Positions 1 to 48,401 of a stretch of 48,401 bases of DNA are shown here, piece after piece (the first letter of the stretch is position 1; every line of letters starts with the position of its first letter). The DNA comes from Flavobacteriaceae bacterium (lineage in GTDB: Bacteria; Bacteroidota; Bacteroidia; Flavobacteriales; Flavobacteriaceae), in NCBI GenBank assembly GCA_017851655.1, contig JAFMMH010000007.1:1-48401 (forward strand), read 5' to 3'. The position numbers were made by a program, and so were the translations under genes. The notes under the pieces were generated by a model, which did no database searches, was not told the origin of the DNA, and saw only the letters and a program-made list of their open reading frames with translations.

Positions 1-1194
1 AACAAATTAATAGACAATAAAACCGTATTTCCTTTAGAACTAAACACTATGCCAGGATGGGCAGGAAGTTCCTGGTACTTTTATCGTTACATGGATGCCA
101 GTAATAAAGATTCTTTTGTAGGAAAAGAAGCGATGGAATACTGGAAGGAAGTAGACCTCTATTTGGGAGGAAGTGAACACGCAACAGGCCATTTACTTTA
201 TTCTCGTTTTTGGCAAAAATTCCTATTTGATTTGGATTTATTACCTGTTGAAGAATACGCTAAAAAATTAATAAATCAAGGAATGATTTTAGGAACCTCA
301 GCGTTTCTTTACCGAAAGCCAGGTACACAAACCTTTGTTTCTAAAGATGCTATCAGAGAGGGAGAAAATCTTGAACCTATCCGCGTAGACGTAAGTTTAG
401 TAAACAGCTCTGATGAATTAAATATTGAAGGAGTTAGAAAATGGTTGCCTCAGTTTGAAAACGCCGAATTTGAATTGAAAAATGGTGTTTATAAAGTAGG
501 GAGAGAGGTTGAGAAAATGTCAAAATCAAAATACAACGTTGTCAATCCCGATGAAATTTGTGAGCAATATGGAGCAGATACTTTGAGGATGTATGAAATG
601 TTTTTAGGCCCAATAGAGCAAGCAAAACCATGGAATACAGCTGGAATTTCTGGTGTACATAATTTTCTTAAAAAATATTGGCGTCTTTTTTATGATGACC
701 AAAAGTGGCTCGTTAAGGAGGAGGAGCCCTCTAAAAAAGAATTAAAAATTTTACACGAAACCATCAAGAAGATCACGTATGACATTGAGCATTTTTCATT
801 CAACACATGTATCAGTGCATTGATGATTTGTGTAAACGAATTAACTAGTTTAAAAAGCCATAGTAGCCAAATTTTGAGTCCCTTAACCCTATTGCTTTCT
901 CCTTTCGCGCCCCATTTGTCAGAAGAGCTTTGGGAGCGATTAGGTAACAAGTCCAATATTGTTCATGTAGATTTTCCAATTTACGATGAAGCATATTTAG
1001 TTGAGGACACTAAAAATTATCCAGTTTCGTTTAATGGTAAAATGCGGTTTACTTTAGAACTTTCATTAGAGTTGGATCAAGAGGGTGTTCAAAAAGCTGT
1101 GTTACAAGATGACAGAACTGCGGAATATTTAGAAGGGAAAACACCAAAAAAATGGATAATAGTACCTAATAAAATCATCAATATTGTTTACTAA
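1..1194 (+). CDS. leuS: Leucyl-tRNA synthetase, C-terminal part (5' end outside window)
   Basis: Charges tRNA-Leu with leucine in the cytoplasm. The reading frame is open from base 1, so the start lies outside the window and 397 residues are visible of a protein that usually has about 900. The visible part begins in the class I catalytic core just before TMPGWAGSSWYFYRYMD, a signature of LeuS, and carries the KMSKS loop (KMSKS at visible residues 172-176). The anticodon-binding helical domain follows (LSPFAPHLSEELW), then the small C-terminal domain (FNGKMRF). The frame is intact to its stop and nothing is degenerate. Identification is from family motifs. The next gene lies 80 bp downstream on the same strand and looks unrelated in function. 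Confidence 0.97.
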   Translation, partial: NKLIDNKTVFPLELNTMPGWAGSSWYFYRYMDASNKDSFVGKEAMEYWKEVDLYLGGSEHATGHLLYSRFWQKFLFDLDLLPVEEYAKKLINQGMILGTSAFLYRKPGTQTFVSKDAIREGENLEPIRVDVSLVNSSDELNIEGVRKWLPQFENAEFELKNGVYKVGREVEKMSKSKYNVVNPDEICEQYGADTLRMYEMFLGPIEQAKPWNTAGISGVHNFLKKYWRLFYDDQKWLVKEEEPSKKELKILHETIKKITYDIEHFSFNTCISALMICVNELTSLKSHSSQILSPLTLLLSPFAPHLSEELWERLGNKSNIVHVDFPIYDEAYLVEDTKNYPVSFNGKMRFTLELSLELDQEGVQKAVLQDDRTAEYLEGKTPKKWIIVPNKIINIVY

Positions 1195-1200
1195 AAATTG

Positions 1201-1239
1201 AATTGTTTACGATAGATTAAATTTCATTTAAACAATTTT
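1201..1239 (+). terminator. Possible weak terminator after leuS
   Basis: A perfect 9-bp inverted repeat (AATTGTTTA at 1201-1209, TAAACAATT at 1229-1237) encloses a 19-nt loop and runs into a short T tract. The stem is very AT-rich, so it would be a poor terminator. It could equally be chance in AT-rich DNA. Confidence 0.25.
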
Positions 1240-1274
1240 AAGAACGTGAATTTTTATAATTTTACCTAAAAAAC

Positions 1275-1967
1275 ATGGGAACATATTACTTAATTATTAT
1301 TGTCATTTCTCTTGCCAGTATGTGGGTAAGCAATACCCTTAAGAGAAAATTTAAATTGTATTCACAAAAGCAGCTTCGCAACGGTATGTCAGGTAAAGAG
1401 ATTGCCGAGAAAATGTTGTCGGATCATGGTATTAGAGATGTAAAGGTCGTTTCCGTTCGAGGATCATTAACGGATCATTACGACCCTAGAAAGAAAACAG
1501 TGAATCTAAGTGAATCAGTGTACAGTGAGCGTAATGCTGCTGCTGCTGCTGTTGCAGCGCATGAATGTGGCCATGCCGTACAGCATGCCAAAGGTTATCA
1601 ATGGCTACAAATTAGATCCACTTTAGTCCCTATGGTAAGTGTGGCCTCTAATCTTTCCATGATCGTAATCATTGGGGGATTGGTATTGATGCAAATTATC
1701 CCTTTTGGTTTTAATATTGCTGTATTGGGCGTGGGACTTTTTGGTCTGGGAACTCTGTTTAGTTTCATCACCTTACCTGTGGAGTATGACGCCTCTGATC
1801 GTGCTTTAGGTTGGCTGCAGAGAAAAAATATGGTTTCCAAAGAGGAACTTGAAGGAGCACAAGACGCTTTAAAATGGGCTGCAAGAACCTATGTGGTGGC
1901 AGCTTTAGGCTCATTGGCTACTCTTGCTTATTTTGCATTTCAAGTCTTCGGGGGAAGAAGAGATTAA
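1275..1967 (+). CDS. YugP-family membrane zinc metallopeptidase
   Basis: Predicted membrane-bound zinc protease of the neutral_zn_metallopeptidase/YugP family; its substrate is unknown. The 230-residue protein has an N-terminal membrane helix (about residues 3-20). The zinc site HECGH is at residues 96-100, inside AAHECGHAVQHAKGY. Two hydrophobic segments follow (about 115-165), then EYDASDRALGWL, which holds the likely third zinc ligand, and a final hydrophobic helix. Length is normal for the family. The ATG at 1275 opens with a hydrophobic segment typical of the family. The 3' end overlaps the stop codon of the convergent Lrp gene within the tetranucleotide TTAA. Confidence 0.9.
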   Translation: MGTYYLIIIVISLASMWVSNTLKRKFKLYSQKQLRNGMSGKEIAEKMLSDHGIRDVKVVSVRGSLTDHYDPRKKTVNLSESVYSERNAAAAAVAAHECGHAVQHAKGYQWLQIRSTLVPMVSVASNLSMIVIIGGLVLMQIIPFGFNIAVLGVGLFGLGTLFSFITLPVEYDASDRALGWLQRKNMVSKEELEGAQDALKWAARTYVVAALGSLATLAYFAFQVFGGRRD

Positions 1968-2434
1968 ATGCTAATTTGTCTGTTCAGTTGTTGTTGGAGT
2001 GAGATGAAGGTCTCTGTTCTTGAAACACCTTCTACAGATTGAATTTTTTTGTTGAGCAATTCCATTAAATGTTCATTATCTCTGCAAAGTAATTTCACGA
2101 AAATGCTCCAATTTCCTGTAGTATAGTGACATTCAATAACTTCATCAATTTGTTCCAATTGTTTTACTGCTTCTGGATTACGTATGGCTTTATCTAAATA
2201 GATTCCGATAAATGCCATCGTTTTAAAGCCTAAAATTTTTGGATTTAGAATAATTTGAGATCCAGAAATGACTTCTGCTTTTTCAAGTTTTTTCAATCTC
2301 TGATGAACTGCAGCGCCAGATATTCCAGTTTCTTTTGCGATGGACATGATGGGTGTACGAGCATCTTTCGTCAATAACTTAAGGATGATTTTATCAATTC
2401 CATCGATCATTATAGTTTGTTCTGATATTTTCAT
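1964..2434 (-). CDS. Lrp/AsnC-family transcriptional regulator
   Basis: A leucine-responsive/AsnC-type DNA-binding regulator, cytoplasmic, probably an oligomer that senses amino acids. The 156-residue protein has an N-terminal helix-turn-helix (about residues 10-60, with SIAKETGISGAAVHQRLKKLE). It is followed by a ligand-binding RAM/AsnC domain (about 75-150, including TTGNWSIFVKL and VEGVSRTETFISL). An alternative start is the internal Met at residue 9 (MIDGIDK). I kept the longer form because the predicted promoter lies well upstream. It is transcribed divergently from the DUF423 gene and converges on the YugP gene with stop codons interleaved. The effector and target genes cannot be read from the sequence. 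Confidence 0.9.
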   Translation of the reverse strand: MKISEQTIMIDGIDKIILKLLTKDARTPIMSIAKETGISGAAVHQRLKKLEKAEVISGSQIILNPKILGFKTMAFIGIYLDKAIRNPEAVKQLEQIDEVIECHYTTGNWSIFVKLLCRDNEHLMELLNKKIQSVEGVSRTETFISLQQQLNRQISI

Positions 2435-2503
2435 TTTTAATAGATTATCTATTTTTGATTTAAAATATATAGTGTTAAGACATTTTCTGTTTTATATTTA
2501 AAA

Positions 2504-2531
2504 CAAAAATATCAAATTAATTAGAGTTCAA
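2504..2531 (-). promoter_or_regulatory. Predicted promoter of the Lrp gene
   Basis: On the minus strand a TAnnTTTG element (TATTTTTG, 2511 to 2504) is preceded, 17 nt upstream, by TTG (2531 to 2529). This fits the Bacteroidota -33/-7 promoter form. It gives a leader of roughly 65 nt. The TTG overlaps the first base of the divergent DUF423 gene. Inferred from pattern only. Confidence 0.45.
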
Positions 2532-2911
2532 TGAAAAAAGAGATGCGGATTGCAGGAAGTCTATTGATGGTCTTGGGTGTAATTTTGGGTGCAATGGGAA
2601 GTCATTATCTCAAAGAAAAATTGCCTCCTTCAGCCATGGAAAGTTTTGATATTGGAATTCAATATTTGATTTATCATGCATTGGCACTGCTATTGCTCTC
2701 TAGAATGAGATTTGGTACTCAGAAAAGAAAAAAAACTGTTTTTTATATGATTCTTCTTGGCATACTTCTTTTTTCAGGGAGTATAGTTATCTTATCTTTT
2801 AAGAGTCTCATTCCCTTTAATATAAGATGGATTGGTCCTCTTACACCAGTTGGCGGGGGTTTGCTTATAGCAGCATGGGTTGCTACTGCTTTTTCTTTTG
2901 CAAAAAAGTGA
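2531..2911 (+). CDS. DUF423 (YgdD-like) small membrane protein
   Basis: A 126-residue inner-membrane protein of the DUF423 family; function unknown. Four hydrophobic segments are visible (about residues 8-26, 44-60, 68-90, 102-122). The family-typical first segment LGVILGAMGSHYLKEKL (usually GAFGAHGLK) and the following IQYLIYHALALLLL are clear. It stands alone between the divergent Lrp gene and the convergent hemD gene, with only 2 nt between its stop and the hemD stop. There is no evidence for a partner. Assignment to the family is firm; any function would be a guess. Confidence 0.88.
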   Translation: MKKEMRIAGSLLMVLGVILGAMGSHYLKEKLPPSAMESFDIGIQYLIYHALALLLLSRMRFGTQKRKKTVFYMILLGILLFSGSIVILSFKSLIPFNIRWIGPLTPVGGGLLIAAWVATAFSFAKK

Positions 2912-2913
2912 AT

Positions 2914-3657
2914 TTATTTATTGATCTTTTCGATGTACTTTTCGATCGCCATAGTCATGGACGGAGTTTCAGGTGTCGGAGCCTTAATATCAATTCTTAG
3001 TTTAGATTCTTCAGCAGCTTTAACTGTTGAATTTCCATAAACAGCAATCCGAGTGTCATTTTGTTTGAAGTCAGGAAAATTTTTGAATAAAGACTCTATA
3101 CCCGAAGGACTAAAGAATACAAGAACATCGTAGTAAACATCTCTCAGATCGGATAAATCACTCACTACTGTTTTGTATAGAATAGCACGTTGCCATTTGA
3201 CTTTAAGCTTGTCTAAAAAATCTGGGATATCTTGTTTTAGCAAATCAGACGTTGGAAAAAGAAAAGTTTCTTTCTGAAATTTTTTAAACACACTCTCAAG
3301 GTCAGTGATACTTCGCTCACCTACATAGATTTTTCTTTTTCTGTACACAACATACTTTTGTAGATAAAAGGCAACAGCCTCTGATTGGCAAAAATATTTA
3401 GTAGTATCGGGAACAGTAAAACGCATTTCTTTACAAAGGCGGAAAAAATGATCTACTGCATTCCGACTTGTTAAAACAATATTCTGAAAATTATTGAAAT
3501 CTATTTTTTGTTGCCTTACTTCTTTGCCTGTCAAACCTTCGACATGGATAAACGGACGAAAATTAACAGTCAACTTATGTTTTTCTTGAAGTCTGCTATA
3601 GGGAGATTTGTCTGAGGAGGGTTCTGGTTGAGAAACCAAAATAGTTTTCACTTTCAT
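2914..3657 (-). CDS. hemD: Uroporphyrinogen-III synthase
   Basis: Closes and isomerises hydroxymethylbilane to uroporphyrinogen III in tetrapyrrole (heme) synthesis; cytoplasmic. The 247-residue protein shows the two-lobed HemD fold: ILVSQPE near the N-terminus, NIVLTSRNAVDHFF (first lobe), then DVLVFFSPSGIESLFKNFPDF and IAVYGNSTVKAAEE (second lobe). A TTG at 3669 is in frame, but I chose the ATG at 3657 because the protein then begins MKVKTILVSQPEP, the usual start in this lineage. It follows a DUF4271 gene on the same strand, 8 nt upstream, so the two are probably cotranscribed. HemD sequences diverge strongly, so the call rests on several weak motifs plus this neighbour. Confidence 0.88.
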   Translation of the reverse strand: MKVKTILVSQPEPSSDKSPYSRLQEKHKLTVNFRPFIHVEGLTGKEVRQQKIDFNNFQNIVLTSRNAVDHFFRLCKEMRFTVPDTTKYFCQSEAVAFYLQKYVVYRKRKIYVGERSITDLESVFKKFQKETFLFPTSDLLKQDIPDFLDKLKVKWQRAILYKTVVSDLSDLRDVYYDVLVFFSPSGIESLFKNFPDFKQNDTRIAVYGNSTVKAAEESKLRIDIKAPTPETPSMTMAIEKYIEKINK

Positions 3658-3665
3658 AATTCCAT

Positions 3666-4328
3666 TCAATTTGTTTCAATAAAAACATAATACACCCAAA
3701 ACCAAGGTGCTATTTTGAATGTGCAAAGATAAAGAAATATATATATTACATCATTCGTATGTGATTTAATAAAAGAAAAAAATAATCGAAATTGATTTAC
3801 TACCCACAGAATTAAAAGGACACCTATTATGGATTCAATAAACAGTAATGGGATAGTGCTATAATTCCAGAGAAAAAGTAGTCCCAAGAGCACTATGGAA
3901 TATTGAGTTGCGTATGTAAAATTCTTAAAAAAAAGGATTTTGATTTTGTGTTTAATATTTAATTCTTTGCAAAAAGCATGTACAATGAGATATCTGATAG
4001 ACAAGACAAAAACCAAACCTAATAGCAAATAAAAAAACTCAAAACCAAGCTCCATAGATTGGATATTGTATATGGAGAGTGAAAAATATCCTAGAGCTAA
4101 AGAGTTTGTGATAATGAAAAAACTGAACATGTTGAAGAATGAGAAATAATTAAGTTCTCTATCATTACTGTACTTTCCGAAATAGACTATTGAACCAAGA
4201 ATATTGATTAAACTTTTAAATCGATTAGGGTCAATCTTGAATAGCGCTAGAATAAAAAGCAAATTCAAGAAAAACATCAGACTCATCCAATCCGCATGTA
4301 GATCGGTTCTGTAAATCCATTCTCCCAT
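3666..4328 (-). CDS. DUF4271 polytopic membrane protein
   Basis: A 220-residue integral membrane protein of the DUF4271 family, found in Bacteroidota; function unknown. It has about six hydrophobic segments. The family-like N-terminal part reads WMSLMFFLNLLFILALFKIDP, followed by a short soluble stretch (FGKYSNDREL) and then repeated membrane helices to the C-terminus. It is first in a minus-strand pair with hemD. Its start lies back to back with a glycosyltransferase gene across an 87-bp intergenic region. A link with heme or cell-envelope synthesis is only suggested by the neighbour. Confidence 0.82.
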   Translation of the reverse strand: MGEWIYRTDLHADWMSLMFFLNLLFILALFKIDPNRFKSLINILGSIVYFGKYSNDRELNYFSFFNMFSFFIITNSLALGYFSLSIYNIQSMELGFEFFYLLLGLVFVLSIRYLIVHAFCKELNIKHKIKILFFKNFTYATQYSIVLLGLLFLWNYSTIPLLFIESIIGVLLILWVVNQFRLFFSFIKSHTNDVIYIFLYLCTFKIAPWFWVYYVFIETN

Positions 4329-4367
4329 GCTCTAAAATTAATGGTTTTCTAAAAAATTATTGTAGTG

Positions 4368-4396
4368 TTTGGTGTGATATGTTGTGCATACATTTG
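4368..4396 (+). promoter_or_regulatory. Promoter of the glycosyltransferase-pyrC-DUF4296 operon
   Basis: TTTG (4368-4371), a 17-nt gap, then TACATTTG (4389-4396) match the Bacteroidota -33/-7 elements well. Transcription would begin near 4401, about 15 nt before the ATG at 4416. This excludes an upstream in-frame start near 4365. Confidence 0.65.
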
Positions 4397-4415
4397 CTAC
4401 TTTTACCGTTGGACT

Positions 4416-5135
4416 ATGGAAAAAGTTTTAATCATCATTCCAACCTACAACGAAATTGAAAATATCAAATCAATAATTGAGGCGGTATTTGAAACAAAAT
4501 TGGCATTAAATATTTTGATAGTAGACGATCAATCGCCGGATGGAACTGCAGCACAGGTAATGGAGATGATGAGTCAATTCCCAGAGCAACTATTTATTGA
4601 ATCAAGAGCGGATAAAAAAGGACTAGGAACGGCCTACGTGCACGGTTTTTTGTGGGCTTTGCGAAGAAATTACGATTATATTTTTGAAATGGATGCCGAC
4701 TTTTCCCACGATCCAAACGAACTGAGGTCCATGTTAACTATTCTAAAAAACCGCTCGGATCTAGTTGTGGGATCTCGATATGTTAAAGGGGTTAACGTAG
4801 TTAATTGGCCTTTAAGCAGGATATTGTTGTCTTACTTTGCCTCTCTTTATGTGAGACTTATTACCGGAATGCCCGTTAAAGACTCAACCGCAGGTTTTGT
4901 AGGATATAGAAGAACGGTTTTGGAATCTATTGATTTAGAAAAAATAAAGTTTGTAGGGTATGCTTTTCAAATAGAATTAAAATACAAAGCTTGGCTCAAA
5001 AAGTTTAGGCTGGAAGAGCATCCAATCGTTTTTTTAAATCGTGCCAAAGGGAAGTCTAAAATGAATGGCAGTATAATTTGGGAAGCGTTATTTGGTGTTT
5101 TATTTTTACGCATATTTAAAAATAGATTCCGATGA
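4416..5135 (+). CDS. Polyprenol monophosphomannose synthase-like glycosyltransferase (GT2)
   Basis: Family 2 glycosyltransferase, probably moving a sugar (mannose in characterised relatives) from a nucleotide donor to polyprenyl phosphate at the inner face of the membrane. The 239-residue protein has the GT-A motifs IIPTYNEIENI (residues 6-16), DDQSPDGT, and the metal-binding EMDADFSHDP. There is no C-terminal membrane domain, as in soluble DPM1-type enzymes. The ATG at 4416 was chosen over an upstream frame extension because it restores the normal N-terminus MEKVLIIIPTYNE and follows a well-formed promoter. The stop overlaps the pyrC start (ATGA), so the genes are translationally coupled. 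Confidence 0.9.
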   Translation: MEKVLIIIPTYNEIENIKSIIEAVFETKLALNILIVDDQSPDGTAAQVMEMMSQFPEQLFIESRADKKGLGTAYVHGFLWALRRNYDYIFEMDADFSHDPNELRSMLTILKNRSDLVVGSRYVKGVNVVNWPLSRILLSYFASLYVRLITGMPVKDSTAGFVGYRRTVLESIDLEKIKFVGYAFQIELKYKAWLKKFRLEEHPIVFLNRAKGKSKMNGSIIWEALFGVLFLRIFKNRFR

Positions 5136-6481
5136 ATACGACTTCTAAATTGGTCATAAAAAATGCACGAATAGTCAACGAACAACAAATTGTTGAAACC
5201 GATTTATTAATTCAAGGAAAATACATCACAAAAATAGGTAAAGGAATTTCCAGCACTTCCGCCGATCAAGTATATGACGCAGAAGGGAAATACATTATCC
5301 CAGGTCTTATAGACGATCAAGTACATTTTAGAGAACCAGGCCTCACCCATAAAGCCTGTATAGAGACTGAGTCTAAGGCAGCATTAGCAGGCGGAATAAC
5401 ATCTTTTATTGAGATGCCCAATACACAACCACAGACGACCACCCAATCTGAATGGGATCAAAAAAATAAACGTGCAGAAGAGACTTCTTTTGCAAATTAT
5501 GCTTTTATGTTTGGTGGCACAAATGATAATTTGGATGAAATCCTTGCTCTGGATAACAAACGTGTGCCGGCATTAAAACTTTTTTTAGGTTCCTCTACTG
5601 GAAATATGTTGGTAGATAATCCGGAGGTGTTAAAATCTATTTTTAGTAGTACCTCATTGGTTATTGCAGTTCATTGTGAAGATGAACAGACTATCAGAGA
5701 AAATACTAAGACTGCCCAAGAAAAATATGGCGATCAGATCCCTATCTCTGAGCATCCTTTTATTCGAAGTGAAGAAGCGTGTTATCTCTCATCTTCTCAA
5801 GCTGTAGCCTTGGCAAAGGAGACAGGAGCAAGACTTCATGTTTTTCATGTTTCTACCGCAAAAGAGTTAGCACTTTTTAGAAATGATATTCCTTTAAAAG
5901 ATAAAAAAATTACAGCAGAGGTTTGTACACATCATTTATGGTTTTCTTCAGAAGATTATACTGAAAAAGGAACTCATATCAAATGGAATCCAGCCGTTAA
6001 AACAAAAGAAGATAGAGCAGCTCTTTGGGAAGGATTAAATTCTGATTTGTTGGATGTATTGGCAACAGACCATGCACCACATACCTTAGAAGAAAAAAAT
6101 CAAACTTATTTGAAGGCACCTTCTGGGGGGCCTCTGGTACAACATGCTCTACCTGCTTTGCTCACCTCATACCATAAAGGAAAATTAAGTCTTGAAAAAC
6201 TTGTAGAAAAAGCCTGTCATAATCCCGCAATCCTTTTCGATGTAAAACAAAGGGGCTATATCCGTGAAGGGTATTTTGCAGACCTAGTTGTATTGGATAT
6301 TGAAAAAGAATTCATCGTAAATAAAGATGAACTACTTTATCAATGCGGATGGTCTCCCTTTGAGGGAACACTTTTTAAAGGCGCTGTAGAACGCACTATG
6401 TTAAACGGTCATTGGGCTTATGCTAACGGAAAAGTTAATCCAATTTCAGCTGCTGAAGCCCTAACATTTGATAGAGAATGA
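5132..6481 (+). CDS. pyrC: Dihydroorotase
   Basis: Interconverts carbamoyl aspartate and dihydroorotate in pyrimidine synthesis; cytoplasmic zinc enzyme of the amidohydrolase fold. The 449-residue protein has IIPGLIDDQVHFREPGLTHK (about residues 56-75), EMPNT, LKLFLGSS, VHCED, HVSTAKE and ATDHAPHT, all in family order. The first metal motif reads DQVHFR where most dihydroorotases have HxH, so the first His is Gln; I believe this is normal for flavobacterial members. The ATG lies inside the preceding stop (ATGA), and its own stop overlaps the DUF4296 start in the same way, giving a three-gene coupled operon. Confidence 0.95.
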   Translation: MNTTSKLVIKNARIVNEQQIVETDLLIQGKYITKIGKGISSTSADQVYDAEGKYIIPGLIDDQVHFREPGLTHKACIETESKAALAGGITSFIEMPNTQPQTTTQSEWDQKNKRAEETSFANYAFMFGGTNDNLDEILALDNKRVPALKLFLGSSTGNMLVDNPEVLKSIFSSTSLVIAVHCEDEQTIRENTKTAQEKYGDQIPISEHPFIRSEEACYLSSSQAVALAKETGARLHVFHVSTAKELALFRNDIPLKDKKITAEVCTHHLWFSSEDYTEKGTHIKWNPAVKTKEDRAALWEGLNSDLLDVLATDHAPHTLEEKNQTYLKAPSGGPLVQHALPALLTSYHKGKLSLEKLVEKACHNPAILFDVKQRGYIREGYFADLVVLDIEKEFIVNKDELLYQCGWSPFEGTLFKGAVERTMLNGHWAYANGKVNPISAAEALTFDRE

Positions 6482-6852
6482 AAATACAGTACTACATTTT
6501 GATGTTTTTTTCAGTAATTCTATTGCAGCGTTGTAGTAGTACGGGTGCTGTAGAAAAACCAGATAATCTGATAAAAGAGTCCGTCATGGAAAAGATCTTA
6601 TATGATGCCACATTAATGAAAACGATGATGTCATATAAACCTAAAAATCCAGACTTCGAAAATGTTTTGGGAAAATCTTATCTCTACATCAAATACGAAA
6701 TTGACTCTCTTCAACTCATCGAAAGTGAACGTTATTATGCCAAGTTTCCAAGAACTTATTACAGAATGTATAGTAATGTTTTAGATCGTTTAAATAAAAC
6801 ACAGGACAGTATTACTAACGATACAAAAAGCGATAAAACTCGTCAAGACTAA
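6478..6852 (+). CDS. DUF4296 putative lipoprotein
   Basis: A 124-residue protein of the Bacteroidota DUF4296 family; function unknown. It begins with a hydrophobic signal segment (about residues 4-17) followed by LLQRCSS. This is a plausible though imperfect lipobox, with Arg rather than a small residue before the Cys at position 19. The mature part is short and helical, with the family pattern MEKILYDATLMKTMM and a central YIKYEIDSLQLIESERYYA. The start overlaps the pyrC stop (ATGA), so it is translationally coupled to pyrC. The stop is interleaved with that of the convergent epimerase gene (CTAA). Confidence 0.82.
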   Translation: MKIQYYILMFFSVILLQRCSSTGAVEKPDNLIKESVMEKILYDATLMKTMMSYKPKNPDFENVLGKSYLYIKYEIDSLQLIESERYYAKFPRTYYRMYSNVLDRLNKTQDSITNDTKSDKTRQD

Positions 6853-7850
6853 GCCTTGTAGTCCTTGCTAATTTTTTCTAGTGTTATTTTGGTATCCTGA
6901 TAGGAAAAAGCTAGTTTTTTTTCAATTTTTGATCCGTCATATTTTTGGTCACTACAGAGACTTTGGACGAATGCTTGACTCAAAAATGATTTCTTGATTC
7001 CTAAAGCGTATAGTATTTTGTCAAGAACATAGAGTGTATAAAGAAGTCCTTTTGTCAAAGGAAATTTGGGGGGTTTTTTATCCAGACTCTTAGCAATTTT
7101 ACCTAGTAAATCTTTGTATTTTAAATTTTCAGAGACTAAAATAAAGCGTTCATTTTTGATATTGGATTCCATAAGAAGAATCAAAGGATTTACAACATCC
7201 TCTAAAGCGACAATGCCTACACTGCCAATTGGATAAAATCGAAGTCCTTTAGCGATTCTACGGATTAATGTTCCACTGCTTCGTTCCCAAAAATGACTTC
7301 CCAGAATGAGTCCTGGATTCACGATAACTACATTTAAACCCTCTTGTGAAGCTCTCCAAACTTCAAGTTCTGCACCGTATTTTGAATGTGCATAAGTAGT
7401 ATGATTTTGATCAGAATTCCAATGGTGATCTTCATTAACAAGTGGAATGGTTTGTTCCACTCCTAGAGCAGCTATTGAACTTACATAGGCAAATTTATCA
7501 ACTTGATATTTTAGGGCTAAGTTTACCATGTTGGCAGTACCTTCAATATTAGTTTTGTTCAGTTTTTCTTGTTGAAATTGAGCAAAAGAAATTTTTGCAG
7601 CACAATGGTAGACTTGTTTTACATGTTTAAATAGGGAATCCAGTCCAATGATATCGTTCAGTTCAACTTGCTCCCATCGAATTCTAGAAAAATATTCTGG
7701 ATGCTTGGGTGCAAGCGTTTTGAATAGTTGTTCAATTTTTTGAACACTTTCTTCTCTTCTGTATAGGGCAATTAGTGGAAGGTTTTTTTGTGCACATGCA
7801 AATAACACATGAGACCCGACCATTCCTGTAGCTCCACTTACCAAAATCAT
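6849..7850 (-). CDS. NAD-dependent epimerase/dehydratase (extended SDR)
   Basis: A cytoplasmic extended short-chain dehydrogenase acting on an unknown, probably nucleotide-sugar or sterol-like, substrate. The 333-residue protein starts MILVSGATGMVGSHV with the Rossmann GxxGxxG. It has DSLFKHVKQVYHCAA after the second strand, YVSSIAALG, and the catalytic YAHSK (YxxxK) motif with the usual Ser upstream. VVIVNPGLILG follows. Length is normal. It stands alone on the minus strand between two plus-strand units and shares four bases with the DUF4296 stop codon. The substrate cannot be told from the sequence. Confidence 0.88.
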   Translation of the reverse strand: MILVSGATGMVGSHVLFACAQKNLPLIALYRREESVQKIEQLFKTLAPKHPEYFSRIRWEQVELNDIIGLDSLFKHVKQVYHCAAKISFAQFQQEKLNKTNIEGTANMVNLALKYQVDKFAYVSSIAALGVEQTIPLVNEDHHWNSDQNHTTYAHSKYGAELEVWRASQEGLNVVIVNPGLILGSHFWERSSGTLIRRIAKGLRFYPIGSVGIVALEDVVNPLILLMESNIKNERFILVSENLKYKDLLGKIAKSLDKKPPKFPLTKGLLYTLYVLDKILYALGIKKSFLSQAFVQSLCSDQKYDGSKIEKKLAFSYQDTKITLEKISKDYKA

Positions 7851-7882
7851 AAGAACGAAAATACACTTTTTTGATTTTGATT

Positions 7883-7912
7883 TTTGGATTCCCCCAGAGA
7901 AATCTATCTTTA
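7883..7912 (+). promoter_or_regulatory. Predicted tyrS promoter
   Basis: TTTG (7883-7886), an 18-nt gap and TATCTTTA (7905-7912, one mismatch to TAnnTTTG) lie just upstream of tyrS. They predict a 5' leader of only about 7 nt before the ATG at 7925. Confidence 0.45.
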
Positions 7913-7924
7913 CTCAAAAAATAA

Positions 7925-9223
7925 ATGCCAACTAATTTTGTACAAGAACTTCGATGGAGAGGCTTACTTCACGATATTATGCCCGATACCGAATCATTCC
8001 TGATAGAAGAAACTTCTAAGGGATATATCGGCTTTGATCCTACAGCAGATTCTCTTCATATTGGGAGTTTAGTTCAGATTATAATTTTGATGCATTTTCA
8101 AAAAGCTGGACATACACCGATTGTTTTGGTCGGTGGCGCTACGGGAATGATTGGTGATCCCTCCGGAAAGTCTGATGAACGAAATCTTTTGGATCAAGAA
8201 ACTCTAGAAAAGAATTGTAAGGGAATTCAAACTCAATTAGAACAATTTTTGGACTTTGATAAAAGTTCTCCTAATGCAGCCCTTTTGGTAAATAATTACG
8301 ATTGGATGAAATCGTATAGCTTGATTGATTTTTCAAGAGACATTGGGAAGCACATTACAGTAAATTACATGATGGCTAAAGAGTCTGTTAAAAAAAGATT
8401 GAGTTCTGAAGCTAAGGTAGGGATGTCATTTACTGAGTTTACTTATCAATTACTTCAAGGTTTTGACTTTTTACACCTCTACAAAACGCTGGGATGTAAG
8501 ATTCAAATGGGAGGGAGTGACCAATGGGGAAATATTACAACAGGTACTGAACTGATAAGAAGAAAAGAAGGAGGAAAAGCTTACGCTATTACATGCCCTT
8601 TGATCAAAAAAGCAGACGGGACTAAGTTCGGAAAAACTGAAGGAGGAAATGTGTGGTTAGATAAAACGCGAACCTCTCCCTATAAGTTTTACCAGTTTTG
8701 GTTGAATACCTCCGATGAAGATGCAGAGAATTACATTAAGATTTTTACTTTTTTAAGTGAAGATGAAGTTTTAAAACTAAATGAAGCGCACCAAACAGCT
8801 CCACATTTAAGAGTTTTACAGAAAACGATAGCCGAAGAAGTAACTCGCCTAGTTCATGGTGAAGAAGAATTAACCAAAGCTCAAGAAGCTTCTCAAATTT
8901 TATTTGGAAAATCAACCCGTGAAACGATTCAAAAATTGGATCAAGCCACCTTTCTAGAATTATTTGAGGGGGTTCCACAAGCAGAAATTAAAAGGGTGTC
9001 TGTAGAGAATGGGTTAGATATTGTTGCGGCGCTTTCATCTGATACTGGATTTTTACAGTCTAATGGAGAGGCACGTCGGGCATTAAAAGAAAATGCTATT
9101 GCCGTAAATAAGCAAAAAATTTCATCAGAATATCAAATTACTTCTGAAGACTTGATCGCAAACCAATACGTGCTTTTGCAGCGGGGTAAGAAAAATTATT
9201 TTATACTGAAAATAGTGGACTAA
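7925..9223 (+). CDS. tyrS: Tyrosyl-tRNA synthetase
   Basis: Attaches tyrosine to its tRNA; cytoplasmic class I synthetase. The 432-residue protein has [14 protein letters not shown] (the HIGH-type motif, about residues 37-50) and [17 protein letters not shown]. It also has the tyrosine-site region [19 protein letters not shown] and the KMSKS-type loop KFGKTEGG. The C-terminal S4-like domain (about residues 360-430) ends in [15 protein letters not shown]. Length and domain order are normal for bacterial TyrRS. It is a single gene with its own promoter, and its stop codon overlaps that of the convergent LuxE-like gene (CTAA). Confidence 0.97.
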
Positions 9224-10203
9224 ATGACCATCAGGTTACACCCTCTAACTTCAGCTTGGTCAAATCTACCCATAACTTCGAATCCACCATCTGAATATAC
9301 CACACCTAAATCTTGTGTGGCTATGAAGGCACAGGAATCAATATTTGCTAAATCAATAATATTCAAACCTCCGGACTTTCCATACGGTAGAATTTCAAAA
9401 GGATCTTCAGGAGCTCTAGATAAAACGTGCATCCAAGGAGGAGAATAAAAAAGACCATCTCCTTTGGAGTAGGCTTGGCTTAGAAGTTCTGTCATACCAT
9501 ATTCTGCATGAATATAATCTACTCCAAATCCTTTTTTTAAATGGTCGTGAAGTGCACTTCTGATCCATTCTTTACGCATACCTTTCATTCCCCCCGTTTC
9601 CATAATAATGGTATGTTTCATGTCAAAAGAAAACCGATCAATAGCATCAAGCAGCGCAAAGGTTACTCCAATTAGAAGTGTTTTCTGTTGTTTTTTTTCT
9701 AAATCAATTAGCACTTTTTCAAGTTGTTTCCATTCATTCAAATAAAAACCACTAGAGGGATGATTCGTTCTCTGAATCAAACGTTCTGTCATATAAACTA
9801 AGGAGGCATTTTCTCTTTCTAAATATGAAGGAAGAAGAGCTATTATAGCATACTCTTTGGGGTCTCCATAAAAACGCTTAAAACCAAGTTCAAAACTTTT
9901 TTCATAAAGTTCAAGTTCATAGACATAATGCTTTGATCTTATTTGACCAGTAGTTCCACTTGATTCAAAAAATCGTTTGGGTGCCTTTGGTAAAGAACAA
10001 ATTTTGTGAGACTTAAAAAATTGAATGGGTAAGAAAGGAATATCTTCAATTGTGTTTACATCAGACGGATTACGATTAATCAGATCACAATAGGAACGAT
10101 AGACTGAATTATGTTCGAATTGGTATTCGAAAAGCTTCAAAGCATGAGCTTGGAATACTACCGGGTCAGATATTTTCTCAAAGTCAATAAACGAAGACCT
10201 CAT
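9220..10203 (-). CDS. LuxE-like acyl-protein synthetase family protein
   Basis: Member of the adenylate-forming LuxE/acyl-protein synthetase superfamily, 327 residues; substrate unknown. The nucleotide-binding loop [18 protein letters not shown] is at about residues 81-98. Further ANL-type elements are [12 protein letters not shown] and [13 protein letters not shown] (about residues 200-250), and the C-terminal region includes [20 protein letters not shown]. In Bacteroidota such proteins stand outside any lux context, and none of the other lux genes is present here, so light production is not implied. Activation of a carboxylate for transfer is the likely chemistry. It precedes nothing obvious; the next gene in the same direction is the short sorting-domain protein 32 nt upstream. 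Confidence 0.85.
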
Positions 10204-10235
10204 ATCCGGTAAAATTAACTAAAAACTTCGATTAT

Positions 10236-10577
10236 TTATGGAATAACAAGACGCTTCAGCCCATTCATTCCATTTTGGTTTAATTTGAAAATATAAATAC
10301 CAGAGGGAAGATCCCCTAAGAAAATACTTTCGTTAGTAGTTACTATTTCAAATTTTTTTTCCCCAAGGACATTATATATCTCAATGTGTTTTTCAGCAGT
10401 ACTAGAGCTGTTAATGAAAAGTATTTGATCTTTCAAAGGGTTAGGAAAAATTGAAAATTTCAAACGATCTTCTTGAATTTCAAAATGGGGAATAGTGTTG
10501 AGAACCCCTGCCCTCATCTCAATATCAGAAAGAGCAATGGATAAAAAAGAAAAGAAAACTATGGTTAAATACTTCAT
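10236..10577 (-). CDS. Short exported protein made almost only of a type IX sorting domain
   Basis: A 113-residue protein with a signal peptide (about residues 1-20) and, after a spacer of only about 20 residues, a complete type A C-terminal sorting domain. That domain shows FSIFPNPLKDQ, EIYNVLGEKKFEI, LPSGIYIFKLNQNG and terminal KRLVIP. Such domains direct cargo through the type IX secretion system, but here there is virtually no cargo. It lies divergently upstream of the response regulator and in line with the LuxE-like gene. A TAnnTTTG match on the minus strand (TAAATTTG, 10606 to 10599) precedes it. Function unknown; a decayed longer cargo protein is possible. Confidence 0.8.
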   Translation of the reverse strand: MKYLTIVFFSFLSIALSDIEMRAGVLNTIPHFEIQEDRLKFSIFPNPLKDQILFINSSSTAEKHIEIYNVLGEKKFEIVTTNESIFLGDLPSGIYIFKLNQNGMNGLKRLVIP

Positions 10578-10683
10578 TTGGGAACCGCAATGGTTCTACA
10601 AATTTAAATCTTTATTTGGATTTTAATAATTACATAACATGAATAACATCAATAAAATGTTATTTTTAGTCTTTAAATCAGTA

Positions 10684-11376
10684 ATGAAAAAGGAAAACAC
10701 AAAAATTCTTTTGGTTGATGATGAGCCAGATATCGTAGAAATCATACGTTTCAACTTAGAGAAAGAGGGCTATCAAGTCAGCACAGCATGCAATGGTCAA
10801 GAGGCAATTGACGTAGCAGAAAAAGTAAACCCTCATTTAATAATTTTGGACATAATGATGCCCGTTTTAGATGGGATTGAAGCCTGTGAACGATTGCGTC
10901 GGAATCCCAAATTTAGTGATACAGTAATCATGTTTTTAACTGCAAGGGGTGAGGATTATTCTTATGTCGCAGCTTTCGATGCTGGTGCAGATGATTACAC
11001 AACAAAACCTGTAAAACCAAAAGTTTTAGTTTCAAAAGTAAAGGGGTTATTAAGAAGATTCAAGGATAAAGAAACGGATCAAACAAAACTCGAATTTAAA
11101 AATTTAATCATCGATCGTGATGAATACAAAATCATCTTTCACGACAAAGAGTTTGCTATACCCCGTAAAGAATTTGAATTATTTTTTTTGCTAGCATCTA
11201 AACCTGGGAAGGTTTTTAAGCGGGAAAAAATAATGGAAAAAATATGGGGTTCGGATGTAGTTGTAGGGGATAGAACCATTGACGTACACATCAGAAAGCT
11301 TCGAGAAAAAATAGGCGATCAATACTTTAAAACCATTAAAGGAGTTGGTTATACTTTCGTTAAAAATGAGAATTAA
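10684..11376 (+). CDS. OmpR/PhoB-family response regulator
   Basis: DNA-binding partner of the sensor kinase that follows. The 230-residue protein has a receiver domain: the acidic pair is in LLVDDEPDI, the phosphorylated Asp in IILDIMMPVLDG, and the conserved Lys in TTKPVKP. A winged-helix output domain follows (IPRKEFELFFLLASKPGKVFKREKI, then DRTIDVHIRKLREKIG, ending GVGYTF). I chose the ATG at 10684, giving MKKENTKILLVDDEP; upstream in-frame codons would add an unusual hydrophobic extension. The stop lies 11 bp inside the kinase gene, so the two are coupled. PhoB-like by sequence, but the signal is not known. Confidence 0.93.
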   Translation: MKKENTKILLVDDEPDIVEIIRFNLEKEGYQVSTACNGQEAIDVAEKVNPHLIILDIMMPVLDGIEACERLRRNPKFSDTVIMFLTARGEDYSYVAAFDAGADDYTTKPVKPKVLVSKVKGLLRRFKDKETDQTKLEFKNLIIDRDEYKIIFHDKEFAIPRKEFELFFLLASKPGKVFKREKIMEKIWGSDVVVGDRTIDVHIRKLREKIGDQYFKTIKGVGYTFVKNEN

Positions 11377-12436
11377 TCCCTTTGGTCTTAATAAATTAAA
11401 TAAAGCAAGTTTTATTTCTGCATTTTTTGTTTCAATTGTTGCAGTCATAGTTCAGTTTTTGATTTTGAATTTTGTTTATGAGCTTCCGTTTTCATCCTAT
11501 TTCTTATTGCTGATACTTGAATTTTTTGGGTTCTGGATATTTGTTTACATATTTCTTTCGTTCATTTTAGAACAGTTTTTGATTTCACGAGTAAAAGAGC
11601 TTTACGCTTCTATAATTCCTACAACATCTTATCAAAGCATGATAAGTCAATCATCCGATTTTGATTTGATCACCTCCAATCTAAAAAAAATTAACTCGGA
11701 GAAGAATATTGAAATCGAGTTATTAAAGAAAGAGCAGGATTATCGGCGAGAGTTTATTGGGAATATTGCCCATGAATTGAAAACTCCAATTTTTATGATC
11801 GAAGGTTATATTCTTACTCTTTTGGATGGGGTTAATGATAAAAAAACGGTTAAAAAGTATTTGAAACAGACTGTCAAGGGGATAGATCGACTGAATTTTG
11901 TGATCAAAGATTTGGATTTAATTACCCAATTTGAATCGGGTATGACTAAATTGAATTTAACTTCATTCAATATACTTGAGACCATTGAAAATGTATTTGA
12001 GTTACTAGAGATGCAAGCGAAAGAGAACAAGATTGTTTTGAAAATGGATAAACCATATAAAACTCCAATCGTAGTCAAAGCTGATGAAGAACGCATTCAT
12101 CAGGTACTCACTAATCTAATTGTCAATTCTTTAAAATATGGTATTGAACAAGGAGTCACAGAGGTTAGTATTGAAATTCTGGTAGAGAACAAGATTCTAG
12201 TACGTATTGCAGACAATGGAGATGGAATAGATGAAGAACATTTACCCCGGCTTTTTGAACGTTTTTACAGGATAGATAAAACAAGAAATAGAAGCCAAGG
12301 TGGTTCTGGTTTAGGACTTGCCATTGTCAAGCATATTATTGAAGCGCATCAAGAAAAAATCTTTGTTGAGAGCGAAGCAAAAGTAGGTTCAGAATTCTCT
12401 TTCTCCCTCACATTAGATCAGAATTCTTCTCTGTAA
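11366..12436 (+). CDS. PhoR-like sensor histidine kinase
   Basis: Membrane sensor that phosphorylates the adjacent response regulator. The 356-residue protein has two N-terminal membrane helices with a very short periplasmic loop (about residues 15-65) and a linker. The dimerisation/H-box is NIAHELKTPIFMIEGY. The N-box is VLTNLIVNSLKYG, G1 is IADNGDGIDEEHLPRLFERFYR and G2 is GGSGLGLAIVKHI. All catalytic boxes are intact. The ATG at 11366 gives a normal basic N-terminus before the first helix. With almost no periplasmic domain it may sense the membrane state or a partner protein, as PhoR does; this is inference. Confidence 0.92.
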   Translation: MRINPFGLNKLNKASFISAFFVSIVAVIVQFLILNFVYELPFSSYFLLLILEFFGFWIFVYIFLSFILEQFLISRVKELYASIIPTTSYQSMISQSSDFDLITSNLKKINSEKNIEIELLKKEQDYRREFIGNIAHELKTPIFMIEGYILTLLDGVNDKKTVKKYLKQTVKGIDRLNFVIKDLDLITQFESGMTKLNLTSFNILETIENVFELLEMQAKENKIVLKMDKPYKTPIVVKADEERIHQVLTNLIVNSLKYGIEQGVTEVSIEILVENKILVRIADNGDGIDEEHLPRLFERFYRIDKTRNRSQGGSGLGLAIVKHIIEAHQEKIFVESEAKVGSEFSFSLTLDQNSSL

Positions 12437-12475
12437 GAATATCTAAATTCCCTATTTTTATAAAAAAATCAAGAA

Positions 12476-13156
12476 TTGGGGAGTAAAAATAAATTAAAGC
12501 GGTTTAGGGAAAATGAAACCTTTAGTAACGTTCTGCAACCAGAACGAGATATTCTAGAGAAAGATCAGTTTCCAATGAAAGGAAATTGGAGGAATAAGTT
12601 TTTTAAAAATCAAAATCCAATCGTTTTGGAATTGGGTTGTGGAAAAGGAGAATATTCTGTTCATCTAGCTCAAAATAATCCACAGATCAATTATGTAGGA
12701 CTTGATATCAAAGGAGCTCGTTTTTGGAGGGGCGCCAAGACAGCTTTAGAATCAGAACTGAAAAATGTTGCTTTTATGAGGACTCAAATCGAGTTGATCG
12801 CTTCTTGTTTTGCTGAAAATGAGGTCGATGAAATTTGGATTACTTTTCCTGATCCACAGATCAAATACAAAAGAACTAAACATCGATTGACGAATCCCGA
12901 ATTTTTAAAAAGCTACCAAAAAGTACTCAAACCTCAGGGAATTATTCATTTAAAAACGGATAGTGAGTTTTTATTTGGATATACCTTGGCGACTGCTGTA
13001 AATCATGGTGAAATTTTATACGCCCATCATGATATCTACAATAACGGTAATTCTCCAAAAGAAGCTACAGCAGTTCAAACATTTTATGAAAAACAATTTT
13101 TAGAAGCTAATAAAGCGATTACTTACATGCAGTTTATCTTGAAAGATGGTGACTGA
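12476..13156 (+). CDS. trmB: tRNA (guanine-N7-)-methyltransferase
   Basis: Methylates N7 of G46 in tRNA with SAM; cytoplasmic. The 226-residue protein has the SAM-binding VLELGCGKGEYSVHLA, then NYVGLDIKGARFWRGAK, the TrmB signature ITFPDPQIKYKRTKHRLTNPEF and HLKTDSEFLFGYT. The start codon is TTG at 12476: an in-frame TAA lies five codons upstream with no ATG between. The next ATG (residue 34) would remove the conserved GSKNKLKRF N-terminus. It overlaps the start of the alkyltransferase-like gene by 11 bp. A non-ATG start implies modest translation efficiency. Confidence 0.93.
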   Translation: MGSKNKLKRFRENETFSNVLQPERDILEKDQFPMKGNWRNKFFKNQNPIVLELGCGKGEYSVHLAQNNPQINYVGLDIKGARFWRGAKTALESELKNVAFMRTQIELIASCFAENEVDEIWITFPDPQIKYKRTKHRLTNPEFLKSYQKVLKPQGIIHLKTDSEFLFGYTLATAVNHGEILYAHHDIYNNGNSPKEATAVQTFYEKQFLEANKAITYMQFILKDGD

Positions 13157-13484
13157 AAGCTCATTTTTTTCAAAAGTGTACACTGTGGTTCAGTTAGTTC
13201 CGGAAGGAAAAGTGACCACCTACGGCGCTATTGCAAAATACTTGGGGAGTCCTCAAAGTTCTCGTATGGTAGGTTGGGCAATGAATGCAGCACATTCACA
13301 TCCTGATGTCCCAGCCCATAGGGTTGTAAATAGAAAAGGATTACTTACTGGCAAACACCACTTCGGTGGTGGGAATATCATGAAGCAACTTTTGGAAAAT
13401 GAAGGCATCAAAGTTATTCAGGATCAAATCCAAAACTTTGAAGACTATTTTTGGGATCCGATTGAACATTTGAAGGACTTTTAA
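13146..13484 (+). CDS. Alkyltransferase-like protein (ATL), catalytic Cys replaced by Ala
   Basis: A 112-residue protein with the DNA-binding fold of O6-alkylguanine-DNA alkyltransferase: VPEGKVTTYGAIAKYLG, then the arginine-finger helix SSRMVGWAMNAA. The active-site motif PCHRV reads PAHRV (Ala57). It therefore cannot accept an alkyl group and belongs with alkyltransferase-like proteins, which bind alkylated guanine and flip it out to hand the lesion to other repair, notably nucleotide excision repair. The C-terminus DYFWDPIEHL is typical of this short class. It begins inside the end of trmB, so the two are cotranscribed. The function is from known ATLs. Confidence 0.9.
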   Translation: MVTESSFFSKVYTVVQLVPEGKVTTYGAIAKYLGSPQSSRMVGWAMNAAHSHPDVPAHRVVNRKGLLTGKHHFGGGNIMKQLLENEGIKVIQDQIQNFEDYFWDPIEHLKDF

Positions 13485-13496
13485 AATAATTTAACT

Positions 13497-13527
13497 TTTG
13501 ATATTGAAATCCTTAGCAGTATATTTG
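13497..13527 (+). promoter_or_regulatory. Promoter of the mrp-nfu-reductase-ferredoxin operon
   Basis: TTTG (13497-13500), a 19-nt gap and a perfect TAnnTTTG element, TATATTTG (13520-13527), lie upstream of the Mrp gene. Predicted transcription start is near 13533, about 14 nt before the ATG at 13547. Confidence 0.65.
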
Positions 13528-13546
13528 TGACATACCAAAAAAGCCC

Positions 13547-14680
13547 ATGAAGATTACAAAACAAGCAGTAATTCAATCACTTAAAACAATCAGCCTTCCT
13601 GGAGAGGGAGGAAATATAGTAGATCAAGGTGTGGTTTCTAATATTATGATTTTTGGAGATCAGATTGATATTGATTTACAATTACAAAACCCAAGCTTAC
13701 AGGCACGAAAAAAATTAGAGGTTACCATTTTAAAAACACTACATGAGCAGGTATATGAGAAAGCAAAAATAAAGTTAAACACCAAAGTGCTTTCCCCTCC
13801 AAAACCAGAAGAATCAATTAAGGGAAGACCCATAGCAGGTATTGAGAATGTGATTGCAGTTTCCTCAGGAAAAGGGGGTGTAGGAAAATCTACGATAACA
13901 GCTAATCTGGCAGTAACTCTGTCGCAAATGGGATGCAAGGTAGGGATTTTAGATGCCGATATTTATGGACCATCTATTCCTACAATGTTTGATATGGAAG
14001 GAGCGAGACCCTTGTCTGTTCAGATTGATGGTAAGTCAAAAATGGAACCCATAGAAAATTATGGAGTTAAAGTTTTATCAATTGGTTTTTTCACCAAACC
14101 AGATCAGGCAGTTGTTTGGAGAGGTCCTATGGCAGCAAAAGCATTAAACCAAATGATTTTCGATGCGGCCTGGGGAAATCTAGACTTTCTCTTAATAGAC
14201 CTTCCTCCTGGTACAGGTGACATTCATTTGAGTATTGTACAATCCTTGCCTCTTAACGGTGCTGTAGTCGTGAGTACTCCTCAAAATATTGCACTAGCAG
14301 ATGCTAAAAAGGGGATTGCGATGTTCCAACAGGAAAGTATTAATGTTCCTGTCTTGGGAATTATTGAAAACATGAGCTACTTTACCCCTGCAGAACTTCC
14401 AGATAATAAATATTATATTTTTGGTAAAAAAGGGGCAGAGTATCTGGCAAAAGACAAAGAGGTGCCTTTTTTAGGAGCCTTACCTTTAATTCAAAGCATC
14501 AGAGAAGCTGCCGATGTAGGAAGACCAGCAGTACTCCAAGATGAAGGAAATCTTGCAGCTCATTTTAATGAAATTACCAAAAAATTAGTTTCCCAAATAT
14601 TGCATAGAAACCAGAATTTACCACCTACAAAAGCTGTAGAAATAACTAATCTAGTTGGTTGTGAAGCCGTAAAATCATGA
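13547..14680 (+). CDS. Mrp/ApbC (NBP35-type) iron-sulfur carrier ATPase
   Basis: P-loop ATPase that binds and delivers Fe-S clusters to target proteins; cytoplasmic. The 377-residue protein has an N-terminal MIP18/DUF59 domain (about residues 1-80) and the deviant Walker A SSGKGGVGKSTITANLA (about residues 105-121). LDADIYGPSIPTMF, the Walker B region LLIDLPPGTGDIHL and GIIENMSYF follow. The CxxC cluster site of many Mrp proteins (usually shortly after ENMS) is not evident: ENMSYFTPAELPDNKYYIFG has no Cys. This variant also occurs in other members, so loss of cluster binding should not be assumed. The stop overlaps the nfu start (ATGA). Confidence 0.93.
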   Translation: MKITKQAVIQSLKTISLPGEGGNIVDQGVVSNIMIFGDQIDIDLQLQNPSLQARKKLEVTILKTLHEQVYEKAKIKLNTKVLSPPKPEESIKGRPIAGIENVIAVSSGKGGVGKSTITANLAVTLSQMGCKVGILDADIYGPSIPTMFDMEGARPLSVQIDGKSKMEPIENYGVKVLSIGFFTKPDQAVVWRGPMAAKALNQMIFDAAWGNLDFLLIDLPPGTGDIHLSIVQSLPLNGAVVVSTPQNIALADAKKGIAMFQQESINVPVLGIIENMSYFTPAELPDNKYYIFGKKGAEYLAKDKEVPFLGALPLIQSIREAADVGRPAVLQDEGNLAAHFNEITKKLVSQILHRNQNLPPTKAVEITNLVGCEAVKS

Positions 14681-14928
14681 GTAAAAGCAAAGAGGAAATT
14701 ATATCAAAAATTCATCTCGCCTTAGATGAGATTCGCCCTTTTCTGAATTCAGACGGTGGAGACATATCTTTTGTCTCTATTGATGATGATATGCACGTAA
14801 AAGTTCAACTTCACGGTGCTTGCGTTGGGTGTAGTGTTAATCAAATGACACTGAAATCAGGTGTAGAAATGACCATCAAAAAGTATTTGCCAGAAACAGA
14901 ATCGGTAACCAGTATAGAACCCCAATAA
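14677..14928 (+). CDS. Nfu-type (NifU C-terminal domain) iron-sulfur scaffold
   Basis: An 83-residue NifU C-terminal-domain protein that carries a 4Fe-4S cluster between subunits for transfer to apo-proteins. The core pattern is LNSDGGDISFVSIDDD, then LHGACVGCSVNQMTLKSGVE with the CxxC ligands (CVGC) at about residues 48-51. Length is typical for stand-alone Nfu. Its start overlaps the mrp stop by four bases, which couples the two carriers. The reductase follows after 1 nt. Together with the ferredoxin this makes an Fe-S assembly and electron-supply unit. Confidence 0.93.
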   Translation: MSKSKEEIISKIHLALDEIRPFLNSDGGDISFVSIDDDMHVKVQLHGACVGCSVNQMTLKSGVEMTIKKYLPETESVTSIEPQ

Positions 14929-14929
14929 A

Positions 14930-15982
14930 ATGATTAAAACAGACATCTTAATAATAGGTGCTGGGCCTACAGGCCTTTTTGCTGTTTTTGAAGCAGGACT
15001 TTTAAAACTGAAGTGTCACCTCATTGATTCACTCCCTATGCCCGGAGGTCAATGCGCTGAAATATATCCAAAAAAACCCATTTACGACATCCCTTCCCAT
15101 CCAGAAATAATGGCTGGTGATCTAGTTAAAAATTTGGAACAACAAATAGCACCTTTTCAACCTGGATTCACTTTGGGTGAAAGTGCCGTTTCTATTGAAA
15201 AGACAAAAGACGAACAGTTTATTGTGACCACAGATCAAGGTACCCAACATCAGGCTCCAGTAGTTGCCATAGCTGGGGGGTTGGGAACTTTCGAGCCAAG
15301 AAAACCTCCAATAGAAAATTTAGCTCAATTTGAAAACAAGGGAGTTGATTATATTATTAGAGACCCAGAACGCTATCGTGACAAAAAAATAGTTATTGCC
15401 GGTGGTGGTGACTCCGCTTTAGACTGGACAATATTTTTAGAAAAAGTAGCTGCTTCTGTAACTTTAATTCATCGTAGAAATGAATTTAGAGGTGCTTTGG
15501 ATTCTGTAGAGAAGGTACAGGAACTTAAAAATGAAGGACGCATTCAATTGATTACTCCTGCAGAGGTTACTTCCCTATATGGTGAAACAGCACTTCAGAA
15601 AATTAGAGTCACCCAAGAAAGTAATTCTATCGAACTGGAATGCGATCATTTAATTCCCTTGTTTGGGTTAACACCAAAATTAGGACCCATCGCAAATTGG
15701 GGATTAGAGATTGAAAAAAATGCAATTAAAGTGGATAATAGTTTAGACTATCAAACGAATATACCAGGGATTTATGCTATCGGCGATGTAAATACCTATC
15801 CCGGAAAATTAAAATTGATTCTTTGTGGTTTTCACGAGGCAACATTGATGTGTCAGAGTGCCTTTGCACGTATTTATCCAGAAAAACGAAATGTACTCAA
15901 ATACACTACGGTAAGTGGAATAAATGGGTTTGATGGTACCCAAAAACAAGCCGTAAAGTCTACGATCAAAAGTATAGAATAA
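14930..15982 (+). CDS. Thioredoxin-reductase-like ferredoxin-NADP+ reductase
   Basis: Flavoprotein that passes electrons between NADPH and ferredoxin; cytoplasmic. The 350-residue protein has the FAD-binding ILIIGAGPTGLFAVFEAGLL and PMPGGQCAEIYPKKPIYD. The second, NADPH-binding Rossmann motif is KIVIAGGGDSALDW, and the C-terminal FAD contact is GIYAIGDVNTYPGKLKLI. There is no CxxC between the two binding motifs, which separates it from thioredoxin reductase and places it with type 2 ferredoxin-NADP reductases. It sits 1 nt after nfu and directly before a ferredoxin gene (0 nt gap), its probable redox partner. Confidence 0.9.
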   Translation: MIKTDILIIGAGPTGLFAVFEAGLLKLKCHLIDSLPMPGGQCAEIYPKKPIYDIPSHPEIMAGDLVKNLEQQIAPFQPGFTLGESAVSIEKTKDEQFIVTTDQGTQHQAPVVAIAGGLGTFEPRKPPIENLAQFENKGVDYIIRDPERYRDKKIVIAGGGDSALDWTIFLEKVAASVTLIHRRNEFRGALDSVEKVQELKNEGRIQLITPAEVTSLYGETALQKIRVTQESNSIELECDHLIPLFGLTPKLGPIANWGLEIEKNAIKVDNSLDYQTNIPGIYAIGDVNTYPGKLKLILCGFHEATLMCQSAFARIYPEKRNVLKYTTVSGINGFDGTQKQAVKSTIKSIE

Positions 15983-16309
15983 ATGAGCGCCGATATTCGT
16001 ATATATTTAACTGACAGGCAAGGAAAACATCACGAGCTGATTGCGCCTACAGACATGCAAATGAATTTGATGGAAATTTGTAAAGCTTATGAATTGCCAG
16101 TAGAGGGAACCTGTGGAGGTATGGCATTATGTGCATCTTGCCAATGTTATGTGGAAAGCGCTCACGAACTTCCTGAACGTTCAGAAGATGAGGAAGCAAT
16201 GCTCTCTGAGGCATTTCACGTTAAAGACAATAGCAGACTGGGATGTCAAATACTATTGACTCCCGAGCTTGATGGTTTGGAAATTATCCTAGCACCAGAA
16301 GAAAACTAA
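15983..16309 (+). CDS. 2Fe-2S ferredoxin (adrenodoxin type)
   Basis: Small soluble electron carrier of 108 residues. The cluster ligands are visible in the order C-x5-C-x2-C in GTCGGMALCASCQCYVES (about residues 38-55), with the fourth Cys in SRLGCQILLTPELDG near residue 90. This arrangement, with the acidic helix ERSEDEEAMLSEA, is that of adrenodoxin/Isc ferredoxins rather than plant-type ones. It begins immediately after the reductase stop codon, so the pair is coupled. Its place behind mrp and nfu suggests that it supplies electrons for Fe-S cluster assembly, as IscFdx does. The role is inferred from context. Confidence 0.93.
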   Translation: MSADIRIYLTDRQGKHHELIAPTDMQMNLMEICKAYELPVEGTCGGMALCASCQCYVESAHELPERSEDEEAMLSEAFHVKDNSRLGCQILLTPELDGLEIILAPEEN

Positions 16310-16322
16310 TTTATTTAATCTT

Positions 16323-17723
16323 ATGAAATTAAAAATTATTTTACCGTTGATCATTTTTGTTTGGTCATGCCAACAAAAAGAAACACCACGAAAACCAATA
16401 GCTAAACCTAATGTAGAAGAGGCTTTTGAACCGATTAATGCAGAGGTTGTTTCAAAAGCTGTATTGTATGAAGCCAATATTCGTCAATATTCTGATGAAG
16501 GTAGTTTCAATGCATTCGCGAAAGATTTGCCTTTATTGAAAAAAATGGGGGTTAAAATTATCTGGATGATGCCTATCAATCCGATTTCAACAACCAAAAA
16601 CAAAGGACCTTTAGGAAGTTACTATGCGGTTTCGGATTACACCAAAGTAAACCCTGAATTTGGAACTTTAGAAGATTTCAAGTCTCTCGTAAAACAAGCT
16701 CACCAATTAGGAATGTATGTCATCTTGGATTGGGTGCCTGGACATACTGGATGGGATCATGTTTGGATCAAGGAACATAGTGATTTCTATCTTAAAAACA
16801 GAAAAGGAGAAATTATCGACCCGATTGATTTTAGAACAGGTAAATCTTTCGGTTGGACGGATGTAGCAGATCTGAATTACAATAATTTAGAAATGAGAGA
16901 AGCATTGAGACAAGCCATGATTTACTGGGTGAAGGAAGTGGATATAGATGGCTATCGTATTGATCAGGCTTATGCGGTTCCTCAAGAATTTTATGATAAA
17001 ACCTTCGCTGCTTTAAAAGCTGTTAAGCCAGTTTTCCTTTTAGCGGAAACAGATATCTACCATCCAGGAGGGTTAGAACTTGTGAGTAAATTTGATGCTT
17101 CATATGATTGGTCTGGGCATCATTTATCAAAGGAAGTCGCTCAGGGGCAAAAAAATGCCGTAGACTACTCACGACATCTAAGGAATACAATTCGAAGTTA
17201 CGGGGCTGAAAATATTCTAGTCAATTTTGTTTCTAACCATGATGAAAATTCATGGAACGGTACGATAGAAGAAAGTTATGGCGATGCCGCACATGCCTTT
17301 ATGGCGCTGAACTACACAATCCCAGGGATGCCCTTGATTTATTCTGGTCAAGAATATGACTTAAACAAACGTTTGCTCTTTTTTGAAAAAGATAGCTTTC
17401 CAAAAACTAAAGGAAAAACAATGGATCTTCTTCAGCAATTAGGGGCGTTAAAAAATAACCATTCCGCTTTGGAAAGTGGAGCTGATGGAGGGTCATTCAA
17501 TATGCTTACGACCTCTAAACCACAGCAGATTTTTACTTTTGAACGAGGTAAAAATGGAGACACCTTAGTTGTATTGGCAAATTTAAGTAAGGAATATGCT
17601 CAGTTTACAATGCCTTATGATGGTGAATTCAAGCGGTTTACTGATTTTAAATCCAAGCGTCTTTCTTCGCCTTATGAATATGTTATGAAACCTTGGGAAT
17701 TTTGGATTCTGATCAAAGAATGA
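16323..17723 (+). CDS. GH13 alpha-amylase-family lipoprotein
   Basis: Glycoside hydrolase family 13 enzyme of 466 residues with a lipoprotein signal (hydrophobic segment, then VWSCQQKE, Cys16). It is likely anchored in the outer membrane and acts on alpha-glucans. The TIM-barrel motifs are ILDWVPGHTGWDH (region I) and DIDGYRIDQAY with nucleophile Asp214 (region II). LLAETD has acid/base Glu242, and VSNHDENSW has Asp307. A short C-terminal beta domain closes it. It is 14 nt after the ferredoxin gene and 43 nt before a second lipoprotein. No SusC/SusD pair is near, so this is not a classical polysaccharide-utilisation locus. Confidence 0.92.
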   Translation: MKLKIILPLIIFVWSCQQKETPRKPIAKPNVEEAFEPINAEVVSKAVLYEANIRQYSDEGSFNAFAKDLPLLKKMGVKIIWMMPINPISTTKNKGPLGSYYAVSDYTKVNPEFGTLEDFKSLVKQAHQLGMYVILDWVPGHTGWDHVWIKEHSDFYLKNRKGEIIDPIDFRTGKSFGWTDVADLNYNNLEMREALRQAMIYWVKEVDIDGYRIDQAYAVPQEFYDKTFAALKAVKPVFLLAETDIYHPGGLELVSKFDASYDWSGHHLSKEVAQGQKNAVDYSRHLRNTIRSYGAENILVNFVSNHDENSWNGTIEESYGDAAHAFMALNYTIPGMPLIYSGQEYDLNKRLLFFEKDSFPKTKGKTMDLLQQLGALKNNHSALESGADGGSFNMLTTSKPQQIFTFERGKNGDTLVVLANLSKEYAQFTMPYDGEFKRFTDFKSKRLSSPYEYVMKPWEFWILIKE

Positions 17724-17766
17724 AATTAAATCACTCCATACACCTTAATTTAGTAAATTCAATCTA

Positions 17767-18525
17767 ATGATTCAAAAACCAATTGTAATAGTATTCGTGA
17801 TAAGTCTGATTCTTTCTTCCTGTACTTCTTCAAAAAATCCTTTAGTAATAGGACATAGAGGAGCTAGAGGACATATAGCAGAAAACACTTTGCCGTCTAT
17901 TGCCAAAGCATTGGAGCTCGGTGTTGATGGTATTGAGATTGATGTTTTTCGATGTGCTAGTGGAGAATTAGTTGTTTTTCATGATAGAACTTTGGAGAAA
18001 CTTACAAATGCTACAGGATATATTGAGCAATTGGATTTGGATTCCATTCGCAATATTGAGGTATTGAATGGATTTGCGATTCCTACTTTGGAGGAGGTCA
18101 TGAATTTAATTGATGGACGGGTAGTTTTAAATATTGAATTGAAAGGATCTCAAACAGCTTTACCAACAAATGCGATGCTTCAAACTTTTTTTGAACAACA
18201 GTCTTGGTCTCCTGAAAAGATCTTGATTTCGAGTTTTAATTGGGAAGAGCTAAAATTGTTTTATGAAGCTAATCAGGAAGTTCCTATCGCTGTTCTAACT
18301 GAAGACGATCCTTTAGATGCTATCCCTATTGCAACAAAGCTGAAAGCAAAAGCCATCAATCCCGAACATATCGCTTTGAATAAAGAAAATATTTCAAAAA
18401 TTCAAAAAGCAGGGTTTAAAGTTTATCCTTGGACAGTAAATAAACCTGAAGAAATTAATGCGTTGATTGCATTGGGTGTTGATGGGATCATAACCGATTT
18501 TCCAGAGCGGGTTCCCAGAAATTGA
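17767..18525 (+). CDS. Glycerophosphodiester phosphodiesterase lipoprotein
   Basis: Hydrolyses glycerophosphodiesters from phospholipid turnover to glycerol 3-phosphate and an alcohol. The 252-residue protein has a signal segment ending in the lipobox LSSC (Cys at about residue 19), so it is probably periplasmic or outer-membrane anchored. Catalytic and metal residues are in VIGHRGARGHIAENTLPSI, GIEIDVFRCASGELVVFHD and, later, VLNIELKG. The C-terminal barrel end is VYPWTVNKPEEINALIALGVDGIITDFP. All signature residues are present. It follows the GH13 lipoprotein and may share its transcript. Confidence 0.93.
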   Translation: MIQKPIVIVFVISLILSSCTSSKNPLVIGHRGARGHIAENTLPSIAKALELGVDGIEIDVFRCASGELVVFHDRTLEKLTNATGYIEQLDLDSIRNIEVLNGFAIPTLEEVMNLIDGRVVLNIELKGSQTALPTNAMLQTFFEQQSWSPEKILISSFNWEELKLFYEANQEVPIAVLTEDDPLDAIPIATKLKAKAINPEHIALNKENISKIQKAGFKVYPWTVNKPEEINALIALGVDGIITDFPERVPRN

Positions 18526-18540
18526 GACAGTTTAGTTCTA

Positions 18541-19026
18541 TTAATTTAAATACCAGATTGCTCCGTTGAGTAAAGTGGCAAAACAAACCCACAAAAAATA
18601 AGGATAAAGTAGGTAAGCAGCTTTTTTATCTACCAAACGAAACCAATAAATTGTCCGTTCAATTAGGATCAGTAAAGTGATGATGACAAGGAGTCCTAAA
18701 AGGGGGTTTTTCAATCCAAAAAACACTAAAGACCAAAGACCATTAAAAATGAGTTGCGCTCCAAAATGATATAAAGCTGTTTTCCCCCAACGATGTCTCT
18801 TTCCATAATGCCAAACACTACCAACAGCCCAACCCATGAGTATGTAAAGTAAAGTCCATACTGGTGCAAAAAGCCAATTTGGAGGAGAAAAAAATGGTTT
18901 CACAAGTGCTGCATACCAGTTAGGAATCGCTTGCTGGGTTACAATACTCGAAAGAAACCCTACTGCAAGTGAGAGAGTCACTCCACCCAGAATTGAAATA
19001 AAATAAGAAGCTGTTATTTTCTTCAT
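18541..19026 (-). CDS. TspO/MBR-family tryptophan-rich membrane protein
   Basis: Five-helix membrane protein of the TspO (translocator/peripheral benzodiazepine receptor) family, 161 residues. Relatives bind porphyrins and other hydrophobic ligands. Conserved motifs include PNWYAALVKPFFSPPNWLFAPVWTLLYILMG in the first loop and second helix and the aromatic region FNGLWSLVFFGLKNPLLGL. The C-terminus is PYFLWVCFATLLNGAIWYLN. It is a single gene, convergent with the phosphodiesterase gene (15 nt between) and divergent from the mevalonate operon. Porphyrin-linked or light-stress roles known in other bacteria are not evident from the context. Confidence 0.93.
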   Translation of the reverse strand: MKKITASYFISILGGVTLSLAVGFLSSIVTQQAIPNWYAALVKPFFSPPNWLFAPVWTLLYILMGWAVGSVWHYGKRHRWGKTALYHFGAQLIFNGLWSLVFFGLKNPLLGLLVIITLLILIERTIYWFRLVDKKAAYLLYPYFLWVCFATLLNGAIWYLN

Positions 19027-19093
19027 AATTGTAAATCTAATGGAAATATACGATTTACAAGAATTCTATTCCATTTCATTACAGTTGAAAATG

Positions 19094-19101
19094 TATCTTT
19101 G
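19094..19101 (+). promoter_or_regulatory. -7 element of the mevalonate operon
   Basis: TATCTTTG matches TAnnTTTG exactly and lies 6 nt before the ATG at 19108. No clear TTG lies at the -33 position. If used, the messenger would be almost leaderless, and this favours 19108 over the upstream in-frame TTG at 19099 as the start. Confidence 0.4.
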
Positions 19102-19107
19102 TATTCG

Positions 19108-20181
19108 ATGGAAATTAACCACTTTATTTCTAAAAATTCAAATTCGCCTATTGCCTTTCAAACAAGATGGGAGGCTCCAAGTAACATTGCATTAATTAAG
19201 TATTGGGGAAAGACAGAACCACAAATACCTAAAAATCCTTCTTTGAGTTTTACCTTGTCTTCAAGTGTGACCAAAACGGAAGTTATCTTTACTCCAAAAT
19301 CAGAAGCTAGTTTTGATTTTGAATTTTCTTTTGAAGGGGTTTTAAAGCCAGATTTTCATCCGAAATTGAATACTTTTTTTGAGCGAATTAAGCAATACAG
19401 TCCTTGGCTTGATTCGTATTCTCTTAAGATAGATAGTAGTAATTCATTTCCTCACAGTAGTGGAATCGCCTCCTCAGCATCCGCAATGGCAGCCTTAAGC
19501 TTATGCATTATGGATATGGAAAAGGAGCTTTTTCCAGAATTTGAAAGTGAATTATTTATCAAAAAAGCCTCCTTCCTTGCCCGACTTGGTTCTGGAAGTG
19601 CCTCAAGAAGCATAGAGGGACCTGTTACTTTTTGGGGAAAAAATTCCAGCAGAAAAGAGAGTAGCGATTTATTTGCCACTCCTTTTGGTCAAAATTTGCA
19701 CAATGTATTTAAGGACTATCAGGATACAATTCTCCTTGTAGATAAGGGAAGTAAGCCCGTTTCGAGTACTCAAGGACACCAATTGATGTTTGATCATCCC
19801 TATGCAACTAGTCGTTTTATTCAAGCAGAACAAAATCTGAATACACTGGCATCCATTATGGAAACGGGTGATTTGGATGGTTTTATCAAGATTGTAGAAA
19901 GTGAGGCATTGTCTTTACACGCTATGATGATGACCTCCAATCCCTATTTTATACTGATGCAGCCTCAGACCTTGGAAATTATTCAAAAGATCTGGCAATT
20001 TAGAAAAGAAACTCAGATTCCAATTTGTTTTACCTTGGATGCCGGAGCTAATGTCCATTTGCTGTACCCTATGAATACTAAACCGAAAGTTCATTCTTTC
20101 ATCGATGATGTTTTAGCCGGGTTTTGTCAAAATAGACAATACCTCACAGACTCAGTTGGAACCGGTGCCAAAAAAATGTAA
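19108..20181 (+). CDS. mvaD: Diphosphomevalonate decarboxylase
   Basis: Makes isopentenyl diphosphate from mevalonate 5-diphosphate using ATP; cytoplasmic GHMP-family enzyme and the last step of the mevalonate route. The 357-residue protein has APSNIALIKYWGKTE, the phosphate-binding loop HSSGIASSASAMAALSLCI and GSGSASRSIEGPV. FTLDAGANVHLLYP near the C-terminus carries the catalytic Asp region. I chose the ATG at 19108 because a -7 promoter element ends at 19101. It is first in an operon with mevalonate kinase, a UbiA prenyltransferase and an RsuA-like protein. This arrangement is familiar from Flavobacteriia. Confidence 0.93.
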   Translation: MEINHFISKNSNSPIAFQTRWEAPSNIALIKYWGKTEPQIPKNPSLSFTLSSSVTKTEVIFTPKSEASFDFEFSFEGVLKPDFHPKLNTFFERIKQYSPWLDSYSLKIDSSNSFPHSSGIASSASAMAALSLCIMDMEKELFPEFESELFIKKASFLARLGSGSASRSIEGPVTFWGKNSSRKESSDLFATPFGQNLHNVFKDYQDTILLVDKGSKPVSSTQGHQLMFDHPYATSRFIQAEQNLNTLASIMETGDLDGFIKIVESEALSLHAMMMTSNPYFILMQPQTLEIIQKIWQFRKETQIPICFTLDAGANVHLLYPMNTKPKVHSFIDDVLAGFCQNRQYLTDSVGTGAKKM

Positions 20182-20207
20182 TTTTGAATCAAGAAAATAA
20201 CTCCAGT

Positions 20208-21137
20208 ATGAAAGGACCCCTTTTTTTTGCAAAAATCTTATTATTCGGAGAATATGGAATTATAAAAGATTCCAAAGGTCTTTCTATACCGTATAATTTT
20301 TATCGGGGAGCGCTTAAAATACCTACTGAAGGTGTTGATTTTGATCAAGAATCAAATCAAAAACTGAAAGATTTTGCTGTCTATCTTAAAACCCTTGACT
20401 CTAAAGTCATTGATTTTGATTGGGTAAAATTAGAGAGTGATTTGGCAAAAAACATGTATTTTGACAGCAGTATTCCTCAGGGATATGGAGTAGGGAGTAG
20501 TGGTGCTTTGGTAGCCGCAATTTACGATCAGTATGCGTCTTGTAAAATTACGGTCTTAGAAAATTTGACCAAAGAAAAGCTGGGATACCTCAAAAAGGTA
20601 TTCAGTCTTATGGAATCTTTTTTTCACGGAAAATCCTCAGGTCTAGATCCGTTAAATAGTTATTTAAGCCTTCCTATTCTGATTCATTCTAAAGAAAACA
20701 TTCAAACTACAGGTATTCCGTCTCAGCACAGTATGGGTAAAGGTGCTGTATTTTTATTGGATAGTGGAAAGACAGGAGAAACAGCTCCTATGGTGTCCAT
20801 GTTTATGGAAAACATGAAAAAGGAAGCCTTTAGTAATATGATGCGGGATCAATTTATTAAACGCTCAGATGCTTGTGTTGAGGACTTTTTGAAAGGAAAT
20901 GTAGGTTCCTTGTTTAAAAATATAAAATCTCTATCTGCTTTGGTACTGAATAATTTTCAGCCCATGATTCCCGATGCATTTCATCAACTTTGGCAGCAGG
21001 GTATAGAAACAAATGACTACTATCTCAAATTGTGTGGTTCTGGTGGTGGTGGTTTTATATTAGGTTTTGCACAAGACTTTGACAAAGCCAAAAAGGCTTT
21101 AGAGAAATATCCACTTGAAGTGGTCTATCATTTCTAA
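20208..21137 (+). CDS. Mevalonate kinase-type GHMP kinase
   Basis: Phosphorylates mevalonate (or phosphomevalonate) in isoprenoid synthesis; cytoplasmic. The 309-residue protein has the GHMP elements KILLFGEYGIIKDSKGLS (motif 1), PQGYGVGSSGALVAAIYDQY (motif 2, phosphate loop) and KLCGSGGGGFILGF (motif 3). I chose the ATG at 20208 (MKGPLFFAKILLFGEYG) rather than an in-frame TTG eight codons upstream. It follows the decarboxylase by 26 nt. Mevalonate kinase is the likely identity because of the operon, but substrate specificity among GHMP kinases is hard to read from motifs alone. Confidence 0.88.
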   Translation: MKGPLFFAKILLFGEYGIIKDSKGLSIPYNFYRGALKIPTEGVDFDQESNQKLKDFAVYLKTLDSKVIDFDWVKLESDLAKNMYFDSSIPQGYGVGSSGALVAAIYDQYASCKITVLENLTKEKLGYLKKVFSLMESFFHGKSSGLDPLNSYLSLPILIHSKENIQTTGIPSQHSMGKGAVFLLDSGKTGETAPMVSMFMENMKKEAFSNMMRDQFIKRSDACVEDFLKGNVGSLFKNIKSLSALVLNNFQPMIPDAFHQLWQQGIETNDYYLKLCGSGGGGFILGFAQDFDKAKKALEKYPLEVVYHF

Positions 21138-21145
21138 TATATTTT

Positions 21146-22027
21146 ATGCCTCTCTCGGATATAAACCGGCGTAGCTTTCTTAAAATATTGAGTTTGTTCA
21201 GTTTGGTGAGAGGGTATAATATTATCGTATTGGTAGTCGCTCAGTATTTAACAGCACATTTTATTCTTGCACCCCAGATAGCCTTTTCAGATTTACTATT
21301 AGATTTCAATTTTTTTGCAATTATTTTAGCTTCTGCACTGACTACTTCAGCAGGGTATATCATCAATAATTTTTACGATTCAGCGAAAGACCAGATTAAC
21401 CGCCCTAAAAAATTCATTTTAGAGCACCTAATTTCGCAGCAAAATCAACTTATACTATATCTGTTACTAAACATGTTAGCTATTGTTTTTGCGAGTGTAA
21501 TCTCCATCCGTGTAGTCATGTTTTTTATGTTTTACATGATACTGATTTGGTTTTATAGCAATACGATTAAACGATTATTTTGGTTAAGCAATCTGTTTTC
21601 AGCACTTTTAATGATTCTTCCTTTTTGGGCGATTACACTGTATTTTAAGAATTTTGAATTAGTTATTTTTTTCCATGCTGCCTATTTGTTTTTCCTAATA
21701 TTAGCAAGAGATATCATAAAAGATTTGGAAAATTTTAGAGGTGATTGGGTTCACAGATACAAAACCCTGCCTATTGTTTTTGGTCATGGTGTAGCAAAAA
21801 TCATTATTTCCGCATGTATTTTATGTTCAATACTCCCGACCTACTATCTGATTAGACAACCTCTAGGGTTGATGAATTACTATTTTTGGGCGAGTATTCC
21901 TTTTTTAGGTTTTGTTTTGATTCATCTTTGGATTGCTCAAAACGAAAAGGCGTACCTTTGGTCACATAATTTTATTAAAATATGGATTTTGATAGGTTTA
22001 CTTAGTATTGCCTTGATCTATCGTTAG
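21146..22027 (+). CDS. UbiA-family prenyltransferase (geranylgeranylglycerol-phosphate geranylgeranyltransferase-like)
   Basis: Integral membrane prenyltransferase of 293 residues with about eight helices. The two Asp-rich metal/diphosphate sites are visible: NNFYDSAKDQINRPKK (about residues 72-87) and LARDIIKDLENFRGDW (about 185-200). Flavobacterial relatives are annotated as geranylgeranylglycerol-phosphate geranylgeranyltransferase, an archaeal-lipid enzyme, but the real acceptor in Bacteroidota is unclear. It is 8 nt after mevalonate kinase, so precursor supply and use are in one operon. The pseudouridine-synthase-like gene follows after 6 nt. Confidence 0.87.
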   Translation: MPLSDINRRSFLKILSLFSLVRGYNIIVLVVAQYLTAHFILAPQIAFSDLLLDFNFFAIILASALTTSAGYIINNFYDSAKDQINRPKKFILEHLISQQNQLILYLLLNMLAIVFASVISIRVVMFFMFYMILIWFYSNTIKRLFWLSNLFSALLMILPFWAITLYFKNFELVIFFHAAYLFFLILARDIIKDLENFRGDWVHRYKTLPIVFGHGVAKIIISACILCSILPTYYLIRQPLGLMNYYFWASIPFLGFVLIHLWIAQNEKAYLWSHNFIKIWILIGLLSIALIYR

Positions 22028-22033
22028 TACAAA

Positions 22034-22807
22034 ATGAAAATGAAACCTAAAAGCAATGCTCCAATGGAAAATTCCATTCCTAAAAAAATTAAATCTCCTG
22101 ATCACGTTAGACTCAATAAATTTTTGTCTAATGCTGGGATTTGTTCCAGACGTGAAGCTGATGAAAATATTAAAATGGGGCTGGTTCAGGTTAATGGCAA
22201 AGTAGTCACAGAAATGGGGTATCAAGTAGGACCCAAAGATGATGTAAAATACGATGGATCTCGAATTCAGAAAGTTCCTCCTGTGTATGTATTACTTAAT
22301 AAACCTAAAGGTTTTGTTGCTACTGCACACGGAAATGTGACTAAAAAGTCAGTTCAAGAATTAATTCGTACAGCTTCGAAAATTCAGCTTCCTCCGATTG
22401 GTGCTATGGGAAGACCCATGACAGGCTTACTCTTGTTTACTAATGACGAAGCCTTGCACAAAAAATTAAGTCATTCAAATTCCATACCCATGGTGTATCA
22501 AGTCATTTTGGATCAAAATGTAACAAAGGAAATGATTGCCCAGCTTAAAGAAGGACAGTTGGTTTTTGAGAAGCATGTTAAAATTAGTTCAATAAGTCAT
22601 TTAGATGGTAAATCAAAAAATGAAATAGGAATTGAAGTACATTCACTTGGCCCAGGTGTGCTGATCAAATTATTTGAAGCAGTAGGACTAAAAGTAGTTC
22701 AATTGGATCGTGTGACTTTTGGGGGTTTAACAAAAAAAGATTTACCTCGAGGTACCTGGAGAAAGCTCAGTATTAAAGAAGTGGGGTTTTTGAAAATGCT
22801 CCCCTAA
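22034..22807 (+). CDS. RsuA/RluB-family pseudouridine synthase homologue, probably inactive
   Basis: A 257-residue protein with an S4 RNA-binding domain (VRLNKFLSNAGICSRREADENI, about residues 25-46) followed by an RsuA-type catalytic fold (YVLLNKPKGFVATAHG). The catalytic motif GRLDxxTxG aligns without gaps to GAMGRPMTG at residues 123-131, so the essential Asp is Gly126 and the Arg of GRLD is Ala. The second conserved motif GRNRQVRRMFE reads LGPGVLIKLFE. LDRVTFGGLTKKDLPRGTWRKL is conserved. The frame is intact, so this looks like a maintained protein that may still bind RNA but not isomerise uridine. The 3' end overlaps the convergent gene by 66 bp. Confidence 0.85.
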   Translation: MKMKPKSNAPMENSIPKKIKSPDHVRLNKFLSNAGICSRREADENIKMGLVQVNGKVVTEMGYQVGPKDDVKYDGSRIQKVPPVYVLLNKPKGFVATAHGNVTKKSVQELIRTASKIQLPPIGAMGRPMTGLLLFTNDEALHKKLSHSNSIPMVYQVILDQNVTKEMIAQLKEGQLVFEKHVKISSISHLDGKSKNEIGIEVHSLGPGVLIKLFEAVGLKVVQLDRVTFGGLTKKDLPRGTWRKLSIKEVGFLKMLP

Positions 22808-24100
22808 TGGACCTTTGATCAATTCCCAAAGGAAAATTCCATAGACCATGCTATAAGCCGTAATTTGGATCACAGTTTGTTCTTCAAATACCTCCGTACC
22901 GTAGGCACTATAACTCCAAAACACGACTAGACTCCATACCAAAGGATAAACATAACCACTTAGGATTCCCAAAAAGATAAGATTGATGATATACCAAGGA
23001 TGTACGGTAGTCGCGATGAAAAAGTAAACGCTCAATAATAAAAGCATACTTTTTAATAAGGATACTGTAGTGCGGTTTGAACGAAGAAAACTTATAATAA
23101 AAATAAAACCCACTATGATAAAAGGTGTCACTTCTCCCAATTTACGAATGATATTATAGCCTTTCACTTTGTATCCAACAGCTCGTATGATATTATAAAT
23201 ACTCCCATTAAACTCAAAAGTAGTAAACCATAATCGAACAGTTTCATTGTAGTGTTCTACCATGTCCCCTTCCCAAAAGGGAACCCAAAAGAGTAAGGAG
23301 ACCAAAAGGATTGAGCAGCAACAATAAATAAATCGTTTGAATCCTAAGTACTTGAAAAAAACGGGTATGAGAAGCAAGGGAATGAGTTTGATGGCAATGG
23401 CAATTCCCATAAAAATCCCACCCAAAAAACTCCGTTTTTGTATGAGGTACGTCAATCCAATTAGTGTAAAACAAAACATTAAACTTTCTCCGTGAAGATT
23501 TCCAATTCCTTCGATGATCACTAAGGGATTTAAAAAATACCAAGCAATCTGGTTGGGTTCAAATGACAATGTTTTTAGCAATTGGCATCCTACAAAAAAG
23601 AGCGCTATATCTCCCAAAAAGTAAATTATTCTGATCGTCAAAATTCCATCCATAATACTTTCCTGATGGAATAAGGCTGCAAGTTTGAAAAGGTATTGAC
23701 TTGCAGGAGGATAGTTTGAAAAATTTCCATTACTCAAACTCCCCATTTTTTCATAAAGTAAATTAGAGTCTGGAAAACCAACAATATTGATAAGCTGATT
23801 GGGAGTGTGAAGGTAGGGATTGATACCAAGTTGTTGTAGCTGCCCATCCCATAAAAACCGATAAAAATCCTGAGAAAGTTCAGGAATATGATCAAAAAAA
23901 ACGAGTCTACATAAAACACCTAAAAGGAATATGTTTCCTAAACTACTGTAATGCCTGATCCAAAACCAAAGAATTACAAATAGGCTAGAATAGATGCTTA
24001 GCAGCAAAAAAGTATCTGAACGATTCACCAAATTCGATAAGGTGTAGCATCCTAAAATGATCAATACGGCACTTGCAAAACGAGCTAATTGTCTTTGCAT
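22742..24100 (-). CDS. Polytopic membrane glycosyltransferase (GT87/mannosyltransferase-like)
   Basis: A 452-residue GT-C-type membrane enzyme with about ten or more hydrophobic segments. It probably uses a polyprenyl-phosphate sugar donor and acts outside the cytoplasm. The early extracytoplasmic loop LSQDFYRFLWDGQLQQLGINPYLHTP (about residues 75-100) is typical of mannosyltransferases of this class, with a catalytic acidic residue near the first helix. GIAIAIKLIPLLLIPVFF follows in the middle. It is last in a minus-strand operon and begins directly after the stop of the CESA-like gene (0 nt). Its C-terminal 22 codons overlap the convergent RsuA-like gene. Confidence 0.82.
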   Translation of the reverse strand: MQRQLARFASAVLIILGCYTLSNLVNRSDTFLLLSIYSSLFVILWFWIRHYSSLGNIFLLGVLCRLVFFDHIPELSQDFYRFLWDGQLQQLGINPYLHTPNQLINIVGFPDSNLLYEKMGSLSNGNFSNYPPASQYLFKLAALFHQESIMDGILTIRIIYFLGDIALFFVGCQLLKTLSFEPNQIAWYFLNPLVIIEGIGNLHGESLMFCFTLIGLTYLIQKRSFLGGIFMGIAIAIKLIPLLLIPVFFKYLGFKRFIYCCCSILLVSLLFWVPFWEGDMVEHYNETVRLWFTTFEFNGSIYNIIRAVGYKVKGYNIIRKLGEVTPFIIVGFIFIISFLRSNRTTVSLLKSMLLLLSVYFFIATTVHPWYIINLIFLGILSGYVYPLVWSLVVFWSYSAYGTEVFEEQTVIQITAYSMVYGIFLWELIKGPLGEHFQKPHFFNTELSPGTSR

Positions 24101-25609
24101 TTAATACTTTTGTTTCATTCCAAAGATAGAAATACTACAAAAACCTATAAACAGTAGGATATGAAAAGGAAATAATCCAAAATCACCAGAGGTAGCTCCA
24201 AAAAAAGCAGCATATATTCCAAAAAGAAAATAGACGGCAAAGCCCATTTCTAGATAGGTAAATCGAGATCTTTTTTTAGGTTGGTATTTGGTTTTATTTA
24301 AATCCGTATTGGTGGCGTTGATATTGTATTTAGGTGTCCGTATAAAGGGACTCTTTTTTCCAAAATGGCCTTCTAAAACAGCTATGGCATTATGAATTGA
24401 AAATCCCATGACAAGCGTATAGAATAAAAAAAAGTGCTTTGTATAGTTAAAAAAAGAGGAGAGACCTTTTCCGTAAATGTGCTGATGTACAAACCAATAA
24501 CAAATAAAAAAAATTAATGTGCTGAGAATAAAAAGACTCCCCAAATTAAAAAACAAAGACAGTTCAGGGATTTGAACTTTAATGAACAAAATAGGGATAC
24601 TTAATATCGCAACAAGCATTACACAAAGGAACATACTGCTGTTAAGCAAATGGACAGAGGCATTGAATTTTACCCCTGTTGAGAGTTGTTTTGAAAATAA
24701 AACACGTTGAATCATTTTCCGAAAATTTTCAGCACCTCCTTTGTTCCATCGAAATTGTTGTGATCGAATCGCCTCTAAGGTAACGGGGAGTTCTGCAGGA
24801 GTAACCACATCATCCAAATAAACAAACTTCCACTGTTTCAGCTGAGCGCGATAGCTTAAATCCAAATCCTCTGTTAAGGTATCTCCCTCCCAATTTCCAG
24901 CATCAATAATGCAGGATTTTCTCCATATTCCTGCAGTTCCGTTAAAATTGATAAAATGCTGTTGTTGATTTCTCCCTATCTGTTCCAATAAAAAATGGGC
25001 ATCTAATGCAAAAGCTTGAACCCTTGTCCATACGGAGTAGTCTTTATTGAGGTGCCCCCAACGAGTTTGCACTACACCCACTTTTGCATCGCTAAAATGG
25101 GGAACTGTCTTTAATAACCAATCCGACTCTGGTAAAAAGTCAGCATCAAAAATGGCAATAAATTCTCCTGTTGCAGATTTCAAACCTTCTTTTAAGGCAC
25201 CAGCTTTAAATCCCTCCCGTTTTGTTCGGTGAAGGTGTTCAATTGTAATATTTTTAGCCTTGTAGCTTTTTACGAGTTTTTGGGTAAGTGTTAAAGATTC
25301 GTCTGTAGAATCGTCTAGGACCTGGATTTGTAGTTTTTCTAATGGATAGTTTAAGGCAGTAATACATTTCAATAAACGTTCCACTACATATAATTCATTG
25401 TATAGCGGCAATTGGATGGTTACTTTAGGCAATTGATCCTCAGCGAATAAAGTTACAGCTGCTTTGTTCTTTTTCTGATAACGTAAAAAGTAACGTAGCA
25501 TATTCAGTTGGGTCAAACTATAAATCAAAATCAAAATAAGACTCAAGGTGTACAGTCCGAGAATCAGATAAATAAAAAACGTATAGAAATGGGCTGCTGT
25601 TATTTCCAT
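24101..25609 (-). CDS. Membrane glycosyltransferase, cellulose-synthase-like GT2
   Basis: Processive-type family 2 glycosyltransferase, 502 residues, in the inner membrane. It has an N-terminal helix (about residues 8-30) and the GT-A domain with VTIQLPLYNELYVVERLL, VLDDSTDES and the metal-binding FDADFLPES. GGxW-like acceptor elements TEDLDLSYRAQLKQW and QQFRWNKGGAENFRK (the QxxRW motif) follow. About five C-terminal helices complete it. I chose the ATG at 25609, giving MEITAAHFYTFF; the frame extends to 25636. It overlaps the preceding glycosyltransferase by 10 bp. Product unknown; a glycolipid glycosyl transfer is as likely as a polymer. Confidence 0.87.
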   Translation of the reverse strand: MEITAAHFYTFFIYLILGLYTLSLILILIYSLTQLNMLRYFLRYQKKNKAAVTLFAEDQLPKVTIQLPLYNELYVVERLLKCITALNYPLEKLQIQVLDDSTDESLTLTQKLVKSYKAKNITIEHLHRTKREGFKAGALKEGLKSATGEFIAIFDADFLPESDWLLKTVPHFSDAKVGVVQTRWGHLNKDYSVWTRVQAFALDAHFLLEQIGRNQQQHFINFNGTAGIWRKSCIIDAGNWEGDTLTEDLDLSYRAQLKQWKFVYLDDVVTPAELPVTLEAIRSQQFRWNKGGAENFRKMIQRVLFSKQLSTGVKFNASVHLLNSSMFLCVMLVAILSIPILFIKVQIPELSLFFNLGSLFILSTLIFFICYWFVHQHIYGKGLSSFFNYTKHFFLFYTLVMGFSIHNAIAVLEGHFGKKSPFIRTPKYNINATNTDLNKTKYQPKKRSRFTYLEMGFAVYFLFGIYAAFFGATSGDFGLFPFHILLFIGFCSISIFGMKQKY

Positions 25610-26292
25610 CCTGAAAAATAAAAAGTACCGATCCACATTAAAATTTTATATCCTGCCATGACTGTTCCTTTGACTGTCCCGGAGACTTTGGAGACCCCGA
25701 TACGTTTTCTGTAACGTACAGGGATTTCTTCATAAGCAATTTTTCGTCTTAAAATCTTCAACTGCATTTCGACTGTCCAGCCGTAAGTTTTGTCTTGCAT
25801 TTCAAGGCTTTGAAGAGTTTCCCACCGAATGGCACGAAAAGGTCCTAAATCTGTAAATCGACTTTGATAAAGCAGTCGCATAAGGAAGCAAGCCAAGGCA
25901 TTTCCAAATATTTGTTGGGGGGTAAGGGAACCAATTTCTCTTAATGATTTAACACGAGAACCAAGAGTGAAATTAACTTTTCCTTCCAGTATTGGTGAGA
26001 CAATTTTGTCTAATTCTTCTGGAAAATCAGAATAATCTCCGTCTAAAAAAACAATGATTTCGGGAGGTTTTTTTTCCAAGTAGGCCATTCCTTTAAGACA
26101 AGCATATCCGTACCCTTTTCGGGATTCATGAAGTACAGTGGCATGTTTTTTTCTGGCTTCAGTTGCGGTTTCGTCTGAAGAATTATTATCAATCACAATG
26201 ACCTCTTCAACGCTCTTGGGAATGGCTGCAATTACTTGTCCGATAGAAAGCGCTTCATTAAAGGCAGGAATAAGGACTGCAATTCGTGTCAT
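25600..26292 (-). CDS. Polyprenyl-phosphate-type GT2 glycosyltransferase
   Basis: Family 2 glycosyltransferase of 230 residues resembling dolichyl/undecaprenyl-phosphate sugar transferases. It shows IAVLIPAFNEALSIGQVI, VIDNNSSDETA, VFLDGDYSDFPEEL (DxD-type metal site) and LGSRV. GWTVEMQLKILRRKIAYEEIPVRYRKR follows, as in polyprenol glucosyl/mannosyltransferases, and there is one weak hydrophobic stretch at the C-terminus. It could make the lipid-linked sugar that the GT-C enzyme two genes downstream uses. It lies 34 nt after the polyferredoxin gene in the same operon. Confidence 0.87.
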   Translation of the reverse strand: MTRIAVLIPAFNEALSIGQVIAAIPKSVEEVIVIDNNSSDETATEARKKHATVLHESRKGYGYACLKGMAYLEKKPPEIIVFLDGDYSDFPEELDKIVSPILEGKVNFTLGSRVKSLREIGSLTPQQIFGNALACFLMRLLYQSRFTDLGPFRAIRWETLQSLEMQDKTYGWTVEMQLKILRRKIAYEEIPVRYRKRIGVSKVSGTVKGTVMAGYKILMWIGTFYFSGWK

Positions 26293-26326
26293 TGTTTACA
26301 AAGATACAGAAAGCCTATTGAGTACC

Positions 26327-27850
26327 TTAAGGATTTACTTCCATATTATTGCCTAGTGGGTAAGCAGTTGTGTTAATTCGACCTTCCAGCTCTCCGTTTT
26401 CCAATTTGAGTACTCCACGAGGACACACAGAAGCACAGATACCACAACCCACACAAGAGGAGCGGACAATGTTTTCACCACGTTGAGCATAAGCTCTTAC
26501 ATCAATACCCATTTCACAATAGGTAGAACAATTACCGCAGGAGATACATTGACCTCCATTGGTTGTGATACGGAAGCGAGAAAACAAACGTTGTTGAAGT
26601 CCAAGAATTGCAGCCATTGGACATCCAAAACGACACCATACCCGACTTCCTAAAAAAGGATAAAAGCCCACACCAAGTACTCCTGAAAAAGCAGCTCCAA
26701 TACCAAAGCCATACCATTTTTGAAAACTGTAAGCATCAATAAAAAGAATAGTGTATTGTCCTGAAAATGATTGAATACTGAGGATTAAAGTCAGAATAGT
26801 ACCCAAACTGATGAGGGTATATTTAGCATCTTTTTCAAGACCATTCTTGTTCCAGAAAAAGAGTGTAAGCATAAGAATAATTAAAACAATTACAACGCCG
26901 CTGATAAATTGTCCTCTTGTCATAAAACTTAGTTCAGGATTGTCTGTTAAAAAAGACCACATAGCAGCTATGGTAGTAACTACTACAAAAACCAAAACAG
27001 CATGGATCATCCATCGTTCAAATTTCCAAACACTTAATTTTTTGCTGGATAACTGTCGGAAAGGATCTCCAGCAGTTTCTGCCAAAGCACCACAACCGCA
27101 AACCCAAGAACAATACCATCGTTTTCCATAGCGATATGTAAGTATAGGAGATATTATAAAAATCATGACTAGACCAAAGACTAAAAAAAACAGTCCTAAG
27201 TTTCCTCCGTTGAGCATATTTTTTAAATGCCATTGATCTAGAAAATAGTAGTTTAATGGCCACATATTTTTCAAATCTTTTGCAAAATAAGGGGTATCTG
27301 GATTTAGTTTTGATAAAATTTCAGGAATAAAAAATGCAAAACAAAATTGAAAAAAGATGACTGATAAGGTTCGAAAAAGTTGGTACCGGTTTCCCCAGTA
27401 TTTCCATATAAACTTTATCCCAAACAAGATGATCGCAAAGGTGTATAGTGTACCGTAAAGAAACCATTGGGTGGCTGCATTACCATTTAAGAGGTAACTC
27501 AAAGGATCAAAAAGAGCGACCAATCCAGTGCTTACTCCTTGCTCATTATATCCCAGCACTTCTGGGAACCAGTATATGGCAATATAAAAAGCGGTAAGGA
27601 ACATCCCCAATATCCAACCTGAAATTCCTCTTGTAGAGAGGGCATTAAACCAGACACCATCGTTTTTAATCCCTGCTAACGTGTTTCCATAAATTGCATT
27701 GAAATAGAACAACCCACCCAAAGTTAGGAGCAGAAAACTAATTCCTAAGTAAGCTGTTTTATTTTCGATAGGAATAATAAGTGCAAAGAAAAGAAGGGTT
27801 AAACCCAACAACCCTAATCCTATACTCCCTTGTCTTTTTATACTAAACAT
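26327..27850 (-). CDS. Membrane polyferredoxin (NapH/NosR/CcoG-like)
   Basis: A 507-residue integral membrane electron carrier with about ten hydrophobic segments. Cys-rich motifs typical of NapH/NosR-like proteins are present: CSWVCGCGALAETAGDPFR in the middle and CRFGCPMAAILGLQQR later. Two complete ferredoxin-type sites lie at the C-terminus: CISCGNCSTYCEMGIDV and CVGCGICASVCPRGVL, enough for two 4Fe-4S clusters. I chose the ATG at 27850, which follows the oxidoreductase stop by 10 nt; an in-frame start at 27877 would overlap it. It probably links a quinone or the membrane to the flavoprotein encoded just upstream. What is reduced is unknown. Confidence 0.88.
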   Translation of the reverse strand: MFSIKRQGSIGLGLLGLTLLFFALIIPIENKTAYLGISFLLLTLGGLFYFNAIYGNTLAGIKNDGVWFNALSTRGISGWILGMFLTAFYIAIYWFPEVLGYNEQGVSTGLVALFDPLSYLLNGNAATQWFLYGTLYTFAIILFGIKFIWKYWGNRYQLFRTLSVIFFQFCFAFFIPEILSKLNPDTPYFAKDLKNMWPLNYYFLDQWHLKNMLNGGNLGLFFLVFGLVMIFIISPILTYRYGKRWYCSWVCGCGALAETAGDPFRQLSSKKLSVWKFERWMIHAVLVFVVVTTIAAMWSFLTDNPELSFMTRGQFISGVVIVLIILMLTLFFWNKNGLEKDAKYTLISLGTILTLILSIQSFSGQYTILFIDAYSFQKWYGFGIGAAFSGVLGVGFYPFLGSRVWCRFGCPMAAILGLQQRLFSRFRITTNGGQCISCGNCSTYCEMGIDVRAYAQRGENIVRSSCVGCGICASVCPRGVLKLENGELEGRINTTAYPLGNNMEVNP

Positions 27851-27860
27851 CCTTTCGTTT

Positions 27861-29207
27861 TTAAAGCCTAAAGGCAAATTCTGATTTTTTCAATTCCCAT
27901 TCGTTCTGAAATTCTTTCAAGTAGTTTAGGGAAAACTCCTGGTCAAAAAAGGCGGCATCCAGATTCTTGATCACTTCTTCTATTTGATAATTCTGAGTGA
28001 GCCATTGATCAAATGTAGCATGACGCATTCGGATTCCTAGACTAAGACCACCCAATATCTTCATGCTGTTAGGATCAAAACTCAGACGAATGGCACAATT
28101 TTTATTCGGATGTTGCCAATATATTTGGTTTTCTTTTTTCTTATCAGGAGAAGGACTTATCTGACCATAGGTTTGGTATTCAATGTCAAAAAATTTAGCA
28201 GAATTAAACCAAGGTCCTGGTTGGTATGCGGTTTTTTTTCCTGCTAGGGTTTGAGCCAAAGTTTCTCCCATCATTCGGCCGGTATACCACACGGACTCAA
28301 TGGCACTTCTGCCAGGGAGTGGTTCTTGCTGTTCAGCACAGTCTCCTATAGCGTAAATGTTTGGGAGGTTTGTTTCTAAAAAACGGTTTACCAAAATTCC
28401 TTTGCCTATAGCGAGTCCACTTTCTTTTAAAAAGGCCACATTAGGTGAAACACCCACAGTCAAACCCACAAATTCTGAGGGAAGTTCTTTGCCGTCTTTT
28501 GTTTTAACTGCGCATACACGCCCATCGGTATCTCCTTTGATGGATTTTAATTCTGATAAAAGAAGGAGATCTATACCATGTGCACGAATATGTTGGTTTA
28601 CAAGTTCCGATTCTTCTGGAGGCAATACCGTATTCCAGAAACTAGATTCACGGATTAAAAAATGGACTTTTTTACCCCTACTGTGGAGCATTTCTACCAA
28701 TTCGATTCCGATTAAACCACCTCCGATTACGGTGGCTTCATGAATAGAATCTGACCATTTTTCAAGATTGTCCAAGTCTTGTTTATGATAAAGTCCCTGT
28801 ACAGCCTTCAAATCTTGTCCTGGCCAGCCAAAACGGTTGGGAATAGATCCGCAAGCTAAAACCAAGTTATCATAACTCAGGGATGATTTGTCATCAAATA
28901 GAAGTTGTTGGTTTTCAGAATCCAATTGAATTACGCGTTTTTGTATCAATTGGATTTTATTTTTCTCCCAGAAGTCAGCTTCGTAAGGTTGGGTATGCTC
29001 AAATTGCATATGCCCCATATAAACATACATTAAAGCCGTTCTTGAGAAAAAAAAGGGTGCCTCCTCTGAAATCACAGTAATAGAATAATCTGTTTTTTTT
29101 CTTAGGTGGCGAGCGGTCGTGATGCCAGAGATGCCATTGCCTAAAATAACGATTGATTTTTTGGTAGCTCCTAGGATCATACCACTAATGTACAGCTTTT
29201 GTTTCAT
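27861..29207 (-). CDS. FAD/NAD(P)-dependent oxidoreductase (NirB/rubredoxin-reductase-like)
   Basis: Pyridine-nucleotide-disulphide-type flavoprotein of 448 residues. It has the FAD site SIVILGNGISGITTARHLRK (about residues 17-36), the NAD(P) site ATVIGGGLIGIELVEMLHSRGKKV and the C-terminal FAD contact IYAIGDCAEQ. No active-site CxxC follows the first motif, so it is not a disulphide reductase; it resembles nitrite-reductase N-terminal and rubredoxin-reductase proteins. A further C-terminal domain of about 110 residues has no motif I recognise. The frame is open upstream to 29300, but the ATG at 29207 is the sensible start. It heads the operon with the polyferredoxin, a likely electron partner. 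Confidence 0.87.
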   Translation of the reverse strand: MKQKLYISGMILGATKKSIVILGNGISGITTARHLRKKTDYSITVISEEAPFFFSRTALMYVYMGHMQFEHTQPYEADFWEKNKIQLIQKRVIQLDSENQQLLFDDKSSLSYDNLVLACGSIPNRFGWPGQDLKAVQGLYHKQDLDNLEKWSDSIHEATVIGGGLIGIELVEMLHSRGKKVHFLIRESSFWNTVLPPEESELVNQHIRAHGIDLLLLSELKSIKGDTDGRVCAVKTKDGKELPSEFVGLTVGVSPNVAFLKESGLAIGKGILVNRFLETNLPNIYAIGDCAEQQEPLPGRSAIESVWYTGRMMGETLAQTLAGKKTAYQPGPWFNSAKFFDIEYQTYGQISPSPDKKKENQIYWQHPNKNCAIRLSFDPNSMKILGGLSLGIRMRHATFDQWLTQNYQIEEVIKNLDAAFFDQEFSLNYLKEFQNEWELKKSEFAFRL

Positions 29208-29280
29208 AATATTATGCGTATATTTAATGACAGAATTTAAAGTGTAATTATTCTTATTTATAATTAACTCCCCCAAATAA

Positions 29281-29751
29281 ATGACAACGATTCCTTCCAA
29301 TTCGTGGGCTATAGTAACAGCTGTTCTTACTGCAACTGAGAAGCAAGTGTGGCAGCTTTTAACAGATCCGCTGCTAACAGAACGTTACATGTATAATTGC
29401 CAACTCCATGCCATATGGGAAGTTGGACAGAAAGCCGTTTGGAAAGCAAAGAATGCCGATGGAAGTTTGAATGATCATGTCGTTGCAGAAGTACTTTTTT
29501 ATCGGCCTTATAGTCATTTGGCGTTTACCATTTTTCATCAAGCTACGGAGACCCACTCTGCTACCCAGTCTGAATTACATTATTTACTAGAGCAAGAAGG
29601 TGATGGAATTAGATTGACCATAAAACAAGGTGATTTTGAAACTATAGCAGACGGAGCTTCATTACGAGCCCAGTGTCAAAAAGGTTGGGAGTATGTTATG
29701 CCGCAATTGATCAAAACTTGTAATGCTACCTTTAGAAATGAAACCCAATAG
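29281..29751 (+). CDS. SRPBCC (AHSA1/START-like) domain protein
   Basis: A 156-residue soluble protein with the SRPBCC fold, a deep hydrophobic cavity for a small ligand or lipid. Family features are the N-terminal strand WAIVTAVLTATEKQVWQLLTDP, the central VAEVLFYRPYSHLAFTIF, TQSELHYLLEQEGDGIRLTIKQGDF, and the long C-terminal helix GWEYVMPQLIKTC. It is divergent from the FAD oxidoreductase gene (73 nt between starts) and lies next to the arsenosugar genes. There is no direct evidence of what it binds. A chaperone or regulatory role in the neighbouring pathway is only a positional guess. Confidence 0.82.
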   Translation: MTTIPSNSWAIVTAVLTATEKQVWQLLTDPLLTERYMYNCQLHAIWEVGQKAVWKAKNADGSLNDHVVAEVLFYRPYSHLAFTIFHQATETHSATQSELHYLLEQEGDGIRLTIKQGDFETIADGASLRAQCQKGWEYVMPQLIKTCNATFRNETQ

Positions 29752-29796
29752 CCAATGTATGAATACCCCTATAATCTTAACCTAAATTTTTAACCT

Positions 29797-29982
29797 ATGA
29801 CCTACTTTTTATATTTAGTATTTTTTGTTTGCTGTGTATTGATTTTTAAGAGAATCTTAAAAGAATTCGAAACCGGATTTGATTATTTTTCCGGAGTGCT
29901 TTATTTGGTGATATATTTAGTTTCCTGTTCGCTTGTTTGGTTATTTATTTTTGGGATTTATTATTCTATAACCGATGTCTAG
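29797..29982 (+). CDS. Small two-helix membrane protein, unknown
   Basis: A 61-residue hydrophobic protein with two predicted membrane helices (about residues 2-18 and 32-55) separated by a charged loop (FKRILKEFETGFDYFSG). I do not recognise a family. It lies 45 nt after the SRPBCC gene on the same strand and ends 5 nt before the stop of the convergent glycosyltransferase gene. Two TTAACCTA repeats (29777-29784 and 29790-29797) precede it. It is probably real because it fills an otherwise empty gap and has a coherent membrane pattern, but this is not proven. Confidence 0.5.
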   Translation: MTYFLYLVFFVCCVLIFKRILKEFETGFDYFSGVLYLVIYLVSCSLVWLFIFGIYYSITDV

Positions 29983-29987
29983 TTTTA

Positions 29988-30695
29988 TCAGCTGATATAT
30001 TTGACATAATACTGCTGAAGGAATTTCGGACCGGCTCCCAGCCAATGGCTAAGATGAAGTGCTCCAAAATGGAAAAGCAATCGAAATACTCCGTTTTCAT
30101 AAAATCGACGGGAGGACGTTTGAATTTTTTGAGGAAGTACATGAAACCCTCCTTTACGGTAGAGCTTTCTGATGAAATGAATATCCTCACAAACTAAATA
30201 TCTTGAGTCATAGCCTCCGAGCTGTTCAAAAGTATTTTTGTCGATAAAAAGGGATTGGTCTCCACCACGACAAAGAATATGATTCCAACGGCTTCCATTT
30301 GCAGCACATCGGAGAATCCAATTTGCTCGATCAAACTTCAACTGAAAACATCCAGCCTGGGCTCCTTTTTTTATAGCCTGTGTAAGTAGTAAATCAAAAT
30401 TTTCGGGCAATTTACTATCCACATGTACAAAATATAACCACGCGTTTCCAGCCTTTTCTGCACCATAATTCATTTGACATGCTCGTCCGGGTCTACTTTG
30501 ATAACTTCGAATACTTGGATTGTTTTGTAACCATTCCCAGCTTCCATCAGTGCTTCCTCCGTCAACAATAATTAATTCTTGAGGGCTATACCACTGGTTA
30601 TTAATATGTAAAACAAATTGAGGCAGTAAACTGATTTCATTTAGAATTGGGACAATTACAGTAAACTGAATGCTATTTGTTGAGACTCCAGTCAT
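29988..30695 (-). CDS. TIGR04283-family arsenosugar biosynthesis glycosyltransferase
   Basis: Family 2 glycosyltransferase of the TIGR04283 type, 235 residues. It shows FTVIVPILNEISLLPQFV, IIVDGGSTDGSWEW, PGRACQMNYGAEKAGNAWLYFVHVDSKLP (the RxxQMNxGA and HxDS pattern is distinctive of this family) and WNHILCRGGDQSLFIDK. The C-terminal FHFGALHLSHWLGAGPKFLQQYY is also typical. It is expected to take part in finishing arsenosugars; its exact donor and acceptor are unknown. I chose the ATG at 30695; the frame extends to 30725. It overlaps the DUF547 gene end by 23 bp, so it is the last cistron of the arsenosugar minus-strand operon. Confidence 0.9.
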   Translation of the reverse strand: MTGVSTNSIQFTVIVPILNEISLLPQFVLHINNQWYSPQELIIVDGGSTDGSWEWLQNNPSIRSYQSRPGRACQMNYGAEKAGNAWLYFVHVDSKLPENFDLLLTQAIKKGAQAGCFQLKFDRANWILRCAANGSRWNHILCRGGDQSLFIDKNTFEQLGGYDSRYLVCEDIHFIRKLYRKGGFHVLPQKIQTSSRRFYENGVFRLLFHFGALHLSHWLGAGPKFLQQYYVKYIS

Positions 30696-31368
30696 AGGGT
30701 AAATAGTCAATTTTTGGATTGTCAAGTAGAATTCCGCTATGGGTTTTTATGAATTCCAGGCGTTCAGATTTAGATCCAAAATCTTTTCCAAACCACAAAA
30801 ATATTCGGGATAATTGGAGCTGATTTGGGAGGAGTTTGTTTTTAGTGGAGTCTAACAAAAAATCTCGTGTTACCTGGTTCAGTTGTGCTTCCAATTGTTT
30901 TTCCTTAAAAGCGGTGTTGCGTAATTTGGGACATGAGGCTGATGCACAATTGATCGCAAAATGAATCCGTGGTTCATTTAGTTTACGTAATATATCATGT
31001 TCAATATTTCCCAAGGTATATTTTTGTTCATTCACCTCAAAAACTTCGGTATCCCATGGATCATTGACCTCCTTGATACTTTTAAGTGGATAATGTTTTA
31101 AAATGAGTTGGACAGTCAAGGCATTGTAGGCATTGATCCAATATGCAAGTACCGCTTCTTTTGAAGAAATCTCTAAAGGAGGGAGCTTTTCTAGGGTGTG
31201 GATGTAGGCATCCAAATTGTCTTTATCCGCTAACCAGTTTGAATAATCTACTTGACCATTTTCGTTCACGAATTTTTGCAACATCTGATTCCATCGAAAA
31301 TGTTTGTTTTTCTGAGCGGTCAGCTGAAAGGCACTCAAAATTAAAAGAAAGAAAACCAGATTTTTCAT
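30673..31368 (-). CDS. DUF547 exported protein within the arsenosugar operon
   Basis: A 231-residue DUF547 protein with a signal peptide (MKNLVFFLLILSAFQLTAQ, cleavage expected after about residue 19), so it is periplasmic or outer-membrane associated. Family motifs are GQVDYSNWLADKDNLDAYI, AVLAYWINAYNALTVQLIL and RIHFAINCASASCPKLRN. The last contains the conserved CxxxxC pair, a possible catalytic or metal/thiol site; the fold is papain-like by family knowledge. I chose the ATG at 31368 because it starts the signal peptide and lies 17 nt after arsM. Its place between arsM and a glycosyltransferase suggests a step outside the cytoplasm; the function is unknown. Confidence 0.83.
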   Translation of the reverse strand: MKNLVFFLLILSAFQLTAQKNKHFRWNQMLQKFVNENGQVDYSNWLADKDNLDAYIHTLEKLPPLEISSKEAVLAYWINAYNALTVQLILKHYPLKSIKEVNDPWDTEVFEVNEQKYTLGNIEHDILRKLNEPRIHFAINCASASCPKLRNTAFKEKQLEAQLNQVTRDFLLDSTKNKLLPNQLQLSRIFLWFGKDFGSKSERLEFIKTHSGILLDNPKIDYLPYDWSLNK

Positions 31369-31385
31369 GGGGATAAATTTGAGGG

Positions 31386-32354
31386 TTAACAACAGCCTCC
31401 ACCATCATAATGATGAGTGGATGGTGAGATAAAAAGATCGGTTCTGTTTAGTAAAGCTAACGCTGCTGCAGTTTTATCACAAATAGATAAAGGTTGATTT
31501 TGCAAAAGGATATGTCCTTTTTCATCATCAAAAAAGGCTTCTTCACCGAAATAAATGGCTGCTTTACCAGTAAATATACAGGGGCCGTCTTCTGGCATAG
31601 GGTCTTTAATGGCACATACTTCTACGCTTTCTATATAAATTGTCTCATCTGTAGGATAATGCTTGGAATCCAAGATGCGGTAGGGTCTTTTAGCACGGAT
31701 TTCTAACGTTCCGAAACCAACATCGGTGAGCATTTTTAAATAGTCGTTTAATGGAATGGAACCTGACAAACACAATGCCCGCAGGCGTTCATCGTCTCGA
31801 AGTGCTGCATTCATAGGCTGTTCACAAATGGGATCACTCATTACTAGACGACCATTGGGTTTTAAAACGCGATACATTTCTTTTAGAGCCTGCTTTAATT
31901 CATCTTGTTTAAAGATATTGAACAGACAATTTTGAGCTGCTACGTCGATACTGGAATCTGCCACAGGCAATTGTAATGCATCTCCTTTTTCTAGGCGAAC
32001 AAATTCTTTTTGAAACCATCCGTTTTGTTGTTCTGCTTCTTCAAAATTAGCTTGACAAGCTTCTAACATTTCTTCTACGATATCTACTCCGATAACACCT
32101 TCTTTTTGCCTTGAAAAATAACTAAACTGAAGTAATTCCATTCCACCACCAACACCAACATAAAGGATTTTAGGATTGTTCACCAAATCTCGAGGGTGAA
32201 CGGTACTTCCACAACCGTAATTCATCTCCTGCATTTTAGTTGGGATCGAAAGGCCTGGAAATTGCCATATTGGAGTAGTCGTACAACAAAGCCCTATGTC
32301 TGGAGTAAGTGCAGCGTCTTTGTAAACGGATTGAGTTGTTTCAAGATATCCCAT
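31386..32354 (-). CDS. arsM: Arsenosugar-type arsenite methyltransferase ArsM
   Basis: SAM-dependent methyltransferase that methylates trivalent arsenic; in arsenosugar routes it supplies the dimethylarsenic unit. The 322-residue protein has the family-specific N-terminus GLCCTTTPIWQFPGL (Cys23, Cys24) and MNYGCGSTVHP (Cys48). The SAM loop is ILYVGVGGGMELLQF, then GVDIVEEM. Candidate arsenic-binding cysteines lie in AAQNCLFNIF (Cys143) and LRALCLSGSIP (Cys195), about the spacing of the catalytic pair in known ArsM. It ends GGGCC. It lies 28 nt after the phosphorylase gene. The N- and C-terminal Cys clusters distinguish it from ordinary ubiquinone-type methyltransferases. Confidence 0.92.
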   Translation of the reverse strand: MGYLETTQSVYKDAALTPDIGLCCTTTPIWQFPGLSIPTKMQEMNYGCGSTVHPRDLVNNPKILYVGVGGGMELLQFSYFSRQKEGVIGVDIVEEMLEACQANFEEAEQQNGWFQKEFVRLEKGDALQLPVADSSIDVAAQNCLFNIFKQDELKQALKEMYRVLKPNGRLVMSDPICEQPMNAALRDDERLRALCLSGSIPLNDYLKMLTDVGFGTLEIRAKRPYRILDSKHYPTDETIYIESVEVCAIKDPMPEDGPCIFTGKAAIYFGEEAFFDDEKGHILLQNQPLSICDKTAAALALLNRTDLFISPSTHHYDGGGCC

Positions 32355-32382
32355 GAGCTATTTTTTCTTAAAAATAAAAGAA

Positions 32383-33195
32383 TTAGTTAAGCGCAACCAG
32401 ACCTTTAACGATTTTTATCAAGTGATGTTCTCCTTTTTTAGCCATTGCTAGAATGTCTGGTATGTCTATGGGTTTGAGATTTTGAGGGTCACATACATCG
32501 GTGAGGACAGAAAAAGCGACAACTTCAATACTGAGCTGCCGGGCAACAATTACCTCGGGAACTGTAGACATTCCCACAGCATCTGCTCCAATAATTTTTA
32601 AATAGCGGTATTCAGCAGCAGTCTCTAATTGGGGACCTACTACAGCAGCATAGACTCCAGAATGCAATTTAATTCCTTCCATTTGAGCAATCTTTTTGGC
32701 TTTTTGTTGAAGTGTTTCTGAATATGGTGCGCTCATATCTACAAAACGTTCTCCTAACTTTTCCATTCCTTTGAGGGCTAGGGGAGAGCCCCCTTGGAGA
32801 TTGAGGTGATCGGTTATAAGCATTAGTTCCCCTTTATTAAAATCAAGATTGACTGCACCCGCTGCATTGCTGATTAGTAATTGGATCCCTCCAAGGGCTG
32901 CAAACACTCTGACCCAAAAGGTAATTTCAAAAAAATCATAACCTTCGTAAAGATGAAACCTCCCTTGAAATGCTAGAATCGTTTGCCCTTCCAGTTTACC
33001 GTAAATTAGTTTTCCCTTCTGATAGGATTGAGAAGAGGTAGGAAAATGAGGAATTTCATTGTAGTCAGCTTCTAAAATAATTTCGATATCTTCAATTAGT
33101 CCATCCAAGCCTGTGCCTAAAACGATTCCAAGTTCAGCTTTTTTAATTCCTAGTTCATTTAAAAAGCGCACACTTTCTTTAATTTTCTCTTTCAT
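32383..33195 (-). CDS. Purine nucleoside phosphorylase (trimeric type) in the arsenosugar operon
   Basis: Phosphorolyses purine nucleosides to base and ribose 1-phosphate; 270 residues. Motifs: GIVLGTGLDGL (phosphate loop), FQGRFHLYEGY, ISNAAGAVNL, GPQLETAAEYRYLK (Glu of the base site), GADAVGMSTVPEVIVA and FSVLTDVCDPQNL. Asp233 in this last motif replaces the Asn that gives 6-oxopurine preference in mammalian PNP; Asp at this place also occurs in adenine-using relatives such as MTA phosphorylase. It overlaps the TIGR04282 gene by 17 bp and precedes arsM. I infer that it may remove adenine from the ArsS product; it could also be the ordinary salvage enzyme. Confidence 0.92.
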   Translation of the reverse strand: MKEKIKESVRFLNELGIKKAELGIVLGTGLDGLIEDIEIILEADYNEIPHFPTSSQSYQKGKLIYGKLEGQTILAFQGRFHLYEGYDFFEITFWVRVFAALGGIQLLISNAAGAVNLDFNKGELMLITDHLNLQGGSPLALKGMEKLGERFVDMSAPYSETLQQKAKKIAQMEGIKLHSGVYAAVVGPQLETAAEYRYLKIIGADAVGMSTVPEVIVARQLSIEVVAFSVLTDVCDPQNLKPIDIPDILAMAKKGEHHLIKIVKGLVALN

Positions 33196-33844
33196 CGAAA
33201 TGCTCGTTTAATTGGGTTAATAAATCCAGGTGGAGAACTAGATCTTTATAAAGATCAATATCTGACTTTTCTTCTAAAAGCGCTATTGACTTTGTTTTTA
33301 GATCCAGAATACTGTCTTTTAAGACTTTTGGACCACTCCAAATTTTATTTTTAAAAAGTTCTGGATGAGGTTCTTTTAGTCCTAACAGGTAATAACCACC
33401 ATCCTTTGCAGGACCAAAAACAACTTCGGTGGCATCCAGTGCGCTAAAGGCTCCTTCCAGAAGCCCCAGGTGAAGATTCCACAGGTCTGTTCCGATTAGA
33501 ACAATTTTGGCGTAACCCTGAGAAAACCCCCAATTGAAAGCAGATTCCATTCGTTCACCCAAGTCTTTTCCTTCTTGCTTTCTTTTCTGAAAATTTTGAA
33601 AACAAGTTTCAAAAGCGCTAGGGGAGTCTCCAGTGTAAAATACAACCACATCAGACCATGCCTTTTGTAAGACATTATCTGTTTGTTTCAAAAGTGCTTT
33701 ATAGACCCACAGTGTTTTTTCGCTTCCCAGACTTTTCGCCAATCTGGTTTTTACTGTCCCTAGAACAGGCGTTTTTGCAAATACAAGGATGAGTGTACTC
33801 AATGGATTATTTTGATTCTTAAAATTAAGAATATCGGACGACAA
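33179..33844 (-). CDS. TIGR04282-family (DUF2064) arsenosugar biosynthesis glycosyltransferase
   Basis: A 221-residue glycosyltransferase-like protein of the DUF2064/TIGR04282 family. Signature motifs are LILVFAKTPVLGTVKTRLAKSLG, DLGERMESAF, KIVLIGTDLWNLHLGLLEGAF and VVFGPAKDGGYYLLGL. It resembles nucleotidyl- or sugar-transferases of the GT-A fold and is linked by family definition to arsenosugar synthesis. There is no ATG before the conserved core: the start is TTG at 33844 or TTG at 33802. It is first in the minus-strand arsenosugar operon and faces the degraded kinase fragment. The exact reaction is not known. Confidence 0.88.
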   Translation of the reverse strand: MSSDILNFKNQNNPLSTLILVFAKTPVLGTVKTRLAKSLGSEKTLWVYKALLKQTDNVLQKAWSDVVVFYTGDSPSAFETCFQNFQKRKQEGKDLGERMESAFNWGFSQGYAKIVLIGTDLWNLHLGLLEGAFSALDATEVVFGPAKDGGYYLLGLKEPHPELFKNKIWSGPKVLKDSILDLKTKSIALLEEKSDIDLYKDLVLHLDLLTQLNEHFDEREN

Positions 33845-33903
33845 CCCACACGATCTTTTTTAAAAAAAATCCTTACCGGTATGGAAAATCTATTCAGTCT
33901 TGA
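33845..33903 (-). other. Leader region before the arsenosugar minus-strand operon
   Basis: Short AT-rich gap with a palindromic TACCGGTA on the minus strand (33882 to 33875 region) and an A/T-run (TTTTTTAAAAAAA). The operon promoter should lie here or inside the kinase remnant, but I see no convincing TAnnTTTG match. Confidence 0.25.
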
Positions 33904-34125
33904 TTAATTCAATTTTTCTATTGAAATAAAATGTGGATTCATCTGGGAGCGAAGAGATCGTCCTTCAAGAAGTGCAATTTGATTTCGATAAGCGATATCC
34001 GTTTTTTTTCGGTTGTTTTGAAAAAAGAGGAAAAATAAAATCACCAATAAGTTAGAGGCTATGAGAGGGAAATAGTCTTCAAAGACATTTATTGCAATAA
34101 GGGGGAAATCAAATGTGAGGGGCAT
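33904..34125 (-). pseudogene. Remnant of a LytS/YesM-type sensor histidine kinase
   Basis: A 73-residue open frame that encodes one membrane helix (about residues 19-36), a short coiled linker (IAYRNQIALLEGRSL) and LRSQMNPHF. This is the start of the His_kinase domain that normally continues HFIFNSLN, with the phosphorylated His at residue 65. Here it reads HFISIEKLN and stops. Adding one T to the run would restore HFIFN but then give only about nine further residues. The ATPase domain is entirely missing and the N-terminal sensor is very short, so both ends look truncated. It is a dead fragment between the two divergent arms of the arsenosugar locus. Confidence 0.75.
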
Positions 34126-34350
34126 ACATTTGGAGTTAAAACAATACTTTTTAGGTTAAATGAATAGACAGATAGGCAGAAATTTGGGTTATACAACTAT
34201 AACGAAACTAATTCATTTTTTTTAAAAAGGTCCGTTACTCCTTGAAAGGATTAAAATAATCGTTAAAAAACATTTTGACTCCCTTTTGAAAGAATTTGCA
34301 TTTTGTTTTTTTTATTGGGTTAGTTTTTTTGAACTTGCCAAAAAAAGTCA
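34126..34350. other. AT-rich intergenic region upstream of the peroxidase-like gene and arsS
   Basis: No coding potential seen. It has long T runs and two similar segments on the plus strand, ACTCCTTGAAAGGA (about 34235-34249) and ACTCCCTTTTGAAAGA (about 34277-34293), which may be an imperfect repeat. A loose promoter match, TTTG (34302-34305), 15 nt, TAGTTTTT (34321-34328), precedes the ATG at 34351. Any arsenic-responsive control of the plus-strand arm should act here. Confidence 0.35.
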
Positions 34351-34686
34351 ATGAACAAATCCTATTATCAAAGCCAAGATTTAAAAAAATTTAAAAATAT
34401 ATCAGATTGGTCTCCCGATCTCGGAAAAAAGTTTTTTGATTATTACAATAGCGTTTTTGAAGAGGGTAATCTTTCTGCACGAGAAAAATCATTGATTGCC
34501 TTAGCAGTAGCACATACCGTACAATGTCCCTATTGTATCGATGCTTACACCCAAGATGGTTTAGAACGCGGAATCGAAAAAGGAGAGATGATGGAAGCGC
34601 TTCATGTTGCAGCTGCTATCCGAGGCGGAGCCTCTTTGGTTCATGGTGTGCAAATGATGGAAGTTTACGAAAAACGCACAATGTAA
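34351..34686 (+). CDS. Arsenosugar biosynthesis-associated peroxidase-like protein (AhpD/CMD fold)
   Basis: A 111-residue carboxymuconolactone-decarboxylase/AhpD-like protein of the kind that accompanies arsS. Core motif: LSAREKSLIALAVAHTVQCPYCIDAYTQDGLERG with the redox CxxC (CPYC, about residues 56-59) and the conserved downstream His (EALHVAAAIRGGASLVHG). Such proteins are thiol peroxidases or disulphide reductants; here it may reduce an arsenical or protect against peroxide, which is inference. Its stop codon (TAATG) shares one base with the ATG of arsS, so the two are translationally coupled. Confidence 0.9.
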   Translation: MNKSYYQSQDLKKFKNISDWSPDLGKKFFDYYNSVFEEGNLSAREKSLIALAVAHTVQCPYCIDAYTQDGLERGIEKGEMMEALHVAAAIRGGASLVHGVQMMEVYEKRTM

Positions 34687-35744
34687 TGGGAGTCAAATCT
34701 CTAAAGAAAAGAGAACACCAGCTCTCAAATACAGCGCAACAATTGGAAATTCTCAATAGCGGTATTTTTGCTGCCGGAGGGGAACTTCCCAAGTTTGAGG
34801 ACAAATTGAAGGAAACCCAAACAGGACCTATACGTCCAAAAAAACTTGAAATTTTACAATTAAACTTGGGTTATATGTGTAACCAGGTTTGTGCACATTG
34901 TCATGTAGATGCCGGGCCAGATCGGAAGGAAATGATGAGTCGCGTAACCTTAAAAAAATGTTTGCAGATTTTACAACAGACCTCCGTAAATACCCTAGAC
35001 CTAACGGGAGGCGCACCAGAAATGCATCCTGATTTCCGATGGTTTGTAACGGAGGCTTCCAAGATAGGTGTAAAGGATTTTATAGTCCGCTCCAACCTTA
35101 CGATTTTAAGAGCCAATAAAAAGTATTATGACCTCCCCGAGTTTTTTAAAGTTCATAACATCCATGTGGTGTCTTCCTTGCCTTTTTATAAAAAAGAAAA
35201 AACGGACCGGCAACGGGGTGAGGGTGTTTTTTCACAGTCCATCGAAGCCTTGAAGGCGCTCAACAAAGTAGGGTATGGACTATCGGGAAGTGGATTGCAA
35301 TTGGATTTGGTCTACAACCCCGCAGGTGCTTTTTTAGCTGGAAATCAGCAGGCTTTGGAACAGGATTTTAAAAAAGCACTAAAAAAGGATTTTGACATTG
35401 AATTCAATCAGTTGTTTACCATTACAAATCTCCCGATCAGTCGATTTTTAGAATACCTGATCGCTTCAGAGAATTACGAAGACTATATGCAACGTTTGGT
35501 AGAAGCATTTAATCCTGCTGCCGTAGCCAATGTGATGTGTACCAATACACTCTCAGTCCGTTGGGATGGTTTTTTGTACGATTGTGATTTCAATCAGATG
35601 TTGGATTTAAAAGTAGCCAGTCCAGTACAGCATTTGAATGACTTTGATTTAAAACAGTTGCAAAGTAGAGCCGTTTGCATTTCCCAACATTGCTATGGCT
35701 GTACAGCAGGGGCAGGGAGTAGCTGTCAGGGAGCTGTTGTTTGA
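34686..35744 (+). CDS. arsS: Arsenosugar biosynthesis radical SAM protein ArsS
   Basis: Radical SAM enzyme of 352 residues that, in characterised relatives, attaches the 5'-deoxyadenosyl group of SAM to a methylated arsenical, the first committed arsenosugar step. The 4Fe-4S site CNQVCAHC (Cys65, Cys69, Cys72; CxxxCxxC) is followed by HVDAGPDRKEMM, and DLTGGAPEMHPDF serves SAM binding. C-terminal cysteines lie in LYDCDFNQ and CISQHCYGCTAGAGSSCQG (residues 331-349), typical of ArsS. I chose the ATG at 34686, which overlaps the peroxidase-like stop; the frame is open further upstream inside that gene. No in-frame TGA suggests selenocysteine in this copy. It ends 3 nt from the convergent trpA. 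Confidence 0.93.
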   Translation: MGVKSLKKREHQLSNTAQQLEILNSGIFAAGGELPKFEDKLKETQTGPIRPKKLEILQLNLGYMCNQVCAHCHVDAGPDRKEMMSRVTLKKCLQILQQTSVNTLDLTGGAPEMHPDFRWFVTEASKIGVKDFIVRSNLTILRANKKYYDLPEFFKVHNIHVVSSLPFYKKEKTDRQRGEGVFSQSIEALKALNKVGYGLSGSGLQLDLVYNPAGAFLAGNQQALEQDFKKALKKDFDIEFNQLFTITNLPISRFLEYLIASENYEDYMQRLVEAFNPAAVANVMCTNTLSVRWDGFLYDCDFNQMLDLKVASPVQHLNDFDLKQLQSRAVCISQHCYGCTAGAGSSCQGAVV

Positions 35745-35747
35745 TGC

Positions 35748-36512
35748 CTATTTCCGAATGCTCTGAATAAATTCAGGAATTTGTGCTACTTGCTGCTCCT
35801 CCAAAAACTTTATAAAAGCGGAACCGATAATAGCTCCTTTGGTATATTTTGTAGCGGCCAAATAGGTTTCTGCATTACTGATTCCAAAGCCAACTATGGT
35901 TGGAGTATTTAATCCCATTTGTTGAATGCGTTGGAAGTAATCCGTTTGAGTATTTCCAAAAGTATTTTGAGCTCCAGTGACGCTGGCACTACTTACCATG
36001 TAGATAAATCCGTTAGAAACCTCGTCAATGTAACGTATTCGTGCTTCGGGTGTTTGAGGTGTAATCAAAAACATATTGTACAATCCGTGTTTATCAAATA
36101 GGGATTTGTATTCTTCGTGATACACATCTACGGGAAGATCGGGTATAATGAGTCCATCAATACCCACAGCTTCACAATGCTGACAAAACTTTTCAATACC
36201 AAACTGCATCATAGGGTTGAAATAGCCCATCAGTATCAAAGGAATTTCGATTTCTTCACGAATTCCTTTGAGTTGGTCAAAGAGTTTTTCGGTGGTCATC
36301 CCATTTTGTAGTGCTTTGGTAGAGCTTTCTTGAATAGTAGGTCCATCTGCAAGAGGATCTGAAAATGGCAATCCAATTTCGACCATGTCAACCCCCGAGG
36401 CTTGCAATTGTTTTAAAATTGGGACCGTATCTTCTAGATTTGGATGCCCAGCTGAAAAGTAAATGGATAATAATTTTTTATCCTCTTTAAATTTTTGATC
36501 AATTCTATTCAT
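35748..36512 (-). CDS. trpA: Tryptophan synthase alpha subunit
   Basis: Cleaves indole-3-glycerol phosphate to indole and glyceraldehyde 3-phosphate, passing indole to TrpB. The 254-residue TIM barrel has the catalytic Glu in MVEIGLPFSDPLADGP (Glu45) and Asp56. Further family motifs are MGYFNPMMQFG, GLIIPDLP and FIYMVSSASVTGAQ, with the phosphate site VGFGISNAETYLAA. Length is normal. It is the last gene of the trp operon. Its start shares one base with the trpB stop (TAATG), and its end lies 3 nt from that of arsS, so no separate terminator fits between them. Confidence 0.97.
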   Translation of the reverse strand: MNRIDQKFKEDKKLLSIYFSAGHPNLEDTVPILKQLQASGVDMVEIGLPFSDPLADGPTIQESSTKALQNGMTTEKLFDQLKGIREEIEIPLILMGYFNPMMQFGIEKFCQHCEAVGIDGLIIPDLPVDVYHEEYKSLFDKHGLYNMFLITPQTPEARIRYIDEVSNGFIYMVSSASVTGAQNTFGNTQTDYFQRIQQMGLNTPTIVGFGISNAETYLAATKYTKGAIIGSAFIKFLEEQQVAQIPEFIQSIRK

Positions 36513-37693
36513 TACAATTTAAAATATTCAATATAGGTATCCAAGTCTTTATCTCCACGACCTGAACAGTTAAACACTATAATTTCTTCTGGTCCAAATT
36601 TTCGAACATCAAGCGCAGCAAAGGCATGGGCAGTTTCGATGGCAGGAATAATCCCTTCCATCTGAGATAAAGTCAAACCCCAGTCCATTGCTTCTTCGTC
36701 AGGGATGGAAATAAATTCAGCCCTTTTGCTTCGGAATAAATGAGCATGCATAGGCCCTACACCTGGATAGTCTAGTCCGGCAGAGATGGAGTAGGGTTCC
36801 GTGATCTGTCCGTCAGCTGTTTGCATCAACAGGGTTTTACTTCCGTGAATGATCCCTTCTTTTCCTAAGGCGGATGTCGCAGCACTTTCTCCAGAATCTA
36901 TTCCTTTTCCTGCAGCTTCTACAGCAATGATGTTAACACGGTCATCATTCAAATAATGGTAGTAGAGTCCAGCAGCATTGCTTCCTCCTCCGACACAGGC
37001 TATCACATGGTCAGGATAGTCACGACCTTCCGTTTCTTGTAATTGCCATTTGGTTTCCTCGCTAATCACTGATTGAAAACGCGCAACCATGTCCGGATAA
37101 GGATGTGGACCTACAACCGAACCGATAATGTAATGGGTATCCACAGGATTATTGATCCAATCTCGAATGGCTTCGTTCGTTGCATCTTTTAGTGTTTTAC
37201 TTCCCGATTGTGCAGGGCGAACTTCGGCGCCAAGCATTTTCATTCTCGCTACGTTAGGGGCTTGACGTTTGATGTCCAAAGCACCCATATATACGATACA
37301 TTCCATTCCCATGAGGGCACAAACTGTTGCAGTAGCCACCCCGTGTTGGCCAGCTCCTGTTTCAGCAATGATGCGTTTTTTTCCAAGTCTTTGTGCTAAG
37401 AGTATTTGCCCAATCGTATTATTGACTTTATGCGCTCCTGTATGACAGAGATCTTCTCTTTTTAAATAAATCTTGGTGTTGTATTTTTCAGACAGTCGCT
37501 TTGCGAAATAAAGTGGGGTAGGACGTCCTACATAGTCCTTCAACAAGGCATCAAATTCTTTTTTAAAACCGGGTTCAGCAGTAATGCTGAGGTAGTTTTG
37601 ACGTAATTCTTCTACATTAGGATAAAGCATTTCGGGGATGTATGCTCCTCCAAAATTGCCGTAATATCCTTTTTCATTTACATTATAATTCAT
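36512..37693 (-). CDS. trpB: Tryptophan synthase beta subunit
   Basis: PLP enzyme that joins indole and serine to make tryptophan; forms the alpha2beta2 complex with TrpA. The 393-residue protein starts with YYGNFGGAYIPEMLYP and carries the PLP lysine in LCHTGAHKVNNTIGQ (Lys89). The PLP phosphate loop is CVGGGSNAAG, and AGLDYPGVGPMHAHL follows. It is the TrpB1 form, the partner of TrpA. The start overlaps trpF by 11 bp and the end overlaps trpA by one base, so translation is coupled at both sides. Confidence 0.98.
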   Translation of the reverse strand: MNYNVNEKGYYGNFGGAYIPEMLYPNVEELRQNYLSITAEPGFKKEFDALLKDYVGRPTPLYFAKRLSEKYNTKIYLKREDLCHTGAHKVNNTIGQILLAQRLGKKRIIAETGAGQHGVATATVCALMGMECIVYMGALDIKRQAPNVARMKMLGAEVRPAQSGSKTLKDATNEAIRDWINNPVDTHYIIGSVVGPHPYPDMVARFQSVISEETKWQLQETEGRDYPDHVIACVGGGSNAAGLYYHYLNDDRVNIIAVEAAGKGIDSGESAATSALGKEGIIHGSKTLLMQTADGQITEPYSISAGLDYPGVGPMHAHLFRSKRAEFISIPDEEAMDWGLTLSQMEGIIPAIETAHAFAALDVRKFGPEEIIVFNCSGRGDKDLDTYIEYFKL

Positions 37694-38300
37694 CTAATTG
37701 GTTTTTAAATGGTTCTAAGAGTTCAATATTTTTAAGTCCTGGAGAACGTTCAAATTTACTATTTACATCAATAGCATGCAGTGGCAGTTTCGTATTTATT
37801 AGACCGCAGATCTCATCTAGCTGGTCCGGACCAATTCCTCCACTGAGGAAAAAAGGTTTTCTTTCAGTGTATTCCTTAAGTACGGTCCAATCAAAAGTAT
37901 AGCCATTGCCTCCAGGGAGTGGGCCTTTGGTATCAAACAGGTAGTAATCACAACTGTTTTCATAGGGATGGAGACTGTTGAAATCAAATTGTTTTTGGAT
38001 TGAAAAAGCTTTGATGACTTCAACATCAAATTCACTAACAATTGAACAGTAGGCAGGGCTTTCTTCTCCGTGAAGTTGAACCGCCTTCAGTTCATGATCT
38101 TCGATGGTAGATTGAATATAATCTAGGGAAGCGTTTACAAATACGCCTGTTTTCTTTATCGATTCAGGGAGTTTGGGTGTCTCCCGATCCACATAGCGAC
38201 TGGAAGACGACCAGAAGATAAAACCCATATAGTCCGGTTGTAAAGAAACCAAAGCACTTATGTTTTCAGGGTCTCGCATACCGCATACTTTTAATTTCAT
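37683..38300 (-). CDS. trpF: Phosphoribosylanthranilate isomerase
   Basis: Converts phosphoribosyl-anthranilate to the carboxyphenylamino-deoxyribulose phosphate in tryptophan synthesis. The 205-residue single-domain TIM barrel has the catalytic Cys in LKVCGMRDPENI (Cys6). YMGFIFWSSSSRYV, AVQLHGEES, PFFLSGGIGPDQ and the C-terminal AIDVNSKFERSPGLKN follow; Asp is the general acid in DVNSxFE. It is separate from trpC rather than fused to it as in enterics. It overlaps trpC by 4 bp and trpB by 11 bp. Confidence 0.96.
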   Translation of the reverse strand: MKLKVCGMRDPENISALVSLQPDYMGFIFWSSSSRYVDRETPKLPESIKKTGVFVNASLDYIQSTIEDHELKAVQLHGEESPAYCSIVSEFDVEVIKAFSIQKQFDFNSLHPYENSCDYYLFDTKGPLPGGNGYTFDWTVLKEYTERKPFFLSGGIGPDQLDEICGLINTKLPLHAIDVNSKFERSPGLKNIELLEPFKNQLDEL

Positions 38301-39082
38301 CCTTCCAATTGTTTAATGAATTGTTGAGCTGCAAAACCGGGATCATTGGTTTTCATAAAATTCTCTCCAACTAAAAACCCCTGATAACCATAGGTTTGTA
38401 AGTCTTTTATTGCTTCAATGTCAGAGATGCCACTTTCGGAAACCTTGACAAAATCATTAGGAATTTGTTCCGCTAGCTGTTTGCTGATCTCTAAAGACAC
38501 CTCAAAAGTTTTGAGGTTTCGGTTGTTAACGCCCAACATATCTATGGTGGGCATTAATGATTTTTCAAGTTCTTCTTGGTTGTGAACCTCCAAAAGAACT
38601 TCCAAATCCAGTTGTTTTGCTACTGTAGATAATTGCTTAATTTCTTCACGGGTTAAAACGGCTGCGATTAATAAGATCAAATCTGCGCCATGTGCTTTGG
38701 CTTCGATCAGTTGGTATTCGTTTACTATGAATTCTTTTCTGAGAAGGGGAAAATTTGTTACTGCCCGGGCATGGTTTAGGTCGTCTAGCGAACCTCCGAA
38801 ATATTTACCGTCAGTAAGCACTGACATTCCGCAAACTCCAGCGTTTTCATAACCTTTGGCAACCTCATTTACAGACAAACTGTTATTGATGTTTTGTTTG
38901 GAGGGAGAGCGTCTTTTGTGTTCAGCGATGATCCCGGAACGACTCTCTTTGAGGCGCGCACTTAGTGAATTGAGTTTTCGGTCAAATAATGGAGATGCTT
39001 CCCAAAAAGAAATTGGAAAAAGCGATTTTCTGTGTTCAACTTCAATTTTTTTATCGCTAACGATACGTTCTAGAATACTCAT
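38297..39082 (-). CDS. trpC: Indole-3-glycerol-phosphate synthase
   Basis: Closes the indole ring from carboxyphenylamino-deoxyribulose phosphate. The 261-residue TIM barrel shows SGIIAEHKRRSPSKQNI (usually AEFKRxSPSKG; here His replaces the aromatic residue and Gln the Gly). It also has GMSVLTDGKYFGGSLDDL, LLRKEFIVNEYQLIEAKAHGADLILLI, GVNNRNLKTFEV and VSESGISDIEAI. Catalytic Lys and Glu positions are kept. It overlaps trpD and trpF by 4 bp each. Length is normal. Confidence 0.96.
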   Translation of the reverse strand: MSILERIVSDKKIEVEHRKSLFPISFWEASPLFDRKLNSLSARLKESRSGIIAEHKRRSPSKQNINNSLSVNEVAKGYENAGVCGMSVLTDGKYFGGSLDDLNHARAVTNFPLLRKEFIVNEYQLIEAKAHGADLILLIAAVLTREEIKQLSTVAKQLDLEVLLEVHNQEELEKSLMPTIDMLGVNNRNLKTFEVSLEISKQLAEQIPNDFVKVSESGISDIEAIKDLQTYGYQGFLVGENFMKTNDPGFAAQQFIKQLEG

Positions 39083-40074
39083 GATTGGCTGAATTGTTGA
39101 AGGGTTTTAAATGCAGTTAATGCCTTACCAGATTCCAAAGCTATTTTGGCTTTTTCAAAACCTTCTAAAGGGGAGAGGTCTAAAGCTGTGGCAAGAGCCA
39201 TACCAGCATTGGCACAGACTACATTTTGTTGTTCTTTGCTGCCTTTATTTTGTAAAATATCCATAAAAATAGCCGCTGATGATTCGACCGTTTCTCCTCC
39301 AGAAATTGTGGAAGCATCATGCGGGGTCACCCCAAAATCTTCAGGGTTTAGAAGAAGTTCTCCATGGTTACTGAATGCTTTGGTTCCTCCTGTGAGTGAT
39401 ATTTCGTCGTAGCCATCAAGTGCATAAAGTATGGTGAATTGGGTTTCCGTTTTTTGAAAGAGATAGTAATACAGTCGTGCCAATTCTAAATTGAATACAC
39501 CGGTTAGTTGGTATTTTGGAAAGGCAGGATTAACAAGGGGTCCTAACATATTAAAGAATGTTTTGACACCCAGTTCTCGTCTTACTGGAGCTACATTTTT
39601 CATTGCCGGATGGAAGAGGGGAGCATGTAAAATACAAATCCCTGCACCGTCCAAACAACGTTTTAAGAAGTCAGAATCGTTTGAAAAACGAATGCCTAAG
39701 GCCTCGAGTACATTGCTCGAACCACAACCAGAGGAGACGCCGTAGTTTCCGTGTTTGGTTACTTTGACTCCAGCCCCTGCAGTAACAAAAGCGGAGAGTG
39801 TTGAAATGTTAAAGGTATTTTTTTCATCTCCACCAGTACCGCATAGATCAATGGCTTCGAATTCGCTGAGATCTACCTGGATACAAAGTTCGAGTAATGC
39901 TTCTCTAAAGCCTTCAAGCTCTTCGAGACTGATACTTCGCATCATAAATACGGTGAGGAATGCCGCCATTTGACTTGGCGTGTATTGACCATCCGCCATA
40001 TTGATAATAACTTGTTTGGCCTGCTCTTTTGAGAGCAGTTGGTGTTGGATAAGTTGATTGATAATTGCTTTCAT
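39079..40074 (-). CDS. trpD: Anthranilate phosphoribosyltransferase
   Basis: Transfers phosphoribose from PRPP to anthranilate. The 331-residue protein has an N-terminal helical part with QYTPSQMAAFLTVFMMR. The PRPP-binding DLCGTGGDEKNTFNISTLSAFV follows (canonical GTGGDGKNTFN, with Glu for the second Gly region). GVKVTKHGNYGVSSGCGSSNVLEALG, FHPAMKNVAPVRRELGVKTFFNMLGPLVNP and YALDGYDEISLTG complete the family pattern. It is a stand-alone TrpD not fused with TrpG. It starts 6 nt after trpG and overlaps trpC by 4 bp. Confidence 0.97.
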   Translation of the reverse strand: MKAIINQLIQHQLLSKEQAKQVIINMADGQYTPSQMAAFLTVFMMRSISLEELEGFREALLELCIQVDLSEFEAIDLCGTGGDEKNTFNISTLSAFVTAGAGVKVTKHGNYGVSSGCGSSNVLEALGIRFSNDSDFLKRCLDGAGICILHAPLFHPAMKNVAPVRRELGVKTFFNMLGPLVNPAFPKYQLTGVFNLELARLYYYLFQKTETQFTILYALDGYDEISLTGGTKAFSNHGELLLNPEDFGVTPHDASTISGGETVESSAAIFMDILQNKGSKEQQNVVCANAGMALATALDLSPLEGFEKAKIALESGKALTAFKTLQQFSQS

Positions 40075-40080
40075 GACTCT

Positions 40081-40644
40081 TTAGCTATTGATCCAGTTTT
40101 CCAATATTTTTTTTCCGAAAGGAGTCAAAATAGACTCCGGGTGGTATTGAACTGCTCTGACATCGAAAGTTTTGTGGCGCAAGGACATAAGCTGTCCTTG
40201 ATCATCTAGGGAGGTAGCTTCTAGCACCTCCGGCAAGGGCATTGCGACTACCCATGAATGGTAACGTCCGACTTCAAAAGTTTGGGGGAGGCCTTTAAAA
40301 AGCAGATCATCCTTGATGATGCTTATTGGTGTTGCAACTCCGTGGTAAACTTTGTCAAGATTGATTAATGAACCACCAAACACTTCTCCAATGGCTTGCT
40401 GTCCCAGGCAAATTCCCAATATTTTTTTAGAGGGAGCATAGCGTTCTATGGCTGCTTTTAATAGTCCAGATTCATCTGGAATACCCGGACCAGGAGAGAG
40501 GAGAATATTGGAATAGTTTTCCAATTCGTCTAACTCAAATTGATCGTTGCGTTTTACAATAACTTCACAGTTTAATTCTTCCAAGTAATGCACAAGGTTA
40601 TATGTGAAAGAATCGTAATTATCAATAACAAATACTTTTTTCAT
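40081..40644 (-). CDS. trpG: Anthranilate synthase component II (glutamine amidotransferase)
   Basis: Releases ammonia from glutamine for TrpE. The 187-residue class I amidotransferase has the N-terminal VFVIDNYDSFTYNLVHYLEE and SPGPGIPDESG. The nucleophile Cys79 is in ILGICLGQQAIGEVFGG (usually CLGHQ; here Gln), and the catalytic His-x-Glu is in VQYHPESILTPFG. In many bacteria this subunit is shared with folate synthesis (PabA). No pabB is present in the window, so a double role cannot be judged. Its start overlaps the trpE end by 4 bp. Confidence 0.96.
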   Translation of the reverse strand: MKKVFVIDNYDSFTYNLVHYLEELNCEVIVKRNDQFELDELENYSNILLSPGPGIPDESGLLKAAIERYAPSKKILGICLGQQAIGEVFGGSLINLDKVYHGVATPISIIKDDLLFKGLPQTFEVGRYHSWVVAMPLPEVLEATSLDDQGQLMSLRHKTFDVRAVQYHPESILTPFGKKILENWINS

Positions 40645-42044
40645 TCTACAGTTTCAGCTAAGGTTAAGGCCTTGTCTAAGGCGCCTAATTTATTATATAC
40701 TTCTTGCAATTCATTTTCAGGGACAGAATCGGATACAATTCCCGCACCAGCTTGATAGTGTAATTGGTTGTTTTTACTTAAAAATGAGCGGATGATGATC
40801 GCATGATTAAAATTTCCATCGAAATCTAAATAGCCAATGGCACCCCCATAAAAATTTCGTTTGCTGTTCTCGTATTGATCGATGAGTTGTAATGCCTTGT
40901 GTTTGGGAGCGCCGCTTAAAGTTCCAGCTGGAAAGGTGTCTGCAACAACACGAAAGGTTTTTGCGGCTTTTTTCATTTTACAACTAACTTTAGAAACGAG
41001 ATGAATGACATGAGAATAAAATTGTATTTCGCGATTTTTTTCAACCACGACCTCAGAGCCGTTTCTACTCAAATCATTTCGGGCTAAATCAACCAACATG
41101 ACATGTTCGCTATTCTCTTTCGGGTCTTTAGATAGGGCTAGGGCAGCGGCAGCATCCTGTTCATCATCCCCAGTTCTTTTAAAAGTTCCCGCAATCGGAT
41201 GAATTTCGGCTTTACCCTCCTGGACAATAAGCTGTGCTTCAGGAGAACTTCCAAAAATTTTAAAATCACCGTAGTCAAAATAAAATAAATATGGGGAAGG
41301 ATTAATGGAGCGAAGTGTTCTGTAAACATTAAATTCATCTCCTTTAAAACGCTGACTGAAACGACGAGATAAAACGAGCTGAAAAACGTCACCTCGGTGA
41401 CAGTGTTGCTTTCCTTTATGAACAAATTCTAAAAATTGGTCGTCGGTTAAGTTCGAACGTTTATCCCCGGTTTTTTTAAATCCAAAATTGGGTTGTTTTT
41501 TACCATTTATTAGCTGTTCTATGTGCTCGATATTATGCTCCCCATCCAAGCTATGTGAAAACAAATGAGCCTCGTGATTGAAAAGACTTATGGCAATGAT
41601 GTTTTGGTAAACAGCATAGTAAATATCAGGAATACCCTGACCAGGTTTGTTTTGGTCGAGTTTTAGTTGTTCAAAGTAACGAACAGCATCATGAGCGATG
41701 TAACCAAAAATACCATTGCTGATGAATTTGTATGGGAATTTTTTGGTTTCAAATTGTTGTGAAAAAGTGTGTATTTTTTCAGGTATATCGGTATGTTCAT
41801 CTGCTTGTATAGTTTCTTCACTACCGTCAGGGAGTTTAGTAGTGAGTTGGCCGTCTTTTAGCTTAATAGAGGCAATGGGATTACAACAAATGTAAGAAAA
41901 ATCGTTATTGTTGGCGTGGTAATCACTGCTTTCTAATAAAAGACTGTGCGGAAATACATCTCTTATTTTTAAGTATACACTCACTGGAGTGAGCGTATCT
42001 GCCAATATTTTTTTATGTTTTGATTGAAGAGTAAAACGCCTCAT
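40641..42044 (-). CDS. trpE: Anthranilate synthase component I
   Basis: Makes anthranilate from chorismate and ammonia, the committed step. The 467-residue protein has the tryptophan feedback-site motif LLES (residues 36-39, in SLLLESSDYH). The chorismate-binding core shows HRGDVFQLVLSRRFSQ, SPEAQLI, HPIAGTFKRTG, ARNDLSRNG, SHVIHLVSKV and the signature FPAGTLSGAPKHKALQLID. I chose the ATG at 42044 (MRRFTLQSK). The frame extends to 42080, but that stretch is the terminator hairpin of the attenuator and would be absent from a sensible protein. Both feedback inhibition and attenuation therefore appear to control the pathway. Confidence 0.96.
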   Translation of the reverse strand: MRRFTLQSKHKKILADTLTPVSVYLKIRDVFPHSLLLESSDYHANNNDFSYICCNPIASIKLKDGQLTTKLPDGSEETIQADEHTDIPEKIHTFSQQFETKKFPYKFISNGIFGYIAHDAVRYFEQLKLDQNKPGQGIPDIYYAVYQNIIAISLFNHEAHLFSHSLDGEHNIEHIEQLINGKKQPNFGFKKTGDKRSNLTDDQFLEFVHKGKQHCHRGDVFQLVLSRRFSQRFKGDEFNVYRTLRSINPSPYLFYFDYGDFKIFGSSPEAQLIVQEGKAEIHPIAGTFKRTGDDEQDAAAALALSKDPKENSEHVMLVDLARNDLSRNGSEVVVEKNREIQFYSHVIHLVSKVSCKMKKAAKTFRVVADTFPAGTLSGAPKHKALQLIDQYENSKRNFYGGAIGYLDFDGNFNHAIIIRSFLSKNNQLHYQAGAGIVSDSVPENELQEVYNKLGALDKALTLAETVE

Positions 42045-42056
42045 GTTATTTAAATT

Positions 42057-42085
42057 AAAAAAGGCTTGTCGTGATGACAAGCCTT
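42057..42085 (-). terminator. Intrinsic terminator of the trp attenuator
   Basis: On the minus strand AAGGCTTGTC (42085-42076), a 5-nt loop and GACAAGCCTT (42070-42061) form a perfect 10-bp stem with a GC-rich core, running into a T tract. It ends about 12 nt before the trpE ATG at 42044, so it must be read through for the operon to be expressed. Confidence 0.9.
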
Positions 42086-42113
42086 AGAATTATATGTACG
42101 GGTTGGTTCACGA
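42069..42113 (-). promoter_or_regulatory. Predicted antiterminator pairing of the trp leader
   Basis: TCGTGA (42113-42108), just after the leader-peptide stop, is complementary to TCACGA (42074-42069), which spans the terminator loop and the first base pairs of its 3' arm. ACCAACC (42107-42101) can pair instead with the GGTGGT of the Trp codons (42138-42133). A ribosome stalled at the Trp codons would free the first segment to block the terminator. Confidence 0.65.
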
Positions 42114-42115
42114 TT

Positions 42116-42169
42116 TCATTGTTGAAAAGCGTACCACCATCCGTTTAAAAAAATTATTGTTCGGTTCAT
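42116..42169 (-). CDS. trpL: trp leader peptide (17 residues, tandem Trp codons)
   Basis: The minus-strand frame from ATG at 42169 to TGA at 42118-42116 encodes MNRTIIFLNGWWYAFQQ. Residues 11 and 12 are both Trp (TGG TGG at 42139-42134). The stop lies just before the pairing segment at 42113 and about 30 nt before the terminator hairpin, the geometry of the classical enteric trp attenuator. Low charged Trp-tRNA would stall the ribosome on the tandem Trp codons and allow readthrough into trpE; ample tryptophan would let it reach the stop and permit termination. The predicted transcription start is within about 2 nt of the ATG, so the peptide may be translated from a leaderless messenger. Confidence 0.88.
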   Translation of the reverse strand: MNRTIIFLNGWWYAFQQ

Positions 42170-42219
42170 TAAATCAAATATAGTATATTTTTTGTAACCC
42201 CAATCCCCGAACAATAATT
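42152..42219 (-). repeat. 13-bp inverted repeat flanking the trp promoter, possible readthrough terminator
   Basis: Perfect inverted repeat: AATTATTGTTCGG on the minus strand at 42219-42207 and its complement at 42164-42152, with a 42-nt loop, followed by seven T residues (42153-42147). A transcript coming from yceI would contain both arms and could terminate. One starting at the trp promoter, which lies in the loop, has only the second arm. The first arm overlaps the CDGSH stop codon. Confidence 0.7.
42175..42203 (-). promoter_or_regulatory. Promoter of the trp operon
   Basis: On the minus strand TTG (42203-42201), an 18-nt gap and a perfect TAnnTTTG element TATATTTG (42182-42175). Transcription should begin near 42170, at or next to the trpL ATG (42169). 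Confidence 0.7.
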
Positions 42220-42301
42220 ATTTCTTCGCATGTGATCCATCACAATAGCCTTCTGAATTTTGTGTGTTCCCACAGGCACATTTAGGTCTTACTATTTTCA
42301 T
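42218..42301 (-). CDS. 27-residue CDGSH-type iron-sulfur microprotein
   Basis: A tiny frame from ATG at 42301 to TAA at 42220-42218. It reads MKIVRPKCACGNTQNSEG followed by YCDGSHAKK. The CDGSH hallmark is complete: Cys8, Cys10, Cys20 and His24, the C-x-C...C-D-G-S-H pattern that holds a 2Fe-2S cluster through three Cys and one His. The spacing between the second and third Cys is 9 residues, one more than in mitoNEET-type sites. It starts 3 nt after the yceI stop, so it is the third cistron of the marR-yceI operon. Known CDGSH proteins transfer electrons or clusters; whether so short a peptide binds a cluster, perhaps as a multimer, is unknown. Confidence 0.72.
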   Translation of the reverse strand: MKIVRPKCACGNTQNSEGYCDGSHAKK

Positions 42302-42304
42302 TTT

Positions 42305-42868
42305 TTAAAATTTTAAATTTACATCTAATTCGAAATCATCATAAATTGCTTTGTCTCCAAGGTTATCGAAAAAGCTGTTAGAGCCATATCGAACATCGAA
42401 TTTAGAGCGGTCAACAATTAATTTTGTGGTAGCTGAATTTCCCTCAACATGCATTTCAAAGCTTATCGGGTTAGTAATTCCTTTGATGGTTAAATCACCT
42501 TCCATCATGTAATGATTTTTCATTTTCATTTCACTTTTTGTGATTGTTAGAAGTGCTTTTGGAAATTTTTCAACTCCAAAGAAATCGTCTGATTTTAAAT
42601 GCCCTTCTAATTTTCCTTTATACTCTCCCGTAAGATCTTTGCAAACAATACTAGACATATCAACTGTAAAACTTCCTCCAGTGATTTGATCCATGTTCAT
42701 TTCTAAGCTCCCGTCACTAAGATTGATGGTTCCGTTATGTTGGCCAGTTACTTTTTTTGCTAACCATTGGATTTCACTCTGCTCAATGTCTATTTTAGTT
42801 ATGTTAGACTGGCTCCATGCTGTTGCTGCCGTAATGAATAGGGCAAGGGTAATCATTTTCATTTTCAT
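42305..42868 (-). CDS. YceI-family periplasmic lipocalin-like protein
   Basis: A 187-residue exported protein of the YceI family, whose beta-barrel binds isoprenoid quinones or similar lipids. A signal peptide (about residues 1-19, ending ATAWSQ) is followed by IDIEQSEIQWLAKKVTGQHNGTINLSDGSLEM, GGSFTVDMSSIVCKDL, GHLKSDDFFGVEKFPKALLTI and GDLTIKGITNPISFEM. DRSKFDVRYGS near the end is the family signature. It lies 14 nt after the MarR gene and 3 nt before the CDGSH microprotein gene, so it is controlled by the MarR promoter. A role in quinone or lipid stress is inferred from the family. Confidence 0.92.
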   Translation of the reverse strand: MKMKMITLALFITAATAWSQSNITKIDIEQSEIQWLAKKVTGQHNGTINLSDGSLEMNMDQITGGSFTVDMSSIVCKDLTGEYKGKLEGHLKSDDFFGVEKFPKALLTITKSEMKMKNHYMMEGDLTIKGITNPISFEMHVEGNSATTKLIVDRSKFDVRYGSNSFFDNLGDKAIYDDFELDVNLKF

Positions 42869-42882
42869 TTTTGTTTTTTTTT

Positions 42883-43299
42883 TTAGTTAACTTTCAATTG
42901 TTTCATGTACGAAACAAATTTTTCTTTATCAGTGGCTGATAAATGACCTACCATTTTATCTTCTGTGAGATCAACGATCGGGTCAATTTCTTTTAAAATT
43001 GAAAGACCATCTTTTGTGATAAATAATTCAATTTTTCTTCTATTTTCTTTACAGATGTCTCGGGCTACAAAATTTTTGTCAATGAGTTTATCGATTATTC
43101 GAGTGGTATTACTCATTTTGTTTACCATGAGTTCTTGTACAGTAGATAAGTTTGCGGGGACACCATTTTGCCCTCTTAAAATTCGGAGGACGTTGAATTG
43201 CTGCAATGAAATTCCAAAAGGTTTTAAATTTTGCGCTAGCATGTCATTGACTGCGCAACTGGTTTTTATGAATGTAATAATAAGCTCTTTTGAATTCAT
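42883..43299 (-). CDS. MarR-family transcriptional regulator
   Basis: A 138-residue winged-helix dimeric repressor. Segments: an N-terminal helical dimerisation part, ISLQQFNVLRILRGQNGVPANLSTVQELMV and the recognition helix MSNTTRIIDKLIDKNFVARDICKENRRKIELFITKDG, with the wing, then C-terminal dimerisation helices. It has one Cys near the N-terminus (about residue 15) and one in the wing (CKENRR), which could be sensing thiols. It is first in the operon with yceI and the CDGSH gene. Two TTGTA-N2-TACAA palindromes overlap its promoter, so autorepression is likely. The signal is not known. Confidence 0.92.
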   Translation of the reverse strand: MNSKELIITFIKTSCAVNDMLAQNLKPFGISLQQFNVLRILRGQNGVPANLSTVQELMVNKMSNTTRIIDKLIDKNFVARDICKENRRKIELFITKDGLSILKEIDPIVDLTEDKMVGHLSATDKEKFVSYMKQLKVN

Positions 43300-43303
43300 G
43301 GTA

Positions 43304-43330
43304 TTGTATCTACAACAATTGTATGTACAA
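43304..43330. promoter_or_regulatory. Twin MarR operators
   Basis: Two 12-bp palindromes of the form TTGTA-N2-TACAA: TTGTATCTACAA (43304-43315) and TTGTATGTACAA (43319-43330), with centres 15 bp apart. The upstream one overlaps the last three bases of the -7 element, the other lies between it and the marR ATG. This is the size and form of MarR dimer sites and predicts tight autorepression. Confidence 0.75.
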
Positions 43331-43357
43331 ATATAAACAAACTATTTTTACCTGCAA
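43328..43357 (-). promoter_or_regulatory. Promoter of the marR-yceI-CDGSH operon
   Basis: On the minus strand TTG (43357-43355), a 19-nt gap and a perfect -7 element TATATTTG (43335-43328). The start would lie near 43322, inside the operator region. A weaker plus-strand match (TTTG 43374-43377, 16 nt, TACCTTAG 43394-43401) may serve the divergent rhodanese gene. Confidence 0.65.
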
Positions 43358-43412
43358 GTTTTTTTTTGATTTGTTTGAATAATTCTGCTGTTGTACCTTA
43401 GCTAAAAAAACA

Positions 43413-43721
43413 ATGGATTTATCTCAAGAAGAGTGGGCTACAAAACAAGCTCAACACCCAGAAAGTATTATTTTAGATGTTCGGACAAGCGAAGAATACG
43501 AGGCTGGACACCTAATCAACTCAAAATTACTAGACATACGTGATCCTCAATCTTTTATGTCAGGAATGGAAACATTAGACAAATCAAAAACCTACTTTGT
43601 ATATTGTCGTTCAGGAGCTCGAAGTGCTCAAGCTTGTGAACTTTTTAAACAACAAGGAATTGAAGATTGTTATAATCTTTTGGGTGGTATTTTAGAGTGG
43701 CAAGGAGAATTAGCGATGTAA
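43413..43721 (+). CDS. Rhodanese-like domain protein
   Basis: A single-domain rhodanese of 102 residues, probably a cytoplasmic sulfur carrier or sulfurtransferase. It has ILDVRTSEEYEAGHLINSKLLDI, then the active-site loop YCRSGARSAQACELF with the persulfide-forming Cys at residue 69 (CRSGARS), and NLLGGILEWQGE. The domain is complete and the catalytic residue is present. There is no signal peptide. It is divergent from marR and 34 nt upstream of the DUF2851 gene. The physiological sulfur donor and acceptor cannot be read from the sequence. Confidence 0.93.
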   Translation: MDLSQEEWATKQAQHPESIILDVRTSEEYEAGHLINSKLLDIRDPQSFMSGMETLDKSKTYFVYCRSGARSAQACELFKQQGIEDCYNLLGGILEWQGELAM

Positions 43722-43755
43722 CTATTTAATTTTATTAGCTTCCCCAAGCTTACTT

Positions 43756-45048
43756 ATGAAAGAATCCCTACTCCATTATATATGGCGATTTCAGAAATTT
43801 TCTAAATCGGAATTGCGGACTACAAAAGGTCAGGCGATACAAGTCCTTAATCCTGGCGTTTTGAATGATTTTGGCGGTCCCGATTTTTTGGAGGCTAAAA
43901 TATATTTAGACGATTTATGTTGGACGGGTCCAGTAGAGGTGCATTTGCATTCTTCGGATTGGTTTCGTCATGGCCATCAGCTAGATGCTGCTTATGACAA
44001 TGTAATCCTTCATGTGGTTTGGGATTTTGATTTGGATGTTTGTTACCCCAGCGGGCACTCTATTCCTACCTTGAATTTGAGTCGTTACGTTAATGCAAAA
44101 ACCTTAAATCATTATCAGAATACCTTTTTACAGCAACCTAAATTTATTTCTTGCGAACAAGAGGTTTTTCAATTTTCACCAGCCCTTTGGATGTCGTATC
44201 AAGATCGTCTATTTGTAGAGCGGATGGAACAGCGGGTTTCTGAGGTACAGCATTTATTAAAACAATTAAATAATGATTGGGAAGCTGTTTTTTTTGTGTT
44301 CTTCGCCAAGGGTTTTGGTTTAAATGTTAACGGTCCTGCTTTTTATGAGATGGCAATGCACACTCCTTTTAAGAGGATTCTTCAGTTAAGGGAGGATCCA
44401 ATACAGTTGGAAGCACTTTTCCTTGGACAGTTGGGTTTATTAGATCCTCCTTTTAGAGGAAGCTATCAAGAAGAACTATTTACCCAGTATTCCTATTTTA
44501 AAACAAAATACAAACTGATACGTCCCTTGGCGCTTAAGATTAATTTTGCGAGACTCAGACCAGCAAACTTTCCTACGATTCGTATGGCTCAATTAGCTCA
44601 GATTTATTCAAAAAACGGTGCTTTATTCGATGCTGTAGTCAAACAGACTTCGCCCATTCAATGTTATTCCCTTTTTTCTACAACAGCAAGTCAGTATTGG
44701 ACAACTCATTATAATTTTGATGTAGAGAGTAAGCCAAAACCAAAGAAAATTAGCCGCGATTTTTTTGATTTACTATTGATAAATACATTGATCCCGTTGC
44801 GTTTTGCTTACGCTAAATATACAGGTAGTTCTGGCGAAACTTCGCTTTTTGATTGGGCAGAAGCAGTACCATCTGAAAAAAACAGTATTCTGAATAAGTT
44901 CAAAAAACTCAAAATCCCACAGGTAAATGCAGTTGCGAGTCAATCTCTGCTTCATCTTTATAAAAATTATTGTACTCAAAAAAAATGCCTCTCCTGTAAT
45001 GTGGGATTCAATTTAATGAAGTCCTCTGGTGAGCCTACAAACAATTAA
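43756..45048 (+). CDS. DUF2851 protein
   Basis: A 430-residue protein of the DUF2851 family, common in Bacteroidota; function unknown. The N-terminal part has ESLLHYIWRFQKF, then GQAIQVLNPGVLNDFGGPDFLEAKIYLDDLCWTGPVEVH and HSSDWFRHGHQLDAAYDNVILHVVWDFD. The acidic, His-containing pattern resembles a nuclease-like core. The C-terminus has KKCLSCNVGFNLMK with two or three Cys, possibly a metal site. No membrane segment is present. It is followed with no gap by the PspC-domain gene, so the two are cotranscribed. Confidence 0.85.
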   Translation: MKESLLHYIWRFQKFSKSELRTTKGQAIQVLNPGVLNDFGGPDFLEAKIYLDDLCWTGPVEVHLHSSDWFRHGHQLDAAYDNVILHVVWDFDLDVCYPSGHSIPTLNLSRYVNAKTLNHYQNTFLQQPKFISCEQEVFQFSPALWMSYQDRLFVERMEQRVSEVQHLLKQLNNDWEAVFFVFFAKGFGLNVNGPAFYEMAMHTPFKRILQLREDPIQLEALFLGQLGLLDPPFRGSYQEELFTQYSYFKTKYKLIRPLALKINFARLRPANFPTIRMAQLAQIYSKNGALFDAVVKQTSPIQCYSLFSTTASQYWTTHYNFDVESKPKPKKISRDFFDLLLINTLIPLRFAYAKYTGSSGETSLFDWAEAVPSEKNSILNKFKKLKIPQVNAVASQSLLHLYKNYCTQKKCLSCNVGFNLMKSSGEPTNN

Positions 45049-45300
45049 ATGAAAAAAAGTAACTTTGGTGTAATGAAGAGATCTAACAAAATTCGCCTTT
45101 TTTTTGAAAGAAACGGTTTTGCTGTTTGTACCCGAATGGCTGATTTACTTGGGATGAAGGTCAAAAGTGTTCGATTATTTTTCATTTACGCGTCCTTTAC
45201 GACCCTAGTTGGTGGTTTTGTACTTTATCTTACACTGGCCTTCTGGATAAAACTTAAAGATATGATTCACACAAAGAGAAGTTCCGTTTTCGACCTATAG
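45049..45300 (+). CDS. Small PspC-domain membrane protein
   Basis: An 83-residue single-pass protein with a PspC domain: IRLFFERNGFAVCTRMADLLGMKVKSVRLFFIYASF, then a membrane helix (about residues 45-66, TTLVGGFVLYLTLAFWIKL) and a basic tail TKRSSVFDL. PspC proteins take part in envelope stress responses in enterics, but these short flavobacterial forms have not been tied to a full Psp system, and none is present here. The ATG follows the DUF2851 stop directly; an alternative in-frame ATG at 45073 would remove eight residues without touching the domain. Confidence 0.85.
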   Translation: MKKSNFGVMKRSNKIRLFFERNGFAVCTRMADLLGMKVKSVRLFFIYASFTTLVGGFVLYLTLAFWIKLKDMIHTKRSSVFDL

Positions 45301-45301
45301 A

Positions 45302-45604
45302 ATGCACCTCATCAAATCCCCTCTTACCCGTGCACTTCTTCTTTTACTCTTAATACTTTTATTTGGAGTGATCGGTTTTTATTTGATCGAAACAAACTAT
45401 TCTCTTTTTGATGCACTGTATATGTCAGTGATTACGCTAAGCACAGTTGGATATACTGAGGTAGGGGAGTTGTCAGCTCAAGGAAGAGCCTTTGCAGTTC
45501 TTTTTATTTTGTTGGGATTTTTGATAGTTGCTATTGCTTTTCGTTTTTTGGTTGAATACATAGCAATTGACTGGAGTTTAGAAGGTTTGAAACAAAAAAA
45601 ATAA
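45302..45604 (+). CDS. Potassium channel pore subunit (two-helix ion channel), split from its RCK domain
   Basis: A 100-residue protein with two membrane helices (about residues 9-28 and 64-84) around a pore loop FDALYMSVITLSTVGYTEVG. The selectivity-filter position reads TVGYTE (residues 48-53) where classical channels have TVGYGD, so the last filter Gly is Thr. It ends in LEGLKQKK at a run of eight A (45594-45601) followed by TAA. In relatives the pore and the NAD-binding regulatory domain form one chain. Removing one A would join this frame to the next gene. It starts 1 nt after the PspC gene. Confidence 0.85.
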   Translation: MHLIKSPLTRALLLLLLILLFGVIGFYLIETNYSLFDALYMSVITLSTVGYTEVGELSAQGRAFAVLFILLGFLIVAIAFRFLVEYIAIDWSLEGLKQKK

Positions 45605-45608
45605 ACAA

Positions 45609-46310
45609 ATGATAAGTGATTTAAACGGACATACAATCGTTTGCGGCTTTGGTCGCAATGGTAGACAAGCAGTTACCCGATTAAAAAAACATGAACAACC
45701 CTATGTAGTCATTGAAATCGATGAAGTACTCATTGCTGAAAACGAAAAAGAAATATTATTCTTCAAGGGCAATGCCCTTTCCGATCAGATTTTAGAAGCT
45801 GTTGGGATTAAACGTGCAAAAAACTTAATCTGTGCTTTGCCTGATGATGCGGATAATTTATTTGTTGTTTTATCTGCAAGACAGTTACATTCTGACATTG
45901 TGATTGTGAGTCGGGTTTCAGAAGAACGAAACCAATCAAAATTGGCTTTGGCTGGTGCAAATCATGTGATAATGCCAGATAAAATTGGTGGAGATTATAT
46001 GGCTGCTCTTTTGACCGTTCCTGATCTGATTCACTTTTTAGGCACATTGGATTGGTGGCAAGAGGATACCAGTCCCAATGTTGAGGAGCTAAAACTCAGT
46101 TTGATCCCCAAAAATTATCAACAAAAATCGTTGGCTCAAATGGGTTTGCGAAAACATACAGGATGTAATGTAATTGGTTACCGAGATGGCAACGGAAAAC
46201 AATACATTAATCCCGACGCTAATTTAGTTTTAGATGTAGAAGGGAAACTGATTGTTTTGGGGACTCAGGAGGCCATAAAAAAATTAAACAAAATGTTTCA
46301 CTTAGATTAG
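45609..46310 (+). CDS. RCK (TrkA-N/TrkA-C) regulatory domain of the potassium channel
   Basis: A 233-residue cytoplasmic regulator of K+ conductance. It shows the Rossmann motif HTIVCGFGRNGRQAV (about residues 8-22), the acidic end of strand 2 in YVVIEIDE, FFKGNALSDQIL, NLICALPDDADNLFVVLSARQL and HVIMPDKIGGDYMAALLTVPDLIHFL. A TrkA-C domain follows at the C-terminus (QKSLAQMGLRKHTGCNVIGYRDGNGK...). Its ATG lies 4 nt after the pore gene stop, in the +1 frame. It may be translated separately, as RCK-only subunits are in some archaeal channels, or fused through slippage at the A8 run. Confidence 0.87.
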   Translation: MISDLNGHTIVCGFGRNGRQAVTRLKKHEQPYVVIEIDEVLIAENEKEILFFKGNALSDQILEAVGIKRAKNLICALPDDADNLFVVLSARQLHSDIVIVSRVSEERNQSKLALAGANHVIMPDKIGGDYMAALLTVPDLIHFLGTLDWWQEDTSPNVEELKLSLIPKNYQQKSLAQMGLRKHTGCNVIGYRDGNGKQYINPDANLVLDVEGKLIVLGTQEAIKKLNKMFHLD

Positions 46311-46367
46311 TTTGTTTTTCATTCCCTTTTTTGGATATTGGAGCCTCTAATCGATATAAAAATCAAA

Positions 46368-47981
46368 ATGCATTTACTTCCTCAAAGAAAATATTTATTA
46401 ACAGGACTACTTTTTTTAATTAGTTCAATTCCCATTTTTGCTCAAGAAAGGGGACTAGATGAAAGAATCAATGATGCTTTTACACCCGTAGCTAATTGGT
46501 GGGAGGGCCTGGTATTGCACAATTTTTTTGGCACTGGAATTCCGACGATAATCTTCTTATTGGTTGGTGGTGCTTTGTTTTTTACCTTTTATTTTGGTTT
46601 TGTAAATATCCGCCGTTTTTTCACTGCAATAAATACAGTGCGTGGGAAATACGATAGTATAGACCATCATTCATCTGGAAACCCTGATTTAGCAATCGCT
46701 GGAGATGTGAAAGGAACCATTTCAGATGAAAGCAAGGAAGGTGAAGTGAGTCATTTTCAGGCATTGGCAACAGCCGTCTCTGGAACTGTAGGTAATGGAA
46801 ACATTGCGGGTGTTGCTCTTGCAATAGCTGTAGGAGGACCCGGAGCTACTTTTTGGATGATTTTATGTGGACTTCTTGGTATGTCAACAAAATTTGTAGA
46901 ATGTACCTTGGGTGTCAAATATCGCGATATTGGAGAAGATGGAACTGTTTACGGTGGGCCGATGTATTATCTTACCAAAGGCTTAAAGGAAAGAGGATTT
47001 GTTACACTTGGTAAAATTCTTGCTGGAATTTTTGCTTTTTTATGTATTGGCGCTTCATTTGGTGGGGGGAATGCCGCCCAATCCAACCAAGCAGCCATGC
47101 AATTGGTAGGTTCTTTTGGAATGACAGGAGGCAGTGCACGAACAATTATAGGAATTATCATGATGGTTGTTGTAGGGATCATCATCATTGGTGGAATCAA
47201 GCGAATTGCTGCTGTTACTGAAAAAGTTGTTCCATTGATGGCGCTTATGTACATATTGGCATGTCTTTATATTATTTTCACCAATTTCAGTTACGTTGAT
47301 GATGCGTTTGGAATGATTTTTAATCAAGCATTCAATCCTCAAGCAGGTCTTGGGGGTCTTTTAGGAGTATTGATTACAGGTTTTCGTCGTGCAGCGTTCT
47401 CAAACGAAGCAGGGGCAGGATCGGCATCAATTGCTCATTCAGCCGTGAAAACAAACTATCCAGCTTCGGAAGGTTTAGTTGCTTTGTTGGAACCTTTTAT
47501 TGACACAGTTGTTATTTGCACCATGACGGCTTTGGTGATCATTATTTTCAACGGAGACAATACTGTTTTTGATTATGGTGGTGTTGGAGGAGTGGTTATG
47601 ATAGACGGTGTGCCTGCTGAAGGTTCTGGTATTACTGCTGCGGCCTTTTCAAAATACATTGCCTTTTCTGGACCGTTTTTGACCATAGCGGTTGTCCTTT
47701 TTGCAATTTCTACAATGATCTCATGGTCCTATTACGGACTGCAGTCATGGATGTACATCTTTGGAAAAAGCAAAGTTTCTGAAATGACCTATAAGTCTTT
47801 ATTTTTGATTTTTATTGTGATCGGAGCTGCAGGAGATATGTCTGCTGTATGGGCTTTTTCAGATGCAATGATTTTGGCTTTAGTCTTCCCAAACATGGTG
47901 GGACTTTTACTCTTGTTCCCAAGAGTAAGAGAAGAATTGAAGAGTTATCTAACTGCTATTGCCAGTTTGAAGAAAGGTTAA
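46368..47981 (+). CDS. AGCS-family amino acid:cation (alanine/glycine:Na+) symporter
   Basis: Inner-membrane secondary transporter of 537 residues with about ten to twelve membrane segments. It has the AGCS core TAVSGTVGNGNIAGVALAIAVGGPGATFWMILCGLLGM (about residues 135-172), then VYGGPMYYLTKGL and GGGNAAQSNQA. The family signature RRAAFSNEAGAGSASIAHSAVKT is also present. It begins with a signal-like hydrophobic segment ending IFAQ, an extension of about 25 residues before the usual first helix. I chose the ATG at 46368 rather than an in-frame TTG at 46338. Likely substrate alanine or glycine with Na+, from the family only. Confidence 0.92.
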   Translation: MHLLPQRKYLLTGLLFLISSIPIFAQERGLDERINDAFTPVANWWEGLVLHNFFGTGIPTIIFLLVGGALFFTFYFGFVNIRRFFTAINTVRGKYDSIDHHSSGNPDLAIAGDVKGTISDESKEGEVSHFQALATAVSGTVGNGNIAGVALAIAVGGPGATFWMILCGLLGMSTKFVECTLGVKYRDIGEDGTVYGGPMYYLTKGLKERGFVTLGKILAGIFAFLCIGASFGGGNAAQSNQAAMQLVGSFGMTGGSARTIIGIIMMVVVGIIIIGGIKRIAAVTEKVVPLMALMYILACLYIIFTNFSYVDDAFGMIFNQAFNPQAGLGGLLGVLITGFRRAAFSNEAGAGSASIAHSAVKTNYPASEGLVALLEPFIDTVVICTMTALVIIIFNGDNTVFDYGGVGGVVMIDGVPAEGSGITAAAFSKYIAFSGPFLTIAVVLFAISTMISWSYYGLQSWMYIFGKSKVSEMTYKSLFLIFIVIGAAGDMSAVWAFSDAMILALVFPNMVGLLLLFPRVREELKSYLTAIASLKKG

Positions 47982-48401
47982 ATGCGTCAAAAGTTCCAAT
48001 TTGTGTATACCAAATCACAAAGAGGAGCACTGATAGTCCTCCTCGGATTGCTTTTAATTCTGGGATCTACCATCAATTGGGTAAAAAAGAAACAGTTTTC
48101 TGACGTGAATCTAATAGGACAATCATCTGTTTTGCAAAAACGATTGGATTCCCTCTTGGAACAGGATAATTTGAAAACGCAACCGTATACTTACAATCCC
48201 AATTTTTTATCTGATTATAGAGCCTATTCGCTTGGAATACCCTTAGAGGCCTATGACAAGCTTGTCCAGTTTCGGGCTTCAGGTAGCTTTGTGAATTCAA
48301 TGTCTGATTTTCAGAAAATAACGGGAGTATCTGATAGTTTGCTAGCAGTACTCCATTCAAAATTTAGATATCCAAAGCTTCATTTTGCCTCCAAAAAGAC
48401 A
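47982..48401 (+). CDS. Helix-hairpin-helix (ComEA-like) protein, 5' part (3' end outside window)
   Basis: The first 140 residues of a protein whose end lies beyond the window. It has one membrane helix near the N-terminus (about residues 16-33, LIVLLGLLLILGSTINW), a spacer, then a helix-hairpin-helix-type repeat: YNPNFLSDYRAYSLGIPLEAYDKLVQFRASGSFVNSMSDFQKITGVSDSLLAVL. The FNPNxLSxYxxxxLG...FRxxGxFVNSxxDFxxVTGISDxLL form is typical of flavobacterial ComEA-like proteins, which in other bacteria bind DNA for uptake. The ATG overlaps nothing and follows the symporter stop directly. DNA binding and competence are inference. Confidence 0.85.
   Translation, partial: MRQKFQFVYTKSQRGALIVLLGLLLILGSTINWVKKKQFSDVNLIGQSSVLQKRLDSLLEQDNLKTQPYTYNPNFLSDYRAYSLGIPLEAYDKLVQFRASGSFVNSMSDFQKITGVSDSLLAVLHSKFRYPKLHFASKKT

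Follow-up and report, generated by a model that had tools for sequence, protein, structure and literature searches.

A flavobacterial arsenosugar biosynthesis gene cluster and a likely route for its late steps

Introduction

Which enzymes turn an adenosylated arsenical into an arsenosugar is the question raised by a gene cluster in a 48,401-nucleotide stretch of a Flavobacteriaceae genome (the window; host assembly of 1.85 Mb, 89% complete). Arsenosugars are a main form of arsenic in seaweeds. The first two enzymes of their synthesis are known. Among the open-access literature matches listed, none concerned the step from the adenosyl group to the glycoside and none assigned the purine nucleoside phosphorylase (PNP), TIGR04282 or TIGR04283 a role in making arsenosugars, the subscription literature lying mostly outside this set. 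The ArsM–ArsS pathway was described for Synechocystis sp. PCC 6803 (Xue 2019, Cheng 2021, restated in PMC12159101, PMC8552651), where ArsM converts arsenite to the dimethyl form and ArsS adds a 5'-deoxyadenosyl group to dimethylarsenite (PMC12159101, PMC8552651); as far as the passages of these sources show, the early steps alone are established there. The window shares these two families, but unlike in Synechocystis it also clusters the phosphorylase, TIGR04282, TIGR04283, a DUF547 protein, a redox pair and additional glycosyltransferases. It is likely that this cluster encodes a late route leading from PNP through TIGR04282 to TIGR04283, together with a redox relay and membrane glycosyltransferases.

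Identity, layout and extent of the cluster

The stretch, which comes from a marine flavobacterium, contains an arsenosugar biosynthesis gene cluster, a kind of cluster that is already known. The seven genes listed in a preliminary description were all recovered as open reading frames at the positions and on the strands given there, and six of them passed NCBIfam cut-offs. Five of these models carry the name 'arsenosugar biosynthesis' (TIGR04167, NF038099, TIGR04169, TIGR04282, and TIGR04283); the top NCBIfam models of the PNP, the oxidoreductase, the Fe-S protein, and the glycosyltransferase GT2b have no such name, and the DUF547 protein had no NCBIfam match. Since the profile scores are accompanied by the same gene order recurring in related loci, a chance origin is ruled out. 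The profile searches proposed in the preliminary description, with ArsM, ArsS, TIGR04282, and TIGR04283 all scoring above their cut-offs, thus bear out its assignment to arsenosugar biosynthesis, but it took TIGR04282 for a glycosyltransferase and missed five member genes.

Related loci were taken as the best 80 of at least 587 ArsS loci, nearly all from Flavobacteriaceae, and because their flanks stop at 10 kb, all locus counts given here are lower bounds for gene presence. The arrangement in two divergent arms, correctly noted for the window, is derived and untypical: only one (L082) of the 73 related loci with TIGR04282 has the same layout, which therefore represents a local rearrangement. 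Between the arms, the intergenic region (33845..34350, no strand assigned) contained no recognisable operator or promoter. A flavobacterial promoter pattern matched six times across the window, versus 4.26 expected, and not at all in this gap, and the inverted repeats found there were short, four of five consisting mostly of A/T, with nothing convincing among them. The span of 29988..35744 first assigned to the cluster does hold the seven genes, but the cluster reaches beyond 29988 to about 22742 and takes in five more member genes, one for an FAD oxidoreductase, one for a membrane Fe-S protein, and three for glycosyltransferases.

ArsM, ArsS and the AhpD-like protein

The minus-strand gene at 31386..32354 encodes an arsenosugar-type arsenite methyltransferase ArsM (NF038099, 564.6 bits, cut-off 400) that can be aligned with crystallised arsenic methyltransferases. 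Ten of its 12 cysteines (positions 23, 24, 48, 143, 177, 195, 259, 292, 321, and 322) were present in all 48 rows compared, which comprised the window and 47 of 50 related open reading frames, three with fewer than 310 residues being left out. The arsenosugar ArsM model was absent from 4 of the 15 ArsS-positive genomes examined, which counts against the main reading. On the plus strand lie an AhpD-like CxxC protein (34351..34686; arsenosugar-associated and peroxidase-like; TIGR04169, 186.9 bits, cut-off 120) and the radical SAM enzyme ArsS (34686..35744; TIGR04167, 442.9 bits, cut-off 300). The description of the two as coupled is fair, as the ATG of the possible ArsS start at 34686 overlaps the stop codon of the AhpD-like gene (TAATG). 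In ArsS, the residues C65, C69, and C72 of the CxxxCxxC motif and the C-terminal C336, C339, and C347 are at least 95% conserved (81 rows), as are C59 and C62 of the AhpD-like protein (75 rows). The latter belongs to the arsenosugar system and had a tblastn match in all 80 related loci.

Proposed late route

Comparison of the window with its relatives at the sequence level suggests a late route consisting of phosphorolysis by PNP or MTAP, activation by TIGR04282, and transfer by TIGR04283. ArsM would convert arsenite to the dimethyl form and ArsS would attach the 5'-deoxyadenosyl group to the dimethylated arsenic, whereupon PNP would remove adenine with phosphate to yield 5-deoxy-5-dimethylarsinoyl-ribose 1-phosphate. 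TIGR04282, as a CofC-type nucleotidyltransferase, may then convert this arsinoyl-ribose 1-phosphate into a nucleotide-activated donor, from which TIGR04283 would pass the ribose with its arsenic on to glycerol, a lipid head group or some other acceptor. PNP, which was given no step in the preliminary description, probably performs a key one. Because particular enzymes and intermediates can be named from the window and related loci, the question of the late steps can be reduced to a few in vitro assays.

TIGR04283 is a family-2 glycosyltransferase (29988..30725, minus strand; 211.9 bits, cut-off 182) in which D55, H101, D103 and other residues reach a conservation of at least 95% across 33 rows. 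The adjoining DUF547 gene (30673..31392, minus strand; PF04784, 97.1 bits, gathering cut-off 27) has a likely start at about 31368 and an N-terminus that, judged by eye, resembles a signal peptide. Its H144, C149, and C154 are invariant (33 rows), and its confident structure model had no clear match in the PDB. The DUF547 protein is a member of the arsenosugar system. That glycosyltransferases and DUF547 act in the late steps, as first supposed, finds partial support: they occur together with ArsS, or no more than about 10 kb away from it, both in Bacteroidota and on three plasmids of Proteobacteria. TIGR04282, however, is better read as nucleotidyltransferase-like.

Co-occurrence with ArsS across genomes

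TIGR04282 was found in 78 of 80 ArsS genomes, often nearby, and also in 45 of 118 genomes of the phylum that lack ArsS, the phylum and class labels (Bacteroidota, Bacteroidia) of the comparison genomes being deduced from the relatives of the window. In 49 genomes of the window's class, the profiles of GT2b and the Fe-S protein were identical (25 with both, 24 with neither) and that of TIGR04282 differed by one additional genome; all 16 ArsS genomes of the class were among the 25. The Fisher tests of co-occurrence treat these genomes as independent of shared ancestry. The complete genomes G142, G154, and G182 lack ArsS and the arsenosugar ArsM but retain a large part of the late module, and the first two keep the order rhodanese, TIGR04282, FA hydroxylase, DUF547, TIGR04283, oxidoreductase, Fe-S protein, GT2b, GT2c, and GT87. 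In three other genomes without ArsS (G183, G013, and G064), the neighbours of TIGR04282 had no clear theme.

These patterns make it possible, if on balance doubtful, that TIGR04282, PNP, DUF547, TIGR04283, and the glycosyltransferases form an independent ribosyl- or glycolipid pathway, into which ArsM and ArsS feed an arsenic analogue or which they merely adjoin. The asymmetry between the two sets of genomes, the matching GT2b and Fe-S protein profiles within the class (25 carriers, including all 16 ArsS genomes) with TIGR04282 in one genome more, and the late gene run kept in G142 and G154 all speak for such a pathway. The near-constant presence of TIGR04282 in ArsS genomes and the recurrence of the linkage in Proteobacteria argue against it. 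Moreover, TIGR04282 from the ArsS-less genomes G142, G154, and G182, and PNP from G182, are placed among rows from ArsS-positive genomes, which fits a later loss, albeit in a TIGR04282 tree that is poorly resolved. The late module may predate the arsenic enzymes or may have been retained after they were lost. Possible, though less likely than not, is a wider reading in which the late steps form a nucleotide-sugar pathway overlooked by the NCBI names: PNP or MTAP would release arsinoyl-ribose 1-phosphate, TIGR04282 would activate it, and TIGR04283, joined in Bacteroidota by GT2b, GT2c, and GT87, would load it onto a lipid or glycan; in Bacteroidota this machinery would be a ribosyl-glycolipid pathway of greater age, with ArsM and ArsS plugging arsenic into it.

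Nature of the TIGR04282 protein

The TIGR04282 protein (33179..33844, minus strand; 192.2 bits, cut-off 134) resembles CofC-type nucleotidyltransferases in its fold and invariant residues more than it does glycosyltransferases, and the glycosyltransferase function assigned to it at first should be revised. Its top characterised structural matches were CofC-type guanylyltransferases, and G29, K32, R34, D120, D195, and D197 are invariant in 50 rows. KTRL and the DxD-type residues, candidates for phosphate and metal binding, are invariant or nearly so, in line with the CofC/IspD nucleotidyltransferases; fold, KTRL, and DxD-type residues are shared with the CofC/FbiD guanylyltransferases and 3-phosphoglycerate guanylyltransferase. 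Despite this resemblance, the protein scored only 33.5 bits with the model of the F420 CofC guanylyltransferase (TIGR03552, cut-off 105). TIGR04282 and TIGR04283 are fused elsewhere, in both domain orders.

It is improbable that TIGR04282 is a glycosyltransferase, as its NCBI name says, with adenine removed by a hydrolase and no nucleotide-activated arsenic sugar formed. The fold of GT-A glycosyltransferases is largely common to nucleotidyltransferases, which counts against the nucleotidyltransferase assignment, but in structure comparison guanylyltransferases scored 4 to 7 Z above the glycosyltransferase compared, the weak sequence matches beyond the family were to CofC, the residues described above are conserved, and two different phosphorylase families were found clustered. 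In public genomes this family carries a glycosyltransferase label, and the window and its relatives suggest that it consists of nucleotidyltransferases.

The linked phosphorylase

The PNP gene (32383..33195, minus strand) scored 303.4 bits with NF006054 (cut-off 218) and 258.9 bits with the inosine/guanosine equivalog TIGR01700, below the cut-off of 293.35. PNP matches were present in 60 related loci, and none was seen in the fetched ArsS stretches of other families (G194, G122, G081, G112, and G092 among them), a point against the proposed route. The product is the sole PF01048 match found in the 89% complete genome and may therefore also be a housekeeping enzyme. That it is nothing else, a neighbour of a cluster yielding only dimethylarsinoyl-adenosine, free arsenoribose or another simple, detoxified arsenical, would agree with its being the sole copy but is very improbable, because cluster-linked PNPs form a separate clade (26 linked rows, SH-aLRT 100), genome G084 has a second PNP unlinked to the cluster, and the transferases TIGR04282 and TIGR04283 are fused and co-occur.

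An aspartate at the position of human N243 was considered as a purine-site signature of arsenic-linked PNPs and rejected. It was read in all 58 linked rows (the window and 57 of the 60 PNP-matched loci), but since 19 of 21 unlinked rows share it, it is not special to the linked enzymes; the unlinked set consisted of 30 genome-search rows less eight linked ones and the window copy, with the G122 PNP left out. The same residue occurs in 4m1e and 4lna.

Redox pair and membrane glycosyltransferases

The five additional genes all lie on the minus strand. An FAD/NAD(P) oxidoreductase (27861..29300; PF07992, 173.3 bits), matched in 18 of the 80 related loci, is the proposed electron donor of a NapH-like membrane 4Fe-4S protein (26327..27877; Pfam Fer4-type domains), found in 15 of them. 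The two probably form an electron relay, and a fusion of such domains in locus L164 is evidence for the donor role. At the membrane, the remaining glycosyltransferases probably act on the product or on a related glycolipid. GT2b (25600..26292; PF00535, 65.9 bits) resembles dolichyl-phosphate mannose synthase (PDB match 5mlz, 3.8e-7) and adjoins ArsS in G019 and G062, with four genes intervening in G152. It is followed by the membrane family-2 glycosyltransferase GT2c (24101..25636; PF13641, 77.9 bits; 12 of 80 loci) and a GT87-type membrane glycosyltransferase (22742..24100; PF09594, 35.5 bits). The latter, the last gene of the conserved run, is the weakest case for membership: it was found in 3 of the 80 loci, whose flanks extend no further than 10 kb, and also adjoins GT2c in L146 and L147.

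Proteobacterial clusters

Plasmid clusters of Burkholderia glumae, Cupriavidus sp. KK10, and Acinetobacter portensis share ArsS, TIGR04282, TIGR04283, DUF547, and a pyridine-nucleotide oxidoreductase with the window. Their oxidoreductases belong to the same broad family as that of the window, with a weak tblastn match and, in Cupriavidus, none, which speaks against the main reading. In contrast to the window, all three have MTAP in place of PNP and additionally VTT/TVP38 proteins, and those of Burkholderia and Cupriavidus include a second radical SAM protein. The Burkholderia cluster is more dispersed, with about 7 kb from ArsS to TIGR04283.

Gene content and early steps

All seven open reading frames of the preliminary description, which had read positions 29988 to 35744 as an arsenosugar locus with two divergent arms, were present at the positions given there. 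Six of the genes scored above the curated NCBIfam cut-offs, namely those of the family-2 glycosyltransferase TIGR04283, ArsM (NF038099), purine nucleoside phosphorylase (PNP; NF006054), TIGR04282, the AhpD-like CxxC protein (TIGR04169), and ArsS (TIGR04167), and the proposed identities of ArsM and ArsS thus held against their specific profiles. The seventh gene codes for a DUF547 protein (Pfam). A possible ArsS start at 34686 overlaps the stop of the AhpD-like gene. The host assembly has a size of 1.85 Mb and a completeness of 89%; the single PNP-superfamily match and the single DUF547 match found in it both lie inside the cluster. TIGR04282, a CofC-type nucleotidyltransferase-like protein named a glycosyltransferase at NCBI, is likely misnamed.

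According to two published reports, ArsM and ArsS carry out the first steps in Synechocystis (PMC8552651), and arsenic is adenosylated by a radical SAM enzyme during arsenosugar formation (PMC12159101). The ArsM of the window can be aligned with crystallised arsenic methyltransferases and has 10 of its 12 cysteines invariant across 48 rows, and its ArsS retains the cluster cysteines. The locus is a member of an already known kind of cluster. What is new here is comparative: a coherent proposal for the late steps (those after ArsM and ArsS), the likely misnaming of TIGR04282, a wider gene set, and evidence of a late machinery not strictly bound to arsenic.

Extent and gene order

Related loci were fetched by way of ArsS, and gene presence was scored by tblastn with the proteins of the window in the best 80 of at least 587 loci, nearly all from Flavobacteriaceae. 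The AhpD-like protein and ArsS matched in all of these 80 loci, followed by TIGR04282 (73), PNP (60), ArsM (51), DUF547 (40), and TIGR04283 (32). An FAD/NAD(P)-type oxidoreductase (18), a membrane 4Fe-4S, NapH-like protein (Fe-S protein; 15), and the further glycosyltransferases GT2b (14), GT2c (12), and GT87 (3) were also detected, with far genes undercounted because the flanks extended over 10 kb at most. The common order, on a single strand, is AhpD-ArsS-TIGR04282-PNP-ArsM-DUF547-TIGR04283-oxidoreductase-Fe-S protein-GT2b-GT2c, followed in some loci by GT87; a few loci, such as those of Polaribacter, depart from it. The window holds the same gene set, and its cluster spans approximately 22742 to 35744, but AhpD-ArsS is oriented away from the remainder. 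Among the 73 loci with TIGR04282 in this best-80 set, only one (L082) shares this arrangement, next to the same trp genes. The two divergent arms are therefore real in the window, but represent a local rearrangement.

The trp biosynthesis genes (35748-42080, minus strand; sequence-based names, two confirmed by Pfam) directly adjoin ArsS, and trpA/trpB relatives also lie close to ArsS in L082 and a further locus, L003. Between the TIGR04283 and oxidoreductase genes, an AHSA1-type protein is encoded on the opposite strand (29281-29751); a tblastn search of the 80 loci compared (the best among at least 587) gave no relative for it. The flank at the far end (18541-22807) contains genes of TspO-like, UbiA prenyltransferase, pseudouridine synthase, and mevalonate pathway proteins (diphosphomevalonate decarboxylase-like and mevalonate kinase-like).

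Co-occurrence, domain fusions and the redox pair

Across 198 genomes of the phylum, ArsS was found above cut-off in 80, TIGR04282 in 123, and both in 78. The two genomes with ArsS only were G136, whose ArsS lies near a contig end, and G001, whose TIGR04282 match (109 bits) falls below the cut-off. In 36 chosen genomes, 15 with and 21 without ArsS, the respective counts were 15 and 5 for TIGR04282, 12 and 4 for TIGR04283, 14 and 6 for DUF547, and 11 and 0 for the arsenosugar ArsM. Within the class of the window (49 genomes, E ≤1e-40), Fe-S protein and GT2b were both present in 25 genomes, which include all 16 with ArsS, and both absent from 24; TIGR04282 occurred in the same 25 and in one more (G126). 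Outside this class (149 genomes), 18 genomes had both, 1 only the Fe-S protein, and 9 only GT2b, and the link between ArsS and the Fe-S protein was not significant there (p 0.08).

TIGR04282 matches inside open frames of more than 400 residues were found in 12 genomes, nine of which were fetched. In five of the nine, a single frame carries both TIGR04282 and TIGR04283, in this order in G149 and G189 and in the reverse order in G019, G062, and G152; the TIGR04283 part of G019 reaches 169.3 bits (cut-off 182) and lacks the start of the profile. In the remaining four (G067, G193, G101, and G079), for which BLAST was the sole comparison, no such fusion appeared. Because both domain orders occur, the fusions suggest independent origins and that TIGR04282 and TIGR04283 may act in consecutive steps.

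G019 has the oxidoreductase fused with the Fe-S domains in one protein, encoded immediately upstream of the TIGR04283-TIGR04282 fusion, DUF547, AhpD, ArsS, and GT2b. This position in an ArsS cluster supports the view that the two proteins would form an electron relay belonging to the system. Oxidoreductase genes also occur in all three proteobacterial clusters; their products show only weak matches to that of the window, and the one from Cupriavidus shows none.

Phosphorylases of the cluster

A quick tree of 48 PNPs (SH-aLRT, no bootstrap) comprised 27 cluster-linked PNPs, sampled from those available, and 21 unlinked ones. Of the linked PNPs, 26 formed one clade (SH-aLRT 100), to which the unlinked members of this family did not belong; the 27th, from the ArsS-less G045, paired with an unlinked row in an unresolved fork immediately outside the clade. 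Two findings count against the proposed phosphorylase step. Linked PNPs carry no distinctive residue at the N243 position, and the ArsS stretches fetched from other families (e.g., G194, G122, G081, G112, G092) showed no PNP, although G122 has one 2 kb from TIGR04283, at a site apart from its ArsS stretch.

Plasmid ArsS matches comprised 51 records from six genera, 46 of them from Burkholderia, of which one was read. Outside Bacteroidota, MTAP immediately adjoins TIGR04283 or TIGR04282 in the ArsS clusters on the Burkholderia glumae and Cupriavidus sp. KK10 plasmids; on the Acinetobacter portensis plasmid it is encoded on the opposite strand to TIGR04282, at a distance of two genes. The three MTAPs (312.1, 276.2, and 314.8 bits) exceed the TIGR01694 cut-off of 274.85. 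The MTAP substrate, 5'-deoxy-5'-methylthioadenosine, is close in shape to the ArsS product. A phosphorylase is thus present in three of the six genera; none was seen in the fetched plasmid stretches of Hymenobacter, Pseudanabaena, and Thiodictyon.

Late genes without ArsS

Two genomes listed as 100% complete (G142, G154) lack ArsS and the arsenosugar ArsM and retain the chain from rhodanese-TIGR04282 through GT87, with PNP absent from it. G182 retains rhodanese, TIGR04282, PNP, DUF547, and TIGR04283, and G045 the first four of these. As G142, G154, and G182 nest among ArsS-positive rows in the trees, of which that of TIGR04282 is weakly resolved, a loss of ArsS is possible. If the module outlasted this loss, an additional, non-arsenic function would be implied. 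These genomes provide evidence that the late machinery is not strictly tied to arsenic.

Recurrent neighbours

The DUF547 protein of the window (30673-31392) has invariant His and Cys residues, and its structural model, of very high confidence (pLDDT 95), gave no clear match to solved structures. A second radical SAM protein adjoins DUF547 in the Burkholderia and Cupriavidus clusters (L186:5912-7309, L189:15392-16864).

Among the 80 loci compared, the best from a set of at least 587, a rhodanese-like protein that reads as exported (L027:11089-11601 and relatives) occurs in 50, close to ArsS or TIGR04282 in about 48 (excluding L003 and L082, where it is distant); the only rhodanese of the window is separate (43413-43721). 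A fatty acid hydroxylase/sterol desaturase family protein was found in 20 of the same 80 loci (e.g., L008:13734-14624) and in two gammaproteobacterial clusters (L188:9036-9941, L190:5469-6128), which hints at a lipid product; in the cluster of the window no such protein was noticed. Eleven flavobacterial loci (L022, L033, L036, L038, L047, L051, L053, L055, L056, L067, L068) encode near ArsS, as read from sequence, SusC/SusD-like proteins and a sodium:solute symporter, together with a metallophosphoesterase, for which Pfam confirmed one member, and another TIGR04282-like protein; the set possibly serves the uptake or turnover of an arsenical.
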